64,000 nt of DNA, from the NCBI RefSeq assembly GCF_902826655.1, contig NZ_CADEFR010000001.1, positions 77,546 through 141,545 on the forward strand. Reading direction: 5' to 3'. Of the stretch, positions 1 to 64,000 are shown in pieces. Position numbers and translations under genes: made by a program. The notes beneath the pieces are model-generated. The model did no database searches, was not told where the DNA came from, and saw nothing but the letters and a program-made list of their open reading frames with translations. The DNA is from an uncultured Methylibium sp. (GTDB lineage: Bacteria > Pseudomonadota > Gammaproteobacteria > Burkholderiales > Burkholderiaceae_C). How positions within the stretch are numbered: position 1 is the first letter of the stretch; the number at the start of each line of letters is the position of its first letter.

Positions 1-1
1 G

Positions 2-469
2 GAGCTGGCCAGGGCCGAAGCCGACAAGAAGAAGGCCGACGACGCCAAGCGCGAGGCCGACAGGCAGAAGAAGGCCGAGGCCGAGCGCGTGGCCCGTATC
101 GAGGCGGACCGCGAGAAGCAGCTCAAGCGCATCATGGGCGAGGCCGGTGCCACCGGCGCGCCGGGCAGCACCGGGACCGCGGCGCAGACCGCCGGGCCCT
201 CGGCCAGCTACGCGGGCCGCATCAAGGCGAAGATCATGCCCAACATCGTCTTCGCCGACGAGGTGAGCGGCAACCCGCTGGCCTCGGTCGAGGTGAAGGT
301 CGCACCGGACGGCACGATCGTCGGCCGCCGGCTCGTCAAGAGCAGCGGTGTCGCGGCCTGGGACGACGCGGTGCTGCGCGCGATCGACAAGACCGAGGTC
401 CTGCCGCGCGACACCGACGGCCGCGTGCCGCCGGCGATGGTGATCGACTTCAGGCCGCGCGACTTCTAG
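2..469 (+). CDS. tolA: Cell envelope integrity protein TolA, C-terminal part (5' end outside window)
   Basis: The first visible part is a charged Lys/Ala/Glu/Arg-rich helix (repeats such as EADKKKADDAKREADRQKK), followed by a Gly/Thr-rich hinge and a compact C-terminal domain beginning near AGRIKAKIMPN and ending in DFRPRDF. This is the layout of TolA domains II and III. TolA spans the periplasm, linking TolQR in the inner membrane to TolB/Pal at the outer membrane. The reading frame is open to the left edge, so the N-terminal membrane anchor and the rest of the tol-pal genes are not visible. The stop lies 20 bp inside the end of the convergent DoxX gene. Identification rests on domain style; a generic TonB C-terminal protein is the only real alternative. 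Confidence 0.85.
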   Translation, partial: ELARAEADKKKADDAKREADRQKKAEAERVARIEADREKQLKRIMGEAGATGAPGSTGTAAQTAGPSASYAGRIKAKIMPNIVFADEVSGNPLASVEVKVAPDGTIVGRRLVKSSGVAAWDDAVLRAIDKTEVLPRDTDGRVPPAMVIDFRPRDF

Positions 470-950
470 CCGTAGCACCCATCGCCGGGCCGGCGCCGCC
501 CGACAGCTTCGGCCACAGCCACGCGTCGACAGCCAGCTTGCCCGGCCCCCACAGCACCACCGCCGCCAGCAGGCAGCCCCACAGCTCGTGCTGGGCCAGC
601 GCGGCCGGCGCGATCTCCTCGAGGCTCAGCACCGCGATCACGTTGACGACCGACAGGCCCAGCGCGCCGAAGCGGCCGAACAGGCCCAGCACCAGCAGCA
701 CCGGCAGCACCAGCTCGCCGCCCGTGCCCATCAGCGCGGCGACGTGGGGCGACAGCAGCGGCACCTTGTACTCGTCCTGGAACAGCGCGAGCGTCGTCTC
801 CCAGTCGGCGATCTTGGTCAGGCCCGACCGGAAGAAGGCCGCGCCGACGTAGAGCCGCGCCGCCAGCAGCGCCACGGGTTGCAGGGCGTCGAGCGCGCGC
901 GTCGCCAGCCGCGCCAGGGACAGCGGCGCTTCGAGCCAGGTCGGGGTCAT
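450..950 (-). CDS. DoxX family membrane protein, last gene of the bufferin-type operon
   Basis: This 166-residue protein has four predicted hydrophobic segments and the DoxX hallmark RLYVGAAFFRSGLTKI near residue 30, followed by a Trp/Glu-containing loop. Its ATG overlaps the stop of the upstream bufC-like gene (ATGA), so the two are translationally coupled. DoxX proteins commonly close DUF2282-DUF692-DUF2063 operons, where an electron-transfer or membrane redox role is suspected but not established. Its 3' end overlaps that of tolA by 20 bp, tail to tail. Confidence 0.85.
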   Translation of the reverse strand: MTPTWLEAPLSLARLATRALDALQPVALLAARLYVGAAFFRSGLTKIADWETTLALFQDEYKVPLLSPHVAALMGTGGELVLPVLLVLGLFGRFGALGLSVVNVIAVLSLEEIAPAALAQHELWGCLLAAVVLWGPGKLAVDAWLWPKLSGGAGPAMGATARSRAA

Positions 951-1771
951 GATGGGTTCTCCTCGGGGGATTCGTCGATGGGCTCGGCCTTCCACAGCCA
1001 GCCTTGTTGCAGGGCCCGGACCAGCCAGGCGTTGAAATCGAAGTCGTCGCCGGCCGCGGCCAGCGCGACGGCCACCGACCGGCCATCGTGCAAGGCGCGC
1101 ATCCAGGCGTGGGACGCGGCGTCGAGCGCGCTGACCTGGGCGCGCCAGCCGGCCCGCGCCACCACCACCGACTCGCCGCGTCCGGCGGCCAAGGCCTCGC
1201 GCACCGGCGCGAAGGCATCGTCGCCGGTGGCGTCGCCGCGATCCTGGTGGGCGGCATGCAGGGTCGCGATCGGCCAGTCGCTCGCCAGCAACTGCAGCGA
1301 CGGCACGAAGCGCAGCCGCAGCGACTCGGGCGGGCGTTCGGCCAGCAGCGCCAGCGTCTCGCGCTGCAGGTCGGCATCGGCCGCGGACTCGCAGCGCTGC
1401 ACGGCAGCGTCGAGCCGCGCGCAGTCGCCAAGATAGGGCCAGGGGTCGAAGTCGCGCTCGGCCTCGATGAAGGCCGGCAGGTCCTGGCCCCATTGCGCCA
1501 GGTCGCCGCGCGGCGGCGGCGAGGCGCGCCACAGCGCGCGGGCCAGCACGGCGAAATCTTCCACGCCCACCAGCGCCTGCACCGTCGGGTGGGCCGCGGC
1601 CAGCGCCCGTTCGGCGATGCCGGCGGCGTTGGCGCGGTAGGCACCGAGGCCGCGCTGCAGGCGGTGGTCGCGCTCGCGCAGGTCCGTCGCCAGCACGGCG
1701 ACCGCCGGATCGACAGCCAGCAGCGCGCCCAGCAGGCGGCTCTGGCGCTCGGCCTCGCGCAAGGCCGTCAT
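947..1771 (-). CDS. bufC: DUF2063 / HvfC-BufC type partner of an MNIO peptide-modifying enzyme
   Basis: This 274-residue protein has a helical N-terminal region ([18 protein letters not shown]) and the repeated pattern [25 protein letters not shown], typical of the BufC/HvfC N-terminal domain formerly called DUF2063. Family members bind the DUF692 iron oxidase and help present its precursor peptide. The ATG overlaps the stop of bufB (ATGA), and the gene's own stop overlaps the doxX start in the same way. A DNA-binding role, once assigned to this family, is not supported by the context. Confidence 0.85.
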
Positions 1772-2667
1772 GCGGCCGCCTTCCGCGGCGACGCTTCGCG
1801 CTGCACGGCCGCAGCGCGTTGCGCCTCGTCCAGCAGCACCTCGAGCGCCGGCACGTCGGTGTCCCACTCGATCAGCGTCGGCACGCGGCCGAGCCGTTGC
1901 ACGGCATGGCGATAGACGGCCCACACCGGCTCGTGGACGCGGCTGCCGTGGTCGTCGATCACCAGGTCGCCGGTGTCGCAGTAGCCGGCGAGATGGATCT
2001 CGCCGATCGCCGCCGCCGGCAGCGCATCGACAAAGGCGCAGGCCGCGGCGACCGGCTCGCCGGCCGATGCGTCGGCGCGCTGCGCATTGATCGCATTGAC
2101 GACGAGGTTGTTGACGTCGAGCAGCAGGCCGCAGCCGGTGCGGCGGGTCAACGCGGCCAGGAACTCGGGCTCGGCCATCGCGTCGGCGTCATCGAAGCTG
2201 AGGTAGGCGGACAGGTTCTCGACGAGCAGCGGCCGCCGCAGCCGCTCCTGCACGCGCTGCACGTTGGCGCACAGGATGTCCAACGAGGCCGGCGTGAAGG
2301 CGATCGGCAGCAGGTCGGCGCCGTGCACGACCGTGGTCGACCCGGGCAGCGGCGCGCGCGCGAAGCAGGCGTGGTCCGAGACGCGGACCGGCTCGACGCG
2401 GTCGACCAGGCGCGCCAGGCGCTCCAGGTGCCAGTCGTCGATGCCGACGACCGAGCCGAGCGCCAGGCCCACGCCGTGCACGCTGACGGCATGCGTCTCG
2501 CGCACGCCCGACAGCACCGCCAGCGCGGCCCCGCCGTCGGCGAAGAAATTCTCGGAATGGACCTCGACGAAGCCGAGCGCCGGTCGGCGCCCGGCCCAGT
2601 CGCGGTAATGCGGCTGACGCAGGCCGATGCCCACGTCGATGCCGGCTCCGGAAGCGGGCGAGTTCAT
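1768..2667 (-). CDS. bufB: DUF692 multinuclear non-heme iron oxidase (MNIO), bufferin-maturing type
   Basis: This 299-residue TIM-barrel protein begins with the typical [11 protein letters not shown] and [10 protein letters not shown] motifs, and later carries [35 protein letters not shown] and EIHLAGY. The conserved His, Glu and Asp residues in these motifs form the iron site in MNIO enzymes. Family members convert Cys residues in partner peptides into heterocycles such as thiooxazoles. The substrate is most likely the four-Cys protein encoded 42 bp upstream. The full length and motif set make the assignment firm; the exact chemistry is inferred from relatives. Confidence 0.9.
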
Positions 2668-2709
2668 CGCGAGCCCGTCAGCGTCCGGTACGCCGCATCA
2701 CTGCCTGGA

Positions 2710-2985
2710 TCACTTCTTGGTCTTGGCCTTGGCTTCGGCAGCGCTCAGGCCGCCGGCGGCCTTGCAGGTGCCCTTGGCGACGTACTTCCACTCGCCGGAG
2801 TCGTTGTCGGCCTTGGACTGGCCGGCGCACGAGTGCGAGCCCGACAGGTTGGCGCAGTCGTTCTGCCCCGCCTTGGCGATGCCGTAGCACTTTTCCTTGC
2901 CCGAGTCCTGGGCGGCGGCCGGGCCGATCAGGCCGAGCGCGAGGATGGAAGCAAGGGCGGACGATGCGATCAGACGTTGGCTCAT
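2710..2985 (-). CDS. bufA: DUF2282 bufferin-type precursor protein
   Basis: This 91-residue protein has a signal peptide of about 25 residues (hydrophobic core then PAAAQ) and a small mature domain with four cysteines at 33, 44, 53 and 74 (KCYG, DCAN, SCAG, TCKA). This is the classic DUF2282 pattern of BufA1 precursors, whose central cysteines are modified by the MNIO enzyme to make a periplasmic copper-binding product. A strong ribosome binding site, AAAGGAG, lies 6-7 nt before the ATG, as expected for the abundantly made first gene of the operon. Copper as the metal is inferred from studied relatives and is not visible here. Confidence 0.88.
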
Positions 2986-3021
2986 GGGTCACTCCTTTGA
3001 GGTTGCGCGCCGCGACATGGG

Positions 3022-3037
3022 CGACAGCAGTCTGTCG
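3022..3037. promoter_or_regulatory. Inverted repeat CGACAG-N4-CTGTCG between divergent bufA and ECF sigma gene
   Basis: A perfect 6-bp inverted repeat with a 4-bp spacer sits in the 84-bp gap between bufA and the sigma factor gene. It overlaps where the -35 element of the sigma gene would lie. It could be an operator or a hairpin; nothing else in the gap looks like a regulator site. Confidence 0.3.
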
Positions 3038-3055
3038 GACGTGCCGAAAGATTCT

Positions 3056-3061
3056 TACACT
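3056..3061 (+). promoter_or_regulatory. Candidate -10 hexamer (TACACT) of the ECF sigma gene
   Basis: TACACT ends 8 nt before the ATG at 3070, which would place the transcription start at or next to the start codon. No clear -35 is visible and there is no Shine-Dalgarno sequence. It belongs to a recurrent pattern in this window. Confidence 0.35.
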
Positions 3062-3069
3062 GCGCGTCC

Positions 3070-3663
3070 ATGACCGACCTGCCCGCCCTGCTGGAAACGC
3101 TGCGCCCGCAACTGCTGCGCTACGCGCAGCTGCAGTTGCGCAACCCGGCCTGGGCCGAGGACGCGGTGTCGGAGACGATGCTGGCGGCCCTGGAGAAGCC
3201 CGAGTCCTTTGCCGGCCGCGCGCAGCCCAAGACCTGGCTGATCGGCATCCTCAAGCACAAGCTCGTGGACCAGGTGCGCAAGCACTCGCGCGAGGTCCAG
3301 GTCAGCATCGACGACGACGACGGCCAGGCGCTCGAGGACGGCCTGTTCGACGAAGGCGGCCACTTCCGCGAGACGCCGGCCGAGTGGGGCGACCCGCAGG
3401 CCGTGGTCGGGCAGACCCAGTTCATCAAGGTGCTCGACGCCTGCGTGGAAAAGTTGCCCAATCAGCTGGGTCGCGTCTTCCTGATGCGCGAGTGGCTGGA
3501 ACTCGACACCGACGAGATCTGTAAGGAGCTGTCGGTCACGCCGACGAACCTGTGGGTCATGCTGCATCGAGCCCGGTTGCGGCTGCGGGAATGCCTGCAG
3601 ATCAACTGGTTCGGCCAGCCTGCCCTTGCACCATCAGCCCCAGCCAAGCCGAAGACCCGATGA
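3070..3663 (+). CDS. ECF-type sigma-70 family RNA polymerase sigma factor
   Basis: The 197-residue protein has a region 2 (LLRYAQLQLRNPAWAEDAVSE, then KTWLIGILKHKLVDQVRK) and a region 4 helix-turn-helix (TDEICKELSVTPTNLWVMLHRARLRLRECL). These are joined by an acidic linker (SIDDDDGQALEDG). It is divergent from the bufferin-type operon and overlaps the start of a zinc-finger anti-sigma gene (ATGA). The arrangement matches ECF/anti-sigma pairs that control DUF2282-DUF692 operons under metal or redox stress; control of this operon is inferred from context. The ATG was chosen because it follows a -10-like TACACT by 8 nt. Confidence 0.88.
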   Translation: MTDLPALLETLRPQLLRYAQLQLRNPAWAEDAVSETMLAALEKPESFAGRAQPKTWLIGILKHKLVDQVRKHSREVQVSIDDDDGQALEDGLFDEGGHFRETPAEWGDPQAVVGQTQFIKVLDACVEKLPNQLGRVFLMREWLELDTDEICKELSVTPTNLWVMLHRARLRLRECLQINWFGQPALAPSAPAKPKTR

Positions 3664-3869
3664 AGATCTTCCTTCGCCGCACCTGCCGGGAAGCAGCGTA
3701 CCTGACCACCTCGCGGCGCGACCGCGAGCTGGCGCTGGCCGACCGCGTCGCCCTGCGGCTGCACCTGATGGCTTGCAAGGCCTGCCCGCGCTTCGAGCGG
3801 CAGATCAAGCTGATGGACAGCGCGATGGGCAGCTGGCGCGGCTACGTCGAGGGTGACGGGCGCTTGTGA
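3660..3869 (+). CDS. Small zinc-finger (zf-HC2 type) anti-sigma factor
   Basis: This 69-residue protein has a HLMACKACPRFERQI motif near residue 36. It is the H-x3-C-x2-C signature of the zf-HC2 anti-sigma zinc domain, preceded by CREAAYLTTSRRDREL, which supplies the upstream cysteine. The ATG overlaps the sigma factor stop by 4 bp, so the two are co-translated. There is no transmembrane segment after the zinc domain, so it would act as a soluble anti-sigma rather than a membrane-anchored one. Larger frames extending upstream overlap the sigma gene and are not needed. Confidence 0.82.
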   Translation: MKIFLRRTCREAAYLTTSRRDRELALADRVALRLHLMACKACPRFERQIKLMDSAMGSWRGYVEGDGRL

Positions 3870-3892
3870 CCCTCGGGGCAGCTCGGTCCCGC

Positions 3893-4810
3893 TCACCGCT
3901 CCCGCGCGGCTTCGCTTCCGATTCGTTGGATCGGCGACAGCAGGTACTCTCCCTGACTAGTACTTGGCTTGAGGACTCGCTCGACAAAGCTCGCGGTCTT
4001 GTAGGTTTGAGCTGCAAACGCCGGGCCGGATAGAAGGCGTGGGCGAGAGGCAATCGGCGGACAGGAGTGCTCGGCCGCTTCGAGCCAGGGTGAACGCCCG
4101 CCCGAGATGTTTCCCTGACCGCGGTCCATCATGTAGCCCACCCGCTCGGCGATCACTTCCCTGGTCTGCAGGTCGATCACCTTGAGAGAGCTACCGGCTA
4201 TCCAGTGCTCGCGCTCGCCGCGCGTGGAGATGTCGTCGTAGGTCACGCCATAGCGCGGCGTGGCACTTGACCCTGGCACCTTGCTAACGACGAACTCCGT
4301 CCTCTTGAACTTCTCGCCATTGCCTCCGACCAGTGGGCTTGCGACCGATTCGTACTCCTGAACGGACCCCGTGTACCTGTACCTCTGGCCGTCCGCGACG
4401 TCGATAGCGTCTACGTAACGGTAGCCCTTCAAAGGGGGTGGTGCGCCAGCGACCGGAAGTCCCTTGCTTGCAGCCTCTCTGTGGCTGCCGGCCAAAAACG
4501 TCTGGATGTAGCCCACACCGCCGAGGTCCCGGCCATAGGGATCGTCCAAAGCGAACTGCCGTTCTTGGCTGTGTCCAAAGTTGATCGTGTTCGGCCGCAG
4601 CTTGAGGAGAAAGATGCCTTCGACGTTGTCCACTGTCCGATGGATGAACTCCCCAGCCTTCTTGCAGCGCTCCGCGAACATCGCCTCGGCCCGGGCCAGG
4701 CGCTCCTTCCCCTGGGCACCTGGGCCGCTGCTGCAGGCCGTGAGCCAGGGCAAGGCGAGGCAGGCCAGCAGCCACGGCCATCGGGGCCGGCATCCGCCTC
4801 CTGCGCTCAT
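3893..4810 (-). CDS. Predicted lipoprotein of unknown function
   Basis: This 305-residue protein opens with a lipoprotein signal peptide ([16 protein letters not shown], lipobox Cys26). The remainder is soluble, with no domain I recognise; it contains [25 protein letters not shown] near the start and a later region with [10 protein letters not shown]. Its ATG overlaps the stop of the upstream hydantoinase gene (ATGA), suggesting co-transcription. By eye the base composition is less GC-rich than the neighbours, which may indicate a recent arrival. No function is assigned. Confidence 0.7.
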
Positions 4811-7800
4811 GCCGCGCCGTAGCCGCCGCCGCCCGGCGTCTCGATCACGAACACGTCGCCCGGCTGCATCTCGACCGAGCCGATGTGCGCCAGCGGCTCG
4901 ACTCGGCCGTCCGCCCGCTCCACGCGGTTGATGCCGACCGCGCCCGGCAGGCCGCCGGCCATGCCGAAGGCCGGCACGATGCGGCCGTTGGACAGGATCG
5001 AGGCGGTCATCGGCTCGAGGAAACGCACGCGCCGCACGCCGCCGTCGCCGCCGCGGTGCGCGCCGGCGCCGCCGGAGCCGGCGCGGATCGCGTAGCTGTC
5101 CAGACGCACCGGGAAGCGGAACTCCAGCACCTCGGGGTCGGTGAGGCGCGAGTTGGTCATGTGGGTCTGCACGACGCTCGTGCCGTCGAAGTCCTGGCCC
5201 GCCCCGCTGCCGCCGGAGATGGTCTCGTAGTACTGGTGGCGCGCGTTGCCGAAGGTGAAGTTGTTCATCGTGCACTGGCTGGCCGCCATCACGCCCAGCG
5301 CGCCGTAGAGCGCATTGGTGATGCAGGTCGAGGTCTCGACGTTGCCGGCCACCACCGACGCCGGCGGCCGCGGGTTGAGCATCGAGCCTTCGGGGATGAT
5401 GACGCGCAAAGGCTTCAGGCAACCGGCGTTGAGCGGGATGTCGTCGCCGACCAGCGTGCGGAAGACATACAGCACCGCCGCCATGCACACCGCGGTGGGC
5501 GCGTTGAAGTTGTTCTCCAGCTGCGCACTGGTGCCGCTGAAGTCGATCTCGGCGCTGCGGGCGGCGGCGTCGACGCGGATCGCGACGCTGATGCGTGCGC
5601 CGTTGTCCAGCGGCAGCGTGAACGCGCCGTCCTTCAGCTTCGTGATGACGCGGCGCACCGACTCCTCGGCGTTGTCCTGCACGTGGCCCATGTAGGCCTG
5701 CACGACGTCGAGCCCGAACTGCGCGACCATGCGGCGCAGCTCCTGCACGCCTTTCTCGTTGGCGGCGATCTGCGCCTTCAGGTCCGCCAGGTTCTGTTGC
5801 GGGTTGCGCGACGGATGAGGCCCGCTGGACAGCAAAGCGAGGATCTCGGCCTCGCGCAGTCGGCCGGCCTGCACCAGCTGGACGTTGTCGATCTGCACGC
5901 CCTCCTCCTCGATGCGCGTCGAGAACGGTGGCATCGAGCCGGGCGTCACGCCGCCGATGTCGGCGTGGTGGCCTCGGCTGCCGACGTAGAACAGGATGGC
6001 CTGCCCGGCTTCGTCGAAGACCGGAGTGACGACGGTCACGTCGGGCAGGTGGGTGCCGCCGTGGTAGGGGTCGTTGAGCGCGTAGACGTCGCCCGGCTGC
6101 ATGCGCCCGGCGTTGCCGGCGATCACCGTCTTGATCGACTCGCTCATCGAGCCCAGGTGCACCGGCATGTGCGGCGCGTTGGCGATCAGCTGGCCCTGGG
6201 CGTCGAACAGCGCGCAGGAGAAGTCCAGCCGCTCCTTGATGTTCACCGAGTAGGCGGTGTTCTGCAGCTGCAGGCCCATCTGCTCGGCGATGTTCATGAA
6301 CAGGTTGTTGAAGACCTCCAGCATCACCGGGTCGACCGTCGTGCCGATCGCGAGTCGCTGCTCGCGCGGCTGCACGCGCTCGAGCACCAGGTGGTCGAGC
6401 GCGGTGACCCGCGCGCGCCAGCCGGGCTCGACGACCGTGGTGGCGTTCTTCTCCGCGATGATCGCCGGGCCGTCGACGAAGAGGCCCGGCCCGGCCTGCT
6501 CGCGGACGACCAGCGCCGCGTCGTGCCAGCGGCCGCCGCTGAAGAGCTTCACCGTCTGGGCCACCGGGGCCGCGGCCGGCGGCGCCATGGCCTGCGCGGC
6601 CTCGGACGGCAGCTCGCCGGCACCGACGGCCTCGACCGACACCGCCTCGACGACCAGCGCGCGCTCGGCCATCAGGAAGGCGAAGCGCCGCCGGTAGGCC
6701 GCCTCGAAGGCCGCGCGCAGGTCGTCGGGGGCGCCGAAGGGCACGACCAGCGCCGAGTCCGTGCCCTCGTAGCGCAGGTGCACGCGGCGATGCGTGCGCA
6801 CGGCGCCGCTGCCGATGCCCTGGCGGCGCAGTTCGGCCTCGGCCTCGCCGGCCAGCGCGTCGAGCCGCTGCACGACGGCGGGAAGCGCGTCCGCCAGGCG
6901 CTGCTCGACGGCGGCCTCGCGCATCACGCTCTGGTCGGCCAGGCCCATGCCGTAGGCCGACAGCACGCCGGCCAGCGGGTGCGCGAACACCCGGTCCATG
7001 CCCAGCGCATCGGCCACCCGGCAGGCATGCTGCCCGCCGGCGCCGCCAAAGCACTGCAGCGTGTAGCGCGTGACGTCGTAGCCGCGCGCCACCGAGATCT
7101 TCTTGATCGCATTCGCCATCGCGCCGACCGCGATGTCGATGTAGCCCTCGGCCACTTCTTCCGGCGCGCGCTTCGTGCCGGTGGCCTGCTCGATCCGCGC
7201 CGCCAGCTCGGTGAACTGCCGGACCACGACCTCGCGGTCCAGCGGCGCGTCGGCCGCCGGGCCGAAGACCTTGGGAAAGTAGGCCGGCTGGAGCTTGCCG
7301 ACCATGACGTTCGCGTCGGTCACGGCCAGCGGCCCGCCGCGCCGGTAGCAGGCCGGGCCCGGATTGGCGCCGGCGCTCTGCGGCCCGGCCCGCAAGCGCG
7401 CGCCGTCGAACGACAGGATGGACCCGCCGCCGGCCGCAACCGTGTGGATGCTCATCATCGGCGCGCGCATGCGCACGCCGGCCACCTGGGTCTCGAAGGC
7501 GCGCTCGAACTCGCCGGCGTAGTGGCTGACGTCGGTCGAGGTGCCGCCCATGTCGAACCCGATCACGCGGTCGAACTCAGCCAGCTGCGCCGTGCGCACC
7601 ATGCCGACGATGCCGCCGGCCGGGCCCGAGAGGATCGCGTCCTTGCCCTGGAAGGCGTGCGCGTCGGTCAGGCCGCCGGACGACTGCATGAACAGCAGCC
7701 GCACGCCCGGCATCTCGCCCGCCACCTGGTCGACGTAGCGGCGCAGGATGGGCGAGAGGTAGGCGTCGACCACCGTCGTGTCGCCGCGACCCACCAGCTT

Positions 7801-8406
7801 CATCAGCGGACTGACCTGGTGCGACACGCTGACCTGCGTGAAACCCGCCTCGCGTGCCAGCCGCGCCGCCGCTTCCTCGTGCGCCGTGTAGCGGTAGCCG
7901 TGCATGAAGACGATCGCCACGCTGCGCAGGCCGGCGTCGAAGGCGGCCCAGAGGCGCTCGCGCAGGTGGGCTTCGTCTAGAGGCATCACCACGCTGCCGT
8001 CGGCGGCCAGCCGCTCCTGCGCCTCGATCACGCGGCAGTACAGCAGCTCGGGCAGCACGATGTGGCGGTCGAAGAGGCGCGGCCGGTCCTGGTAGGCGAT
8101 GCGCAGTGCATCACGGAAACCCCGGGTCGTGACCAGCAGCGTCGGCTCGCCGCGGCGCTCGAGCAGCGCGTTGGTGGCGACGGTGGTGCCCATCTTCACG
8201 CACTCGACCCGGTCCGGCGTGATCGGCTCGGCGGGCTTCAGGCCCAGCAGGTGGCGGATGCCGGCGAGCGCCGCGTCGCGGTACTGCTCGGGGTTCTCGG
8301 ACAGCAGCTTGTGGGTCACGAGGCTGCCGTCCGGGCGCTTGCCGACCACGTCGGTGAAGGTGCCCCCGCGGTCGATCCAGAACTGCCAGCGCGTCGTCGC
8401 TTCCAT
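4807..8406 (-). CDS. Fused hydantoinase A/B (5-oxoprolinase family) protein
   Basis: This 1199-residue enzyme carries an N-terminal HyuA half ([19 protein letters not shown], later [12 protein letters not shown]) and a C-terminal HyuB half (starting near [23 protein letters not shown], ending in ETPGGGGYG). The fusion is typical of ATP-dependent 5-oxoprolinases, which open 5-oxoproline to glutamate, but hydantoinases share the fold, so the substrate is uncertain. The ATG at 8406 was preferred over an upstream GTG at 8415 because it gives the usual N-terminus and lies 7 nt after a TAGAGT hexamer. The lipoprotein gene follows in an ATGA overlap. Confidence 0.88.
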
Positions 8407-8413
8407 GCTGCGC

Positions 8414-8419
8414 ACTCTA
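8414..8419 (-). promoter_or_regulatory. Candidate -10 hexamer (TAGAGT) of the hydantoinase gene
   Basis: On the minus strand TAGAGT ends 7 nt before the ATG at 8406, consistent with a leaderless start. No convincing -35 is seen. Confidence 0.3.
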
Positions 8420-8470
8420 CTAGCGGCTGAAGACCCCGCAATTCCGGCTTTCGGCGCGGGCCGCCGCTCC

Positions 8471-8476
8471 TAGCAT
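8471..8476 (+). promoter_or_regulatory. Candidate -10 hexamer (TAGCAT) of the GspE/PilB-type gene
   Basis: TAGCAT ends 7 nt before the ATG at 8484 and no Shine-Dalgarno sequence is present, consistent with a leaderless transcript. The -35 is weak at best. Confidence 0.35.
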
Positions 8477-8483
8477 CGCCGCC

Positions 8484-11033
8484 ATGACCGACCTGTCGTC
8501 CCCGCCGCTGACCCTGGTGAACCTGCCGGGCGCCGACCCGCGCCCGGACGATGCGTCGACCTCGTCGACAAAAACGCGCCACGCCCCGTTCTGCTGGCCG
8601 ACGCCGCCGTTCGCCGCCTACCCGCAGACCGGCGAGCAGACCCAGGCCCAGCCCTGCACCATCGAGGGCCTGAACGGCAAGCTGGTCCACGGCCGGCTGA
8701 TCCAGTTCGTGCCCGAGGAGAGCGTCGCCAACGTGCAGGTGCCGCCGGCCCGCACGACGCTGCCGCTGCAGTTCGGCCAGTTCCGCAGCCTCGCGCTGAC
8801 CGAGCCGCTGCAGCCCACCGCGTCGCACGGCGACGACCCCCACGCCGCGATGCTGGGCCACCGGCCCCGCACGCGATTCCGCCTGATGCTGAAGGCCGGT
8901 GCGCCGCTGGAAGGCGAGACCATCGGCCATGTCGAGACCGCCTTCGGCCTGTTCCTGTTTCCGCCCGCCGACGACAGCGACGCGGTGATCCGCCTCTTCG
9001 TGCCGGCCGAGGCGCTGGTCGCCACCGAGATCGGCCCGCGCCTGGGCGAGCTGCTGATCGAGAGCCGCGCTGCCACACCCGAGCAGGTGCAGGAGGCCGC
9101 GCAGATGCAGCAGCAGCTGCGCAGCCAGAAGCTGGGCGACATCCTGGTCACCCAGCGCATCGTGACGTCGGACCAGCTGCTGGCCGCGATCGCGCAGCAG
9201 AAGCAGATGCCGATGGTGCGCATCGGCGAGGCGCTGATCGCGCTGAAGCTGATCAACGCCGCGCAGCTGGACGAGGCGCTGGAGCAGCAGAAGGCCGACC
9301 GCAGCGTGCCGATCGGCGAGCTGCTGATCCGCCTGGGTCGCGTCTCGCGCACCGATCTGCAGACCGCGCTGGCGCGCAAGATGGGCTATCCGCTGGTCGA
9401 CGTCGGCGCCTTCCCGATCGAGGCCGATGCGCTGCGCAAGCTGCCGCATCCGGTGGCCGAGCGCCTGAACGCGCTGCCGCTGCTGCTGCGCGAGGGCACG
9501 CTGGTCGTCGCCGTCGAAGACCCGTCGCGGCGCGCCGCGATCGACGAGATCGAGTTCGCGAGCCAGTGCAAGGTCGCGCCGGTGCTGGCGCGTCCGCACG
9601 ACATCGAGGCCGCGCTGCGCGAGGCCTACGCACGCATCGGCATCGAGATCGCCGGCCACAGCGCGCCGATCGACGCCGGCGGGTTCGACTTCGGGCCGGC
9701 CGACACCAACAAGCTGCTCGAGAGCCTGGAGCGCGAGAACGCCGACCAGCAGAAGCGCGAGCTCGGCGAGAAGCAGATCGAGCAGAGCGACAACTCGCTG
9801 GTGCGCCTGATCCACACGATGATCATCGAGGCGCACAACCAGGGCGTCTCCGACATCCACATCGAGAACTACCCCGGCAAGGACAAGCTCAAGATCCGCT
9901 TCCGCAAGGACGGCCTGCTGCGTCCCTACCTGGAGCTGCCGCACACCTATCGCAACGCGATGATCGGGCGCATCAAGATCATGTGCGACCTCGACATCTC
10001 CGAGCGCCGCAAGCCGCAGGACGGCAAGATCAACTTCGCCAAGTTCTCGGCCGGCCACAAGCTCGAGCTGCGCGTCGCCACCATCCCCACCAACAACGGC
10101 CTCGAGGACGTGGTGATGCGCCTGCTGGCGTCGGCGCGGCCGGTGCCGGTCGACAAGCTGGGCCTGAGCGCACGCCACCTGGCGCAGCTCAAGGACGCGA
10201 TGGAGCGGCCCTACGGCCTGGTGCTGTGCGTCGGCCCGACCGGCTCGGGCAAGACGACCACGCTGCACTCGGCGCTTTCACACATCAACGTGCCCGAGCG
10301 CAAGATCTGGACCGCCGAGGACCCGATCGAGATCACCCAGCCCGGCCTGCGCCAGGTGCAGGTCAACCCCAAGATCGACTGGACCTTCGCGAAGGCGCTG
10401 CGCGCCTTCCTGCGCGCCGACCCGGACGTCATCATGGTCGGCGAGGTGCGCGACGAGGAGACCGCGCGCATCGCGATCGAGGCCTCGCTGACCGGTCACC
10501 TGGTGCTGTCCACGCTGCACACCAACAGCGCGCCCGAGACCGTGACGCGCCTGCTCGACATGGGCATGGACCCGTTCAACTTTGCCGACTCGCTGCTGCT
10601 GGTCGCGGCGCAGCGCCTGGTGCGCCGCCTGTGTGCCGACTGCCGCAGCAGCCGCCCGATGAGCGACGAGGAGGTCGAGGAACTGCTCGACGACCACCTG
10701 TTCGTGCAGCATCCGCAGGATCCGGTGGCCGCGCGCACCGCGCTGCGCGAGGGCTGGCTGGGCCGCTACGGCCGCGACGGGCGGCTCACGCACTTCCACA
10801 GCCCGGGCTGCCACGCCTGCGGCCACACCGGCTACCGCGGCCGCTGCGGCATCCACGAGCTGATGCCGATCTCGCGCGAGCTGCGCCGCCTGATCCAGAC
10901 CGGCGCGCGCGCCGAGGAGCTGCAGCAGGTCGCCCTCACCGAGGGCATGCACACGCTGCGCCAGGACGGCATCGAGAAGGTACTGCAGGGCCTGACCTCG
11001 ATCGACGAGGTCCGGGCCACCAGCAACGTCTAG
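8484..11033 (+). CDS. GspE/PilB-type secretion ATPase with tandem N-terminal repeats
   Basis: This 849-residue protein ends in a type II secretion/type IV pilus extension ATPase domain. Walker A GPTGSGKT lies at about 584-591, the Walker B region PDVIMVGEVRDEE near 647-659, and four-cysteine zinc motifs CADC (~717) and CHACGHTGYRGRCG (~776). The N-terminal half is unusual: after an unrecognised region come repeated ~45-residue MshEN-like units (GELLIESRAATPEQV, GDILVTQRIVTSDQL, GEALIALKLINAAQL, GELLIRLGRVSRTDL). MshEN domains bind cyclic di-GMP in relatives. No pilus or secretin genes are adjacent, so the machine it drives is unknown. Confidence 0.88.
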   Translation: MTDLSSPPLTLVNLPGADPRPDDASTSSTKTRHAPFCWPTPPFAAYPQTGEQTQAQPCTIEGLNGKLVHGRLIQFVPEESVANVQVPPARTTLPLQFGQFRSLALTEPLQPTASHGDDPHAAMLGHRPRTRFRLMLKAGAPLEGETIGHVETAFGLFLFPPADDSDAVIRLFVPAEALVATEIGPRLGELLIESRAATPEQVQEAAQMQQQLRSQKLGDILVTQRIVTSDQLLAAIAQQKQMPMVRIGEALIALKLINAAQLDEALEQQKADRSVPIGELLIRLGRVSRTDLQTALARKMGYPLVDVGAFPIEADALRKLPHPVAERLNALPLLLREGTLVVAVEDPSRRAAIDEIEFASQCKVAPVLARPHDIEAALREAYARIGIEIAGHSAPIDAGGFDFGPADTNKLLESLERENADQQKRELGEKQIEQSDNSLVRLIHTMIIEAHNQGVSDIHIENYPGKDKLKIRFRKDGLLRPYLELPHTYRNAMIGRIKIMCDLDISERRKPQDGKINFAKFSAGHKLELRVATIPTNNGLEDVVMRLLASARPVPVDKLGLSARHLAQLKDAMERPYGLVLCVGPTGSGKTTTLHSALSHINVPERKIWTAEDPIEITQPGLRQVQVNPKIDWTFAKALRAFLRADPDVIMVGEVRDEETARIAIEASLTGHLVLSTLHTNSAPETVTRLLDMGMDPFNFADSLLLVAAQRLVRRLCADCRSSRPMSDEEVEELLDDHLFVQHPQDPVAARTALREGWLGRYGRDGRLTHFHSPGCHACGHTGYRGRCGIHELMPISRELRRLIQTGARAEELQQVALTEGMHTLRQDGIEKVLQGLTSIDEVRATSNV

Positions 11034-11040
11034 CGCCGGC

Positions 11041-11541
11041 TCAGGCGGCGGCTGCGCGCGTGCCCTGGCCGCGCAGCCAGCGCAGCTGCAGCACCAGGCC
11101 GACCACGTAGATCAGCATCAGCGTCCCGTAGATCGGCTTGAACTCCGGCGCCTCAGCGTTGGGCAGCACGGGCGCGCCCAGCGGCACGCGCGTCAGCGTC
11201 TCGGTGAAGGCCGGGATCATGTGGAACAGCATCGTCGACGTGTAGGCGATCGCCTGGGCCTGGCGCGACCACGCGCCCAGCAGGCCCTTCAGCTCGATCG
11301 CCGCGCCCGCGGCCAGCGCCAGGATCGTCAGGATGGACAGCACGTGCGGCGGTCCGAAGCCGCCGTGCTGGAAGATGCCCAGGCCGGTCAGCGCCGTCAG
11401 CAGCGTGGTCACGACATAGGTTTTGCCGGGCGGTCTGGCGAGCGCGATCTCCTTGTGGCGCGCCAGGGCCCACACACCGGTCGCGACGGCGACCAGGCTG
11501 ATCAGCGTGTGCACGATGCCGAGGGAAGTCAGTCCGAACAT
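11041..11541 (-). CDS. Small multi-spanning membrane protein
   Basis: This 166-residue protein has about four to five hydrophobic segments (LGIVHTLISLVAVATGVWAL, TTLLTALTGLGIF, VLSILTILALAAGAAIEL, IYGTLMLIYVVGLVLQL). A conserved-looking FHMIPAFTETLTRVP loop precedes the last segment. I do not recognise the family with confidence. It lies 51 bp downstream of the alpha-E gene on the same strand, so it may be the last gene of the ATP-grasp/alpha-E unit. It converges with the GspE-type gene across a 7-bp gap. Confidence 0.7.
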   Translation of the reverse strand: MFGLTSLGIVHTLISLVAVATGVWALARHKEIALARPPGKTYVVTTLLTALTGLGIFQHGGFGPPHVLSILTILALAAGAAIELKGLLGAWSRQAQAIAYTSTMLFHMIPAFTETLTRVPLGAPVLPNAEAPEFKPIYGTLMLIYVVGLVLQLRWLRGQGTRAAAA

Positions 11542-11592
11542 CGAAGGCTCCTCGCGAGAGTGGACAAACGGACCCGCTGCAGGAAGACGCGG

Positions 11593-12549
11593 CTAGACCG
11601 GCACCAGGAAGTCCCTGCTGATGCCGACGCCCAGGTCGCCGACGCGGTCGAGGAACTGCGTCAGGAAGGCGTGCAGGCCGGTGGCCAGGATCTCGTCGAT
11701 GCGACCGAAGCTCAGGTCGGCGCGCAGGCGGCCGGCGCGGCGCAGGGTCTCGTCGCTCTGCTCGTTGGCCACCATCTTGAGGTTGCCGACGAGCTCGTTC
11801 ATGCAGGCCGCCAGCGAGCGCGGCATGTCGGCGCGCAGGATCAGCAGCTCGGCGACCTTGTCGGGCCGGATCACGTTGCGGTAGACCTTGCGGTAGACCT
11901 CGAAGCCGGACACGGTGCGCAGGATCGCGCTCCAGTAGTAGAAGTCGACCTCGACCGGCTCGCGCTGCTCGCGCACGCCGAAGAACTCGCTCTGGGCGCC
12001 ATGGAACTTGACGTCCAGCAGCCGCGCCGTGTTGTCGGCGCGTTCGAGGAAGGTGCCGATGCGCAGGAAGTGGAAGCTCTCGTCCTGCAGCATCGTGCCC
12101 AGCGTCACGCCGCGCGACAGGTGCGAGCGGAACTTGACCCACTCGAACAGCTCCGACGGGTCGCGGTGGAAGTCGCCGCCCGCCACCAGGCGCTTGAACT
12201 CGAGCCAGGTGGTGTTGGCGGTCTCCCAGACCTCGGTGGTCAGCGTGCCGCGCACGGCGCGCGCGTTCTCGCGCGCGGCGCTGAGGCAGGAGTAGATGCT
12301 CGAGGCGTTGGTCTCGTCGCGCACCATGTAGTCCATCACCTCGCGCGCGTTCACGCTGGTGTGCTTGCGGTGGTAGTCGCGCGTCAGCTCGCTGATCGAC
12401 AGCAGGCCGCGCCAGCCCTGCTCGGTGGCCTCGCTGGATTGCGGCAGCAGCGAGGTCTGGTAGTTGACGTCGAGCATGCGGGCGGTGTTCTCGGCGCGCT
12501 CGGTGTAGCGGGCCATCCAGAACAGGTGGTCGGCGGTGCGGGACAGCAT
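11593..12549 (-). CDS. Alpha-E domain protein
   Basis: This 318-residue all-helical protein opens with the signature MLSRTADHLFWMARYTERAENTARML, the hallmark of alpha-E proteins. Family members are found almost only beside circularly permuted ATP-grasp ligases and transglutaminase-like proteases, in a predicted peptide-modification pathway whose product is unknown. It starts 14 bp downstream of the ATP-grasp gene, with a GGAGGAGAGA ribosome binding site, so the two are one transcription unit. The same domain is fused to an ATP-grasp in the gene ending at 14987. Confidence 0.9.
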   Translation of the reverse strand: MLSRTADHLFWMARYTERAENTARMLDVNYQTSLLPQSSEATEQGWRGLLSISELTRDYHRKHTSVNAREVMDYMVRDETNASSIYSCLSAARENARAVRGTLTTEVWETANTTWLEFKRLVAGGDFHRDPSELFEWVKFRSHLSRGVTLGTMLQDESFHFLRIGTFLERADNTARLLDVKFHGAQSEFFGVREQREPVEVDFYYWSAILRTVSGFEVYRKVYRNVIRPDKVAELLILRADMPRSLAACMNELVGNLKMVANEQSDETLRRAGRLRADLSFGRIDEILATGLHAFLTQFLDRVGDLGVGISRDFLVPV

Positions 12550-12563
12550 GGTTCTCTCCTCCC

Positions 12564-13997
12564 TCAGGCCTCGAGCATCCACGTATCTTTGGTGCCGCCG
12601 CCCTGCGAGGAGTTGACGACCAGCGACCCCTCCTTCAGCGCGACGCGCGTCAGCCCGCCGGGCACCATCTGCACCGTCTTGCCCGACAGCACGAAGGGCC
12701 GCAGGTCGATGTGGCGCGGTGCGACGCCGCTCTCCACGTAGGTCGGGCAGGTCGACAGCGCGAGCGTGGGCTGGGCGATGTAGTTGCTGGGGTTGGCCAG
12801 CAGCTGCGCACGGAAGGCCTCGACCTCGGCCCGGCTGGCGGCCGGCCCGACCAGCATGCCGTAGCCGCCGGCACCGTGCACTTCCTTCACGACCAGCTCG
12901 GACAGATGCGCCAGCACGTACTTCAGGTCCTCGGCGTCGCGGCAGAGGTAGGTCGGCACGTTGTTCAGGATGGGCTTCTCGCCGAGGTAGAACTCGATCA
13001 TCTTCGGCACGTAGGGGTAGATCGACTTGTCGTCCGCGACCCCGGTGCCGACCGCGTTGGACAGGTTGACGTTGCCGGCACGGTAGACGTCCAGCAGGCC
13101 GGCGCAGCCGAGCGTGGAGTCGGGCCGGAACACCTTGGGGTCGAGGAAGTCGTCGTCGACGCGGCGGTAGATCACGTCGACGCGCCGCGGCCCCTGGGTC
13201 GTGCGCATGTACAGGTAGTGGTCCTTGACGAACAGGTCCTTGCCCTCGACCAGCTCGACGCCCATCTGCTGCGCCAGGAAGGCATGCTCGAAGTAGGCGC
13301 TGTTGTACATGCCCGGCGTGAGCACGACGACGGTCGGCTCGTTGACGCCGCTGGGCGCCACCGCCCGCAGCGTGTCGAGCAGCAGGTCGGGGTAGTGCGC
13401 CACCGGCGCCACGCGGTGCAGGCTGAACAGCTCGGGGAAGAGCCGCATCATCATCTTGCGGTTCTCGAGCATGTAGCTCACGCCGCTGGGCACGCGCAGG
13501 TTGTCCTCGAGCACGTAGTAGCTGCCGCTGCCGTCCGGGTTGGCGGCGCGGACGATGTCGATGCCGGCGATGTGCGAGTACACGTCGCCGGGCACCGAGA
13601 CGCCCATCATCTCGGGCCGGAACTGCGCGTTCTTGAAGACCTGCTCGCCGGGCACGATGCCGGCCTTGATGATCTCCTGGTCGTGGTAGACGTCGTGGAT
13701 GAAGCGGTTGAGCGCGTTGACGCGCTGCTTCAGGCCCTTCTCCATCTCGCGCCATTCCTGCGCGGGGATGATGCGCGGGATCAGGTCGAAGGGGATGAGC
13801 CGCTCGGTGCCCGAGCCGTCCTCGTCCTTGGCGCCGTAGACGGCGAAGGTGATGCCGACGCGGCGGAAGATCATCTCCGCCTCTTCGCGGCGCGCCTTCA
13901 TGGCCTCGGCCGGCTGCTGCGCGAGCCAGCGGTCGTAGCCAGCGTAGTGCGCCCGCACGGCACGGTCCGCAGCGTGCATCTCGTCGTACTTCGTCAT
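12564..13997 (-). CDS. Circularly permuted type 2 ATP-grasp protein
   Basis: This 477-residue protein carries the family's characteristic blocks: IFRRVGITFAVYG, a PFDLIPRII segment, YVLEDNLRVPSGVSYMLENR, VVLTPGMYNSAYFEHAFLA, VDVIYRRVDDDFLDP, and the C-terminal GGLTRVAL and GGGTKDTWML. Such proteins are predicted amide-bond ligases working with alpha-E and transglutaminase partners. The ATG at 13997 is chosen over an upstream GTG because GGGAG lies 5-9 nt before it. A strong sigma-54 promoter match sits 25 bp upstream, giving a leader of about 13 nt. Confidence 0.92.
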   Translation of the reverse strand: MTKYDEMHAADRAVRAHYAGYDRWLAQQPAEAMKARREEAEMIFRRVGITFAVYGAKDEDGSGTERLIPFDLIPRIIPAQEWREMEKGLKQRVNALNRFIHDVYHDQEIIKAGIVPGEQVFKNAQFRPEMMGVSVPGDVYSHIAGIDIVRAANPDGSGSYYVLEDNLRVPSGVSYMLENRKMMMRLFPELFSLHRVAPVAHYPDLLLDTLRAVAPSGVNEPTVVVLTPGMYNSAYFEHAFLAQQMGVELVEGKDLFVKDHYLYMRTTQGPRRVDVIYRRVDDDFLDPKVFRPDSTLGCAGLLDVYRAGNVNLSNAVGTGVADDKSIYPYVPKMIEFYLGEKPILNNVPTYLCRDAEDLKYVLAHLSELVVKEVHGAGGYGMLVGPAASRAEVEAFRAQLLANPSNYIAQPTLALSTCPTYVESGVAPRHIDLRPFVLSGKTVQMVPGGLTRVALKEGSLVVNSSQGGGTKDTWMLEA

Positions 13998-14021
13998 CGT
14001 GTCTCCCACGCGCCGAGGTTT

Positions 14022-14037
14022 AGCAGGGATTGTGCCA
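14022..14037 (-). promoter_or_regulatory. Sigma-54 (-24/-12) promoter for ATP-grasp/alpha-E unit
   Basis: On the minus strand the site reads TGGCACAATCCCTGCT. It has the invariant GG-N10-GC spacing and matches 10 of the 12 defined positions of the consensus TGGCACG-N4-TTGCW. It lies in the 64-bp gap between two genes on the same strand and would start transcription about 13 nt before the ATG at 13997, just upstream of the GGGAG ribosome binding site. This predicts activation by an enhancer-binding protein such as NtrC. Confidence 0.65.
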
Positions 14038-14061
14038 AGCGGTCCTCTGCCGGTGATGGTG

Positions 14062-15009
14062 TCAGGCCGGGCGCGTGGAGACGCGCACGGTGAGTGTGTG
14101 CCGTCCGCCGCCGCGGATCACGCCGCTCAGGGGCGTGACGTCGCGGTAGTCGCGGCCATGGGCCACCCGCACGTGGCCGGTCCCGGCCACGCAGTCATTG
14201 GTGGGGTCGAGTTCCAGCCAGTCGCTGCCGCTGCCGTCGGCGCGCGGCAGCGCCACCGCCACCCAGGCATGCGAGGCGTCGGCGCCCTGCAGGCGCGGCT
14301 GGCCCGGCGGCGGGTCGGTCAGCAGGTAGCCGCTGACGTAGCGCGCCGCCAGCCCCAGCGAGCGCAGCGCGCCGATCATCACGTGGGCGAAGTCCTGGCA
14401 GACGCCGCGCTTCTGCTCGAAGGCCTGCAGCATCGGCGTGTCGACCTCGGTGCTGGCCGGCTCGTAGGTGAACTCCTCGTGCAGCCGGTGCATCAGCGCG
14501 CAGGCGGCTTCGTCCAGCGGCCGGCCCGCGACGAAGGACGGCGCCGCCCAGGCCTGCAGCACGGCAGCCCGCCCCACCAGGCCGGAGTCGTAGACGAACT
14601 CCGCCGCCGCATCGAGCGGCCGGCCGGCCTGGTAGCGCCAGTGCTCGCGCGCGGCCTCCCAGGGCATCGCCGGCGGCAGCGGCGGCGACGGCGCGAGCCG
14701 GACGCGGCTGACGGCGCGCACGCACAGCGACTCGTGCGGCACCGTCAGCGAGAAGTGGCCGAGCGCATTGCCCCAGGTGTCGACGCGCTGCTGCACGCGT
14801 GCCGGAGCCGGGTCGATGTGCAGGGCGAAGTCCAGCAGCTCCTGGGCGCCGTCGCCGCGCGGCTCGAGCATCGCGATGTGATGGGCCAGCTCGACCGCAC
14901 TGCCGTAGGCGTAGGTGGTCTCGTGCTCGACGATCAGTTCGGCCGGCCCGGCCCCGGCCGGTGTCGGCGCCGGGGCTTCCGTCGCCTCAGACCGCAAGAT
15001 GCTGTTCAT
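14062..15009 (-). CDS. Transglutaminase-like cysteine protease domain protein
   Basis: This 315-residue protein has an N-terminal beta domain (HETTYAYGSAVELAHHIAML) and a transglutaminase core. The catalytic triad is visible as Cys204 in GVCQDFAHVMIGALR, His247 in SHAWVAV and Asp268 in WLELDPTND. Its start lies 23 bp inside the end of the ATP-grasp/alpha-E fusion gene, so it is co-transcribed and probably coupled. In this gene family the enzyme is thought to process or cleave the peptide product of the ATP-grasp ligases; no substrate is known. Confidence 0.9.
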   Translation of the reverse strand: MNSILRSEATEAPAPTPAGAGPAELIVEHETTYAYGSAVELAHHIAMLEPRGDGAQELLDFALHIDPAPARVQQRVDTWGNALGHFSLTVPHESLCVRAVSRVRLAPSPPLPPAMPWEAAREHWRYQAGRPLDAAAEFVYDSGLVGRAAVLQAWAAPSFVAGRPLDEAACALMHRLHEEFTYEPASTEVDTPMLQAFEQKRGVCQDFAHVMIGALRSLGLAARYVSGYLLTDPPPGQPRLQGADASHAWVAVALPRADGSGSDWLELDPTNDCVAGTGHVRVAHGRDYRDVTPLSGVIRGGGRHTLTVRVSTRPA

Positions 15010-17617
15010 GCGATCCGGCCAGCGCGAAGTAGCGCCGGCCCACCTCGTCGGACAGCCGCATGCCGGCATCGGCCAGGCGGTCGGCCAGCGCCACCACGCG
15101 CGCGTCGTCGACCTGGGTCTCGTCGCCGCCCTGGTGGGCCTGCTCGCACAGCTCGACCAGCGTCGCGCCGGCGCCCGCCGCCGGCAGCAGGGCCAGCAGG
15201 CCCGCGGCGGCTTGCGGGCCGCCGGGCAGCTTGCCGATCTCGGTGCGCAGGCGCCGCAGCACGCAGCCCAGCGCCCGCGGGTTGGCCTCGTCGATCACCA
15301 GCAGGTCCAGCAGCGCCAGCGCCTCCTGGCGGCCGGGATAGCGGGCGCGGTAGGTGATGCTGCTGTCGAACAGGCGCAGCAGCAGGTCGAAGCCGTGCGT
15401 GGTGTGCACCGCGCCGCCCTCGAAGAAGGCCCCGAGCGCACCGCCCATCGCGATCAGGCGCTCGGCCAGGCGGCCGATGGTCAGCAGGCGCCAGCCGTCG
15501 TCGCGGGTCATGCGGTCGCTCTGCGCGCCGGTCACCGCCGCGAGCTGCTGCGCCAGGCGCTCCAGCGCGGCCTGCAGTTCGTCGCTGGCGAAACCGACGC
15601 CGGTCGGCTCGGGGCCGGGCGCGATGCCGGCCCACAGCATGCGCGCGTTGAAGTCCTCGGCCATCGCGCGCACCAGGGCGGCGTGCTCGGGCGACAGCCG
15701 GTCGCGCAGCGCGCCGACGGCGCGGTCCAGCGCGGCCAGGTTGTAGGCGATGCTCTGCTGCTCGTGCGCGTCGGCCAGCCCGGCCACGACGGCGCGCTCG
15801 AACACGCGCGGCGACTGCGTCAGCGAGGGCACGCCCCAGGGCGCCAGGCCGCTCAGCTGCGCCAGCAGCGACATCGCGTCGAGCACCGGTGCCGGCGTGT
15901 CGTCGTCCTCCTCGACCAGCGTGACGCTGGCCAGCGCGATGCGCACCAGGTGTTCGGTGCGCTCGGTGTAGCGGCCCATCCAGAACAGGTTCTCGGCGGT
16001 GCGGCTCGACACGGCGCGGCGGTGGCCGGCGATCTCGTCGGGCCTGAGGCGCTGCGGCAGCATCGAGTAGGTGTCGACCGGGCCGTCGCGCAGCACCCAG
16101 GTGTCGAGGCTGGCGCCGCCCTGCTGCATGGACACCGCATGCGGGTCGCGCGCCGCGATGCGCGTCATGCCGCCGGGCAGCACGCGCCAGCCGCCGCGGC
16201 CGTCGGCGATGGCGTAGACGCGCAGCATCGCCGTGCGCGGCCGCAGCGCGCCGCCCTGCCACCACGGGGTCTGCGAGAACGGCAGGTAGCGCTGCAGCGT
16301 GTGCAGGTCGGGGTCGGCCTCGATGCGCGCGCGCCAGGCCTCCAGCTGGTCGTCCGACAGCGTCGATCCGATCGCCGGCTCGAAGTCGCGGCCCGGCACG
16401 CCGGGGAAGGTCGGACGGATGACGCGCGCGGCCAGCTCGTCCTGCGTGGCCTGCCAGGCGGCGTCCTCGCCGCACCACCAGGTCGGCAGCGCCGGCAGCG
16501 CGAGCGGCTCGCCGAGCAGCCGCTCGGCCAGCGCCGGCAGGAAGCCCTGCAGGCCGGGCGACTCGAGGAAGCTCGCACCCAGCGCATTGGCCATCGCCAG
16601 CTTGCCGGCGCGCAGCACCTGCAGCAGTCCGGGCACGCCGAGCGCGGAGTCGGGCCGCAGCTCGAGCGGGTCGCACCAGGGGTCGTCCAGTCGCCGCAGC
16701 AGGCCGTGCACCGGCTCCAGTCCCTGCACGGTCTTGAGGTAGAGCCGCTCGTCGCGCACCGTCAGGTCGCCGCCCTCGACCAGCGACAGGCCGAGGTAGC
16801 GCGCCAGGTAGGCCTGCTCGAAGTAGGTCTCGTTGTACGGCCCCGGCGTCAGCAGCGCGAGCCGCGGCGAGGCGCAGCCGTCGGCCGCGGCGATGGCCTG
16901 GGCCGGCAGCAGCAGGCTGTCGACGAGGCAGCGGTAGCTGGACGCGATGTGCTCGACCTGCAGCTCGCGGAAGGCCTCGGGGAACTGGCGCGAGACGATC
17001 AGCCGGTTCTCCAGCACGTAGCCCAGGCCCGACGGCGCCTGGCTGCGCTGCGAGACGATGGACCAGCTGCCGTCGGGGCCGCGCGCGATGTCGAAGGCCT
17101 GCACGTGCAGGCGCACGCCGCTGGCGGGCTCGATGCCCTGCACCGCGCGCAGGTAGCCGGGATGCCCCAGCACCAGCGCAGCCGGCAGCAGGCCTTCGCG
17201 CAGCAGCCGCCGCTCGCCGTAGCAGTCGGCCAGCACTGCCTCGAGCAGGCGCGCGCGCTGCGCGATGCCGGCCTCGATCTGCCGCCAGTCGGCCGGCTCG
17301 ATCAGCAGCGGCAGCGGCCCCAGCGACCAGGGCCGCTGGCTGGAGCCGCCCTCGCCGAGGGCCTGGTAGACGTTGTAGGTGACGCCGTCGCGGTGGATCT
17401 GCTGGGCGATCTGCTCGACGCGGCGGTCGAAGCCCTCGAGGCCCTCGTCGCCGATCAGCCCGAAGAAGCGTTGCCAGGGTTCGCGCAGATGCTCGCCCTT
17501 GGGGTCCAGCAACTCGTCGTAGTGGCCGCTCTCGGCCGGCATCGCGGCCCAGAGCACGCCCTTCGCCACCGCGGCCCTGGCGTCCGCGGTGTCGGCTTCT
17601 GGCGAGGACTGCGGCAC
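14987..17617 (-). CDS. Fused circularly permuted ATP-grasp / alpha-E protein
   Basis: This ~876-residue protein joins two modules found as separate genes at 12564-13997 and 11593-12549. The first ~500 residues carry ATP-grasp blocks (HRDGVTYNVYQALGEGG, SGLGYVLENRLIVSRQF, LLTPGPYNETYFEQAYLA, GLLRRLDDPWCDPLEL, GGMTRIAARD). The last ~330 carry the alpha-E signature SSRTAENLFWMGRYTERTEHLVRIA. The start is uncertain: no ATG fits near the preceding stop, so the GTG at 17617 is used; GTG at 17569 or 17557, or ATG at 17542, are alternatives. It follows the large transglutaminase gene by 20 bp or less. Confidence 0.88.
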   Translation of the reverse strand: MPQSSPEADTADARAAVAKGVLWAAMPAESGHYDELLDPKGEHLREPWQRFFGLIGDEGLEGFDRRVEQIAQQIHRDGVTYNVYQALGEGGSSQRPWSLGPLPLLIEPADWRQIEAGIAQRARLLEAVLADCYGERRLLREGLLPAALVLGHPGYLRAVQGIEPASGVRLHVQAFDIARGPDGSWSIVSQRSQAPSGLGYVLENRLIVSRQFPEAFRELQVEHIASSYRCLVDSLLLPAQAIAAADGCASPRLALLTPGPYNETYFEQAYLARYLGLSLVEGGDLTVRDERLYLKTVQGLEPVHGLLRRLDDPWCDPLELRPDSALGVPGLLQVLRAGKLAMANALGASFLESPGLQGFLPALAERLLGEPLALPALPTWWCGEDAAWQATQDELAARVIRPTFPGVPGRDFEPAIGSTLSDDQLEAWRARIEADPDLHTLQRYLPFSQTPWWQGGALRPRTAMLRVYAIADGRGGWRVLPGGMTRIAARDPHAVSMQQGGASLDTWVLRDGPVDTYSMLPQRLRPDEIAGHRRAVSSRTAENLFWMGRYTERTEHLVRIALASVTLVEEDDDTPAPVLDAMSLLAQLSGLAPWGVPSLTQSPRVFERAVVAGLADAHEQQSIAYNLAALDRAVGALRDRLSPEHAALVRAMAEDFNARMLWAGIAPGPEPTGVGFASDELQAALERLAQQLAAVTGAQSDRMTRDDGWRLLTIGRLAERLIAMGGALGAFFEGGAVHTTHGFDLLLRLFDSSITYRARYPGRQEALALLDLLVIDEANPRALGCVLRRLRTEIGKLPGGPQAAAGLLALLPAAGAGATLVELCEQAHQGGDETQVDDARVVALADRLADAGMRLSDEVGRRYFALAGSHEQHLAV

Positions 17618-17637
17618 CGCAGCGGCGGGGATGGCGT

Positions 17638-20600
17638 TCAGAGCTGGCGCAGGTCGAGGGTGAACGGGAACTCGAGGCTCGGCGGGACCGCGGCCACCTG
17701 CATCCTGCCCGGCGTGTGGCCGAGCTTGAAGAAGCGCGCCAGCCGCCGGCTTTCGGCCTCGTAGGCGTTGACCGGGAAGCTGTCGTGGTTGCGACCGCCG
17801 GGATGCGCCACATGATAGCGACAGCCCCCGAGCGAACGGCCCACCCAGGTGTCGACGATGTCGAAGGACAGCGGCGCGTGGGTCGGGATCGTCGGGTGCA
17901 GCGCCGAGGCCGGCGCCCAGGCCTTGTAGCGCACGCCGGCCACGTGCTCGGCGACGCGCCCGGTCGGGTGCAGCGGCAGCGGCGCGCCGTTGACGGTGAC
18001 GACGTGGCGGTTGCCGTTCAGGCCGCCGGCCTTGACCTCCAGGCGCTCGAGCGACGAGTCGACGTAGCGCACCGTGCCGCCCGGCGCGCCCTCCTCGCCC
18101 ATCACGTGCCAGGGCTCGAGCGCGGTCCGCAGCGTCAGGTGGATGCCGGCCACCGAGACCTCGCCGATCATCGGGAAGCGGAACTCGAAGTGCGGCGCGA
18201 ACCACGCGGCGTCGAAGCCGAAGCCCTGGTCGCGCAGTTCGGCCAGCACGTCGTTGAAGTCCATCTGCACGAAGCTCGGCAGCAGGAAGCGGTCGTGCAG
18301 CTCGGTGCCCCAGCGCGTCAGGCGCGTCGTGCCGCGGCCCGTGTACGGCGTCTTCCAGAACCAGGCCACCAGCGCGCGCAGCAGCAGCTGCTGCACCAGG
18401 CTCATGCGGGCATGCGGCGGCATCTCGAAGGCGCGCAGCTCCAGCAGGCCCAGGCGGCCGGTCGGCCCGTCGGGCGAGTAGAGCTTGTCGACGCAGAACT
18501 CCGCGCGGTGGGTGTTGCCGGTGACGTCGATCAGGATGTTGCGCAGCGTGCGGTCGACGAGCCAGGGCGGGATCTGGCCGGGCTGGCCGTAGGTCGCGGT
18601 CTGGCGCTCGATCTCCTGCAGCGCGATCTCGAGCTCGTAGACCTGGTCGTTGCGCGCCTCGTCGATGCGCGGCGCCTGGCTGGTCGGCCCGATGAACATG
18701 CCGCTGAACAGGTAGCTCAGCGACGGGTGGTTGTGCCAGTAGGTCAGCAGGCTGGCCAGCAGGTCCGGCCGGCGCAGGAAGGGGCTGTCGGCCGGCGTCG
18801 CGCCGCCGAGCACGAAGTGGTTGCCGCCGCCGGTGCCGGTGTGGCGACCGTCGAGCATGAACTTCTCGGTCGACAGCCGCGTCTCGTGAGCGGCCTCGTA
18901 CAGGAATTCGGTGTGGTCGACCAGCTCGTCCCAGCTGGACGCCGGGTGGATGTTGACCTCGATGACGCCGGGATCGGGCGTGACCTGCAGCATCTTCAGG
19001 CGCGCGTCGCGCGGCGGCGGGTAGCCCTCGAGCACGATCTTCACGCCCAGCGACGCGGCGGTGGCCTCGACGGCGGCCAGCAAGTCGAGGTAGTCGTCCA
19101 GCACGGCCAGCGGCGGCATGAAGACGTAGAGGATGCCGCCGCGCGCCTCGACGCACATCGCGGTGCGGGTGATCCAGTGCGCCGACTCGAAGCGGTCGGG
19201 CATGTGCGTGAGGCCACGCGCCGCGGCGCCCCGGCCGTTGCCGTCACCGCCCGCGCGGCCCGCGGCCGCACCGCTGCCCGCGTTCGCAGCCTCGCCGGCC
19301 GCCGGCCGCAGCGCGTGACTCCCGTACTGCGCGCGCAAGGCCGCCACCGAGCGCAGCCGCCCGGCCGGCGCGAAGGGGTCGGTCTCGATCAGGTAGGGGT
19401 AGTCGGCCTTCGACACCCAGGGCAGCGAGTCCAGCGGCAGCCGGTAGCCCATCGGCGAGTCGCCGGGGAAGAGGTACATCCGTTCGTCGCGGAAGAACCA
19501 GGGTCCGGTGGTCCAGCTCGGGCCGGCGAGGCCCGGTGCGCCGTTCTCCCGCTTGATCGGCAGCATGTAGCCGACGACCTTGGTCAGGCCCTGGTCGAAG
19601 ACCTTGCGCAGCCGTGCGCGCTCCATCTCGTCGTCGAGCCGCGCGTCGAAGGGATCGACGTTGACCGGCAGGCGCCGCTCGCGCCACAGGTAGTACCAGG
19701 TGTCCTCGTAGCCGGCCTGGATGTAGTCGGTCGCGAGGCCGAGCTTGGACGACAGCCGCTCGATGAAGGCCTTGGCGTCGACCTCGGTGCACGACGAGGG
19801 CTGGCGCTCGTCGGCGAACAGCGTCGGGTCGATCCAGCAGGGCTCGCCGTCGGCGCGCCAGAAGATGCTGAGCGCCCAGCGCGGCAGCTGCTCGCCCGGG
19901 TACCACTTGCCCTGGCCGAAGTGCAGGAAGCCGCCGGCGCCGTAGCGCGCGCGCAGCTTCTGCACCAGCTCGTTGGCGTAGCCGCGCTTGGTCGGCCCCA
20001 GCGCGGCGGTGTTCCATTCGGCGCCGTCGCGGTCGGTCACCGAGACGAAGGTCGGCTCGCCACCCTGGGTGAGCCGCACGTCGCCGGCCGCCAGCCGCGC
20101 GTCGACCGTCTTGCCGAGCGCCACCACGCCGGCCCATTGCGCGTCGGTGTAGGGCTTGGTGACGCGCGGCGATTCGAAGATGCGCGTGACGCCCATCGTG
20201 TGGGTGAACTCGACCTCGCTCTTGTCGACCGCGCCGGTCACCGGTGCGGCGCTCGACGGCTCGGGGGTGCAGGCGACCGGGATGTGGCCCTCGCCGGCCA
20301 TCAGGCCCGAGGTCGGGTCCAGGCCGATCCAGCCGGCGCCCGGCAGGTAGACCTCGCACCAGGCGTGCAGGTCGGTGAAGTCGGTCTCGGCGCCGGAGGG
20401 ACCGTCGAGCGCCTTCACGTCGGGCTTGAGCTGGATCAGGTAGCCCGACACGAAGCGCGCCGCCAGACCCAGGTGGCGCAGCGCCTGCACCAGCAGCCAG
20501 CCGGTGTCGCGGCACGAGCCGGCGGCCGTCTCCAGCGTCTGCTCGGGGGTCTGCACGCCGGGCTCCATGCGGATCAGGTAGCGGATGTCCTGCTGCAGCC

Positions 20601-21051
20601 GCTGGTTGATGCCGACGAGGAAGTCGATGGTGCGCTGCGTCTTCAGCGGCACGCTGTCGAGGAAGGCCTTGAACCGGGGCGTCAGCTCGCCCTTCACCAG
20701 GTAGGGCGCGAGTTCGCGCTTGAGGCCGTCGTCGTAGACGAAGGGAAAGTTCTCGGCGCTGGGCTCGAGGAAGAAATCGAAGGGGTTGTAGACCGCCATC
20801 TCGGCGACCAGGTCCACGGTGATCTTGAACTCGGTCGTCTTGTCGGGGAACACCAGCCGCGCCAGGTAGTTGGCGAACGGATCCTGCTGCCAGTTGATGA
20901 AGTGGCCGACCGGCTCGATGCGCAGCGAATAGCTCAGGATCGGCGTGCGGCAGTGCGGCGCCGGGCGCAAGCGCACGACCTGCGGCCCGAGCGCGATGCG
21001 CCGGTCGTAGCGGTAGTGCGTGACGTGGTTCAGCGCGACATGGATGGACAA
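17638..21051 (-). CDS. Large transglutaminase / DUF2126 protein
   Basis: This 1137-residue protein begins with a transglutaminase module whose triad is visible as Cys180 (AGSCRDTGWLLVQALRHLG), His229 (DLHAWCEVYLP) and Asp245 (WIGLDPTSG). The remaining ~850 residues are the DUF2126 region, with GGEPTFVSV, HFGQGKWYPGEQLPRW, TGTGGGNHFVLGG and a glutamine-synthetase-like ring of Glu/His residues. DUF2126 has been proposed to act as an amidoligase-type domain. The start codon is TTG, supported by GAAGGAG eight nt upstream; no in-frame ATG lies nearby. A sigma-54 promoter match lies 70 bp upstream. Confidence 0.9.
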   Translation of the reverse strand: MSIHVALNHVTHYRYDRRIALGPQVVRLRPAPHCRTPILSYSLRIEPVGHFINWQQDPFANYLARLVFPDKTTEFKITVDLVAEMAVYNPFDFFLEPSAENFPFVYDDGLKRELAPYLVKGELTPRFKAFLDSVPLKTQRTIDFLVGINQRLQQDIRYLIRMEPGVQTPEQTLETAAGSCRDTGWLLVQALRHLGLAARFVSGYLIQLKPDVKALDGPSGAETDFTDLHAWCEVYLPGAGWIGLDPTSGLMAGEGHIPVACTPEPSSAAPVTGAVDKSEVEFTHTMGVTRIFESPRVTKPYTDAQWAGVVALGKTVDARLAAGDVRLTQGGEPTFVSVTDRDGAEWNTAALGPTKRGYANELVQKLRARYGAGGFLHFGQGKWYPGEQLPRWALSIFWRADGEPCWIDPTLFADERQPSSCTEVDAKAFIERLSSKLGLATDYIQAGYEDTWYYLWRERRLPVNVDPFDARLDDEMERARLRKVFDQGLTKVVGYMLPIKRENGAPGLAGPSWTTGPWFFRDERMYLFPGDSPMGYRLPLDSLPWVSKADYPYLIETDPFAPAGRLRSVAALRAQYGSHALRPAAGEAANAGSGAAAGRAGGDGNGRGAAARGLTHMPDRFESAHWITRTAMCVEARGGILYVFMPPLAVLDDYLDLLAAVEATAASLGVKIVLEGYPPPRDARLKMLQVTPDPGVIEVNIHPASSWDELVDHTEFLYEAAHETRLSTEKFMLDGRHTGTGGGNHFVLGGATPADSPFLRRPDLLASLLTYWHNHPSLSYLFSGMFIGPTSQAPRIDEARNDQVYELEIALQEIERQTATYGQPGQIPPWLVDRTLRNILIDVTGNTHRAEFCVDKLYSPDGPTGRLGLLELRAFEMPPHARMSLVQQLLLRALVAWFWKTPYTGRGTTRLTRWGTELHDRFLLPSFVQMDFNDVLAELRDQGFGFDAAWFAPHFEFRFPMIGEVSVAGIHLTLRTALEPWHVMGEEGAPGGTVRYVDSSLERLEVKAGGLNGNRHVVTVNGAPLPLHPTGRVAEHVAGVRYKAWAPASALHPTIPTHAPLSFDIVDTWVGRSLGGCRYHVAHPGGRNHDSFPVNAYEAESRRLARFFKLGHTPGRMQVAAVPPSLEFPFTLDLRQL

Positions 21052-21090
21052 GAGGCTCTCCTTCGGGACGGCGGCCCCGAACCGGCCTGC

Positions 21091-23604
21091 TCAGTCGGAC
21101 GGTTCGGACTCGGCGGGAATAGCAACTTCCACGCCATTGTCAGGGCGATCCGTGTGCTGCCAGTAGCGTCTGCGCGTCTCGCGCCAGCAGGTCGATCCGT
21201 CCGGGCCGTGTCGCCAGGCGCCGCAGCGCGGGCTGTCGATCACCGCGATGCCGCGCTCGCGCAAGCGTGCCATCACCTCGGCCGCCGGATGCCCGAAGCG
21301 GTTGCGATAGCCGGCCTGCAGCACCGCCACGCGCGGCGCGACGGCGTCGAGCAAGGCCGCGCTCGACGAGGTCTTGCTGCCGTGGTGCGGCACCAGCAGC
21401 ACGTCGCTGGCGAGGGCCGCCGGCGGCAGCGTGGCCAGCCGCAGTTCCTGCTCGCGCTCCAGGTCGCCGGTCAGCAGCACGCGCCGCTCGATGCCGCCCC
21501 AGCGGCCGACGACGCGCAGCACGCAGCTCAGGGTGTTGGGCTTGATGCGTTCGTGCTCGGCGCGGTCCAGCATCGCGGCCGGCGGGTGCAGCAGCTCGAA
21601 GGACACGCCGTCCCAGTCCCAGCGCTGGCCGGCGGCGCAGGCATCGACCGGCACGCCCTGCTGCCGCGCCAGCGCCAGCAGCGGGTGGGCGCGCTCCAGC
21701 GAGCCGGACAGCCGCGCCACCGGCAGGCCGCGCAGCAGGGCCGCGGCGCCGCCGACATGGTCGGTGTCGCGATGGCTCAGCATCAGCGTGTCGATGCGAC
21801 GTTCGCCGAGCGCACGCAACAGCGGCAGCAGCACGCGTTCGCCGGCGTCGGTCTCGCGCGAGTACTGCGGGCCGGCGTCGTACAGCAGCGTGTGGCGTGC
21901 GGTGCGCAGCAGCACCGCGGTGCCCTGCCCCACGTCGACCGCGGTCAGCTCGAAGGCGCCCTCCGGCGGCCGCGGCACCTGCGGCCACAGCAGCGGCAGC
22001 AGCAGGGGCAAGGCCAGCGCCCGCACGCGCCAGGGCAGCGGCAGCAGGGCCACGGCCGCGCCGAGCAGGCCGCTGGCCACGGCCCAGGGCGCTGCAGCCG
22101 GCACGGTCCACGACGACCAGGCCGGCGCCGCCAGCACCTGCAGGCCGGCGTTGAGCGCGGCAACGATCCACGCGCCCGCGCTCCACAGCACCGGCAGCAC
22201 GGCGCCCAGCAAGGCCAGCGGCGTGACCAGCAGCGTCACGACCGGGATCGCCGCCAGATTGGCCGCGAAGCCGACCAGCGACAGCTGCTGGAAGAACACC
22301 AGCGTCAGCGGCGCGAGCCCCAGCGTCGCGACGACCTGGGTGCGCAGCGCGCCGCCCAGCAGCGGCCCGAGGCCGGCCAGCCACTCGCGCCAGCGCGGCC
22401 GGTCGGCGACGGCGTCGAGGCCGCTCGACGCGCCGACCAGCGCGCGCGCCTCGCCCGACGCCATCAGCAGGCCCACCGCGACGAAGGACAGCCAGAAGCC
22501 CGGCTGCAGCAGCGCCCAGGGGTCGATGGCGGTCACGACGACCATCGCGCTGCCCCACACCAGCGGCCAGCTCCAGCGCAGCCCGGCTGCGCCGACCACC
22601 GTGACCGTCGCGAGCATCAGCAGCGTCCGCTGCGCCGGCACGCCCCAGCCCGCGAACACCGCGTAGGCAGCGGCCGCCGCCAGGCCGCCCCAGCGCGCAG
22701 CCAGCGGCGCCGGGCAGCGCAGCATCAGCCACGCGCTGCGGCGCCACAGGGCGCCGAGGCCCAGTCCGGCGAGCCACGCGAACATCGTGACGTGCAGACC
22801 GCTGATCGACATCAGGTGGGCGACGCCGGTGGCGCGGTACAGCGCCCAGTCCTCGCGCTCGATCGCGGCCTGGTCGCCGACCGCCAGCGCGGCCAGCACA
22901 CCGGCAGCCGACGCGTCGGGCACGCGTGCGGCGATCGCGTCGCGCACCGTCTGGCGCGCCCGATCCACCGCGTGGCCGGCGTCGTCGCCCAGCAGCCGGT
23001 GAGCGCCGGGGCGTGCCGCGCGCACGTAGCCGGTCGCGCGCACGCCCTGCTCGAAGAGATGCAGTTCGTAGTCGAAGCCCTGCGGGTTGGCCAGGCCGTG
23101 CGGTCGCTTGAGCCGCAGCGTCAGTTGCCAGCGCTGACCGGCGCGCAGCGCGGGCAGCGCCTCGGTGCCGGACGCGTACCAGCCCAGCGACAGCCGCGGC
23201 GGCAGCGCGATGGGTGTGTCGCCGAGCCGCGCCGACTCGACCTCGAAGCGAAAGCGCCAGGCTTCGGGCGAGCGCTGCGGCAGGCTCGCGACGACGCCGA
23301 CCACGGCGAGGTCGCGGCCCTCGAGTTCGGGCGCCAGCGGTGCCGCCAGCCGTGCCCCGGCGCGCCATCCGGTGCTGCCGAAGGCACAGGCGGCGCAGGC
23401 CGCCACCAGCACGATCAGCGCGGCGGCGCCGCGTCGGCGCCCTGCCAGCACGAGCGCCAGCCCCAGCACCCCGGCGCCGACCAGCGCCGCGTAGCCGGGC
23501 ACCGGCCACAGCGCGCCCTGCTGCAACTGCAGGGCGGCCCCCAGCACCCAGCCGAGGCCGGCGGCCAGCCCTGTCGTCCCCGCCGTCGCCGCTGTGCCGC
23601 GCAT
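21091..23604 (-). CDS. comEC: DNA internalization competence protein ComEC/Rec2
   Basis: This 837-residue membrane protein has an N-terminal DUF4131 region, the central competence domain (VPDASAAGVLAALAVGDQAAI, HLMSISGLHVTMFAW) and a C-terminal metallo-beta-lactamase domain (TAVDVGQGTAVLLRT, LSHRDTDHVGGAAALL, LLVPHHGSKTSSS). It forms the inner-membrane channel for single-stranded DNA in natural transformation. The ATG at 23604 follows a TACACT hexamer by 6 nt; a GTG at 23670 would add a tail not expected for the family. The last 46 bp carry a sigma-54 promoter for the next gene. Confidence 0.92.
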   Translation of the reverse strand: MRGTAATAGTTGLAAGLGWVLGAALQLQQGALWPVPGYAALVGAGVLGLALVLAGRRRGAAALIVLVAACAACAFGSTGWRAGARLAAPLAPELEGRDLAVVGVVASLPQRSPEAWRFRFEVESARLGDTPIALPPRLSLGWYASGTEALPALRAGQRWQLTLRLKRPHGLANPQGFDYELHLFEQGVRATGYVRAARPGAHRLLGDDAGHAVDRARQTVRDAIAARVPDASAAGVLAALAVGDQAAIEREDWALYRATGVAHLMSISGLHVTMFAWLAGLGLGALWRRSAWLMLRCPAPLAARWGGLAAAAAYAVFAGWGVPAQRTLLMLATVTVVGAAGLRWSWPLVWGSAMVVVTAIDPWALLQPGFWLSFVAVGLLMASGEARALVGASSGLDAVADRPRWREWLAGLGPLLGGALRTQVVATLGLAPLTLVFFQQLSLVGFAANLAAIPVVTLLVTPLALLGAVLPVLWSAGAWIVAALNAGLQVLAAPAWSSWTVPAAAPWAVASGLLGAAVALLPLPWRVRALALPLLLPLLWPQVPRPPEGAFELTAVDVGQGTAVLLRTARHTLLYDAGPQYSRETDAGERVLLPLLRALGERRIDTLMLSHRDTDHVGGAAALLRGLPVARLSGSLERAHPLLALARQQGVPVDACAAGQRWDWDGVSFELLHPPAAMLDRAEHERIKPNTLSCVLRVVGRWGGIERRVLLTGDLEREQELRLATLPPAALASDVLLVPHHGSKTSSSAALLDAVAPRVAVLQAGYRNRFGHPAAEVMARLRERGIAVIDSPRCGAWRHGPDGSTCWRETRRRYWQHTDRPDNGVEVAIPAESEPSD
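21121..21136 (-). promoter_or_regulatory. Sigma-54 (-24/-12) promoter inside the 3' end of comEC
   Basis: On the minus strand the site reads TGGCGTGGAAGTTGCT, with exact GG-N10-GC spacing and 10 of 12 defined consensus positions, including a full TTGCT -12 element. It lies within the last codons of comEC and points at the large transglutaminase gene, giving a leader of about 59 nt. Its agreement with the independent site at 14022-14037 strengthens both. Confidence 0.6.
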
Positions 23605-23610
23605 CGATCC

Positions 23611-23616
23611 AGTGTA
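23611..23616 (-). promoter_or_regulatory. Candidate -10 hexamer (TACACT) of comEC
   Basis: On the minus strand TACACT ends 6 nt before the comEC ATG at 23604 and no Shine-Dalgarno sequence is present, consistent with a leaderless message. Confidence 0.35.
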
Positions 23617-23693
23617 GGAAGCGACGCCGCCGGCCGCATCCTCGCGCGGTAGGATGCCGGCCACTTCCACGGCGCCTGCGGAGCCTCTCCATC

Positions 23694-24152
23694 ATGTCGA
23701 TACAGCAACGCCTCCAGGACCTCGGCATCGTGCTGCCGCCGGTCGCCGTGCCGGCCGCGGCCTACGTGCCCTTCGTGCGGACCGGCTCGCTGGTCTTCGT
23801 GTCCGGCCACATCGCGCGGCGCGACGGCAAGCCGGTGGTCGGCCAGCTCGGCAAGGACATGGACACCGAGACCGGCAAGGCCGCGGCGCGCGGCGTCGCG
23901 ATCGACCTGCTGGGCACGCTGAACGCGGCGGTCGGCGGCGACCTCGAGCGCGTGAAGCGCATCGTCAAGCTGCTGAGCCTGGTCAACAGCACGCCGGCCT
24001 ACACCGAGCACCACCTGGTGACCAACGGCGCCTCCGAGCTGATCGGGCAGGTCTTCGGCGAGCGCGGCGCCCACGCGCGCAGCGCCTTCGGCGTGGCGCA
24101 GCTGCCGATGGGCGCCTGCGTCGAGATCGAGTTGATCGCAGAGATCGCGTGA
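23694..24152 (+). CDS. RidA family protein
   Basis: This 152-residue protein shows the YjgF/YER057c/UK114 fold markers: YVPFVRTGSLVFVSGHIARRDGKPV near the start, a central NAAVGGDLERVKRIVKLLSLVNST, and the C-terminal ARSAFGVAQLPMGACVEIELIAEIA. It is longer than RidA itself and belongs to the subfamily of about 150 residues with unknown substrates; RidA proper removes reactive enamines. A TAGGAT hexamer near 23650 could be its -10, giving a leader of about 40 nt. Its stop overlaps the GTG of the dsbB-like gene. Confidence 0.9.
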   Translation: MSIQQRLQDLGIVLPPVAVPAAAYVPFVRTGSLVFVSGHIARRDGKPVVGQLGKDMDTETGKAAARGVAIDLLGTLNAAVGGDLERVKRIVKLLSLVNSTPAYTEHHLVTNGASELIGQVFGERGAHARSAFGVAQLPMGACVEIELIAEIA

Positions 24153-24667
24153 AGGCGACGAGCCGCCCGACCAGCGTCTTCCACCGCATGCCGCGCGGCG
24201 TGCTGGCGCTGGTGGCGCTGCTGTCGCTGGCCGCGGTCGGCAGCGCGCTGGTGTCGCAGCATGTCTTCGGCATGCTGCCCTGCCCGTGGTGCATCTTCCA
24301 GCGCGTGCTCTACCTGGTGATCGCCATCGTGGCGCTCGCCGGCTGGCTGGCGGGCGCCCGGCCGGTGACCCTGCTCACGACGCTGGGCGTGCTGGCGCTG
24401 GCGCTCGGCGGCATCGCCTCGGCGGTGTTCCAGCACCAGGTCGCGGCGCGCGACAGCAGCTGCGCGTTCACGCTGGCCGACCGCTTTCTGAACGCGACGG
24501 GCCTGGAGACCGCGGTGCCCTGGCTGTTCCAGGTCACGGCGACCTGCATGGAGGCCGCGTCCTACCGCCTGCTCGGCCTGCCTTTCGAGATCTGGAGCGG
24601 CCTGCTGTTCACGCTGATCGCCGCCGCGTCGCTGCTGCTGCTGTGGCATTGGAAGGCCCGCGCCTGA
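24149..24667 (+). CDS. dsbB: Disulfide bond formation protein B
   Basis: This 172-residue inner-membrane protein has four hydrophobic segments. The first redox pair CPWC lies in FGMLPCPWCIFQRVLYL, and a second periplasmic pair comprises the cysteines in DSSCAF and TATCMEAAS. It reoxidises DsbA and passes electrons to quinone. The GTG at 24149 overlaps the ridA-family stop (GTGA); an ATG at 24188 (MPRGVLALV) is a good alternative that begins closer to the first membrane segment. Confidence 0.9.
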   Translation: MKATSRPTSVFHRMPRGVLALVALLSLAAVGSALVSQHVFGMLPCPWCIFQRVLYLVIAIVALAGWLAGARPVTLLTTLGVLALALGGIASAVFQHQVAARDSSCAFTLADRFLNATGLETAVPWLFQVTATCMEAASYRLLGLPFEIWSGLLFTLIAAASLLLLWHWKARA

Positions 24668-24713
24668 CCGGGGTCAAGACCGCGACACGCGAGAGGACTA
24701 AGCTGTGGCCCGA

Positions 24714-24730
24714 GACACCGGCGAGGTGTC
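24714..24730. repeat. Inverted repeat GACACC-N5-GGTGTC in a 5' leader
   Basis: A perfect 6-bp inverted repeat with a 5-bp spacer ends just before the GTAGGAGACGG ribosome binding site of the next gene. It could be a leader hairpin or an operator. A TAAGCT hexamer near 24699 is a possible -10. Confidence 0.3.
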
Positions 24731-24743
24731 GTAGGAGACGGCC

Positions 24744-25097
24744 ATGACCCCCTGGCACCGCTTCTGGTTCCCCCACGGCGACGAGACCCCGGCCGCGACG
24801 CGCGATGCCGCGCTGTGGACGCCGCAGGCGATCGCGGAGACGCAGCGCGCACTGTGGCAGCACGCCGCGCAGGCGGCCGAGGACTGGTGGCGCTACTGGC
24901 GCACCGCCTGGCCCGGCGTGCCGCTGCAGCCGCCGGTCGGCGTCGTCGTGCCGCCGCCGGCCAAGCCGGCCGAAGAGCTGGCCGTGGAACACGCGCCCCG
25001 CAAGGCGGCGCGCAGCAAGGCGCGGCCCGCCCCGGCCAAGGCCGCCGCGGCAGGCGCGGGCGGACGGCGTCCGCAGCGCGCGGCGCGCGGCAAGTAG
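24744..25097 (+). CDS. Small hypothetical protein: Trp-rich N-terminus, basic Lys/Arg/Ala tail
   Basis: This 117-residue protein has an excellent ribosome binding site (GTAGGAGACGG before the ATG), which argues that it is real. The first ~58 residues are rich in tryptophan (HRFWFPHGDE, ALWTPQAIAETQRALWQHA, AEDWWRYWRTAWPG). A proline-rich linker follows, and the tail (APRKAARSKARPAPAKAAAA, ending GRRPQRAARGK) resembles histone H1-like bacterial proteins. A phasin-like or nucleic-acid-binding role can be imagined, but no family is recognised. It converges with parC across 9 bp. Confidence 0.7.
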   Translation: MTPWHRFWFPHGDETPAATRDAALWTPQAIAETQRALWQHAAQAAEDWWRYWRTAWPGVPLQPPVGVVVPPPAKPAEELAVEHAPRKAARSKARPAPAKAAAAGAGGRRPQRAARGK

Positions 25098-25106
25098 CTC
25101 GGCGCC

Positions 25107-27422
<2,316 letters not shown>

Positions 27423-27447
27423 TCGTTTCTCGGAAGCGAGGGGCGGC

Positions 27448-27981
27448 TCACGCGGCCGCTTCCTCCGTGCCCGCCTCCAGGCGGGCGTGGTACTCGGTCT
27501 CCAGCATCGACATCACGATCAGCGAGTCGTAGCCGGCGTCGGTCTTCACGCACTCGCGCAGCCGCCCTTCCTCGACGAAGCCCTCGCTGTCGTAAAGAGC
27601 CTTGGCGCGCGTGTTGTAGGCCTTCACGTCGAGCCAGAAGCGGTGGGCATGCAGGTCGCGGAAGGCCATGCGCTTGAGCTGCCGCAGGCAGGCGCGGCCC
27701 AGGCCCTGCCCCTGGGTCTTGATCACCATGCGCTTGAGCTCCACTGACCGGTGCCGGCTGCGGCAGCCCTGCAGGATCACGAAGCCCACCGCCTCGGTGC
27801 CGGCACCGGCCTCGACGATGAAGTGGCGGAAGTCCGGGAAGCGCACCGCGCCTTCGTGCTGGGTACGCTCCCAGGGCGTGATGTAAGGGCGGCAGGCCGG
27901 GTCTTCCTCGACGCTGAGCACGAAGTCGAGGTCGGAGAGCATCGTGGGGCGCAGGCGCACGCCGGCGACGGCCGCGCTCAC
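27448..27981 (-). CDS. GNAT family N-acetyltransferase between parE and parC
   Basis: This 177-residue acetyltransferase has the acetyl-CoA-binding loop in [22 protein letters not shown], and a C-terminal [17 protein letters not shown] motif typical of RimJ/RimL-like GNATs. Its GTG start overlaps the parE stop (GTGA), and parC follows after 25 bp, so it is embedded in the topoisomerase IV operon. The substrate is unknown; peptide, protein or small-molecule amines are all possible. Confidence 0.88.
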
Positions 27982-29978
27982 ACGTCCACCTCGATCGTGT
28001 CGCCGTGGATTTCCATCAGCTCGCGCCGCGCCGCCGCTTCGCCCTTGCCCATCAGCTTGTTGAACGAGCCTTCGGTCGCGGCGATATCGACCTGGCCCCA
28101 GGCCACGGGCAGCAGCCGGCGGGTGTCCGGGTTGAGCGTCGTGTCCCACAGCTGCTCGGCGCTCATCTCGCCCAGGCCCTTGAAGCGGCTGATGGTCCAG
28201 GCGTTCTCGCGCGCGCCTTCCTTGCGCAGCTTGTCGAGGATGGCGGTCAGCTCGCCGTCGTCCAGCGCGTAGAGCTTGGCCGCGGGCTTCTTGCCGCGCG
28301 CCGGCGCGTCGACGCGGAACAGCGGCGGTCGCGCGACGTGGATGTGGCCGCGCTCGATCAGCCTGGGGAAATGGCGGAAGAACAGCGTCAGCAGCAGCAC
28401 CTGGATGTGCGAGCCGTCGACGTCGGCATCGCTCAGGATGCAGACCTTGCCGTAGCGCAGGCCGCTCAGGTCGGGTTCGTCGGCCGCGCCGTGCGGATCG
28501 ACGCCGATCGCCACCGAGATGTCGTGGATCTCGTTGTTGGCGAACAGCCGGTCGCGCTCGACCTCCCAGGAGTTGAGCAGCTTGCCGCGCAGCGGCAGGA
28601 TGGCCTGGGTCTCCTTGTCGCGGCCCATCTTGGCACTGCCGCCGGCCGAGTCGCCTTCGACGAGGAACAGCTCGTTGAGTCCGAGGTCGCGGCTCTCGCA
28701 GTCGGTCAGCTTGCCGGGGAGCACGGCCACGCCGGAGCCCTTGCGCTTCTCGACCTTCTGGCCGGCGCGCTGGCGCGCCTGCGCCTGGCGGATCACCAGT
28801 TCGGCGAGCCTGCGGCCATGCTCGACATGCTGGCTGAGCCACAGCTCGAAGGCCGGACGCGTGTAGGTCGAGACCAGCCGCAGGGCGTCGCGCGAGTTGA
28901 GGCGCTCCTTGGTCTGGCCCTGGAACTGCGGGTCCAGGACCTTGGCGCTCAGGACGAAGTTCGCGCGCGAGAACACGTCGTCGGGCATCAGCTTCACGCC
29001 CTTGGGCAGCAGGCTGTGCAGGTCGATGAAGCCCTTGATGGCCTGGAACAGGCCATCCTTCAGGCCGGACTCGTGGGTGCCACCGGCCACCGTGGGGATC
29101 AGGTTGACGTAGCTCTCGCGGACCGCGTTGCCGTCCTCGGTGAAGGCCACGCACCAGGCGGCGCCTTCGCCTTCGGCGAAGTTCTCGGTCTCGCCCTCTT
29201 CCGCGTAGTGCGCGCCCTCGAAGAGCGGAATCACCGGATCGGCCACCAGCGTCTGCATCAGGTAGTCGCGCAGGCCGCCTTCGTAGCGCCAGGTCTGCCG
29301 CTCTTCTTCATGACGACCGGTCTTCTCGTGCGTCAGCGTCACCGTGACGCCGGGCATCAGCACGGCCTTGCTGCGCAGCAGGTGCACGAGTTCGGCCTTC
29401 GGCAGGTCGGCGCTCTCGAAGTATTTCGCGTCGGGCCAGACGCGCACCGTCGTGCCCTGCGCACGATCGTCGGCGCGCGCCTTGCGGGTGGCGACCGGCT
29501 CGACCACGTCGCCGCCGGAGAAGGCGATGCTCGCGACCTTGCCGTCGCGGTAGACGGTGACGGCGAGCCGCGTCGACAGCGCATTGGTGACGCTGACGCC
29601 CACGCCGTGCAGACCCCCCGAGAAGCTGTAGGCACCGCCCGCACCCTTGTCGAACTTGCCGCCGGCATGCAGGCGCGTGAAGACGATCTCGACGACCGGC
29701 AGCTTCTCGTCCGGGTGCAGGCCGTAGGGGATGCCGCGACCGTCGTCCTCGACGCTGATCGAGCCGTCGGCGTGCAGGGTCAGTGCGATGCGGGCGCCGT
29801 GGCCCGCCAGCGCCTCGTCGGCGGCGTTGTCGATCACCTCCTGCACGATGTGCAGCGGGTTGTCGGTGCGGGTGTACATGCCAGGACGCTGCTTCACGGG
29901 CTCCAGGCCCTTGAGCACGCGGATCGAGGCTTCGCCGTAGCGGCCGGGTGAGCTTGTCTTGCTGGCTTTGGTGGACAT
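27978..29978 (-). CDS. parE: DNA topoisomerase IV subunit B
   Basis: This 666-residue ATPase subunit has the GHKL motifs (EVIDNAADEALAG, VEDDGRGIP, GGLHGVGVSVTNALS) and the TOPRIM motifs (LFLVEGDSAGGSAKMGRD, ILSDADVDGSHI). Length and the ending GDTIEVDV fit ParE rather than GyrB. It is the first gene of a parE-GNAT-parC operon. A TAGAAT hexamer ends 10 nt before the ATG, leaving a leader of only about 3 nt. Confidence 0.95.
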   Translation of the reverse strand: MSTKASKTSSPGRYGEASIRVLKGLEPVKQRPGMYTRTDNPLHIVQEVIDNAADEALAGHGARIALTLHADGSISVEDDGRGIPYGLHPDEKLPVVEIVFTRLHAGGKFDKGAGGAYSFSGGLHGVGVSVTNALSTRLAVTVYRDGKVASIAFSGGDVVEPVATRKARADDRAQGTTVRVWPDAKYFESADLPKAELVHLLRSKAVLMPGVTVTLTHEKTGRHEEERQTWRYEGGLRDYLMQTLVADPVIPLFEGAHYAEEGETENFAEGEGAAWCVAFTEDGNAVRESYVNLIPTVAGGTHESGLKDGLFQAIKGFIDLHSLLPKGVKLMPDDVFSRANFVLSAKVLDPQFQGQTKERLNSRDALRLVSTYTRPAFELWLSQHVEHGRRLAELVIRQAQARQRAGQKVEKRKGSGVAVLPGKLTDCESRDLGLNELFLVEGDSAGGSAKMGRDKETQAILPLRGKLLNSWEVERDRLFANNEIHDISVAIGVDPHGAADEPDLSGLRYGKVCILSDADVDGSHIQVLLLTLFFRHFPRLIERGHIHVARPPLFRVDAPARGKKPAAKLYALDDGELTAILDKLRKEGARENAWTISRFKGLGEMSAEQLWDTTLNPDTRRLLPVAWGQVDIAATEGSFNKLMGKGEAAARRELMEIHGDTIEVDV

Positions 29979-29988
29979 GTTGCCGGGG

Positions 29989-29994
29989 ATTCTA
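29989..29994 (-). promoter_or_regulatory. Candidate -10 hexamer (TAGAAT) of parE
   Basis: On the minus strand TAGAAT ends 10 nt before the parE ATG, and no Shine-Dalgarno sequence is visible in the short gap. Confidence 0.4.
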
Positions 29995-30058
29995 GGGACG
30001 CCCCCGTGACGCTCCGGGCCGGGTCGCGCGGTCGACAGCAGGATTCACGGCCTTTGGC

Positions 30059-30064
30059 TACAGT
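30059..30064 (+). promoter_or_regulatory. Candidate -10 hexamer (TACAGT) of the MFS transporter gene
   Basis: TACAGT ends 8 nt before the ATG at 30073. No -35 at the usual distance and no Shine-Dalgarno sequence are seen. Confidence 0.35.
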
Positions 30065-30072
30065 GACCGGCG

Positions 30073-31293
30073 ATGAACACTGCCTCCCCGCCCAAGACCT
30101 TGTCGATGACCCAGGTGCTGATCTGCGGCGCCGCGATCGTCACCCTGTCGATGGGCATCCGCCACGGCTTCGGCCTGTGGCTGCAGCCGGTCACGATGGA
30201 CCGCGGCTGGACCCGCGAGACCTTCGCCTTCGCGCTGGCGGTGCAGAACCTGATGTGGGGCATCGCCGGGCCCTTTGCCGGCATGCTGGCCGACCGCTAC
30301 GGAGCCTTCAAGGTGCTGCTCGCGGCGTCGGTGATGTACGCGCTGGGCCTGGTCGGCATGGCGCTGGCGACCTCGGGACTGGCCTTCACCGGCAGCGCCG
30401 GGCTGCTGATCGGCATGTCGCAGGCCGGCTGCACCTACGCCATCGTGTACGGCGTGATCGGCCGCAACGTCGCGCCCGAGAAGCGCTCCTGGGCCATGGG
30501 CATCACGGCTGCGGCCGGGTCCTTCGGGCAGTTCCTGATGGTGCCGGTCGAGAACTGGCTGATCGCCAGCTTCGGCTGGCAGCAGGCGCTGATCCTGCTG
30601 GGCTGTGCGGCGCTGGCGATGATGCCGCTGGCCCTCGGCCTGAAGGAAGCGCCGTTCGCCACGACGAGCGCCGGCCACCAGCAGAGCATCGGGCAGGCGG
30701 TGCGCGAGGCCTTCGCCTACCGCAGCTTCCAGCTGCTGATGGCGGGCTACTTCGTCTGCGGCTTCCAGGTCGTCTTCATCGGCGTCCACATGCCGAGCTA
30801 CCTGAAGGACCAGGGCCTGGGCCCGGAGGTGGCGACGACCGCGCTGGCGCTGATCGGCCTGTTCAACGTGTTCGGCACCTATGCCGCCGGCGTGCTGGGT
30901 CAGAAGCTGGCCAAGCGCCACATCCTCGCGGCGATCTACGCGCTGCGCTCGGTCGCGATCGTCGCCTTCCTGGTGCTGCCGCTGACGCCGATGTCGGTGT
31001 ACGTGTTCTCGTCGGTGATGGGCGTGCTGTGGCTGTCGACCATCCCGCCGACCAACGCGGTGGTGGCGCAGATCTTCGGCGTCAAGCACTTCTCGATGCT
31101 GGGCGGCTTCGTCTTCTTCTCGCACCAGATCGGCAGCTTCCTCGGCGTGTGGCTGGGCGGCAAGCTCTACGACAGCACCGGCAGCTACGACGTGGTCTGG
31201 TGGATCGCCGTGGCGCTGGGCGTGTTTGCCGCCCTCGTCAACCTGCCGGTGCGGGAAACCGCGATCCAGCGGCCGCTGCCGGCCGCGGCATGA
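30073..31293 (+). CDS. Major facilitator superfamily transporter
   Basis: This 406-residue protein has twelve likely membrane segments. The first cytoplasmic loop motif is MLADRYGAFKVLL, and the equivalent in the second half is GVLGQKLAKRHILA. The N-terminal IRHGFGLWLQPVTMDRGWTRETFAFA resembles MFS proteins of the monocarboxylate/oxalate-antiporter-like group often seen in Burkholderiales. The substrate cannot be read from the sequence. A tiny membrane protein gene and an SDR gene follow on the same strand. Confidence 0.88.
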   Translation: MNTASPPKTLSMTQVLICGAAIVTLSMGIRHGFGLWLQPVTMDRGWTRETFAFALAVQNLMWGIAGPFAGMLADRYGAFKVLLAASVMYALGLVGMALATSGLAFTGSAGLLIGMSQAGCTYAIVYGVIGRNVAPEKRSWAMGITAAAGSFGQFLMVPVENWLIASFGWQQALILLGCAALAMMPLALGLKEAPFATTSAGHQQSIGQAVREAFAYRSFQLLMAGYFVCGFQVVFIGVHMPSYLKDQGLGPEVATTALALIGLFNVFGTYAAGVLGQKLAKRHILAAIYALRSVAIVAFLVLPLTPMSVYVFSSVMGVLWLSTIPPTNAVVAQIFGVKHFSMLGGFVFFSHQIGSFLGVWLGGKLYDSTGSYDVVWWIAVALGVFAALVNLPVRETAIQRPLPAAA

Positions 31294-31300
31294 TCGGGCC

Positions 31301-31435
31301 ATGGTCCTTCCGTCGACGCTCAAGCGCGCGCTGCTGTGGTTCGCGGCAGGTCTGGCGCTGAGCCTGGTCTTCTTCAGCTACCTGCAGCCGGACCTGATGG
31401 TGGACCTGGCGAACCGCGTGTGGAGCTGTTTCTAG
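31301..31435 (+). CDS. 44-residue single-pass membrane protein
   Basis: The peptide starts MVLPSTLKRALLWFAAGLAL, continues SLVFFSYLQPDL and ends MVDLANRVWSCF. It has one hydrophobic helix at about residues 11-28 and a short amphipathic tail. It begins 7 bp after the MFS stop, and its stop lies 1 bp before the GTG of the SDR gene, a tight spacing that favours a real gene. No family function is known to me. Confidence 0.6.
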   Translation: MVLPSTLKRALLWFAAGLALSLVFFSYLQPDLMVDLANRVWSCF

Positions 31436-31436
31436 C

Positions 31437-32243
31437 GTGACGGCGCAGGTCATCGTCATCACCGGCGCCTCGGATGGCATCGGCGCCGAGATGGCGCGCC
31501 AGCTGGCGGCGCGCGACGGCACCCGGCTGGCGCTGGTGCTGGCCGCGCGCGGCGAGGACAAGCTCGCGCAGGTGGCTGCGCAGTGCGCCGCGCACGGCAG
31601 CCAGGTGCTGGTGCGCCGCTGCGACGTGTCGGTCCGGGCCGACTGCGAGGCCCTGGTCGCCGCGGCGGTCGAACGCTTCGGCCGCATCGACACGCTCGTC
31701 AACAACGCCGGCATGTCGGCCCACGCGCTGCTCGAGGACACGCCCGACCTGGCCTGGACCGAGCAGCTGATGCGCATCAATCACTGGGGCAGCGTCTGGT
31801 GCACCCACGCCGCGCTGCCGCACCTGAAGGGCAGCCGCGGCCGCATCGTCGCGGTGTCCAGCCTGGCCGGGCTGGTGGGCGTGCCGGCACGCACCGCCTA
31901 CTGCGCCAGCAAGTTCGCGATGACCGGCTTCTTCGAGGCCCTGAGGACCGAGCTCGACCCGCAGGGCGTCAGCGTGACGATCGCCTACCCCGGTGTGGTC
32001 GCGACCGAGATCCGCCGCCGCGGCTACGACGCCGCCGGCCAGCCGGCCGGCCGCAGCGGGCTGGACGAGCGCGACGCGATGCCGGTCGACGAATGCGCGC
32101 GCCTCATCGTCGACGGCATGGACCGGCGCCGCCGCGACGTGGTGATGAGCACCAAGGGCAAGCTCGGCCGCTGGCTGAAGCTGATCGCGCCGTCACGGGT
32201 GGACGCGATGGCGCGCGCCGCGCTGAACCGCGACGCCGCATGA
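31437..32243 (+). CDS. Short-chain dehydrogenase/reductase
   Basis: This 268-residue SDR has the cofactor motif [17 protein letters not shown], the structural NNAG, the catalytic Ser in VAVSSLAGL and the YxxxK motif in [15 protein letters not shown]. The arginine-rich segment after beta-3 ([11 protein letters not shown]) suggests NADP preference, but this is weak. It starts with GTG 1 bp after the small membrane protein stop. Its 3' end overlaps the methyltransferase start (ATGA). Confidence 0.9.
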
Positions 32244-32806
32244 CGCCCGCGCATGCCGGGCAGGATCCGTCGCCCTGGGTCCGGCGCTGGGCGGCGCTGC
32301 TGCCGCGCGCGGCCAGCGTGCTGGACGTCGCCTGCGGCTCGGGCCGGCACCTGCGCTGGCTGGCCAGCCTGGGCCATCGCGTGACCGGCGTCGACCGCGA
32401 CGCTGCGGCACTCGCCGCGCTGCAGGGCCAGGGCGAGCTGATCGTCGCCGACATCGAGGCCGGCGCTTGGCCGCTGGCCGGTCGACGCTTCGATGCGGTC
32501 GTCGTCACCCACTACCTGTGGCGGCCGCTGATGCCGACGATCGTCGCCAGCGTCGCGCCCGGCGGACTGCTGGTCTACGAAACCTTCGCCGCCGGCAACG
32601 CCAGCGTCGGCAAGCCGTCGAACCCGCACTTCCTGCTGCGCCCCGGCGAACTGCTGGACGCGGTGCGCGGCGACCCGGCCGGCGACTGGCGCGTGCTGGG
32701 CTACGAGGACGGTTTCCTCGACGCGCCGCCGCGCTTCGTGCAGCGCATCGCCGCCGTGCGCGAGGCCCTGTCGGCCGACGCCGCACCACCGCGTTATCCC
32801 CTGTAG
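32240..32806 (+). CDS. Class I SAM-dependent methyltransferase
   Basis: This 188-residue protein has motif I in [19 protein letters not shown], the acidic ribose-binding residue in [11 protein letters not shown], and motif IV in [13 protein letters not shown]. No substrate-binding insertions are present, so the substrate is unknown; small members of this group include tellurite- and thiol-methyltransferase-like proteins. It overlaps the SDR stop by 4 bp and precedes dapA, which has its own promoter-like sequence. Confidence 0.85.
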
Positions 32807-32837
32807 CCGCCCCGTCAGGCTGGCCCGGGCGGCTGGC

Positions 32838-32843
32838 TAAAAT
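32838..32843 (+). promoter_or_regulatory. Candidate -10 hexamer (TAAAAT) of dapA
   Basis: TAAAAT in the context GGCTAAAATCGC is a five-of-six match to TATAAT, placed 22 nt before the dapA ATG. This leaves room for a short leader of about 16 nt with a weak AGGAA ribosome binding site. No clear -35 is visible. Confidence 0.45.
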
Positions 32844-32865
32844 CGCCGCTTCTACAGGAACCCCC

Positions 32866-33747
32866 ATGAAGCCCATCATTGGCAGCATCGTCGCGCTCGT
32901 CACGCCGATGCACGAGGACGGCAGCGTCGACTACCCGGCGCTGCGTCGACTGATCGACTGGCATGTCGCCGAGGGCACGGACTGCATCGGCATCGTCGGC
33001 ACGACCGGCGAATCGCCAACGGTCACGCCCGACGAGCACTGCGAGATCATCCGCGCCGCGGTCGAGTACACGGCCGGCCGCGTGCCCGTGATGGCCGGCG
33101 CCGGTGCCAACTCGACCGCCGAGGCCATCGAGCTGAGCCGCTACGCCAAGAAGGTCGGCGCCGACTGCACGCTGCAGGTCGTGCCCTACTACAACAAGCC
33201 CACGCAGGAGGGCCAGTACCGCCACTTCAAGGCCATCGCCGAGGCGGTGGACATCCCGGTGGTGCTCTACAACGTGCCCGGCCGCACGGTGGCCGACATG
33301 CAGCACGAGACCGTGCTGCGGCTGGCCCAGGTGCCCGGCATCGTCGGCATCAAGGAAGCCACCGGCAACATCGATCGCGCGGCCTGGCTGATCAAGGAAG
33401 CCCCGAAGGGCTTTGCGATCTACTCGGGCGACGACCCGACCGCGCTGGCGCTGATGCTGCTGGGCGGCCAGGGCAACGTCAGCGTGACGGCCAACGTCGC
33501 GCCGCGCGCGATGCACGACCTGTGCATGGCCGCCGTGGCGGGCGATGCGCGGCGCGCCGTCGAGATCCACATGCGCCTGCTGCCGCTGCACAAGCAGCTG
33601 TTCTGCGAGCCGAACCCGATCCCCGTCAAGTGGGCGCTGCAGCGCCTGGGCCGCTGCGGCGGTGCCCTGCGGCTGCCGCTGACCCCGCTCGGCGAAGCTC
33701 AGCAGCCCGTGGTCGAGCAGGCGCTGCGCGACGCCGGCCTGCTGTGA
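32866..33747 (+). CDS. dapA: 4-hydroxy-tetrahydrodipicolinate synthase
   Basis: This 293-residue enzyme has the family motifs [10 protein letters not shown], the catalytic Tyr in [11 protein letters not shown] and the Schiff-base Lys in [12 protein letters not shown]. It condenses pyruvate with aspartate semialdehyde in the lysine and diaminopimelate pathway. The length is normal and bamC follows, the usual dapA-bamC order of proteobacteria. Confidence 0.96.
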
Positions 33748-33844
33748 ACCTCCCCCTGAACTCGTCCGGCGCTGCCGCGTCTCACCCGTGCCCCTGCCTG
33801 GCCGCGCTGCGGCCGGCAGCGCCCGACCTTCGGAGTAGCTTCCC

Positions 33845-35014
33845 GTGAATTTCCCGCGTCTTCCCCTTCCGTCCCGCCTGCTGGTGCTGGCCCTGGCCGT
33901 CGGCCTGACCTCCTGTTCGACGGTCAACAACGCGCTCCAGGGCGACAAGGTCGACTACAAGTCCAGCGCCTCGAAGTCCGTGTCGCTCGAGGTGCCGCCC
34001 GACCTGACGCAGCTGGCGCGTGACTCGCGCTACCAGCCGACCGGCGGCACGATCAGCGCCTCGACGCTGCAGCAGGCAGCGCCGGCGGGCGCTGCGGCCG
34101 CGACCGCCGCGCCCGGAGCCGTCACCGTCGCGCCGGCGGTCGTCGGCGACGTGAAGCTCGAGCGTGCCGGCAGCCAGCGCTGGCTGGTGACGAAGCAGAC
34201 GCCGGAACAGCTGTGGCCGCAGCTGCAGGCTTTCTGGGCAGAGCGCGGCTTCCAGCTCGACGTCGAGCAGAAGGACACCGGCCTGATGGAGACCAACTGG
34301 AACGAGAACCGCGCCAAGCTGCCGCAGGACTTCATCCGCAACACGCTGGGCAGGGTGTTTGAGAGCATCTACGACACCGGCGAGCGCGACCGTTTCCGCA
34401 CGCGCATCGAGCGCAGCACTGACGGCGACACCGACATCAACATCAGCCACCGAGGAATGTTCGACTTCTACACGACCGAGCGCAAGCAAAACACCGTCTG
34501 GCAGCCGCGTCCGGCCGATCCGGAACTCGAGGCGGTGATGCTGTCGCGCCTGATGCAGAAGCTCGGCGCCAAGGAAGAGCAGGCGAAGGCCGCCGCCGCT
34601 GCCGCCGCGCAGCCGACGGCCGCCGCCGCGCCTGCCCCCGCCCCGCGCGCGCGCCTGCTGGCCGGCGGGCCGGGCGCCGGCCTGCAGGTGGACGACGGCT
34701 TCGACCGCGCTTGGCGGCGCGTCGGCCTGGCGCTGGACCGCAGCGGCTTCACCGTCGAGGACCGCGACCGCGCCCAGGGCCTGTACTTCGTGCGCTACGT
34801 CGATCCGGCCAAGGCCGGCAAGGAGGAGCCCGGCTTCTTCAGCAAGCTCTTCGGCGCCAAGGAAGATCCGCAGGGCGGCCTGGAGCGCTACCGCATCGCA
34901 CTGAAGACGCAGGCCGACTCGACCGTCGTCACCGTGCTCAACAACCAGGGCGCGTCCGAGACCGGCGACGCGGCCAAGCGCATCCTCGACCTGCTGGTCA
35001 CCGACCTGAAGTGA
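33845..35014 (+). CDS. bamC: Outer membrane assembly lipoprotein BamC
   Basis: This 389-residue lipoprotein has a signal peptide ending in the lipobox LTSC (Cys24) and the conserved unstructured start (VDYKSS, LEVPPDLTQL) that binds BamD in relatives. Two helix-grip domains follow, separated by an Ala/Pro-rich linker near residue 245. It starts with GTG. BamC is an accessory part of the beta-barrel assembly complex at the outer membrane. The dapA-bamC order supports the call. Confidence 0.93.
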   Translation: MNFPRLPLPSRLLVLALAVGLTSCSTVNNALQGDKVDYKSSASKSVSLEVPPDLTQLARDSRYQPTGGTISASTLQQAAPAGAAAATAAPGAVTVAPAVVGDVKLERAGSQRWLVTKQTPEQLWPQLQAFWAERGFQLDVEQKDTGLMETNWNENRAKLPQDFIRNTLGRVFESIYDTGERDRFRTRIERSTDGDTDINISHRGMFDFYTTERKQNTVWQPRPADPELEAVMLSRLMQKLGAKEEQAKAAAAAAAQPTAAAAPAPAPRARLLAGGPGAGLQVDDGFDRAWRRVGLALDRSGFTVEDRDRAQGLYFVRYVDPAKAGKEEPGFFSKLFGAKEDPQGGLERYRIALKTQADSTVVTVLNNQGASETGDAAKRILDLLVTDLK

Positions 35015-35036
35015 CGCCGCGCTGAGCGCGCCCGGC

Positions 35037-35816
35037 ATGCGCTTCTGCAGCCTCGGCAGCGGCAGCAGCGGCAACGCGACGCTGGTCGAGGCCCGCGACG
35101 GCGCGCGCACCACGCGCCTGCTGATCGACTGCGGGTTCACGCAGAAGGAGTTCGACGCGCGGCTCGGTCGCATCGGCCTGGACACGGCCGACGTCGACGC
35201 GATCTTCGTGACGCACGAGCACGGCGACCACATCGGCTGCGCCGTGGCGCTGGCGCGCCGGCACCGCATCCCGCTGTGGATGAGCCGCGGCACCTGGCGG
35301 GCGATCGGCGCGCCCGAGTTCGACGACGGCCTGCTGCAGTTCGCGCGCGACGGCGAGAGCATCGAGGTCGGTGCGCTGCAGCTGCAGCCCTACACCGTGC
35401 CGCACGACGCCGCGGAGCCGCTGCAGCTGTGCTGCAGCGACGGCGCGGCGCGCCTGGGTGTGCTGACCGATGCCGGATCGATCACCGGCCACCTGCTGGC
35501 AGCGCTGCAGGACTGCGCGGCCCTGCTGCTGGAGTGCAACCACGACCGAGGCCTGCTCGCCGCATCGAGCTACCCCGCATCGCTGAAGGCCCGCGTCGGC
35601 GGCCGGCTCGGCCATCTGGCCAACGACAGTGCCGCCGAGGTGCTGGCAAGCTGCCGCCACGACGGCCTGCGTCATGTCGTCGCGGCTCATCTGAGCGAAC
35701 AGAACAACCGGCCGGCCCTCGCCGCCGCGGCGCTGGCCGGCGCGCTGGGCACGAGCCCCGACGAGGTGGTCGTCGCGACGGCGCGCAACGGCTTCGCCTG
35801 GCTGTCCCTCGGCTGA
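35037..35816 (+). CDS. MBL-fold metallohydrolase (YycJ/WalJ type)
   Basis: This 259-residue protein starts with the subgroup signature MRFCSLGSGSSGNATLVEA and has the zinc motif THEHGDHIG, with further ligands in LTDAGSIT, LLECNHD and VVAAHLSEQNN. Relatives are exonuclease- or phosphodiesterase-like hydrolases; the role here is unproven. A strong terminator follows 18 bp after the stop. Confidence 0.88.
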   Translation: MRFCSLGSGSSGNATLVEARDGARTTRLLIDCGFTQKEFDARLGRIGLDTADVDAIFVTHEHGDHIGCAVALARRHRIPLWMSRGTWRAIGAPEFDDGLLQFARDGESIEVGALQLQPYTVPHDAAEPLQLCCSDGAARLGVLTDAGSITGHLLAALQDCAALLLECNHDRGLLAASSYPASLKARVGGRLGHLANDSAAEVLASCRHDGLRHVVAAHLSEQNNRPALAAAALAGALGTSPDEVVVATARNGFAWLSLG

Positions 35817-35834
35817 AGCTTCGCGGCGCCCAAG

Positions 35835-35866
35835 GCAGAAGGCCACCCCGAGGGGTGGCCTTCTGC
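35835..35866 (+). terminator. Rho-independent terminator after the MBL hydrolase gene
   Basis: A perfect 15-bp inverted repeat (GCAGAAGGCCACCCC and its complement, separated by GA) is followed by TTTC. It sits between convergent genes and could stop transcription from both sides, though the T-tract is only on the plus strand. Confidence 0.8.
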
Positions 35867-35905
35867 TTTCGATGGCGCAGGGCTCGCGCCCTGTCGCGCT
35901 GCTGC

Positions 35906-36199
35906 TTACTTCTTCGCGGCGTCGATCGCGGCCGAGGCGGCACCGGCGGCAGCCGAGGCGGCATCGGCAGCGGCGGTGGCAGCCGTGGCGGCGGCACCGG
36001 CGGCGGCCGAGGCGGCAGCGTCGGCAGCACCGGCGGCAGCGCCAGCGGCGGCCGAGGCGGCATCACCAGCGGCGGACGCGGCGGTGGCCATGGCGGCCGA
36101 CGCGGCGGCGGCGGCGGGAGCAGCCACTTCTTCCTTCTTGCCGCAGGCGGCGAGGGCGGCGGCGGCGATCAGCGAAGCCAGCAGGAGCGACTTAGTCAT
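35906..36199 (-). CDS. Alanine-rich small lipoprotein
   Basis: This 97-residue protein has a lipoprotein signal ending in LAAC (Cys19), followed by GKKEEV and then about 70 residues made almost only of Ala with Gly, Ser, Thr and Asp (units like DAASAAAGAA), ending IDAAKK. It should form a long amphipathic or coiled helix in the periplasm, loosely like Lpp-type or Ala-rich spacer lipoproteins. AAGGA lies 7 nt before the ATG, supporting translation. The Gly-rich frame on the other strand is a shadow of this repeat. Confidence 0.75.
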   Translation of the reverse strand: MTKSLLLASLIAAAALAACGKKEEVAAPAAAAASAAMATAASAAGDAASAAAGAAAGAADAAASAAAGAAATAATAAADAASAAAGAASAAIDAAKK

Positions 36200-36343
36200 C
36201 TTGAGATCCTTGTGAACGGAGGGTGGCAAACATACCGGTAGTTGGCAGAACCCGCGCGTGCGCGCCGAGTTCCGTACAAGACCAGGACCGCTCGAGCAGT
36301 CCTATGCCTAGCCCGGCATTCTAGCCGTACCCCGGGCATACCC

Positions 36344-36850
36344 TCATAGGCCGAGAGTCGTGACGGGAAAGCCTTCCTCCGAGCGTTGCGACAACGCATC
36401 GACCAGCTCCCGGCACCGCAGCAGGTCGGCCGGTTCGCGCAGCACGCGACCGCGATGGCGCTCGCGGTCGAACAGCCGCACCGCCACCCGGTCCGGCACG
36501 AACAGCAGGCAGGGCAGCTGCGCCACGAACTCCTCCTGCACGACGAGGCACTGCACGACGTGCGACCACTGCTGGCGCCAGGCGATCCAGCGCGGGAAGC
36601 GCTGCGGGAACAGTGCGTAGTCGGCCGCCAGCAGCGTGAGGCGCCGGCGCGAGCTGGCCCAGCGCGCGAGCGCGTCGACCACCGCCGGCTGGCCGAGCGG
36701 CCAGGCGTCGAAGTCGAGGTCCGCCATCCACAGCTGCGGGACGCCGGCTGCAGCCCCATCCTCCAGGGCGGCCAGCACCTCGCGCTGGAAGTCCTTGCGG
36801 CCCTCGATCGGCGTCACTGGCTCGGGCCGGTTCGCGTCGTCATCAGTCAT
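36344..36850 (-). CDS. Conserved-looking hypothetical protein coupled to the ribosomal oxygenase
   Basis: This 168-residue protein contains a central stretch LWMADLDFDAWPLGQPAVVDALARWA, then RLTLLAADYALFPQRFPRWIAWRQQW and an acidic C-terminal half (RVAVRLFDRERHRG). There is no signal peptide or membrane segment. The start overlaps the roxA-like gene's end by 8 bp, so it is co-translated with it. I do not recognise the family with confidence. Confidence 0.75.
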   Translation of the reverse strand: MTDDDANRPEPVTPIEGRKDFQREVLAALEDGAAAGVPQLWMADLDFDAWPLGQPAVVDALARWASSRRRLTLLAADYALFPQRFPRWIAWRQQWSHVVQCLVVQEEFVAQLPCLLFVPDRVAVRLFDRERHRGRVLREPADLLRCRELVDALSQRSEEGFPVTTLGL

Positions 36851-37985
36851 CGTCGACTCCCAGTGGCTGCAGCCAGCCGTCCTCGGTCCATTGCATCAGC
36901 AGTTCGCGCGCGGCGTCGCTCGCGCGCGCGATCTCGGCAGCCGTCAACACCCGGCGATCGGCCAGGCGCCGCATCAGGGTCGCGTCGCGGCCGGCGGCAC
37001 GCCACGACTCGCCGTTCACGAACACGTGGGCATCGTCGTACATCATCCGCGACCGCGGATCGAGGCGCAGCCCGTGCGCGATCGTCGCCGTGTCGGACGA
37101 TCCGAACCAGACCTGGGGCTTGGGCTCGCTCAGGGCCTCGCCCAGCGCCGCCTGCAGCGCGTGGCGCTCACGCACCGCGCGCACCACCGCCGCCGCGGCA
37201 AAGCGCTGCAAGGCCTCGGGGATGCGTCCTGGCGTCGCCGTCGCACCCTGCGACGGGTCGCGGTACCGCTGCGGCGGGTCCTCGTCGCTGCGTTCCAGCA
37301 GGCGGCCCAGCACCTCGCGCGCCAGTTCGTCGCGCGCCGGTGCACGAAAGCCGATCGAGGCCGTCAGGCACTCGCCCTCGGCGACGCCGTCGTGTGCCCA
37401 GCCCGGCGGCAGATAGAGCATGTCGCCCCGCTCCAGCAGCCACTCCTGGGTCGGCGCGAAGCGCGCCAGGATCTTCAGGGGCTGGTCCGGCTGCAAGGCT
37501 CCATCGCCGGCCGGGCCGATGCGCCAGCGGCGGCGGCCCTGCACCTGCAGCAGGAAGACGTCGTAGGAGTCCACGTGCGGACCGACGCCGCCGCGATCGC
37601 TGGCCCAGGACAGCATCAGATCGTCGAGGCGCGCCTCGGGCACGAAGCGGAACATCGACAACAGCTCGCGCGCCGCCGGCACGTGCAGGTCGAGGCCCTG
37701 CACCAGCAAGGTCCACCCCGGACGCGACACCGGCGGCAACGCGCGCCGCGGCAGCGGGCCGCGTCGCAGGCGCCAGGACTCGCGTTCGCGCACGACCAGA
37801 CGCGACTCGACGTCCTCGCTGCCGGCCAGCGCGAACAGTGCCGCACGACCCAGCGGCGCCTGCACGCCTGGCACGGCCTGGCGCACCAGCAGGGGCTGCT
37901 TCTGCCAGTGGCGGCGCATGAACGCTCGCGGGCTCAGGCCGCCGAGCAAGGGGGTCCGCGCGTCGATGTCCGGAGGCTGGCTCAT
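36843..37985 (-). CDS. roxA: Cupin/JmjC ribosomal oxygenase (RoxA/YcfD type)
   Basis: This 380-residue protein starts with the RoxA-like LSPRAFMRRHWQKQPLLVRQA. It contains the iron-binding HxD in GVGPHVDSYDVFLLQVQGRRRWRIG, and the distal His probably in GWAHDGVAEGECL, with a winged-helix-like C-terminal region. E. coli YcfD hydroxylates an arginine of ribosomal protein L16 using 2-oxoglutarate and iron. The similarity in layout is clear, while the exact substrate here is inferred. It is divergent from the FKBP gene across 25 bp. Confidence 0.88.
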   Translation of the reverse strand: MSQPPDIDARTPLLGGLSPRAFMRRHWQKQPLLVRQAVPGVQAPLGRAALFALAGSEDVESRLVVRERESWRLRRGPLPRRALPPVSRPGWTLLVQGLDLHVPAARELLSMFRFVPEARLDDLMLSWASDRGGVGPHVDSYDVFLLQVQGRRRWRIGPAGDGALQPDQPLKILARFAPTQEWLLERGDMLYLPPGWAHDGVAEGECLTASIGFRAPARDELAREVLGRLLERSDEDPPQRYRDPSQGATATPGRIPEALQRFAAAAVVRAVRERHALQAALGEALSEPKPQVWFGSSDTATIAHGLRLDPRSRMMYDDAHVFVNGESWRAAGRDATLMRRLADRRVLTAAEIARASDAARELLMQWTEDGWLQPLGVDDD

Positions 37986-38010
37986 GCATTCATTGTGCGA
38001 TCATCTCCGC

Positions 38011-38532
38011 ATGCAGATCGACCCGCCCTGCGTCGTCAGCCTCACCTGGCGACTCGAAGATGCCCAGGGCCAGCTGATCGACGAGCTGGCCGAGCCGGTG
38101 GAGTTCTTCGTCGGTGGCGACGACCTGCTGTCCAAGGTCGAGGAAGCGCTGGTCGGACAGAGCGAAGGCTTCGAAGCGACCCTGCATCTGGAACCCGAAC
38201 ATGCCTTCGGCGAGTACGACGCCGACCTGGTGTTCTTCGAGGACCGCAGCGTCTTTCCCGAGCACATTGAAGAGGGCATGCAGTTCGACGGCCTGCCCGA
38301 AGGCGCGACGACGCGCGACGTGCCGACCGATGCGGTCTACACCATCACCGAGGTCTACGACAGTCATGTCGTGCTCGACGGCAACCATCCGCTCGCGGGC
38401 ATCGCACTGGTGCTGGCACTGAAGGTGCGCGACGTGCGCACGGCCAGCGCCGAGGAAGTCGAGCACCGTTCGGTCGCGACGTCGCCCTTGTCGGTGCTGA
38501 GCACCCTGCCCCCGCCGCCGCAGCTGCACTGA
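38011..38532 (+). CDS. FKBP-type peptidyl-prolyl isomerase (SlyD-like)
   Basis: This 173-residue protein has the split FKBP fold with an inserted IF domain: VVSLTWRLEDAQGQLIDEL, then LLSKVEEALVGQSEGFEATLHLEPEHAFGEYDADLV, and the C-terminal VVLDGNHPLAGIALVLALKVRDV. The GNHPLAG motif is diagnostic of SlyD/FkpB relatives. It lacks the metal-binding His/Cys tail of SlyD. A chaperone-isomerase role in the cytoplasm is expected. Confidence 0.92.
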   Translation: MQIDPPCVVSLTWRLEDAQGQLIDELAEPVEFFVGGDDLLSKVEEALVGQSEGFEATLHLEPEHAFGEYDADLVFFEDRSVFPEHIEEGMQFDGLPEGATTRDVPTDAVYTITEVYDSHVVLDGNHPLAGIALVLALKVRDVRTASAEEVEHRSVATSPLSVLSTLPPPPQLH

Positions 38533-38550
38533 GGTCGTCGACCGGCGGCC

Positions 38551-39000
38551 TCAGGCCTTGCCGGTCGAGCCGAAGCCGCCCTCGCCGCGCGCCGAGGCCT
38601 CGAAACTCTCGACGACGCGGAACGCCGCCTGCACCACGGGCACGATCACCAGCTGTGCGATGCGCTCGAGCGGCTGCACCGTGAAGGCCTCGCGGCCACG
38701 GTTCCAGCAGCTCACCATCAGCGGGCCTTGGTAGTCGGAGTCGATCAGGCCGACCAGGTTGCCCAGCACGATGCCGTGCTTGTGACCCAGGCCCGAGCGC
38801 GGCAGGATCATCGCCGCCAGGCCCGGATCGCCAAGGTGGATGGCCAGGCCGGTCGGGATCAGCTGGGCCTGGCCGGGTTCCAGCACCAGCGGCACGTCGA
38901 GGCAGGCGCGCAGGTCGAGGCCGGCGCTGCCCGGCGTCGCGTAGGCCGGCAGCTGGTCGGCCAGGCGCGCGTCGAGCACGCGGACGTCGATGGTCGTCAT
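38551..39000 (-). CDS. dut: dUTP diphosphatase
   Basis: This 149-residue trimeric dUTPase shows all five motifs: [48 protein letters not shown] and the C-terminal [10 protein letters not shown]. It hydrolyses dUTP to dUMP. Its ATG overlaps the coaBC stop by 4 bp, an order common in proteobacteria. Confidence 0.97.
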
Positions 39001-40229
39001 GCGGCGTCGGTGGCCCGGCGGCGCGCGATCTCGGCCACCAGCTGGCGCGCGAGCGTCAGCTTGTCGGCCGTGCCGCCATCGGGGGGCAGTGGTCGCTCGC
39101 CCTGGGCATCGACCAGCAGCAAGGCGTTGTCGTCGCGGCCGAAGGTCGCCGGCCCGAGGTTGCCGACCACCAGCGGCAACTTCTTGCGCACCAGCTTCTC
39201 TCGCGCGTGACGCGCCAGCTGCTCGCTCTCGGCCGCGAAGCCGACGCAGAACGGTGGGCGCGGCAGCGCCGCGACCGTCGCCAGGATGTCGGCGTTCTCG
39301 CTCAGCTCGACGCCCGGCGGTACCTTCTTGCCGTCCTTCTTGATCTTGTGATCGGCCAGCTTCGCCGGCCGCCAGTCGGCCACCGCCGCAGTGGCGATGA
39401 AGAGTCCGTGCGTGGCCGCCAAGGGCAGCACCGCGTCCAGCATCTGCTCGGCGCTCTGCACGTCGATGCGCGTCACGCCGCGCGGCGTCGGCAGGTGCAC
39501 CGGCCCGGCGACCAGCGTGACCTGCGCGCCAGCTTCGCGAGCCGCGCGCGCCAGCGCGAAGCCCATCTTGCCGCTGGAGCGATTGGTCAGGCCGCGCACC
39601 GGGTCGATGGCCTCGAAGGTCGGGCCGGCGGTGATCAGCACGCGCTCACCGGCCAGGGGCTTGGGCGACAGCGCGCTAACGATGTCCTCGAACAGCTCTT
39701 CGGCCTCGAGCATGCGGCCGTCGCCGGTCTCGCCGCAGGCCTGGTCGCCGTTGCCGGGCCCGAGCACGATCGCGCCGTCGTCGCGCACCTGCGCCAGGTT
39801 GCGCTGCGTGGCGGGATGCGCCCACATCTCGCGGTTCATCGCCGGCGCCAGCAACAGCGGGCAGTCGGCAATCGGGCGCGCCAGGCACAGCAGGCTCAGC
39901 AGCTCGTCGGCCCGGCCCTGGGCCAGCTTGGCGATCAGGTCGGCGCTGGCGGGGGCGACGACCACGGCATCGGCCTCGCGCGTCAGGTTGATGTGCGCCA
40001 TGTTGTTGGGCTGGCCCGCGTCCCACTGGTCGCTCAGCACCGGCTGACCCGACAGCGCCTGCATCGTGACCGGCGTGATGAACTGGCGCGCTGCCTCGGT
40101 CATCACGACCCGGACCTCGGCGCCGGCCTTGACCAGCAGGCGCAGCAGTTCGGCCGCCTTGTAGCAGGCGATGCCGCCAGACAGGCCCAGGACGAGACGC
40201 TTGCCGGCAAGGTCGAGACGTTCACTCAT
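38997..40229 (-). CDS. coaBC: Bifunctional phosphopantothenoylcysteine decarboxylase/ligase
   Basis: This 410-residue protein has the flavin-binding CoaC half ([40 protein letters not shown]) and the CoaB half ([31 protein letters not shown]). Together they carry out two steps of coenzyme A synthesis. A GATAAT hexamer ends 7 nt before the ATG. Confidence 0.96.
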
Positions 40230-40236
40230 GATTCCG

Positions 40237-40242
40237 ATTATC
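40237..40242 (-). promoter_or_regulatory. Candidate -10 hexamer (GATAAT) of coaBC-dut
   Basis: On the minus strand GATAAT (five of six matches to TATAAT) ends 7 nt before the coaBC ATG, consistent with a leaderless start. Confidence 0.4.
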
Positions 40243-40267
40243 GACGGCCGAACGCAGGGCTGCGCGC

Positions 40268-40273
40268 TACAGT
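40268..40273 (+). promoter_or_regulatory. Candidate -10 hexamer (TACAGT) of the bd oxidase operon
   Basis: TACAGT lies 9 nt before a first ATG at 40283, which opens a two-codon frame ATG-GCC-TGA, and 27 nt before the cydA ATG at 40301. Confidence 0.35.
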
Positions 40274-40300
40274 GCCTGACCGATGGCCTGAAGCACCCCG

Positions 40301-41683
40301 ATGGACGCACTCCTGCTGGCCCGAGCGCAGTTCGCCGCCAACATCACCTTCCACATCCTGTTCCCGACGATCACGATCGCCCTGGGCTGGCTGCTGCTGT
40401 TCATGCGCTGGCGCTGGCTGCGCACGCAGGACGGCGCCTGGCTCGCCGCCTATCGCTTCTGGACCAAGGTGTTCGCGCTGTCCTTCGCGCTCGGCGTGGT
40501 CAGCGGCATCACGATGAGCTTCCAGTTCGGCACCAACTGGCCCGGCTTCATGGAGAAGGCCGGCAACATCGCCGGGCCGCTGCTGGGCTACGAGGTGCTG
40601 ACCGCGTTCTTCCTGGAGGCCGGCTTCCTGGGGATCATGCTGTTCGGGCACGGTCGCGTCAGCGAGCGCGTGCACCTGATGGCGACCTTCTTCGTCGCCT
40701 TCGGCACCACCGTCAGCGCGTTCTGGATCCTGGTCCTCAACTCCTGGATGCAGACGCCGGCGGGCCACGAGATCGTCGACGGCGTCTTCCACGTCAAGGA
40801 CTGGGTCGAGGTGCTCTTCAACCCGTCCTTCCCCTACCGCTTCGCGCACATGCTGCTGGCCTCGGCCCTGACCTGCTCCTTCCTGCTGGCGGGCCTGTCG
40901 GCCTGGCAGCTGCTGCGCGGCAAGGCCGAGCGCTCGGCTCCCCGGGTGCTGCGCCTCGGCCTGACGGTGGCGGCGGTCCTGATCCCGGTGCAGATCTTCG
41001 TCGGCGACATGCACGGCCTCAACACGCTGGAGCACCAGCCCCAGAAGATCGCCGCGATGGAAGGCGTGTGGCACACCGAGAAGGGCGCCCCGCTGCTGCT
41101 GTTCGCCTGGCCCGACGGCGAGGCGCGCAAGAACCACTTCGAGGTCGCCATCCCCAAGATGGCCAGCTTCATCCTCACGCACGACTTCGACGGCGAGATC
41201 AAGGGTCTCAACGAGTTCCCCGGCGCGCACCCGCCGGTCGCGCCGGTGTTCTGGGCCTTCCGCGTGATGGTCGGCATGGGCATGCTGATGCTCGCGGTCA
41301 GCTGGGTCGGCTGGTTCCTCGGGCGCCGTGCCGGCTGGCGACCGGAACGCCTGCCGCCGGCGATGCTGTGGGTGCTGGCCGGCATGAGCTTCTCGGGCTG
41401 GGTCGCCACGGTGGCCGGCTGGTACGTCACCGAGATCGGCCGCCAGCCCTTCATCGTCTACGGCCTGCTGCGCACCGCCGACGTCGCGGCGACCACGGTG
41501 CCGTCGCCGATGATCGCGTTGAGCTTCGCGCTCTACCTGACGCTCTACATCGCGCTGATCTTCGCCTACGTGACGGTGCTCAAGTACATGGCCGAGAAGC
41601 CCGAGGACGTGCTGCAGCCGAATGCGGTCGAGGCCGCGCAGGCCCATGCGGCCGGCGTGCTGGCCGGGGAGGAAAGCGCATGA
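40301..41683 (+). CDS. cydA: Cytochrome bd-type quinol oxidase subunit I (short Q-loop, CioA-like)
   Basis: This 460-residue membrane protein has the haem-ligand region ANITFHILFPTITIALGW, the haem b558/quinol region GDMHGLNTLEHQPQKIAAMEG, and the GRQP motif in GWYVTEIGRQPFIVYG. The Q-loop between these is short, as in cyanide-insensitive CioA rather than E. coli CydA. It oxidises ubiquinol and reduces oxygen to water. The subunit II gene follows after 16 bp; no CydX-like small gene is visible after subunit II. Confidence 0.95.
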   Translation: MDALLLARAQFAANITFHILFPTITIALGWLLLFMRWRWLRTQDGAWLAAYRFWTKVFALSFALGVVSGITMSFQFGTNWPGFMEKAGNIAGPLLGYEVLTAFFLEAGFLGIMLFGHGRVSERVHLMATFFVAFGTTVSAFWILVLNSWMQTPAGHEIVDGVFHVKDWVEVLFNPSFPYRFAHMLLASALTCSFLLAGLSAWQLLRGKAERSAPRVLRLGLTVAAVLIPVQIFVGDMHGLNTLEHQPQKIAAMEGVWHTEKGAPLLLFAWPDGEARKNHFEVAIPKMASFILTHDFDGEIKGLNEFPGAHPPVAPVFWAFRVMVGMGMLMLAVSWVGWFLGRRAGWRPERLPPAMLWVLAGMSFSGWVATVAGWYVTEIGRQPFIVYGLLRTADVAATTVPSPMIALSFALYLTLYIALIFAYVTVLKYMAEKPEDVLQPNAVEAAQAHAAGVLAGEESA

Positions 41684-41699
41684 CGACCCGGGAGCAGGC

Positions 41700-42698
41700 A
41701 TGAGCTTCGACGCCGCGCTGCCGGTGATCTTCATGGCCCTGATGGGGCTGTCGATGCTGATCTACGTGATCAGCGACGGCTACGACCTCGGCGTCGGCCT
41801 GCTGATGCACCGCGCCACACCCGAGGAGAAGGACGTGCTGATCGCCTCGATCGGCCCGTTCTGGGATGCCAACGAAACCTGGCTCGTGCTGGGCGTCGGC
41901 ATCCTGCTGGTGGCCTTCCCCAAGGCCCATGGCCTGGTGCTGACGCAGCTCTACCTGCCGGTGACGCTGATGCTGATCGGTCTGATCCTGCGCGGCGTGG
42001 CCTTCGACTTCCGCGTCAAGGCCAAGTCGGGCGCCAAGCCGATGTGGGACCGGCTCTTCTTCGCCGGCTCGATGCTGGCTTCGCTGTCGCAGGGCTGGAT
42101 GCTGGGCCGCTACATCAGCGGCTTCGGCGACGACGGCTGGAACTATCCGGTCTTCGCCGCGGCCATCGCGCTGGCGCTGCCGGCGGCCTACGCGCTGCTC
42201 GGCGCGGCCTGGCTCATCATGAAGACCGAGGGCGCGCTGCAGGAAAAGGCCGTGCACTGGGCCAGGACGGCCTGGGCGCCGGTGGTGGTCGGCATGCTGC
42301 TGATCTCGCTCGCCACGCCGTGGATCAGCGAGACCGTGCGCGAGCGCTGGTTCACGCTGCCGGCGTTCATCGCGCTGATGGTGATCCCGCTGGCGACCGG
42401 CATCGCGCTGGTCGTCACGCGCGTGGTCCTCGACAAGGCCATCGTGCGCGGCGCGCTGTGCTGGCTGCCCTTCGTGCTGCTGGTCGCGGTGTTCTGCCTC
42501 GGCTTCGTCGGCCTGGCCTACAGCATCTATCCCTACGTGGTGATCGACCGGCTGACGATCTGGCAAGCCGCCAGCAGCCCGGCCGCGCTGAAGGTGATCC
42601 TCGTCGGCGTGTGCATCTCGGTGCCCGCGATTGCGGCCTACACCGTGTTTTCGTACCGGGTGTTCTGGGGCAAGGCGACGGAATTGCGCTACGGCTGA
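41700..42698 (+). CDS. cydB: Cytochrome bd-type quinol oxidase subunit II
   Basis: This 332-residue membrane protein has the subunit II marks ISDGYDLGVGLLM and GPFWDANETWLVLGVGILLVAFPKA. It pairs with the preceding CioA-like subunit. GGGAGCAGGC before the ATG is a good ribosome binding site and decides the start. The operon ends here; a cyclase gene with its own -10-like element follows. Confidence 0.95.
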   Translation: MSFDAALPVIFMALMGLSMLIYVISDGYDLGVGLLMHRATPEEKDVLIASIGPFWDANETWLVLGVGILLVAFPKAHGLVLTQLYLPVTLMLIGLILRGVAFDFRVKAKSGAKPMWDRLFFAGSMLASLSQGWMLGRYISGFGDDGWNYPVFAAAIALALPAAYALLGAAWLIMKTEGALQEKAVHWARTAWAPVVVGMLLISLATPWISETVRERWFTLPAFIALMVIPLATGIALVVTRVVLDKAIVRGALCWLPFVLLVAVFCLGFVGLAYSIYPYVVIDRLTIWQAASSPAALKVILVGVCISVPAIAAYTVFSYRVFWGKATELRYG

Positions 42699-42721
42699 CG
42701 ATCCGGCCCCCGCGGCGGCTC

Positions 42722-42727
42722 TATGCT
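42722..42727 (+). promoter_or_regulatory. Candidate -10 hexamer (TATGCT) of the GGDEF gene
   Basis: TATGCT ends 7 nt before the ATG at 42735. It contains an in-frame upstream ATG (42723), which would then lie inside the promoter, so 42735 is preferred as the start. Confidence 0.4.
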
Positions 42728-42734
42728 GGCCGCC

Positions 42735-44204
42735 ATGACGCAACCCCGGCCGGGCTGGCCGACCTTCCTGGCGTTGCCGCTGCTGCACTTCCTCAGCGTC
42801 AAGCTGACCTTCCTGTGCGCCTACTCGCCCGAGAACGAGGTGGTGGTCTGGCTGCCCAACGCGGTGCTGCTGGCCGCCTTGCTGCACTACCGCGGGCAGC
42901 GTGGCTGGCTGCTGGCGACGCTGACCTTCAGTTCCGACCTCGTCGCCAACCTGCCGGTGTTCCCGGCTCGGCAGGCCGCCTTGCTGAGCCTCATCAACGT
43001 GGCCGAGGTGACGCTGACCTACCTGCTGATGCGACGCGCCGGCGTGTCGCCCGGGCTCGAGCGCATCCAGGACCTGGGCAAGTTCGTCGTCAGCGGCCCG
43101 CTGATCGGCGCGCTGTGCGGCGGCTTGCTGGCGGGCACCGTGTTGCGGACGCTCGATGGCGTCAGCGCGCCGTACCCGACGCTGGTCTTGCTGTGGTGGT
43201 TCGGTGACGGCCTGGGACTGCTGATCTACACGCCGCTGCTGCTGGCCCTGGTGCAGCCGGCGCGTGAAACCGTGCGCCTGCGCTGGCAGGACGGCGCGGT
43301 CCTGCTGTTCACGGTCGCCCTGGCCTGGCTGATCCTGTCGGGCCAGGCAGAGAAGCTGGGCGGCGTGTCGCTCACGCCCAACCTGCTGCTGCCCTCGGTG
43401 CTGTACATGGCGGTCCGCTTCGGCACGCGCTGGACCTCGCTGGCGGTGGCGCTGATCTCGCTGGCGACGGCCAGGGCCCAGACCACCGGCCACCAGCCCT
43501 TCGGCGACGCGCCTCCGCACGAACTGATCCTGCGCACCCAGGAGTTCATCCTGACGCTCAGCATCGTCGGCATGGGCTTTGCCGTGCTGTTGAGCGAACA
43601 GCGGGCGCTGACGCGCGGCCTCGAGGACAAGGTCCGCGAGCGCACCCAGAAGCTGGAGGAATCGAACAGCAAGCTCGGCGCCCTGAGCGCTACCGACGGC
43701 CTGACCGGCATCGCCAACCGCCGGCGTTTCGACGAGTTCCTGTCCAGCGAATGGAGTCATGCAAGGCAGAGCGGCCAGTCGCTGGCACTGGCGCTGCTCG
43801 ATGTGGATCTGTTCAAGAAGTACAACGACCACTACGGCCACCAGGCCGGGGACGACTGCCTGCGCCTCGTCGCCCAGGTGCTCAACGCCAACGTGCGCCG
43901 CGCCGGAGACCTGGTGGCACGCTACGGCGGCGAGGAGTTCGCGCTGGTCGCGGTGGCCGCCGACGAGCCCAGCGCACTCGCCATGTCCCACAACATCTGT
44001 CAGGCGATCCAGGACCTGGGGCAGGCGCATGTCCTGTCGCCGTTCGGTGTCGTCACGGCCAGCATCGGCGTGGCGGTACTGACGCCGGCGCCGGGCGACG
44101 AGGACTCGCACGAAGCCCTGATCCGCCAGGCCGACCAGGCGCTGTACCAGGCCAAGGCACGCGGTCGCAATCAGGTGGTGCTGGCCGGCGCCCCGAGCGC
44201 CTGA
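42735..44204 (+). CDS. MASE1-type membrane sensor diguanylate cyclase
   Basis: This 489-residue protein has an N-terminal MASE1-like membrane sensor of about eight segments (VVVWLPNAVLLAALLHYRG, WWFGDGLGLLIYTPLLLAL), a short coiled coil (EDKVRERTQKLEESNSKLG) and a GGDEF domain. The active site is GGEEF (RYGGEEFALV), with an RxxD inhibitory site (RAGD) five residues before it. It should make cyclic di-GMP under product feedback. The signal sensed by MASE1 is unknown. The proximity to a bd oxidase hints at a redox or aerobic input, but only by position. Confidence 0.9.
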   Translation: MTQPRPGWPTFLALPLLHFLSVKLTFLCAYSPENEVVVWLPNAVLLAALLHYRGQRGWLLATLTFSSDLVANLPVFPARQAALLSLINVAEVTLTYLLMRRAGVSPGLERIQDLGKFVVSGPLIGALCGGLLAGTVLRTLDGVSAPYPTLVLLWWFGDGLGLLIYTPLLLALVQPARETVRLRWQDGAVLLFTVALAWLILSGQAEKLGGVSLTPNLLLPSVLYMAVRFGTRWTSLAVALISLATARAQTTGHQPFGDAPPHELILRTQEFILTLSIVGMGFAVLLSEQRALTRGLEDKVRERTQKLEESNSKLGALSATDGLTGIANRRRFDEFLSSEWSHARQSGQSLALALLDVDLFKKYNDHYGHQAGDDCLRLVAQVLNANVRRAGDLVARYGGEEFALVAVAADEPSALAMSHNICQAIQDLGQAHVLSPFGVVTASIGVAVLTPAPGDEDSHEALIRQADQALYQAKARGRNQVVLAGAPSA

Positions 44205-44238
44205 GCCGCGGTCTGCGACCTCAGTGGGTGCACAGCAA

Positions 44239-44254
44239 TATGATGGTCGTCATA
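44239..44254. promoter_or_regulatory. TetR operator copy 1 (TATGATGGTCGTCATA)
   Basis: A 16-bp near-palindrome with TATGA...TCATA arms lies over the -35/spacer of the tetR promoter. The same sequence, differing at one base, occurs at 44915-44930 before the SDR gene. The pair defines a likely operator. Confidence 0.7.
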
Positions 44255-44261
44255 CTCGTGC

Positions 44262-44267
44262 TAGACT
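44262..44267 (+). promoter_or_regulatory. Candidate -10 hexamer (TAGACT) of the tetR-family gene
   Basis: TAGACT ends 6 nt before the ATG at 44274, and the operator lies 7 bp upstream of it, so a bound repressor would block the polymerase. Confidence 0.45.
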
Positions 44268-44273
44268 TCGGGC

Positions 44274-44864
44274 ATGGATCGTGAACCCAGCCGCAAGCAA
44301 GTCACCCACGACCGCATCGTGGAGACGGCGGCGCGGGCGATCCGCCGGGGCGGCTTTGCCGGCGTCGGCGTGGCCGACATCATGAAGGAGGCCGGACTCA
44401 CGCACGGCGGCTTCTACGCCCACTTCGCGTCCCGCGACGCGCTGTTGTGCGAAGCGCTCGAGCGTGCGGGCACGGACAGCGCCGCCCGCGTCGTGACGGC
44501 CGTCGCCGCTCGTCAGGCGCGCGGCGCCAGCGCCCTGCGTGCGCTGGTGGAGCAGTACCTGTCGGAAAGTCACCTCGTCTCGACGGAGAACGGCTGCCCG
44601 GTCGCCGCGCTGGCGTCGGAGATGCCGCGCCAGTCCCGCGAGGTCGGCCAGGTGGCTGCGGGGCGCGTGCGTGGCCTGATCGCCGCGGTGCAGCGCGCAC
44701 TGCCCGCGGATGCTGCTGGCGACAGTGCCGCGGTCATCGCGAGCCAGATGGTCGGCGCGCTGCAACTGGCGCGCGCCCTCGGCCCCAACGCCGAAGGCAA
44801 GGCCCTGCTGGCCGCCACGCGCCGCGCCCTGCTGGCGCAGCACGACGCCCCTCCGGACCGCTGA
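44274..44864 (+). CDS. TetR/AcrR family transcriptional repressor
   Basis: This 196-residue regulator has the N-terminal helix-turn-helix (RIVETAARAIRRGGFAGVGVADIMKEAGLTHGGFYAHFASRDALL) and an all-helical ligand domain with Cys in STENGCPVAALASEM, a feature of the NemR/AcuR-like group. Two matching palindromes, one at its own promoter and one before the downstream SDR gene, indicate that it represses itself and the SDR gene. Confidence 0.92.
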   Translation: MDREPSRKQVTHDRIVETAARAIRRGGFAGVGVADIMKEAGLTHGGFYAHFASRDALLCEALERAGTDSAARVVTAVAARQARGASALRALVEQYLSESHLVSTENGCPVAALASEMPRQSREVGQVAAGRVRGLIAAVQRALPADAAGDSAAVIASQMVGALQLARALGPNAEGKALLAATRRALLAQHDAPPDR

Positions 44865-44914
44865 GTCATGCACCGCCGCGCCGCCCCGAGCGGCCCGCTT
44901 TCGCCGTCCATGAT

Positions 44915-44930
44915 TATGATGTTCGTCATA
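44915..44930. promoter_or_regulatory. TetR operator copy 2 (TATGATGTTCGTCATA)
   Basis: This site is identical to the operator at 44239-44254 except for one central base. It lies 50 bp before the SDR ATG and so marks the SDR gene as the regulator's target. Confidence 0.7.
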
Positions 44931-44980
44931 TCAAGGACTCTCGCGGTACCACCGCAACCCTGTTCCCAAGGATCCGAACC

Positions 44981-45688
44981 ATGAAGCTCGACAACGCCAC
45001 CGTCCTGATCACCGGCGCCAACCGCGGCATCGGCCTGGCCTTCGCCCGCGAGGCGCTCGCCCGCGGCGCGCGCAAGGTCTACGCGGCCGCCCGCGACCCG
45101 GCCAGCGTGCGGCTCGAGGGTGTCGAAGCCCTGCGGCTCGACGTCACGCGCCCCGACGACGTGGCGGCTGCGGCGCAGCGCTGCCGCGACGTGACGCTGC
45201 TGATCAACAACGCCGGCATCGCCCGGGTCGGCGGCTTCCTCGCCGAAGGCAGCATCGACGCAGCCCGCGAGCAGCTCGAGACCAACTTCTTCGGCCCCTT
45301 GCGGCTGAGCCAGGCCTTCGCGCCGGTGCTGGCCGCGCATGGCGGCGGCGCCATCCTCAACGTGCTGTCGATCGCGAGCTGGATCAACTCGCCGCTGCTG
45401 GCGACCTACGGTGCGACCAAGTCGGCCGCCTGGTCGCTGACCAACGGCCTGCGCCATGAACTGCGCGCCCAGGGCACCCAGGTGCTCGGCATGCACATGG
45501 GCTTTGTCGACACCGACCTCACGCGCGGCATCGACATGCCCAAGACCACGGCCGACGACGTGGTCCGCCGCGCGCTGGATGCCCTCGAGGCCGGCGCCGA
45601 GGAGGTGCTGGCCGACGAGATCACCCAGCAGGTCAAGCGCGGGCTGTCGGCCGATCCGGGCGTCTACCTGCAAACGATCGCACGCTAG
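44981..45688 (+). CDS. Short-chain dehydrogenase/reductase under TetR control
   Basis: This 235-residue SDR has the cofactor motif LITGANRGIGLAFAREAL, LLINNAGIARVGG, the catalytic Ser in ILNVLSIASW and the YxxxK motif in YGATKSAAWSLTNGLRHEL. AAGGA before the ATG supports the start. It resembles SDRs induced by reactive aldehydes or quinones together with NemR-like regulators. The MATE exporter gene follows after 19 bp, so both may be induced together. Confidence 0.9.
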   Translation: MKLDNATVLITGANRGIGLAFAREALARGARKVYAAARDPASVRLEGVEALRLDVTRPDDVAAAAQRCRDVTLLINNAGIARVGGFLAEGSIDAAREQLETNFFGPLRLSQAFAPVLAAHGGGAILNVLSIASWINSPLLATYGATKSAAWSLTNGLRHELRAQGTQVLGMHMGFVDTDLTRGIDMPKTTADDVVRRALDALEAGAEEVLADEITQQVKRGLSADPGVYLQTIAR

Positions 45689-45707
45689 GTCTTGCGGCCG
45701 CCACGCC

Positions 45708-47051
45708 ATGAACGCCGCCACCCAGCAGATGCTGCACGGGCCGTTGCTGCCGACCCTGTTCCGGCTCGCCACGCCCAACGTCATCGGCCTGTTCGCCACG
45801 ACCCTGGTGATCGGCTACGACGGCTACATCCTCGGGCGCCTGGGCGCCGAGGCGCTGGCCGGCGTCGCGCTCGTGCTGCCCTTGTCGATGCTGATGCTGC
45901 AGATGTCGGCCGGCGGCATCGGCGGGGCGACCACGGCCGCCGTCGCGCGCGCCCTGGGTGCCGGCCGGCGCGACGAGGCGGACCGGCTGGCGCAGCACGC
46001 CTTGCTGATCGCGGGGGTGATGGCCGTGCTGTTCACGATCGTGCTGCTGGGGTTCGGGTCCGTGGTCTACGCGGCGATGGGCGGTCGGGGCGCGGCGCTG
46101 TCGGACGCGCTGGGCTATTCGAACCTGCTGTTCGGCGGAGCCATCGTGATCTGGCTGACCAACGTGCTGGCCGCCATCGTGCGAGGTGCCGGCAACATGT
46201 TGCTGCCGTCGCTGATGCTGGTGGCCACTGCTGCGGTGCACGTCGTGCTGTGCCCGCTGCTGGTGTTCGGCTGGGGGCCGCTGACCGGGCTCGGCGCGAC
46301 CGGCGCGGCCGCCAGCACACTGGCGGCCAATGGCGTGGCCGCGCTGGTCATGGTGGCTCACCTGCTGCGGCGCAGCGGCGCGGTGCACCTGGGGCGCGCG
46401 CCGTGGCGGCTGCGCACGGCGCTGCTGCGCGACATCCTGCGCGTCGGCCTGCCGGCCTCGCTGAGCCCGGTCCTCAGCAACGCGTCCATCGCAGCGGCCA
46501 CGGCCCTGGTCGGCAGCTACGGCGTCGCGGCGCTGGCGGGCTACGGCATCGCGGCCCGGCTCGAGTACATCCTGGTGCCGATCGCCTTCGGCTTCGGGAG
46601 TGCACTCACGGCACTGGTCGCCACCAACATGGGCGCCGGCCAGCCCGGGCGCGCGCTGCGCGCCACGTGGAGCGGCGGCGCCGTGGTCGCGGCCGTCACC
46701 GGGCTCATCGGTATCGCGAGTGCGCTCGTGCCGACGGCGTGGCTGGGGCTGTTCACCGCCGACGCCGCCGTCATCGACTTCGGCGCGGACTACCTCAACA
46801 TCGTCGGCGCCTGCTACGGCTTCTTCGGCCTCGGGCTTGCGCTCTTCTTCGCGTCGCAGGGCGCCGGTCGCATGGTCTGGCCGCTCGTCGGCAGCACGGC
46901 GCGGCTGTTGATCGTCGCCGTCGGCGGCTGGATCGGCGTGCACCTGCTGCACATGCCGGCCACCGGCCTCTTCGTCGTCGTGGCGCTCAGCCTCGTCGTC
47001 TACGGCGGCACGATCGCCGGCGCGATCCGGCTCGGAAGCTGGTCGAGATGA
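45708..47051 (+). CDS. MATE family efflux transporter
   Basis: This 447-residue protein has about twelve membrane segments in two similar halves (PTLFRLATPNVIGLFATTLVIGYDGYILGRLG and the later LRDILRVGLPASLSPVLSNASIAAATALVG). This is the typical MATE layout of Na+- or H+-coupled drug and cation exporters. It probably shares the TetR-controlled transcript of the preceding SDR gene. The substrate is unknown. Confidence 0.92.
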   Translation: MNAATQQMLHGPLLPTLFRLATPNVIGLFATTLVIGYDGYILGRLGAEALAGVALVLPLSMLMLQMSAGGIGGATTAAVARALGAGRRDEADRLAQHALLIAGVMAVLFTIVLLGFGSVVYAAMGGRGAALSDALGYSNLLFGGAIVIWLTNVLAAIVRGAGNMLLPSLMLVATAAVHVVLCPLLVFGWGPLTGLGATGAAASTLAANGVAALVMVAHLLRRSGAVHLGRAPWRLRTALLRDILRVGLPASLSPVLSNASIAAATALVGSYGVAALAGYGIAARLEYILVPIAFGFGSALTALVATNMGAGQPGRALRATWSGGAVVAAVTGLIGIASALVPTAWLGLFTADAAVIDFGADYLNIVGACYGFFGLGLALFFASQGAGRMVWPLVGSTARLLIVAVGGWIGVHLLHMPATGLFVVVALSLVVYGGTIAGAIRLGSWSR

Positions 47052-47060
47052 GGCCGGCGC

Positions 47061-47360
47061 TCACCCGCCGCCGCGCTGCATGTAGAGGTCGAAGTAGCGC
47101 ATGAAGCGCATGCGTGCCTCGTCGGACAGCTGCTCGAAGCCGAATTCGACCTCGAGCCGCGGCATGCTCATCAGTGCGATGCGCCGCGGCGGCAGCGGCC
47201 GCCAACGCAGCACCAGCGCGCCACCGTCGATCGCGATGGCGGCACGGCGCTCGCCGATCTCGATCGGATGGCCGTTGCAGGCCCCGGCCAGGCGCCCCAG
47301 CCACTCCGCTTCGGTCCCGCCGGTGTCGCGCGTGAAGCGCGCCGGGTAGTCGGGCTGCAT
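47061..47360 (-). CDS. Small hypothetical protein, last gene of the aor operon
   Basis: This 99-residue soluble protein begins MQPDYPARFTRDTGGTEAEWLGRLAGAC, continues with IEIGERRAAIAIDGGALVLRWRPLPPRRIALMSMPRLEVEF and ends MRFMRYFDLYMQRGGG. Its start is 10 bp after the MoaD-like gene's stop, in line with co-transcription with the aldehyde oxidoreductase. The place suggests an accessory role such as cofactor insertion or maturation, but I recognise no family. Related five-gene aor operons exist; whether this is the equivalent fifth gene is not decided. Confidence 0.7.
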   Translation of the reverse strand: MQPDYPARFTRDTGGTEAEWLGRLAGACNGHPIEIGERRAAIAIDGGALVLRWRPLPPRRIALMSMPRLEVEFGFEQLSDEARMRFMRYFDLYMQRGGG

Positions 47361-47370
47361 GGGCTGACCC

Positions 47371-47625
47371 CTAGCCGCCTGCGATCGGCGGCCAGATCGC
47401 CAGCACGTCGCCTTCGACGAAGGTGTGCGTCGCCCGATCGGCCGGCGCGATGTAGTGGCCGTTGACCAGCACCAGGTGCACCAGCTTCATCGGCAGCCCG
47501 TAGGGCGCGATCACGTCGGCGATCGTGGCCTCGGGCGCGATGTCGAGTTCGACCCGGTTGCCGCTGCGGGCCTCGGGCGGCAGGTAGTCGGTGAGCGTCG
47601 CGTAGAGCTTGAAGGCGATCTTCAT
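47371..47625 (-). CDS. MoaD/ThiS-like sulfur carrier protein
   Basis: This 84-residue beta-grasp protein starts MKIAFKLYATLTDYLPPEA and ends in the diagnostic Gly-Gly (VLAIWPPIAGG), which is adenylated and thiocarboxylated in MoaD. Its place in the aor operon suggests a dedicated role in supplying sulfur for the tungsten-pterin cofactor. It lies 24 bp downstream of aorC. Confidence 0.88.
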   Translation of the reverse strand: MKIAFKLYATLTDYLPPEARSGNRVELDIAPEATIADVIAPYGLPMKLVHLVLVNGHYIAPADRATHTFVEGDVLAIWPPIAGG

Positions 47626-47649
47626 GCCGGCATGATGGCGCAGACCGCC

Positions 47650-49053
47650 TCAGCGCGCGCGCGCATGCGTCTGTGCCCACTGCTGCTGGGCCTGCCCCTG
47701 CGCGATGTAGGCCTCGGCCAGCCGGGTCGGATCGGCCAGCAGCTTGTCACGCCACTCGCCGAGCCGCACCTTGCCTTCGACCAGGCCGCGCATCACGCCC
47801 ACGTGCTCGGTCCAGCCGATGCTGTTGCAGCCGACCAGCTTCTCGTTGTCGAACTGCAGGCTCAGGTGCCTGAAGCCGTCGCGGTCGGTCAGCTCGACGT
47901 GCTGCCCGCCCGCCACGCCCTGCCAGTCGCCGAAGCTGGCCGAGATCAGGCCCAGCGTGTCCAGCACGTTGATCTGCGTCACGCGCTTGAGCTCGGCGCC
48001 GCGCTCCAGCATGTTGAGCGCCGCGACGGCCGCCTGGTCGGCGGCATTGGGCTGGATCGCGCTGATGACGCGCTGCCGCGTCGCCAGGTCGAAGGCCTCG
48101 GCACAGTCGCCCGCGGCAAAGATGCCGGCGACATTGGTCTGCAGGCATTCGTCGGCCAGCACGCCCTGGTTGCACTCGATGCCCGAATCCTTCAGGAAGG
48201 CGACGTTGGGCTTGACGCCGGTGGCGCTGATCACCAGATCGGCTTCGATCGTCTGGCCGTTGGACAGCCGCACGCGCATCGCACTGCCGCCCGCAGAAGA
48301 CGGGGCCGCCGGCGCCGCGGCCGGCGCACTGTCGCCCATGCCGAAGAAGCTGGCGACCTTGTTCAGCAGGCCGCCCGAGGCCGGTGCCGGCGCCGCCGCG
48401 GCGGCACGCGTCGCTCCGGCCGCCTCGATCGCCTCGACCTTGGTGCCGGTGAAGACACGCACGCCCTTCTTCTCGCACCAGGCCTTGATCATGTTGCCAG
48501 CGGTCGGGCCCATCATGCGCGGCACCATGCGGTCGCCCATCTCCACCACCGTGAGCTGCACGCCGCGCGCGGCCAGCGCCTCCATGATGATGCAGCCGAT
48601 GAAGCCGGCGCCCATCTGCAGGACCTTCGCGCCGGGCCTGGCCAGCTGCTCGATGTGGCGCGCGTTCTCCAGCGTCCAGCACGGGTGCACGCCGGGCAGG
48701 TCCATGCCGGGGATCGGCGGCCGCACGGGTTGCGAGCCGGTGGCGATCAGCAGCTTGTCGAAGCCGAGGATGCTGCCGTTGTCCAGGGTCACCGTGCGGC
48801 GCGCCGCATCGACCGCCGTCGCACGCCGTTGCAGCAGCTGGATGTTCAGCTTGACGCACTGGTCGGGATCGCGCCGCAGGTAGGTGCCGCTTTCCTTGAC
48901 GTTGCCCACCAGCAGGTAGGGAATCGCCATGCGCGAGTACGGCGGCTCGGGTTCGTCGCCGACGACGGTGATGCTGTCGTAGGGCGCGTGCTTGCGGATC
49001 GTTTCGGCCGCGATGATGCCGGCCGGGCCGGCGCCCAGGATGATGTGTCTCAT
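47650..49053 (-). CDS. aorC: FAD/NAD(P)-dependent oxidoreductase subunit of the aldehyde oxidoreductase
   Basis: This 467-residue flavoprotein has the N-terminal FAD motif IILGAGPAGIIAAETIRKH, a second dinucleotide motif LQMGAGFIGCIIMEALAARG and the C-terminal FAD contact IFAAGDCAEAFDL. It is like rubredoxin or nitrite reductase flavoproteins. In Aromatoleum-type AOR complexes AorC links the iron-sulfur chain to NAD+. An unusual Ala/Pro-rich insertion with an amphipathic helix (GLLNKVASFFGMG) occupies about residues 211-258. A hairpin separates it from aorB. Confidence 0.88.
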   Translation of the reverse strand: MRHIILGAGPAGIIAAETIRKHAPYDSITVVGDEPEPPYSRMAIPYLLVGNVKESGTYLRRDPDQCVKLNIQLLQRRATAVDAARRTVTLDNGSILGFDKLLIATGSQPVRPPIPGMDLPGVHPCWTLENARHIEQLARPGAKVLQMGAGFIGCIIMEALAARGVQLTVVEMGDRMVPRMMGPTAGNMIKAWCEKKGVRVFTGTKVEAIEAAGATRAAAAAPAPASGGLLNKVASFFGMGDSAPAAAPAAPSSAGGSAMRVRLSNGQTIEADLVISATGVKPNVAFLKDSGIECNQGVLADECLQTNVAGIFAAGDCAEAFDLATRQRVISAIQPNAADQAAVAALNMLERGAELKRVTQINVLDTLGLISASFGDWQGVAGGQHVELTDRDGFRHLSLQFDNEKLVGCNSIGWTEHVGVMRGLVEGKVRLGEWRDKLLADPTRLAEAYIAQGQAQQQWAQTHARAR

Positions 49054-49075
49054 GTGTCTGTCTCCACCAAATGCG

Positions 49076-49106
49076 AAGGGCGGAACAAGTCGCCTCGTCC
49101 GCCCTT
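49076..49106 (-). repeat. Intercistronic hairpin between aorB and aorC
   Basis: A perfect 9-bp inverted repeat (AAGGGCGGA / TCCGCCCTT) with a 13-nt loop sits in the 75-bp gap between aorB and aorC. No U-tract follows on the minus strand, so it is more likely an attenuator or an mRNA-processing/stability element than a full terminator. Confidence 0.55.
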
Positions 49107-49128
49107 GTCCCTCTCGGGAACGATCAAG

Positions 49129-50976
49129 TCACAAGCCGAGCCTCGTGCGAGTCTCGGGCTTGAGCTGGCCGTTCGCGTCCCAGCCGCGGATCTCGTAGTA
49201 CTTCGGCAGCATCTCCGGTAGCTTGTTGACCAGGCCCTTGGCCGGGCCGGTCTTGGCCGGCTCGGTCAGCAGGCGCTTGGGCAGCGTGTCGTCCTTGGCG
49301 CTGAAGCCGGCCTTGTTGTTGAAGTCGCGCTCCATGTTCCAGATGCGCTCGCCGATCTCGTTCAGCTTCTCGAGCGTGAACTCGTCGCCGCAAGCCGCCG
49401 CGACCTGCGGCTGCACGTCGGCCAGACCCCAGGCGAAGCTGGTGAAGATGCAGATGCCGGCCGAGTCGAAGGCCGCGGTCGCATCCTGGAAAGCCTTGAC
49501 GAGGTCCGGCTTGCCTTCGGCCGCCAGCGGGTCGGTCTTGACGGGGATGCCCAGCACTTCGGACGCGACCGTGTAGCCGCGCAGGTGGCAGGCGCCGCGG
49601 TTGGACGTGGCATAGGCCAGGCCCATGCCCTGGATGCCGCGCGAGTCGTAGGCCGGGAACTCCTGGCCCTTGACGCTCATCGACAGGTCGGGGTGGCCGT
49701 ACTTCTTGGTCAGCCGCGCCGAGCCCTGGCCGATCTCCTTGCCGAAGCCCTCGCCCTTGGCGGTGATCTCGGCAAAGTGCACCAGGGCACGCGCCGACCC
49801 GAAGGGCGCGTCGGTGCCCAGCTGCTCCTTGGTCAGCACGCCCATCTCGAAGAGCTCCATCACCGCGCCGATGGTCGCGCCGAAGGAGATCGGGTCCATG
49901 CCGTGCTCGTTGCACAGCACGTTGGCGTACTGCAGCGCGTCGAGATCGTTGACGCCGTTGGCATTGCCCAGCGCCCAGGCCGCTTCGTACTCGAGGCCGC
50001 CCGAGGCGCCCCAGTACTGCGGCTTGTTCTCGACCGAGAAGTGACCCTGGTCGATCTTCTGGATGCGGCCGCAGGCGATGGTGCAGCCGAAGCAGGCCTG
50101 GTTGGTGACCAGCGGCTTCTTGCCGTCGGTCTTGCGCGGCGTGGCCATGGCCTCGGCCGAGATGTCCTTCGCGCCTTCGAACTGCACGTCGCGGTGGTTG
50201 CGCGTCGGCGATGCACCGATCTCGTTGATCACGTTCATCAGCACCTGGGTGCCGTAGGTCGGCAGGCCCTGGCCGGTGACGGCGTTGTCGGCGAGGATCT
50301 TCTTCTTCTCGAAGGTCACCTTCATGAACTCCTTGGGGTCGGCGACATTGCCCACGCCCTTGGTGCCGCGCACCGCGATCGCCTTCAGGTTCTTGCTGCC
50401 CATCACGGCGCCCACGCCCGAGCGGCCGGCCGCCCGGTGCAGGTCGTTGACGACGGCGGCGTACAGCACGAGGTTCTCGCCGGCGCCACCGATGCTCGAC
50501 ACGCGGGTCAGCGGGTCCTGGTGCTGCTTCTTGATGATCTCCTCGGTCTGCCAGACGGTCTTGCCCCAGAGGTGGGCAGCGTCGCGCAACTCCACCTTGT
50601 CGTCCTCGATCGACAGGTAGACCGGCTTGGGCGACTTGCCCTCGAAGATCACCATGTCCCAGCCGGCGAACTTGAGCTCGGCGCCCCAGTAGCCGCCCGA
50701 GTTGGAGCAGGCGATGGCGCCCGTCAGCGGTCCCTTGGTCACGACCGTGTAGCGCCCGCCCGTGGACGCCATCGTGCCGGTCAGCGGGCCGGTGGCCCAG
50801 ATCACCTTGTTGTCGGGCGACAGCGGATCGACCTTGGGATCGATCTCCTCCACCAGGTATTTCGAAGCCAGGCCGCGCGAGCCGAGATAGCTGCGAGCCC
50901 ATTCCATCTTCAGCGGCTCGGACGTGACCGTGCCCTTGGTGAGGTTGACGCGAAGGATTTTTCCAGCCCAGGACAT
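49129..50976 (-). CDS. aorB: Tungsten-dependent aldehyde:ferredoxin oxidoreductase, catalytic subunit
   Basis: This 615-residue protein begins MSWAGKILRVNLTKGTVTSEP, the AOR family start. It carries the pterin-binding GRSGVGAVMGSKNLKAI (~184-200) and the [4Fe-4S] cysteines Cys295, Cys298 and Cys302 (CFGCTIAC) with the distal Cys509 (AGICIF). It oxidises aldehydes to acids using a tungsto-bispterin. Gene order aorA-aorB-aorC-moaD matches NAD-linked AOR complexes of betaproteobacteria such as Aromatoleum. Tungsten rather than molybdenum is inferred from the family. Confidence 0.94.
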   Translation of the reverse strand: MSWAGKILRVNLTKGTVTSEPLKMEWARSYLGSRGLASKYLVEEIDPKVDPLSPDNKVIWATGPLTGTMASTGGRYTVVTKGPLTGAIACSNSGGYWGAELKFAGWDMVIFEGKSPKPVYLSIEDDKVELRDAAHLWGKTVWQTEEIIKKQHQDPLTRVSSIGGAGENLVLYAAVVNDLHRAAGRSGVGAVMGSKNLKAIAVRGTKGVGNVADPKEFMKVTFEKKKILADNAVTGQGLPTYGTQVLMNVINEIGASPTRNHRDVQFEGAKDISAEAMATPRKTDGKKPLVTNQACFGCTIACGRIQKIDQGHFSVENKPQYWGASGGLEYEAAWALGNANGVNDLDALQYANVLCNEHGMDPISFGATIGAVMELFEMGVLTKEQLGTDAPFGSARALVHFAEITAKGEGFGKEIGQGSARLTKKYGHPDLSMSVKGQEFPAYDSRGIQGMGLAYATSNRGACHLRGYTVASEVLGIPVKTDPLAAEGKPDLVKAFQDATAAFDSAGICIFTSFAWGLADVQPQVAAACGDEFTLEKLNEIGERIWNMERDFNNKAGFSAKDDTLPKRLLTEPAKTGPAKGLVNKLPEMLPKYYEIRGWDANGQLKPETRTRLGL

Positions 50977-50986
50977 CTTGATCTCC

Positions 50987-51463
50987 TTACGCCGCAGCGG
51001 GTTGGTTGCCGAGCTTGTCGGCCCAGGCGGCCATCTTGTTCAGCCCCGTCCAGTTGGCGTCGACGTAGGTGATCGCGCCGGTCGGGCAGGCCTCGGCACA
51101 GGCCGGCTCGCCGCCGCACAGGTCACACTTCTGGACCTTGCCGGTCTCCTGCACGTAGTTCACCGTGCCGAACGGGCAGGCGATGGTGCAGACCTTGCAG
51201 CCGACGCAGGTCGTCTCGTTGACGACCTTGGCACCGGTCAGGTGGTCGATCGTGATCGCCTCCACCGGGCAGGCGTGCAGGCACCAGGCCTCGTCGCACT
51301 GCGTGCAGGTGTAGGGCACCTTGCGGCCGGTATGGTGGAAGTCGAACACCTTGATGCGCGACTTGCTGGGCGCGTAGGTGGCGTAGTTCTCGAAGGAACA
51401 GGCCATTTCGCACTGCAGGCACCCGGTGCACTTCTCCGGGTCGAGGTGGAGGGTCTTCTGCAT
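50987..51463 (-). CDS. aorA: Four-cluster ferredoxin-like subunit of the aldehyde oxidoreductase
   Basis: This 158-residue protein has sixteen cysteines in four [4Fe-4S] motifs: CTGCLQCEMAC, CTQCDEAWCLHACP, CVGCKVCTIACP and CDLCGGEPACAEACP. It is the electron-conducting subunit that carries electrons from AorB. In the Aromatoleum complex AorA subunits polymerise into a filament. It is the first gene of the operon, and aorB follows after 10 bp. Confidence 0.93.
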   Translation of the reverse strand: MQKTLHLDPEKCTGCLQCEMACSFENYATYAPSKSRIKVFDFHHTGRKVPYTCTQCDEAWCLHACPVEAITIDHLTGAKVVNETTCVGCKVCTIACPFGTVNYVQETGKVQKCDLCGGEPACAEACPTGAITYVDANWTGLNKMAAWADKLGNQPAAA

Positions 51464-51873
51464 GGCTCGCTGTCTCCGCTGGCGTTGTGAAGATGACTCG
51501 GGCGCCCGACGGCCGCCACCAGCCCGCCATAGGAACCACGATGCCTATGTTCTGGACTCGGCAGCGCCGTTCATATCCGGGGATAACCCTGATCTGGCAC
51601 GGTACAAAGCGCTGCGCCGGCCGATGACGCCGTTCCCACCCCGCAGGCGGGAGCATGTTCCAGCGCGGCGCAGGATGCTGACGGCAAGCCCGTTCCGGCG
51701 TGCGGGCCTTGCTGCGAAATTGAACAGCACTTCCATATCTTCTAGCATCCGCCCTTCCACAATGGCTCGCGGACCGCATCCAGGTCTGCCGTGCCTCCGT
51801 ACCACCGGCAGGCCTCACAAGAAGACCGAAGAAGACCGGGACAAGCCGCCGCGGCGGCATGAAAGGACCCAGG
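51464..51873. promoter_or_regulatory. 410-bp divergent control region between aorA and the AcoR-like regulator
   Basis: No gene is seen here. The region holds a perfect inverted repeat CATAGG-N10-CCTATG (51528-51549) about 65-85 bp upstream of the aorA start, a good place for an activator site. I found no GG-N10-GC sigma-54 promoter facing aorA that matches the consensus well. AAAGGA precedes the regulator's ATG at the right edge. Confidence 0.6.
51528..51549. repeat. Inverted repeat CATAGG-N10-CCTATG upstream of aorA
   Basis: Two perfect 6-bp arms separated by 10 bp lie upstream of aorA. They form a candidate binding site for the divergent regulator. Confidence 0.4.
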
Positions 51874-53946
51874 ATGTCCAGCCAGAGCGTGCAACCCGCC
51901 CCGTCCGCCGGACGTCGGCGCCGCGACGAATCGATGGAGCGTCCGATTGCCAGCGCCCTGCCGCTGGACGGCGAGCACGTGCTGTCGATCAACGAGTCGC
52001 ACGAGCGTTGCGCTGCACTGGGCCTGAGCCGCATCGGCGCACCCGACTACACCCCCGTGGGCCGGGCCGACTTCAGCCTGATCCGCGAACGCAACCGGCG
52101 CCTCTTCACCCACGCCGCGCCGGTGATGGAGCTGCTCTACGGTCAGGTGGTGCGCACGCAGAGCATGGTGGTGCTGACCGATGCGCAGGGCACGATCCTG
52201 CATTCGCTCGGCGACGAGGACTTCCTCGAGAAGGCCGGCAAGGTGGCGCTGGCGCCGGGCGTGAACTGGGCCGAGTGCAACAAGGGCACCAACGGCATGG
52301 GCACCGCACTGGTCGACGAGACCGCGGTGCTGGTGCATGCCGATGAGCACTTCATGCACGCGAACCACTTCCTGACCTGCCAGGCCGCGCCCATCCTCGA
52401 CCCGCGCGGCAACATCCTCGGCGTGCTCGACGTCTCCGGCGACCGCCGCGGCTACCACCCGCACACGATGGGCCTGGTGAAGATGTCGGCCCGCATGATC
52501 GAGAACCACTGGCTGAACGACGACTTCAGCGACTCGCTGCGCCTGCACTTCCACCCGCGCATGGAGTTCATCGGCACGCTGATGGAGGGCATCCTCGCGG
52601 TCGACCGCGACGGCCGCATCCTCGGTGCCAACCGCAGCGCGCTCGACCTGCTGGGCCTGTCGGGCGCGGCGCTGCGCATGCACACCGTGACCAGCCTGCT
52701 GTCGACGCCGATGGGGGCCATCGTCGACCGCGGTCGCTCCCTGCTGGTCGCGCCGATGCGCATGGCGCTGCCCAGCGGCCAGTCCATCCACGTCCAGGCC
52801 CGCTGCAACTGGCCGCTGTGGCAGGGCGGCTGGACGGCCGTCAGCGACGCGCCGGCCGGCGCGATGCCGGCCGCCCCCGAGCTGGTCGGCAAGGCCGTCG
52901 ACGCGGGCACACCGACGTCGCCCCTCGTCGCCGAGGCCACTGCACCGAAGGCCCCGACCCCCACCTTCGCGCGACTGCTGTGCGGCGACCCGCAGGTCGA
53001 GACCGTGATCGGCAAGCTGCGCCGCGTGCTCAACCGCGACATCCCGGTGCTGATCCTCGGCGAGGCCGGCAGCGGCAAGGAGATGCTGGCGCGCGCGATC
53101 CACGCCGAGTCGCGGCGCGCCGCGCGGCCCTTCGTGTCGGTGCAGTGCGCGTCGACCGCCGAGGCCCAGCTCGAGGCCGAGCTGTTCGGCTACGCCGAGG
53201 GGGCCTTCCCCGGCACGCGGCGCCAGGGCGCCGTCGGCAAGCTGGTGCAGGCCTCCGGCGGCACGCTCTTCCTCGACGAGGTCGGTGGCCTGCCGTCGGG
53301 CCTGCAGGCCCGGCTGCTGCGCGTGCTGCAGGAGCGCCAGGTGACGCCGCTCGGCGCGATGCAGCCGGTCGACATCGACGTCGCGCTGGTCGCCGCCACC
53401 GACCGCAACCCGCGCGAGCTGATCGACAGCCACTGCATCCGCGAGGATCTCTACTACCGGCTCAACGGACTGGCGGTCAAGCTGCCGCCGCTGCGCGAGC
53501 GCTCCGACCTGATGGCGCTGGTGCGCCGGCTGCTGTCCGAGGAGTCGCCGCATCGTGACCTCGGCCTGGTGCCCGAGGTCGAGACCCTGCTGCAGCGCTA
53601 CGACTGGCCCGGCAACCTGCGCCAGCTGGCCAACGTGCTGCACACCGCCGCGGTCATGGCCGCCGGCGAGAGCCTGATCACGCGCGAGCACCTGTCCGAC
53701 GACTTCCTCGAGGAAGCGCTGCAACGCGCCGGCGCGGAGATCGGTGCCGTCGCCGCATCCGAAGCCGCGGTGGTCAGCCGCGCCGCGGTCGGCGCCACCA
53801 CCGGCGCGACGCTCGAGGAACTGGAGCGCGAGATGATCCGCCAGGCGGTCGAGGCCGCCGACGGCAACATCTCGGTCGCGTCCAAGCGGCTGGGCATCAG
53901 CCGCAACACGATCTATCGCAAGCTGCGCTGGCGCGCGCCGGAGTAG
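51874..53946 (+). CDS. AcoR-like Fis-family enhancer-binding regulator with altered GAFTGA loop
   Basis: This 690-residue protein has an N-terminal GAF-like sensor of AcoR type (FTHAAPVMELLYGQVVRTQSMVVLTD to WAECNKGTNGMGTALV), a PAS-like segment (MEGILAVDRDGRILGANRSALDLLG), an AAA+ domain and a C-terminal Fis helix-turn-helix (NISVASKRLGISRNTIYRKLR). Walker A is GEAGSGKE (396-403) and Walker B GGTLFLDE (462-469). The loop that normally reads GAFTGA reads GAFPGT (443-448), so contact with sigma-54 is doubtful. AAAGGA sets the ATG at 51874. It is divergent from aorABC and probably controls it or the pqq genes. Confidence 0.9.
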   Translation: MSSQSVQPAPSAGRRRRDESMERPIASALPLDGEHVLSINESHERCAALGLSRIGAPDYTPVGRADFSLIRERNRRLFTHAAPVMELLYGQVVRTQSMVVLTDAQGTILHSLGDEDFLEKAGKVALAPGVNWAECNKGTNGMGTALVDETAVLVHADEHFMHANHFLTCQAAPILDPRGNILGVLDVSGDRRGYHPHTMGLVKMSARMIENHWLNDDFSDSLRLHFHPRMEFIGTLMEGILAVDRDGRILGANRSALDLLGLSGAALRMHTVTSLLSTPMGAIVDRGRSLLVAPMRMALPSGQSIHVQARCNWPLWQGGWTAVSDAPAGAMPAAPELVGKAVDAGTPTSPLVAEATAPKAPTPTFARLLCGDPQVETVIGKLRRVLNRDIPVLILGEAGSGKEMLARAIHAESRRAARPFVSVQCASTAEAQLEAELFGYAEGAFPGTRRQGAVGKLVQASGGTLFLDEVGGLPSGLQARLLRVLQERQVTPLGAMQPVDIDVALVAATDRNPRELIDSHCIREDLYYRLNGLAVKLPPLRERSDLMALVRRLLSEESPHRDLGLVPEVETLLQRYDWPGNLRQLANVLHTAAVMAAGESLITREHLSDDFLEEALQRAGAEIGAVAASEAAVVSRAAVGATTGATLEELEREMIRQAVEAADGNISVASKRLGISRNTIYRKLRWRAPE

Positions 53947-54935
53947 GCCGCCACCTCGGCCGCCCAGTCGCGCGCGGCCGCGGCCAGCGCGGGCGCCAGC
54001 AAGGGGTCGCTCATGCGGTGCCCCGCGCCACGCACGGCGAGCGCACACGCACCGGGAAGCCGCGCGACCAGTGCGTGCGCCACGGCCGGATCGCAGGTGG
54101 CATCGGCCTCGCCCCACACCACGCTCACCGGTGGGTCGCCCGGCGACCACGCCAGCGCCTCCTCGTCACCACCCCAGCCACCCAGCGCGTAGTGCGCGTG
54201 CACACGCCAGCCGGCGCGCATCGCCGGGGTCGCGGCCGGCAGGCGCGCTGCCTCGAAGCGCGCCGCGGCCCGCGCGACAAGGCCCCCGGGCTGCGACTGC
54301 AGGTCGTCGTAGGCCGACCAGGCCCGGGCGACGCGCTCGTCGTCGATGCCACTCGGCGTTAACCCTGAGCCAACGCGGCGCGCCGCTGTCGCGCCATGAA
54401 ACAGCGCCTCGGCCGCGTCGGCGACGGCCTCGCCCAGCCACGCCCGCCCGTCCGCGCCCAGCCAGCGCCGCCAGGGCGCGATGTAGCGCCGCGTCTCGGC
54501 TTCGGTGCCGGTGAACGGGCTCCGCAGGAACAGCCCGTCGACCCGCTGCGGCCACCGGCTCGCATAGGCCAGCGCCACGCGCGCGCCCCATGACCCGCCG
54601 GCCAGCGCCCAGCGCGCCAGGCCCAGGCGCTCGCGCAGGCGCTCCATGTCGGCCAGCAGCGCGGGCAGCTCGTTGTGCGCGGTCTCGCCCGGCGGCGTGC
54701 TGCGCCCGCAGCCCCGCTGGTCCAGCACGATCCAGCGCACCGCCAGGCCTGCGAACCAGCGTGTCGGCTCGATGCGGCTGGCACCGCCCGGCCCGCCGTG
54801 CACGACCAGCACCGGCAGGCCCTGCGGATCGCCGCCTTCGGCCCACCAGACGCGATGCCCGTCGCATTCCTCCAGCCAGTCGCCCGGCGGCAGGCCCGGG
54901 GCCGGCTCTGGCGAGGTTCGCGAGGCGTCGCTCAT
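53913..54935 (-). CDS. Proline iminopeptidase-like alpha/beta hydrolase (S33)
   Basis: This 340-residue alpha/beta hydrolase has the oxyanion motif VLVVHGGPGGA, VLDQRGCGRSTPPG and the nucleophile elbow GGSWG (Ser115), as in prolyl aminopeptidases. The C-terminal His lies in RGAGHRMSD. It is divergent from pqqB across 111 bp and converges with the regulator gene, overlapping it by 34 bp. A peptidase beside pqq genes invites a role in trimming the PqqA-derived product, but this is only positional. Confidence 0.85.
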   Translation of the reverse strand: MSDASRTSPEPAPGLPPGDWLEECDGHRVWWAEGGDPQGLPVLVVHGGPGGASRIEPTRWFAGLAVRWIVLDQRGCGRSTPPGETAHNELPALLADMERLRERLGLARWALAGGSWGARVALAYASRWPQRVDGLFLRSPFTGTEAETRRYIAPWRRWLGADGRAWLGEAVADAAEALFHGATAARRVGSGLTPSGIDDERVARAWSAYDDLQSQPGGLVARAAARFEAARLPAATPAMRAGWRVHAHYALGGWGGDEEALAWSPGDPPVSVVWGEADATCDPAVAHALVARLPGACALAVRGAGHRMSDPLLAPALAAAARDWAAEVAAYSGARQRSLR

Positions 54936-55046
54936 GGTTTTCTTCACAGGGTCTGTGCGGGGTTGCGGCGACCTGCTCGCGTCGGCCACTCTCTCGCGGA
55001 TGAGGAGCCCGATTCTTGCCCGGCGCCGTGTGCGCCGCCTGTCGCG

Positions 55047-55979
55047 ATGAAAGTCCTGGTGCTGGGTGCGGGGGCCGGTGGCGGCTGCCCGCAATGGAAC
55101 TGCAATTGCGCGATGTGCGCCGCGACCCGCGAAGGCTCGCGCCTGATCCGCCCGCGCACGCAGAGCTCCATCGCGGTATCGCCCGACGGCCAGCGCTGGG
55201 TGCTGCTGAACGCATCTCCCGACATCGGCACGCAGCTGCGATCGCAGCCGGCCCTGCATCCGAAGCAGGGCCTGCGCGACTCGCCGATCAAGGCCGTGGT
55301 CCTGATGGACGCGCAGATCGACCACGCGACCGGCCTCTTGAGCCTGCGCGAAGGTCCGCCGCTGGAGCTGTACGTCACGCCCTGCGTATTCGAGGACCTG
55401 ACGACCGGGCTGCCCATCCTCACCGTGCTCGAGCACTACTGCGGCGTGCGCTGGCACATGCTGCCGGTGGCCGGTGAACAGAAGCTGGCCGAGTTCGCCA
55501 TCGACGGCTTCGAGACCTTGCGCTTTCGCGCGATCGCCATCCCCGGCAAGGCGCCGCCCTACTCGCCGCACCGCCACGACCCCAAGGTCGGCGACAACAT
55601 CGCGCTCGAGATCACCGACCGCGCGACCGGCAGGCGGCTCTTCTACGCCCCGGGCCTCGCCGATGTCGGCCCCGCCGAACTGGAGTGGATGCAGGACGCC
55701 GCCTGCGTGCTGGTCGACGGCACCTTCTGGACCGAGGACGAGATGCTCAAGGCCGGCCTGGGCAGCAAGCGCGCCTCCGACATGGGCCATCTGCCGCAGA
55801 CCGGCAGCGCGGAGCGCGGCGGCATGATGGACGCGCTGGATCGCACGCGCGCCCAGCGCAAGCTGCTGATCCACATCAACAACAGCAACCCCATCCTCGA
55901 CGAGCACGGCCCCGAGCGCGCCGAGCTGAGCGCCCGCGGCATCGAGGTGGCGCACGACGGCATGGAGATCGAGATATGA
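55047..55979 (+). CDS. pqqB: PQQ biosynthesis protein PqqB
   Basis: This 310-residue MBL-fold protein starts with [20 protein letters not shown] and contains the family's structural zinc cysteines [27 protein letters not shown] and the C-terminal [16 protein letters not shown]. It acts in formation of the quinone from the crosslinked Glu-Tyr intermediate; a hydroxylase role has been proposed. Its stop overlaps the pqqC start (ATGA). No pqqA is found in the 111 bp upstream. Confidence 0.96.
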
Positions 55980-56731
55980 ACGCGCCGCTTCCGCAAGGCG
56001 TCGCCGACGCGGCACCCTGGTCGCCCGCCGAGTTCGAGGCGCGCCTGCGCGCCAAGGAGTCGGGCTACCACATCCACCATCCGTTCAACAAGCGGCTGAA
56101 CAGCGGCGCGCTGGCGCCCTTCCAGGTGCGCGGCTGGGTCGCCAACCGCTTCTACTACCAGCTCGCGATCCCGATGAAGGACGCGGCGGTGATGAGCAAC
56201 TGCGACGACCGCGAGACGCGCCGCCGCTGGCTGCTGCGCATGCTGGACCACGACGGCCACGGCGACTTCGAGGGCGCCGACGCGGGCGGCATCGAGATCT
56301 GGACCCAGCTCGGCCTGGCGGTCGGCCTGACGCGCGAGGACCTGTGGTCGCAGCGGCACGTGCAGCCGGGCGTGCGCTTCGCGGTCGATGCCTACGTCAA
56401 CTTCGCGCGCCGTTCGCCGTGGCAGGAAGGCGTGATCTCCTCGCTCACCGAGATGTTCGCCCCCAAGATCCACGCCGACCGGCTGGCCGGCTGGCCCAGT
56501 CACTACCCGTGGATCGACGCCAGGGGCCTGGGCTACTTCCGCGCCCGCATCCCGCTGGCGCAACGCGATGTCGAGCATGGCCTCGAGGTCGCGATGGCCT
56601 ACGGGTCGACGCGCGAGAAGCAGGAGCGCGCGGCCGAGATCCTGCAGTTCAAGATCGACGTGCTGTGGGCGATGCTCGACGCGGTCGAGCGCGCGTACCC
56701 CGACGACCTGGCCCCGGGGCTGCGGCCATGA
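55976..56731 (+). CDS. pqqC: Pyrroloquinoline-quinone synthase PqqC
   Basis: This 251-residue helical protein has the PqqC marks [35 protein letters not shown] and [20 protein letters not shown]. It carries out the cofactor-free final oxidation and ring closure that yields PQQ. Its ATG overlaps pqqB and its stop overlaps pqqD, so all four genes are coupled. Confidence 0.97.
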
Positions 56732-56988
56732 GCGACGACCGCAAGCCCAGGCTGGCACCGATGTACCGCCTGCAGTTCGAGCCGGCCCAGGACTGCTGGG
56801 TGCTGCTCTACCCCGAAGGCCTGGTCAAGCTCAACGGCCCGGCCACCGAGATCCTGAAACGCTGCGACGGCAAGACCGACGTGGCCGGCATCACCGCCGA
56901 CCTGGAGCGCGCCTTCTCGACCACCGGGCTGCGCGCGGACGTGGACGACTTCCTGAGACATGCCGATGAGCAGCACTGGATCGTCTGA
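56728..56988 (+). CDS. pqqD: PQQ peptide chaperone PqqD
   Basis: This 86-residue protein is a RiPP recognition element: [31 protein letters not shown] followed by a helical [18 protein letters not shown]. It binds the PqqA precursor and delivers it to PqqE. Its 3' end overlaps pqqE by 29 bp, an overlap often seen where D and E are found separately or fused. Confidence 0.95.
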
Positions 56989-58189
56989 ACGCCAGGCGCC
57001 CGGTGCGCCGATGTGGCTGCTCGCGGAGCTGACCTACCGCTGCCCGCTGCACTGCGTGTTCTGCTCGAACCCGACCGACTACGCCGCCCACATGAGCGAG
57101 ATCGGGACCGAGGACTGGAAGCGCGTCTTCCGCGAGGCGCGCCAGATGGGCGCCGTGCAGCTCGGCTTCTCGGGCGGCGAGCCGCTGCTGCGCGACGACC
57201 TGGAAGAACTGGTCGCCGAGGCGCGGCAGCTCGGCTACTACACCAACCTCATCACCTCCGGCATCGGCCTGACCGAGAAGCGCGCCGCGGCGCTCAAGCA
57301 AGCCGGGCTCGACCACATCCAGCTCAGCTTCCAGGACTCGACCAAGGAACTGAACGACTTCCTGTCGTCGACGCGCACCTTCGACCACAAGAACAAGGTC
57401 GCCGCGATCATCAAGTCGCTCGGCTACCCGATGGTGCTGAACTGCGTGATGCATCGCTACAACCTGCCGCACGTGGGCCGCATCATCGAGATGGCCGAGG
57501 GCATGGGCGCCGAGTTCCTGGAGCTGGCCAACACCCAGTACTACGGCTGGGCCTGGCACAACCGCGCCGCGCTGATGCCCACGCCCGACGAGTTCAAGGC
57601 CGCCGAGGCCGTGGCCGACAGCCACCGCGCACGGCTCGACGGCAGGATGAAGATCCTCTGGGTCTCGCCCGACTACTACGACGCCAAGGTCAAGCCCTGC
57701 ATGGCCGGCTGGGGCGCGGTCTTCATGGTGATCGCGCCCGACGGCACCGCCCTGCCCTGCCACAGCGCGCGCATGCTGCCCGGCTTCGACTTCCCCAAGG
57801 TCACCGAGCACGCCATCTCGCACATCTGGCGCGACAGCGACGCCTTCAACCGCTATCGCGGCACCTCGTGGATGAGCGAGACCTGCCTCTCCTGCGACGA
57901 GCACCCCAAGGACTTCGGCGGCTGCCGCTGCCAGGCCTTCCTGGTCACCGGCGACGCGACGGCGACCGACCCGGTCTGCCCCAAGAGCCCCGACCGGCAC
58001 CTGATCGACGAGGCGCTGGCCCAGGCGGCCGCCCAGGGCAGCGCGCTATCGGCGACGGCCCAGCCGCTGCGCTTCGTGGCCGGCGCGGCGCGCGGCGGCG
58101 AGATGCTCTACCGCACCGATGCGAACTCGCGGACGCTCTGCGGATCAGAGGACGCTGGGTTAGAGTCCGCGGCGCTCGAGGGCCGCTGA
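56960..58189 (+). CDS. pqqE: Radical SAM PQQ synthase PqqE
   Basis: This 409-residue radical SAM enzyme has the cluster motif CPLHCVFC (Cys28, 32, 35) and the C-terminal SPASM cysteines in LPCHSARM and ETCLSCDEHPKDFGGCRCQAF. It forms the Glu-Tyr carbon-carbon bond in PqqA. An ATG two codons in (56966) is an alternative start. The C-terminal ~30 residues after FVAGAARGGEML look poorly conserved. Confidence 0.96.
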   Translation: MPMSSTGSSERQAPGAPMWLLAELTYRCPLHCVFCSNPTDYAAHMSEIGTEDWKRVFREARQMGAVQLGFSGGEPLLRDDLEELVAEARQLGYYTNLITSGIGLTEKRAAALKQAGLDHIQLSFQDSTKELNDFLSSTRTFDHKNKVAAIIKSLGYPMVLNCVMHRYNLPHVGRIIEMAEGMGAEFLELANTQYYGWAWHNRAALMPTPDEFKAAEAVADSHRARLDGRMKILWVSPDYYDAKVKPCMAGWGAVFMVIAPDGTALPCHSARMLPGFDFPKVTEHAISHIWRDSDAFNRYRGTSWMSETCLSCDEHPKDFGGCRCQAFLVTGDATATDPVCPKSPDRHLIDEALAQAAAQGSALSATAQPLRFVAGAARGGEMLYRTDANSRTLCGSEDAGLESAALEGR

Positions 58190-58205
58190 CGCGCCGCCTG
58201 CGACC

Positions 58206-58222
58206 GGGGCCTTCGCGGCCCC
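58206..58222 (+). repeat. GC-rich hairpin between pqqE and the ABC genes
   Basis: GGGGCC-TTCGC-GGCCCC forms a stable stem with a TTCG-type loop 26 nt before the ATPase ATG. There is no T-tract, so it is more likely a processing or stability element than a terminator. Confidence 0.45.
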
Positions 58223-58247
58223 GCCTCACGATGGAGACGACAAGACG

Positions 58248-58994
58248 ATGCTGAGCGTGCGCGGCCTCACCAAGCGCTATGGCGAACGCGCGGCCCTCAA
58301 GGGCCTGGACCTGGAGTTGCGCCCCGGCCAGTTCACTGCCCTGCTCGGCCCCAACGGCGCCGGCAAGTCCACGCTGTTCCAGGTGCTGACCGGCCTGTTC
58401 GCGGCCGACGAGGGCGATGTCGAGGTCGCGGGTCATTCGCTGCGTCACGGCACCGCCGCGGCGCTGCGCCACATCGGCGTGGTGTTCCAGCAGATCTCGC
58501 TGGACCTGGACCTCAGCATCCGCCGCAACCTGATGTTCCAGGCCGACCTGCAGGGCCTGCCGCGCAAGCTGGCTGCCGAGCGCATTGCCGCCGGCTGTGC
58601 GCGGCTCGGCGTCGACGCCGACCTCGACCGCAAGGTGCGCGAGCTGTCCGGTGGCAACCGCCGCAAGGTGGAACTCGTGCGCGCCATCCTGCACCAACCG
58701 GCCGTGCTGCTGATGGACGAAGCGACCGTCGGGCTCGACCCCAAGTCGCGCCACGACCTGATCGCGGCGCTGCGCGAGGACATCCGCGAGCGCGGCGTCA
58801 CGGTGCTGTGGGCGACCCACCTGGTCGAGGAGGCCGAGCAGGCCGACCGCGTGCTGGTGCTGCACAAGGGCCAGCTGCTGGCCGACGGCACGCCGGCCGA
58901 GGTCACCGCCGCGCTCGGCAAGCCGACGCTGGAGCAGGGTTTCATCGCACGCACGAGTGCCGAAGGCGCGCCTCGCGCGGCGACGGCCAGCTGA
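58248..58994 (+). CDS. ABC transporter ATP-binding protein of the PQQ-dependent alcohol system
   Basis: This 248-residue ATPase has Walker A GPNGAGKST (34-42), signature LSGGN (133-137), Walker B LLMDEATVGLD (about 154-164) and the switch His in WATHLVEE. It groups with ABC-2 exporters and lies 58 bp after pqqE, in a block of four genes of the family set known to accompany PQQ alcohol dehydrogenases (Ped-type). The transported compound is unknown. Confidence 0.9.
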   Translation: MLSVRGLTKRYGERAALKGLDLELRPGQFTALLGPNGAGKSTLFQVLTGLFAADEGDVEVAGHSLRHGTAAALRHIGVVFQQISLDLDLSIRRNLMFQADLQGLPRKLAAERIAAGCARLGVDADLDRKVRELSGGNRRKVELVRAILHQPAVLLMDEATVGLDPKSRHDLIAALREDIRERGVTVLWATHLVEEAEQADRVLVLHKGQLLADGTPAEVTAALGKPTLEQGFIARTSAEGAPRAATAS

Positions 58995-59020
58995 CAACGA
59001 CAACACAGGAGAAATTCCCG

Positions 59021-59998
59021 ATGCGCCTTGCCACCCTCGTGACCGGACTGTCGATCGGCCTCTCGTTCGGCCTGATCGCCGGCACCGCGGCCGCCCAGGG
59101 CACCGCCTACGTCAGCAGCGAGAAGGACGACGCCCTGACGCTGATCGACACCGCGACGCTCGCCGTCAAGGGCACGATCAAGACCTGCAAGCGCGCCCGC
59201 CACGTCCAGCGCATGCCCGACGGCAAGCTGATGGTGGCCTGCACCGACTCCAACGCCGCCGACATCATCGACCCCGCCACCGGCAAGTCGGTGCGTCGCG
59301 TCGCGCTCGGCGACGAGCCCGAGGCCTTCGACCTGTCGCCCGACGGCAAGACCATCTACGTCTCGAACGAGGACGAAGGCGAAGCCAGCTTCATCGACGC
59401 CGCGACCGGCAAGGTGCTGAAGAAGGTCAAGGTCGGCGAGGAGCCCGAGGGCGTGAAGCTCAGCGCCGACGGCAAGACGCTGTACGTCACCTCCGAGGTC
59501 GCGAGCCTGGTGCACGTGATCGACACCGCGACCGCCAAGGTCGTGAAGAACGTCAAGGTCGGCAAGCGCCCGCGCCGCATGGCCATCACGGCCGACGGCA
59601 AGGAGCTGTGGGTCACCAGCGAGCTCGACACCAGCGTGTCCATCATCTCGACCGCCGACCACAGCGTCGTCGGCACGATCAAGTTCGAGGTCAAGGGCGC
59701 GCGCGCCGAGGACATCACCCCGGTCGGCATCACGATGACCAAGGACGGCAAGCGCGCCTTCGTCGGCCTGGGCAAGGCCAACCACGTGGCCTTCGTCGAC
59801 GTGGCCGCGCGCAAGGTCACCGGCCTGGTGCTGGTCGGCAAGCGTGCCTGGAACGTGACGCTCAACAAGGCCGAGTCGCAGCTTTGGGTCGTCAACGGCC
59901 TGTCCGACGACGTGACCGTGGTCGACGTGGCCGGCGTCAAGGCGATCAAGTCCATCCCGGTGGGCCGCGTGCCCTACGGCGTGGTGATCGTCGAATGA
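59021..59998 (+). CDS. Periplasmic YVTN-type beta-propeller, PQQ-alcohol catabolism associated
   Basis: This 325-residue secreted protein has a signal peptide (LIAGTAAAQ) and about seven repeats of the YVTN type, for example GTAYVSSEKDDALTLIDTAT, KTIYVSNEDEGEASFIDAAT and KTLYVTSEVASLVHVIDTAT. The family is found beside PQQ-dependent alcohol dehydrogenases; its biochemical role is unknown. AGGAG precedes the ATG. The stop overlaps the binding-protein start by 4 bp. Confidence 0.92.
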   Translation: MRLATLVTGLSIGLSFGLIAGTAAAQGTAYVSSEKDDALTLIDTATLAVKGTIKTCKRARHVQRMPDGKLMVACTDSNAADIIDPATGKSVRRVALGDEPEAFDLSPDGKTIYVSNEDEGEASFIDAATGKVLKKVKVGEEPEGVKLSADGKTLYVTSEVASLVHVIDTATAKVVKNVKVGKRPRRMAITADGKELWVTSELDTSVSIISTADHSVVGTIKFEVKGARAEDITPVGITMTKDGKRAFVGLGKANHVAFVDVAARKVTGLVLVGKRAWNVTLNKAESQLWVVNGLSDDVTVVDVAGVKAIKSIPVGRVPYGVVIVE

Positions 59999-61161
59999 CA
60001 CGAGCGATGAAGCAGACCTTGATCGCCGCGGCGCTGGCCGCGGGCGCGCTGGCCGCCCAGGCCGCGACCCTGAAGGCCACGCTGCTGGTGCCCGAGGACG
60101 ACGCGCGCCTCGAACGCAGCCGCGCCGAGCGCGCCTACCTCGGCCACCCGACCGGCCCGGCCGAGGACGCGCTGAAGGTCGCGCTCGAGGAAGGCAGGTT
60201 CGAGCTCGATTCGGCTGGAGCCGGCGTCGCGCTCGACACGCAGCAGGCGCGCGACGCCGCCACCGCGCGCAGCGCTGCCGTCGCCGCCGAGAAAGCCGGC
60301 GCTGCCGTGCTGCTGGCCGACCTGCCGGCCGACTGGCTGCTGGCGGTCGCCGACGCGGTCAAGATCCCGGTGCTGAACCTCAGCGCGGCCGACGATCGCC
60401 TGCGTGGCGCCGACTGCCGCGCGCGTGTCTTCCACCTGGCCGCCAGCGAGCGCCAGCGCAGCGACGCGGTGGCGCAGACGCTGGTCTCGCGCAAGTGGAG
60501 CAAGCTGCTGCTGCTGACCGGCCCGAGCGCCGACGACCAGCAGCGCGCCGCGGTCGCGCAGGCCTCGATCAAGCGCTACGGCCTGCAGGTCGTCGCCACC
60601 AAACCCTACAAGCTGTCGGCCGACCCGCGCGAGCGCAATCTCGCCAACCCGCTGCTGCTGACCGCCGGCGCGCAGTACGACGCCGTCTGGGTCGTCGACA
60701 GCGACGGCGAGTTCGCGCGCAGCCTGCCGTACCACACCGTGCTGCCGCGCCCGGTGGTCGGCGACGCCGGCCTGGTCGCGGTGGCCTGGCATGCGCAGTT
60801 CGAGCGCTTCGGCGCGCCGCAGGTCAGCCGCCGCTTCGCCAGGGCCGCCAAGCGCCCGATGACCGCCCACGACTGGACCGCCTGGCTGGCCGGCAAGGCC
60901 CTGATCACCATCGCCGCGGCCCAGCCCAAGGGCCCGGCCGCGGCGTGGCAGGCCGCGCTGGCGAAGGCCCAGCTCGACGGCTCCAAGGGCGTGAACATGA
61001 GCTTTCGCGCCTGGGACGGCCAGTTGCGCCAGCCGCTGCTGCTGACCGACGGCCAGGGCGTGATCTCGCAGGCGCCGGTCGACGGCATCCTGCACCCGGT
61101 CAACGTCCTGGACACGCTGGGCGCCGACGCCGCCGAGAAGCTCTGCAAGAACCCGCGCTGA
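59995..61161 (+). CDS. Periplasmic binding-protein-like component of the PQQ-alcohol ABC system
   Basis: This 388-residue secreted protein (signal MKQTLIAAALAAGALAAQAA) has the two-lobe fold of branched-chain amino acid-type binding proteins, for example VVATKPYKLSADPRERNLANPLLLT and YDAVWVVDSDGEFARSLPYH. It belongs to the ABC binding family linked to PQQ alcohol oxidation. Either ATG (59995 or 60007) may be used; the first overlaps the propeller stop. Its pairing with an ABC-2 permease, normally an exporter type, is odd. Confidence 0.88.
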   Translation: MTRAMKQTLIAAALAAGALAAQAATLKATLLVPEDDARLERSRAERAYLGHPTGPAEDALKVALEEGRFELDSAGAGVALDTQQARDAATARSAAVAAEKAGAAVLLADLPADWLLAVADAVKIPVLNLSAADDRLRGADCRARVFHLAASERQRSDAVAQTLVSRKWSKLLLLTGPSADDQQRAAVAQASIKRYGLQVVATKPYKLSADPRERNLANPLLLTAGAQYDAVWVVDSDGEFARSLPYHTVLPRPVVGDAGLVAVAWHAQFERFGAPQVSRRFARAAKRPMTAHDWTAWLAGKALITIAAAQPKGPAAAWQAALAKAQLDGSKGVNMSFRAWDGQLRQPLLLTDGQGVISQAPVDGILHPVNVLDTLGADAAEKLCKNPR

Positions 61162-61163
61162 CG

Positions 61164-62033
61164 ATGAACACTGCCGCCCTGCCCCTGACGTCGACCTCCG
61201 GCGCGCGCCACGGCCCGCTGCACGCGCTGCAGGCGCTGCGCGCGATCGTCATGCGCGAGGTGCTCAAGTTCAGCCAGCAGACCGGCCGGCTGGTGTCGGC
61301 GCTGGTGCGGCCGCTGCTGTGGCTGGCGGTCTTCGCGGCGGGCTTCCGCAACGTGTTCGGTATCGCCATCGTCGAGCCCTACGACACCTACATCCCCTAC
61401 GAGGTCTACATTGCGCCGGGACTGGTGGGCATGGTGCTGCTGTTCAACGGCATGCAGTCCAGCCTGGCGATGGTCTACGACCGCGAGATGGGCCTGATGC
61501 GCCTGCTGCTGACCGCGCCGCTGCCGCGGCCGTGGATCCTCTTCTGCAAGCTCTGCGCGACGGCACTGCTGTCGGTGCTGCAGGCGCTGGCCTTCGTCGC
61601 GGTGGCGCTGGCCATCGGCACCGAGCTGCCGGTTTTCACGCTGGCCGGCGTGCATGCTCTGGTCGCCGTGATGGCGGGGGCGCTGATGCTAGGCGCGCTG
61701 GGCCTGCTGCTCAGCGTGCACATCAAGCAGCTCGAGAACTTTGCCGGCACGATGAACTTCGTCATCTTCCCGATGTACTTCCTGTCGACCGCGCTCTATC
61801 CGCTGTGGAAGCTGCAGGAGTCGGGCGCCGAGTGGGTCTACCAGATCGCAAGGGTCAACCCCTTCACCTACGCCGTGGAGTGGGTGCGCTTCGCGCTCTA
61901 CGGCAAGGACCCGGGACTCGCGCCCTACGTGGTGCTGGGCTGCCTGGCGGCGTTCTTCGTGCTGGCCTGCTGGGGCTACGACCCGCAGCGCGGCTTCGGA
62001 CAGCTGGCCAAGCGCGGTGGCGGCGGAGGCTGA
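61164..62033 (+). CDS. ABC-2 type permease of the PQQ-alcohol system (PedC-like)
   Basis: This 289-residue membrane protein has six segments and the ABC-2 signature (VMREVLKFSQQTGRLVSALVRPLLWLAVF to FAGTMNFVIFPMYFLSTALYPLWKL). It starts 2 bp after the binding-protein stop. ABC-2 permeases usually export or flip lipids, drugs or polysaccharides, which makes the direction of transport here uncertain. Confidence 0.9.
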   Translation: MNTAALPLTSTSGARHGPLHALQALRAIVMREVLKFSQQTGRLVSALVRPLLWLAVFAAGFRNVFGIAIVEPYDTYIPYEVYIAPGLVGMVLLFNGMQSSLAMVYDREMGLMRLLLTAPLPRPWILFCKLCATALLSVLQALAFVAVALAIGTELPVFTLAGVHALVAVMAGALMLGALGLLLSVHIKQLENFAGTMNFVIFPMYFLSTALYPLWKLQESGAEWVYQIARVNPFTYAVEWVRFALYGKDPGLAPYVVLGCLAAFFVLACWGYDPQRGFGQLAKRGGGGG

Positions 62034-62037
62034 GTCG

Positions 62038-63051
62038 ATGCGCGACGCCCTCGAACTGCTGCACAACCGCATCCGGCGCCGCACGCTGCTGCGCGGCACG
62101 GCGGCGTCGATCACCCTGCCGGCTGCCGGCGCACGCGCGCAGCCCGACGGCCACTTCACCCGCCCGATCACGCTGTGGATCCCCTGGCCCGCCGGCGGCG
62201 GCACCGACCTGGCGATGCGCGTGCTGGCCGAGGCCGCGAGCCACCACCTCGGCCAGAAGGTCCTGACCGAGAACCGCAGCGGTGCCGGCGGCACGCTGTG
62301 CATGCCCGTGCTGCAACAGGCCGCGCCCGACGGCTACACGATCGCGCAGCTGCCGCAGACCATCTTCCGCGCACCGTACACGCAGAAGGTGCTGTGGGAC
62401 CCGATCCGCGACGTGACGCCGATCCTGCAGCTGACCGGCACGACCTTCGGCATGGTGGTCGCCGCCGACAGTCCCATCAAGACGGTCGAGGACGTGTTCG
62501 CCGCGGCGCGCGCGGCGCGCCGGTCCGGCAGCAAGCTCACCGTCGCCACCAACGGTGTCGGCACCACGCCGCACGTGGTGGTGGAAGACCTGTTCGGCCA
62601 GCGCAACCTGGAGTACGTGCACGTGCCCTACAAGGGCGTGGCCGAGCAGATGCTCGGCGTCGCGACCGGGCAGGTGCAGGTCGGCGTCGGCTCCACCGCC
62701 TTCGGGCCCTTCGTCGACAACGGCAAGCTGCGGCTGCTGGTCACCTTCGGCGAGAAGCGCAGCAAGCGCTGGCCGCAGGTGCCGACGCTCAAGGAGCTGG
62801 GCCTGGGCATCGTCGCCACCTCGCCCTACGGCCTGGGCGGCCCGCGCGGCCTGTCTGCCGGCCTGGTGCAGACGCTGCACGACGGCTTTCGCGCCGCGAT
62901 GCAGGAGCCGGCCTACATCGCCGAGCTGGCCAAGTCCGACCAGGAACTGGCCTACCTGGGACCGACCGAGTACGCCGCCGCCTGCAAGGAAGCCTTTGCC
63001 AACGAGAAGCGGGTCGTCGAGCGGCTGGGGCTGATGCGGCAAGGGGGCTGA
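62038..63051 (+). CDS. Bug-family tripartite tricarboxylate-type solute-binding protein
   Basis: This 337-residue protein has a twin-arginine-like signal (IRRRTLLRGTAAS) and the Bug motifs ITLWIPWPAGGGTDLAMRVLAE, ENRSGAGGTLCMPVLQQAAPDGYT and YVHVPYKGVAEQMLGVATGQV. Such proteins bind carboxylates in the periplasm and often act without adjacent TctAB genes, as here. It starts 4 bp after the permease stop, so it may belong to the same transcript and bind a carboxylate product of alcohol oxidation. Confidence 0.9.
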   Translation: MRDALELLHNRIRRRTLLRGTAASITLPAAGARAQPDGHFTRPITLWIPWPAGGGTDLAMRVLAEAASHHLGQKVLTENRSGAGGTLCMPVLQQAAPDGYTIAQLPQTIFRAPYTQKVLWDPIRDVTPILQLTGTTFGMVVAADSPIKTVEDVFAAARAARRSGSKLTVATNGVGTTPHVVVEDLFGQRNLEYVHVPYKGVAEQMLGVATGQVQVGVGSTAFGPFVDNGKLRLLVTFGEKRSKRWPQVPTLKELGLGIVATSPYGLGGPRGLSAGLVQTLHDGFRAAMQEPAYIAELAKSDQELAYLGPTEYAAACKEAFANEKRVVERLGLMRQGG

Positions 63052-63078
63052 GGCCCTGCCTCGCCCCCCGGCCGACGA

Positions 63079-63999
63079 CTACATCGCGTTGGCAGCCAGC
63101 GCCGGCATGGTGGTCACCAGGCGATCTGCATCGCCAGCCAGCACGACGCCCGCCGGCGGATCGAACTGCGCCATGGCGTCCAGCAGCAGGTCGGACTTGG
63201 ATGCGATCAGCCACGCTGTCGCCGTGGCGGGTCCACGCCACGGCGACGGCATCGTCTCGCTGTCAGCCATGGCCCGCTCACCGAGAGCCGACACCGAACC
63301 GGTCGTGACCGACTGCGGCGCGGCAGCTGCGCCGATGATCGAACCATCGGACAGACGAATCTCCTCGATCCGGTTGGCGCTGCTCGTGTACCAGTTGAGC
63401 ACCGTCAGCACATCCGACGCCCCGCTGATACCGATCTGCAGGTTGTTGCCACTGCGCGCTAGCGTCACCTGAGCGCTGCTGACACCAGGCAGGATCTCGA
63501 TGCGGTCTGAGCCCCCTGCGTCGCTGACGCTGTCGTTACCCTGCCCGAGGCCCCAACGATAGACATCAGCCGACGAAGTCGAACTGTCGGTGAGCGAGTC
63601 GTTGCCCAGGCCGCCCACATAGATGTCGTTGCCTGCGGCGCCGGCAAGCGTGTTGGCTGCAGCATTGCCGGTCAGGACATTGTTCAGCGTGTTGCCCGTC
63701 CCGTTGATCGCCGAGGAGCCGGTCAAGGTCAGATTCTCGACATTGCTGCCGAGCGTCCACGTCACGACGCTGTTCACGAGATCCGTCCCGGCACTCGATG
63801 CTTCGGTCACAACATCCGTGCTGACATTGACGAAGTAGACGTCGTCGCCGTTGCCGCCCACCATCGAGTCCGTGCCCGCGCCTCCATCAATCGTGTCGTG
63901 GCCGTCACCGCCGGTCAGCGTGTTGCTGGCGCTGTTGCCTATCAGCACGTTGCTGAGCGTGTTGCCGGTTCCGTGGATGGTCGAGCTGCCGGTGAGCGT
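63079..63999 (-). CDS. RTX-type calcium-binding repeat protein, C-terminal part (5' end outside window)
   Basis: At least 306 residues are visible; the frame stays open to the right edge. It consists of repeats of the type NTLTGGDGHDTIDGGAGTD and NVENLTLTGSSAINGTGN, the calcium-binding RTX and associated modules, then a non-repeat C-terminus (LLDAMAQFDPPAGVV) of the sort used as a type I secretion signal. It is probably a secreted adhesin, hydrolase or surface protein; the catalytic part, if any, is outside the window. No type I transporter genes are visible. Confidence 0.88.
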   Translation of the reverse strand, partial: TLTGSSTIHGTGNTLSNVLIGNSASNTLTGGDGHDTIDGGAGTDSMVGGNGDDVYFVNVSTDVVTEASSAGTDLVNSVVTWTLGSNVENLTLTGSSAINGTGNTLNNVLTGNAAANTLAGAAGNDIYVGGLGNDSLTDSSTSSADVYRWGLGQGNDSVSDAGGSDRIEILPGVSSAQVTLARSGNNLQIGISGASDVLTVLNWYTSSANRIEEIRLSDGSIIGAAAAPQSVTTGSVSALGERAMADSETMPSPWRGPATATAWLIASKSDLLLDAMAQFDPPAGVVLAGDADRLVTTMPALAANAM

Positions 64000-64000
64000 C

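Follow-up and report, generated by a model that had tools for sequence, protein, structure and literature searches.

Which ligases operate in a block of ATP-grasp, Alpha-E and transglutaminase genes of an uncultured Methylibium sp., and what would they do together? The block occupies positions 11041-21051 of the 64,000-nucleotide stretch of DNA that we analysed (the window). A preliminary description had read it as a duplicated unit. Our results favour another arrangement, to which we give a probability of roughly 0.55. It would be an amide-tagging system of ATP-grasp, Alpha-E, transglutaminase and Anbu, induced through sigma-54 when nitrogen is limited. A live split ligase and a DUF2126 ligase would work in it with a fused pseudo-ligase as a platform.

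Gene content and order of the block

Every gene of the block is on the minus strand, as are both promoters, and the gene families previously listed were recovered with Pfam scores high enough to rule out chance. Module A has three genes. The first (17638-21051) encodes a large transglutaminase-DUF2126 protein with the domains Bact_transglu_N, Transglut_core and DUF2126 (1339 bits). The second (14987 to approximately 17617) fuses a circularly permuted ATP-grasp domain (around 16154-17311; CP_ATPgrasp_2, 446 bits) to an Alpha-E domain (15026-16009; 185 bits). The third (14062 to approximately 15009) encodes a transglutaminase-like protein, also recognized by Pfam; an alternative longer start at 15069 is possible for it. 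Module B consists of an unfused circularly permuted ATP-grasp ligase (12564-13997; CP_ATPgrasp, 560 bits) and an Alpha-E protein (11593-12549; 326 bits, 5e-98 in the whole-genome search). According to this search, the genome contains two Alpha-E proteins, both inside the block.

The transglutaminase at 14062 belongs with the fused gene. Of 94 fused genes accompanied in their stretches by both DUF2126 and a transglutaminase, 84 show the order DUF2126, fused gene, transglutaminase on a single strand; in the remaining 10 the genes are rearranged or cut, or their scoring is ambiguous. The last gene of the block (11041-11541) encodes a membrane protein of 166 aa. It had been taken as part of the block, and we rejected it as a component of the system. 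It has no Pfam family and, at E<=1e-5, it matched only itself in the window and 150 other stretches, three genus mates included.

The modules do not come from a recent tandem duplication, contrary to the preliminary description. Their ATP-grasp domains are 33% identical, and a BLAST alignment of the two Alpha-E domains spans only 27 residues. The nearest relatives of the window's fused protein are other fused proteins. The clade of split proteins has a support of only 0.805, and the fused proteins are not a single clade under midpoint rooting; the tree appears to support the depth of the split/fused divergence, not the exact branching. The block is made of two old modules, each with its own sigma-54-type promoter upstream.

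Sigma-54-type promoters and nitrogen limitation

A -24/-12 promoter precedes each transcription unit, as judged by sequence match and conservation. The site of module A (TGGCGTGGAAGTTGCT, 21121-21137) and that of module B (TGGCACAATCCCTGCT, 14022-14038) both show GG-N10-GC and 10 of 12 consensus bases. The former lies about 85 bp upstream of the DUF2126 gene, overlapping the 3' end of the comEC frame (21091-23670), and is identical in two genus mates (L033, equal to L063, and L034). The latter sits in the 52-bp gap upstream of the split ATP-grasp ORF.

Both sites recur among relatives. Upstream of the split ATP-grasp, 83% of 107 loci have a sigma-54-type site (at least 10/12), compared with 2% of 4000 random stretches; upstream stretches cut by the end of a locus were skipped. 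Before DUF2126, a site was scored in 28 of 35 cases where this gene heads the transcript, against 1 of 36 where it comes after module B (five DUF2126 heads were skipped). Loci L033 and L062 were retained in these two counts. A score of at least 10/12 was reached in only 4 of 17 distant loci. An NtrC-like dyad (at least 10/12) occurs upstream in 24% of 122 loci, against 4% of 3000 controls. In the window, none stands out before either module (8/12, the chance level).

A link to nitrogen limitation had been proposed in the preliminary description, and it is supported by these promoters and by published regulons. More precisely, homologues in Burkholderia and Pseudomonas react to a limited nitrogen supply, according to the available parts of PMC5491218 and PMC8050072.

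The DUF2126 domain as a putative second ligase

In the large protein, the transglutaminase comprises residues 1-260 (Cys180, His229, Asp245) and DUF2126 residues 276-1135 (about 17647-20226). Cys, His and Asp are also present in the transglutaminase at 14062, as had been noted for both proteins, and they are nearly invariant among relatives. Cys and His are conserved in 94/94 module-A, 25/25 module-B and 103/103 large proteins; Asp is conserved in 93/94, 25/25 and 103/103, respectively.

DUF2126 is predicted to be a ligase of glutamine-synthetase fold, and would represent the glutamine-synthetase-like ligase of the tagging system. Its structural model is of intermediate confidence (pLDDT 68) and, compared by Foldseek alone, resembled no known structure significantly. 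The window therefore includes three ligase-type domains (split ATP-grasp, fused ATP-grasp and DUF2126), one of which appears catalytically dead. The preliminary description had not counted DUF2126 as a ligase; it is probably the second working ligase of the block.

A ligase of this type could also take part in amine or nitrogen salvage. When nitrogen is limited, DUF2126 would make gamma-glutamyl-type amides of scavenged amines (as in GmaS-like glutamine synthetases), or the transglutaminases would deamidate proteins and release usable nitrogen, in both cases without a protein tag. We regard salvage as unlikely. It leaves Alpha-E, Anbu and the pseudo-ligase unaccounted for, and none of the 30 largest neighbour clusters (three representatives annotated) recurs in more than 4 of 40 distant stretches. 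Among the neighbours, relatives of PILB were seen near the block in L062, L079, L095 and L103, and a relative of OPLAH in L078.

Distribution of the system and its relation to Anbu

Judged by Alpha-E, the majority of the Pseudomonadota genomes sampled (145 of 249) have the system. DUF2126 was found only in genomes with Alpha-E (75/75). Its partnership with the fused protein is not obligatory, because there are exceptions in both directions. Fused genes without a nearby DUF2126 occur in L048, L078 and L213, and the genome from which L048 comes (G022; single contig, 94% completeness) has no DUF2126 match. Conversely, DUF2126 occurs without a fused gene in L055, L056, L178, L203 and L205, all with room for one, and we rejected a strict requirement of DUF2126 for the fused protein.

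The Anbu peptidase is encoded in the same genome on another contig (G000:C37:25698-26429, E 1.2e-105 with an Anbu profile). A search with the Proteasome Pfam family had suggested that Anbu was absent, recovering an HslV-sized gene only; the score of Anbu falls just below the Pfam cut-off.

Anbu raises the possibility of starvation proteolysis, where isopeptide-linked residues mark proteins for Anbu or other proteases. Anbu is accompanied by Alpha-E in 97 of 99 genomes, adjoins genes of module B or A in several loci, and is induced when nitrogen is limited, as stated in the accessible part of PMC8050072. However, 48 of the 145 Alpha-E genomes have no Anbu. In this genome the gene adjoins mutS, is unlinked to the block and has no clear sigma-54-type site. 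In addition, the published tests, in the portion available of PMC6376114, found no peptidase activity of Anbu. We consider this function improbable.

A predicted live and a putatively dead ATP-grasp domain

The split ATP-grasp protein shows a strong full-length match to PDB 3n6x (747 bits). The five residues presumed to form the active site (E168, N170, K328, K375 and D435) are all present in it. Module B is thus predicted to hold the one live ATP-grasp ligase of the block. The family PF03738 (glutathionylspermidine synthetases) has no match in the genome; for these ATP-grasp proteins, Pfam lists only CP_ATPgrasp (and Alpha-E). In a profile alignment to these synthetases the motifs align, without statistical weight (hhalign probability 0.2%, E 0.34).

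The fused protein is predicted to have the circularly permuted, glutathione-synthetase-like ATP-grasp fold. Nevertheless, at the five positions it presents S, R, P, R and M. This loss is general. All five residues are present in 124 of 124 split proteins, whereas each of 98 fused proteins retains either none or one. E168, N170, K328 and D435 are missing in at least 97 of the 98, and K375 is still a lysine in 31; the glycine loop that follows it is gone in most of the 98. Short, cut or partial genes were removed from the residue counts, those of the transglutaminases included, by length and coverage filters. L033 and L062, which come from the same genomes as L063 and L079, were excluded from the counts of residues, gene order, neighbours and NtrC-like dyads. 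Because the active-site residues are lost, we call the fused ATP-grasp a conserved pseudo-ligase: it keeps the predicted fold and has lost the usual catalytic Mg/ATP residues.

The preliminary description had proposed a fused and a split ligase unit, and had named a loss of ATP-binding residues as evidence against them; the fused unit displays this loss. Two successive or alternative ATP-grasp ligations, with a re-arranged ATP site in the fused enzyme, are accordingly improbable, given the near-complete loss of these residues throughout the class and of the glycine loop in most of its members. A second ligation may still take place, likely through DUF2126.

We tentatively extend the pseudo-ligase to a widespread class, in at least Pseudomonadota and Actinomycetota, though with less than even confidence. 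Here the dead ATP-grasp site would have become a site for binding a substrate or carrier (R-x-Q...G...E...E). It would serve as a platform for the glutamine-synthetase-type ligase-transglutaminase, in a tagging that combines two chemistries (ATP-grasp and glutamine-synthetase-type) under nitrogen starvation.

Comparison with known systems

The system is already known and widespread, and the genes are its Methylibium copy. Its presumed role is the attachment of peptides or amines to proteins in times of nitrogen scarcity. Iyer et al. 2009 reportedly predicted a peptide-tagging system of circularly permuted ATP-grasp and glutamine-synthetase-like ligases, Alpha-E, an Anbu-type NTN hydrolase and a transglutaminase. 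The same families co-occur here, and all parts of that system are present in this genome. This agrees with the earlier view of one system with an undefined product, for which our literature search found no published report. The pseudo-ligase status and the two sigma-54-type promoters are added here. The search, which covered Iyer et al. 2009 through its abstract and citing papers, found no published report of the pseudo-ligase either. As far as could be checked, three findings are new: the pseudo-ligase, the conservation of both promoters, and the confinement of DUF2126 to Alpha-E genomes.

The Anbu operon of Yersinia bercovieri and Pseudomonas (ATP-grasp, Alpha-E, transglutaminase, Anbu) shares with module B the ATP-grasp and Alpha-E genes. 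The nitrogen-linked expression in Pseudomonas is a further likeness. In contrast, module B has no transglutaminase of its own, Anbu is unlinked, and module A is extra. In the accessible part of PMC6376114, an ATP-grasp of the module B type released phosphate from ATP, and the proteins of the Y. bercovieri operon showed no specific interaction with one another. The excerpt available of PMC5666114 describes the operon as non-essential and unresponsive to several other conditions.

In Burkholderia cenocepacia, the NtrC/sigma-54-activated cluster I35_5080-5083 (BCAM1233-1236) likewise has ATP-grasp, Alpha-E, transglutaminase and large transglutaminase genes. The fused ATP-grasp/Alpha-E gene, present in the window, is not among the four listed in the part of PMC5491218 available to us. 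The structure matched by the split ATP-grasp, 3n6x, is Mfla_0391, a 'putative glutathionylspermidine synthase', a putative name only; the fused protein has the same fold, but not its active-site residues. Compared with E. coli Gss (glutathionylspermidine synthetase/amidase) and the eukaryotic glutathione synthetases, the block proteins have no amidase domain, low similarity and another gene context.

Proposed working and significance

From the gene content and order, the residue loss, the predicted folds, the promoter-like sites and the co-occurrence, all shown by the analysis, we infer the following reactions, partners and product. Under nitrogen limitation, sigma-54 would switch the block on. 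Module B (ATP-grasp and Alpha-E) would convert a carboxylate into an acyl phosphate and couple this to an amine. The second ligase, of another chemistry, would be the glutamine-synthetase-fold DUF2126 domain of module A, which shares a polypeptide with a transglutaminase. The fused protein would probably be a binding platform, which holds or hands over the substrate (a peptide, an amine or a carrier protein) to DUF2126 and the transglutaminase, or to the module B ligase. Finally, transfer, trimming or removal of the amide would fall to the transglutaminases and to the Anbu peptidase, whose gene is unlinked.

The distinction between a live split ATP-grasp and a fused pseudo-ligase, with DUF2126 as a putative glutamine-synthetase-type ligase, guides the choice between ATP assays and substrate baits. 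The promoters point to nitrogen limitation as the condition to examine. If this proposal is true, the fused protein would show no activity in enzyme assays, and its use as pull-down bait could reveal the substrate.

Two recurring modules in the gene block

The minus strand of the window carries, in transcription order, comEC (21091-23670, the upstream end of the row), a DUF2126-transglutaminase gene, a fused ATP-grasp/Alpha-E gene, a transglutaminase, separate (split) ATP-grasp and Alpha-E genes, and a 166-aa membrane protein. High-scoring Pfam matches back these families. The preliminary description was right about the gene families and their single strand. The split ATP-grasp is 91% identical to that of Methylibium sp. 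Root1272, the best named relative when the top 80 of the 591 confirmed stretches are considered. This relative places the source as a Methylibium-like betaproteobacterium of the Burkholderiales. A whole-genome search found two Alpha-E domains, both inside the block.

The same description regarded the block as duplicated, a reading that the comparison with relatives does not bear out. We compared 20 + 10 stretches of relatives, 80 named loci, and 40 stretches from 34 genomes chosen among those sampled for co-occurrence. Two units recur: module A (DUF2126, fused gene, transglutaminase) and module B (split ATP-grasp, Alpha-E). Where a stretch holds all three genes, the module A order is kept on one strand for 84 of 94 fused genes; true rearrangements exist (e.g., loci L186, L190, L191, L196 and L197). 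Either module may come first, and the two can also be divergent or lie at loci apart from each other. The window's fused and split ATP-grasp domains share 33% identity. In a tree of 82 sequences, all split proteins form a single clade that excludes the fused proteins, with a support of 0.805. With midpoint rooting, the fused proteins are not a single clade.

At some loci, module B continues behind Alpha-E with a transglutaminase of its own and Anbu. Of the 77 scored stretches that span 18 kb or more (window included), 55 hold a fused gene, and in 7 of these a transglutaminase lies right behind the module B Alpha-E; among the 22 stretches lacking a fused gene, it does so in 9. This small count from related loci is compatible with module B borrowing the transglutaminase of module A.

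A Burkholderiaceae MAG (L101) has two copies of module A, flanking module B on both sides. Two draft genomes of Methylibium relatives (G004, G005) have one Alpha-E and no DUF2126. In the G004 locus (L079), the interval 4815-9482, which separates comEC from module B, contains unrelated ORFs and no remnants of module A.

Other genes of the window include a minus-strand cluster (450-2985) with a small DUF2282 peptide gene (2710-2985) and, behind it, genes for an MbnB/TglH/ChrH-type enzyme, a DUF2063 protein and a DoxX protein. A sigma-70-family (ECF-like) gene (3070-3663, plus strand) diverges from it, and the region 450-3663 looks like a metal-related RiPP cluster of the bufferin type. A 1202-aa hydantoinase A/B fusion of the 5-oxoprolinase type follows (4807-8415, minus strand), with a relative only in L078 among the loci compared. 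The PilB/GspE-like ATPase gene (8484-11033, plus strand), with an MshEN domain and c-di-GMP-binding motifs, converges with the membrane gene (11041-11541).

Distribution of Alpha-E, DUF2126 and Anbu

We sampled 249 Pseudomonadota genomes (requested completeness at least 90). Alpha-E is present in 145, DUF2126 in 75 and Anbu in 99. All 75 DUF2126 genomes have Alpha-E, as do 97 of the 99 with Anbu. At least two Alpha-E domains occur in 70/75 genomes with DUF2126 versus 10/174 without (Fisher p ~2e-44, kinship ignored). Within Alpha-E genomes, DUF2126 and Anbu show no positive association (Anbu in 48/75 with DUF2126, 49/70 without; p 0.83). The fused gene or DUF2126 appears without the other in several stretches and one genome, which counts against a fixed partnership.

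The Anbu gene of this genome abuts mutS on another contig (C37, 25698-26429; L216, 6699-7430), unlinked to the ligase block. An ordinary Proteasome search of the genome missed it. It keeps Thr1, Asp17 and Lys32, the candidate residues according to PMC6376114. No clear sigma-54 site was seen at this gene.

Sigma-54-type sites and putative nitrogen control

Both modules are headed by a sigma-54-type site (GG-N10-GC) that agrees with the consensus at 10 of 12 bases. The site of module B (14022-14038) lies within a 52-bp gap upstream of the split ATP-grasp ORF, and that of module A (21121-21137) lies ahead of DUF2126. The window holds five such sites on both strands, these two included, and a looser two-mismatch scan showed no enrichment, with 34 hits against 27.8 expected by chance. 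Therefore, the promoter case rests on position and conservation. A score of at least 10 precedes the split ATP-grasp gene in 83% of 107 loci versus 2% of 4000 random stretches. At DUF2126, the site is present in 28/35 loci when this gene heads the transcript and in 1/36 when it lies behind module B. As the loci are related, these proportions are not independent trials. Among 17 more distant loci, four reach a score of 10 and eight reach 9. NtrC-like dyads at 10 of 12 occur in 24% over 122 loci versus 4% of controls; the window's own upstream regions have none.

Published expression data for homologues agree with sigma-54/nitrogen control. PMC5491218 gives -6.0 to -9.4 fold for the homologous I35_5080-5083 in a B. 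cenocepacia ntrC mutant. For P. putida on nitrate versus ammonium, PMC8050072 gives +4.4 (Anbu, PP_2685) and +4.0 log2 units (CP-ATP-grasp, PP_2688).

A putative mechanism

The ATP-grasp/Alpha-E/transglutaminase/Anbu system was reportedly proposed by Iyer et al. in 2009, and this block adds a new member to it. The system has been investigated around Anbu (PMC5666114, PMC6376114). The fused ATP-grasp has lost catalytic residues and very probably lacks standard ATP-grasp chemistry; our searches of open-access text turned up no mention that the ATP-grasp domain of the fused protein is dead.

The analysis shows which parts are present and how they are ordered, the loss of residues, the predicted folds, the promoter-like sites and the co-occurrence; the division of labor that follows is inferred. 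The module B ATP-grasp, a homologue of which frees phosphate from ATP (PMC6376114), would make an amide, and DUF2126 would make a second one. The fused pseudo-ligase may present a substrate, and the transglutaminases and Anbu would transfer or remove the product. We give this account as a whole a probability of about 0.55.
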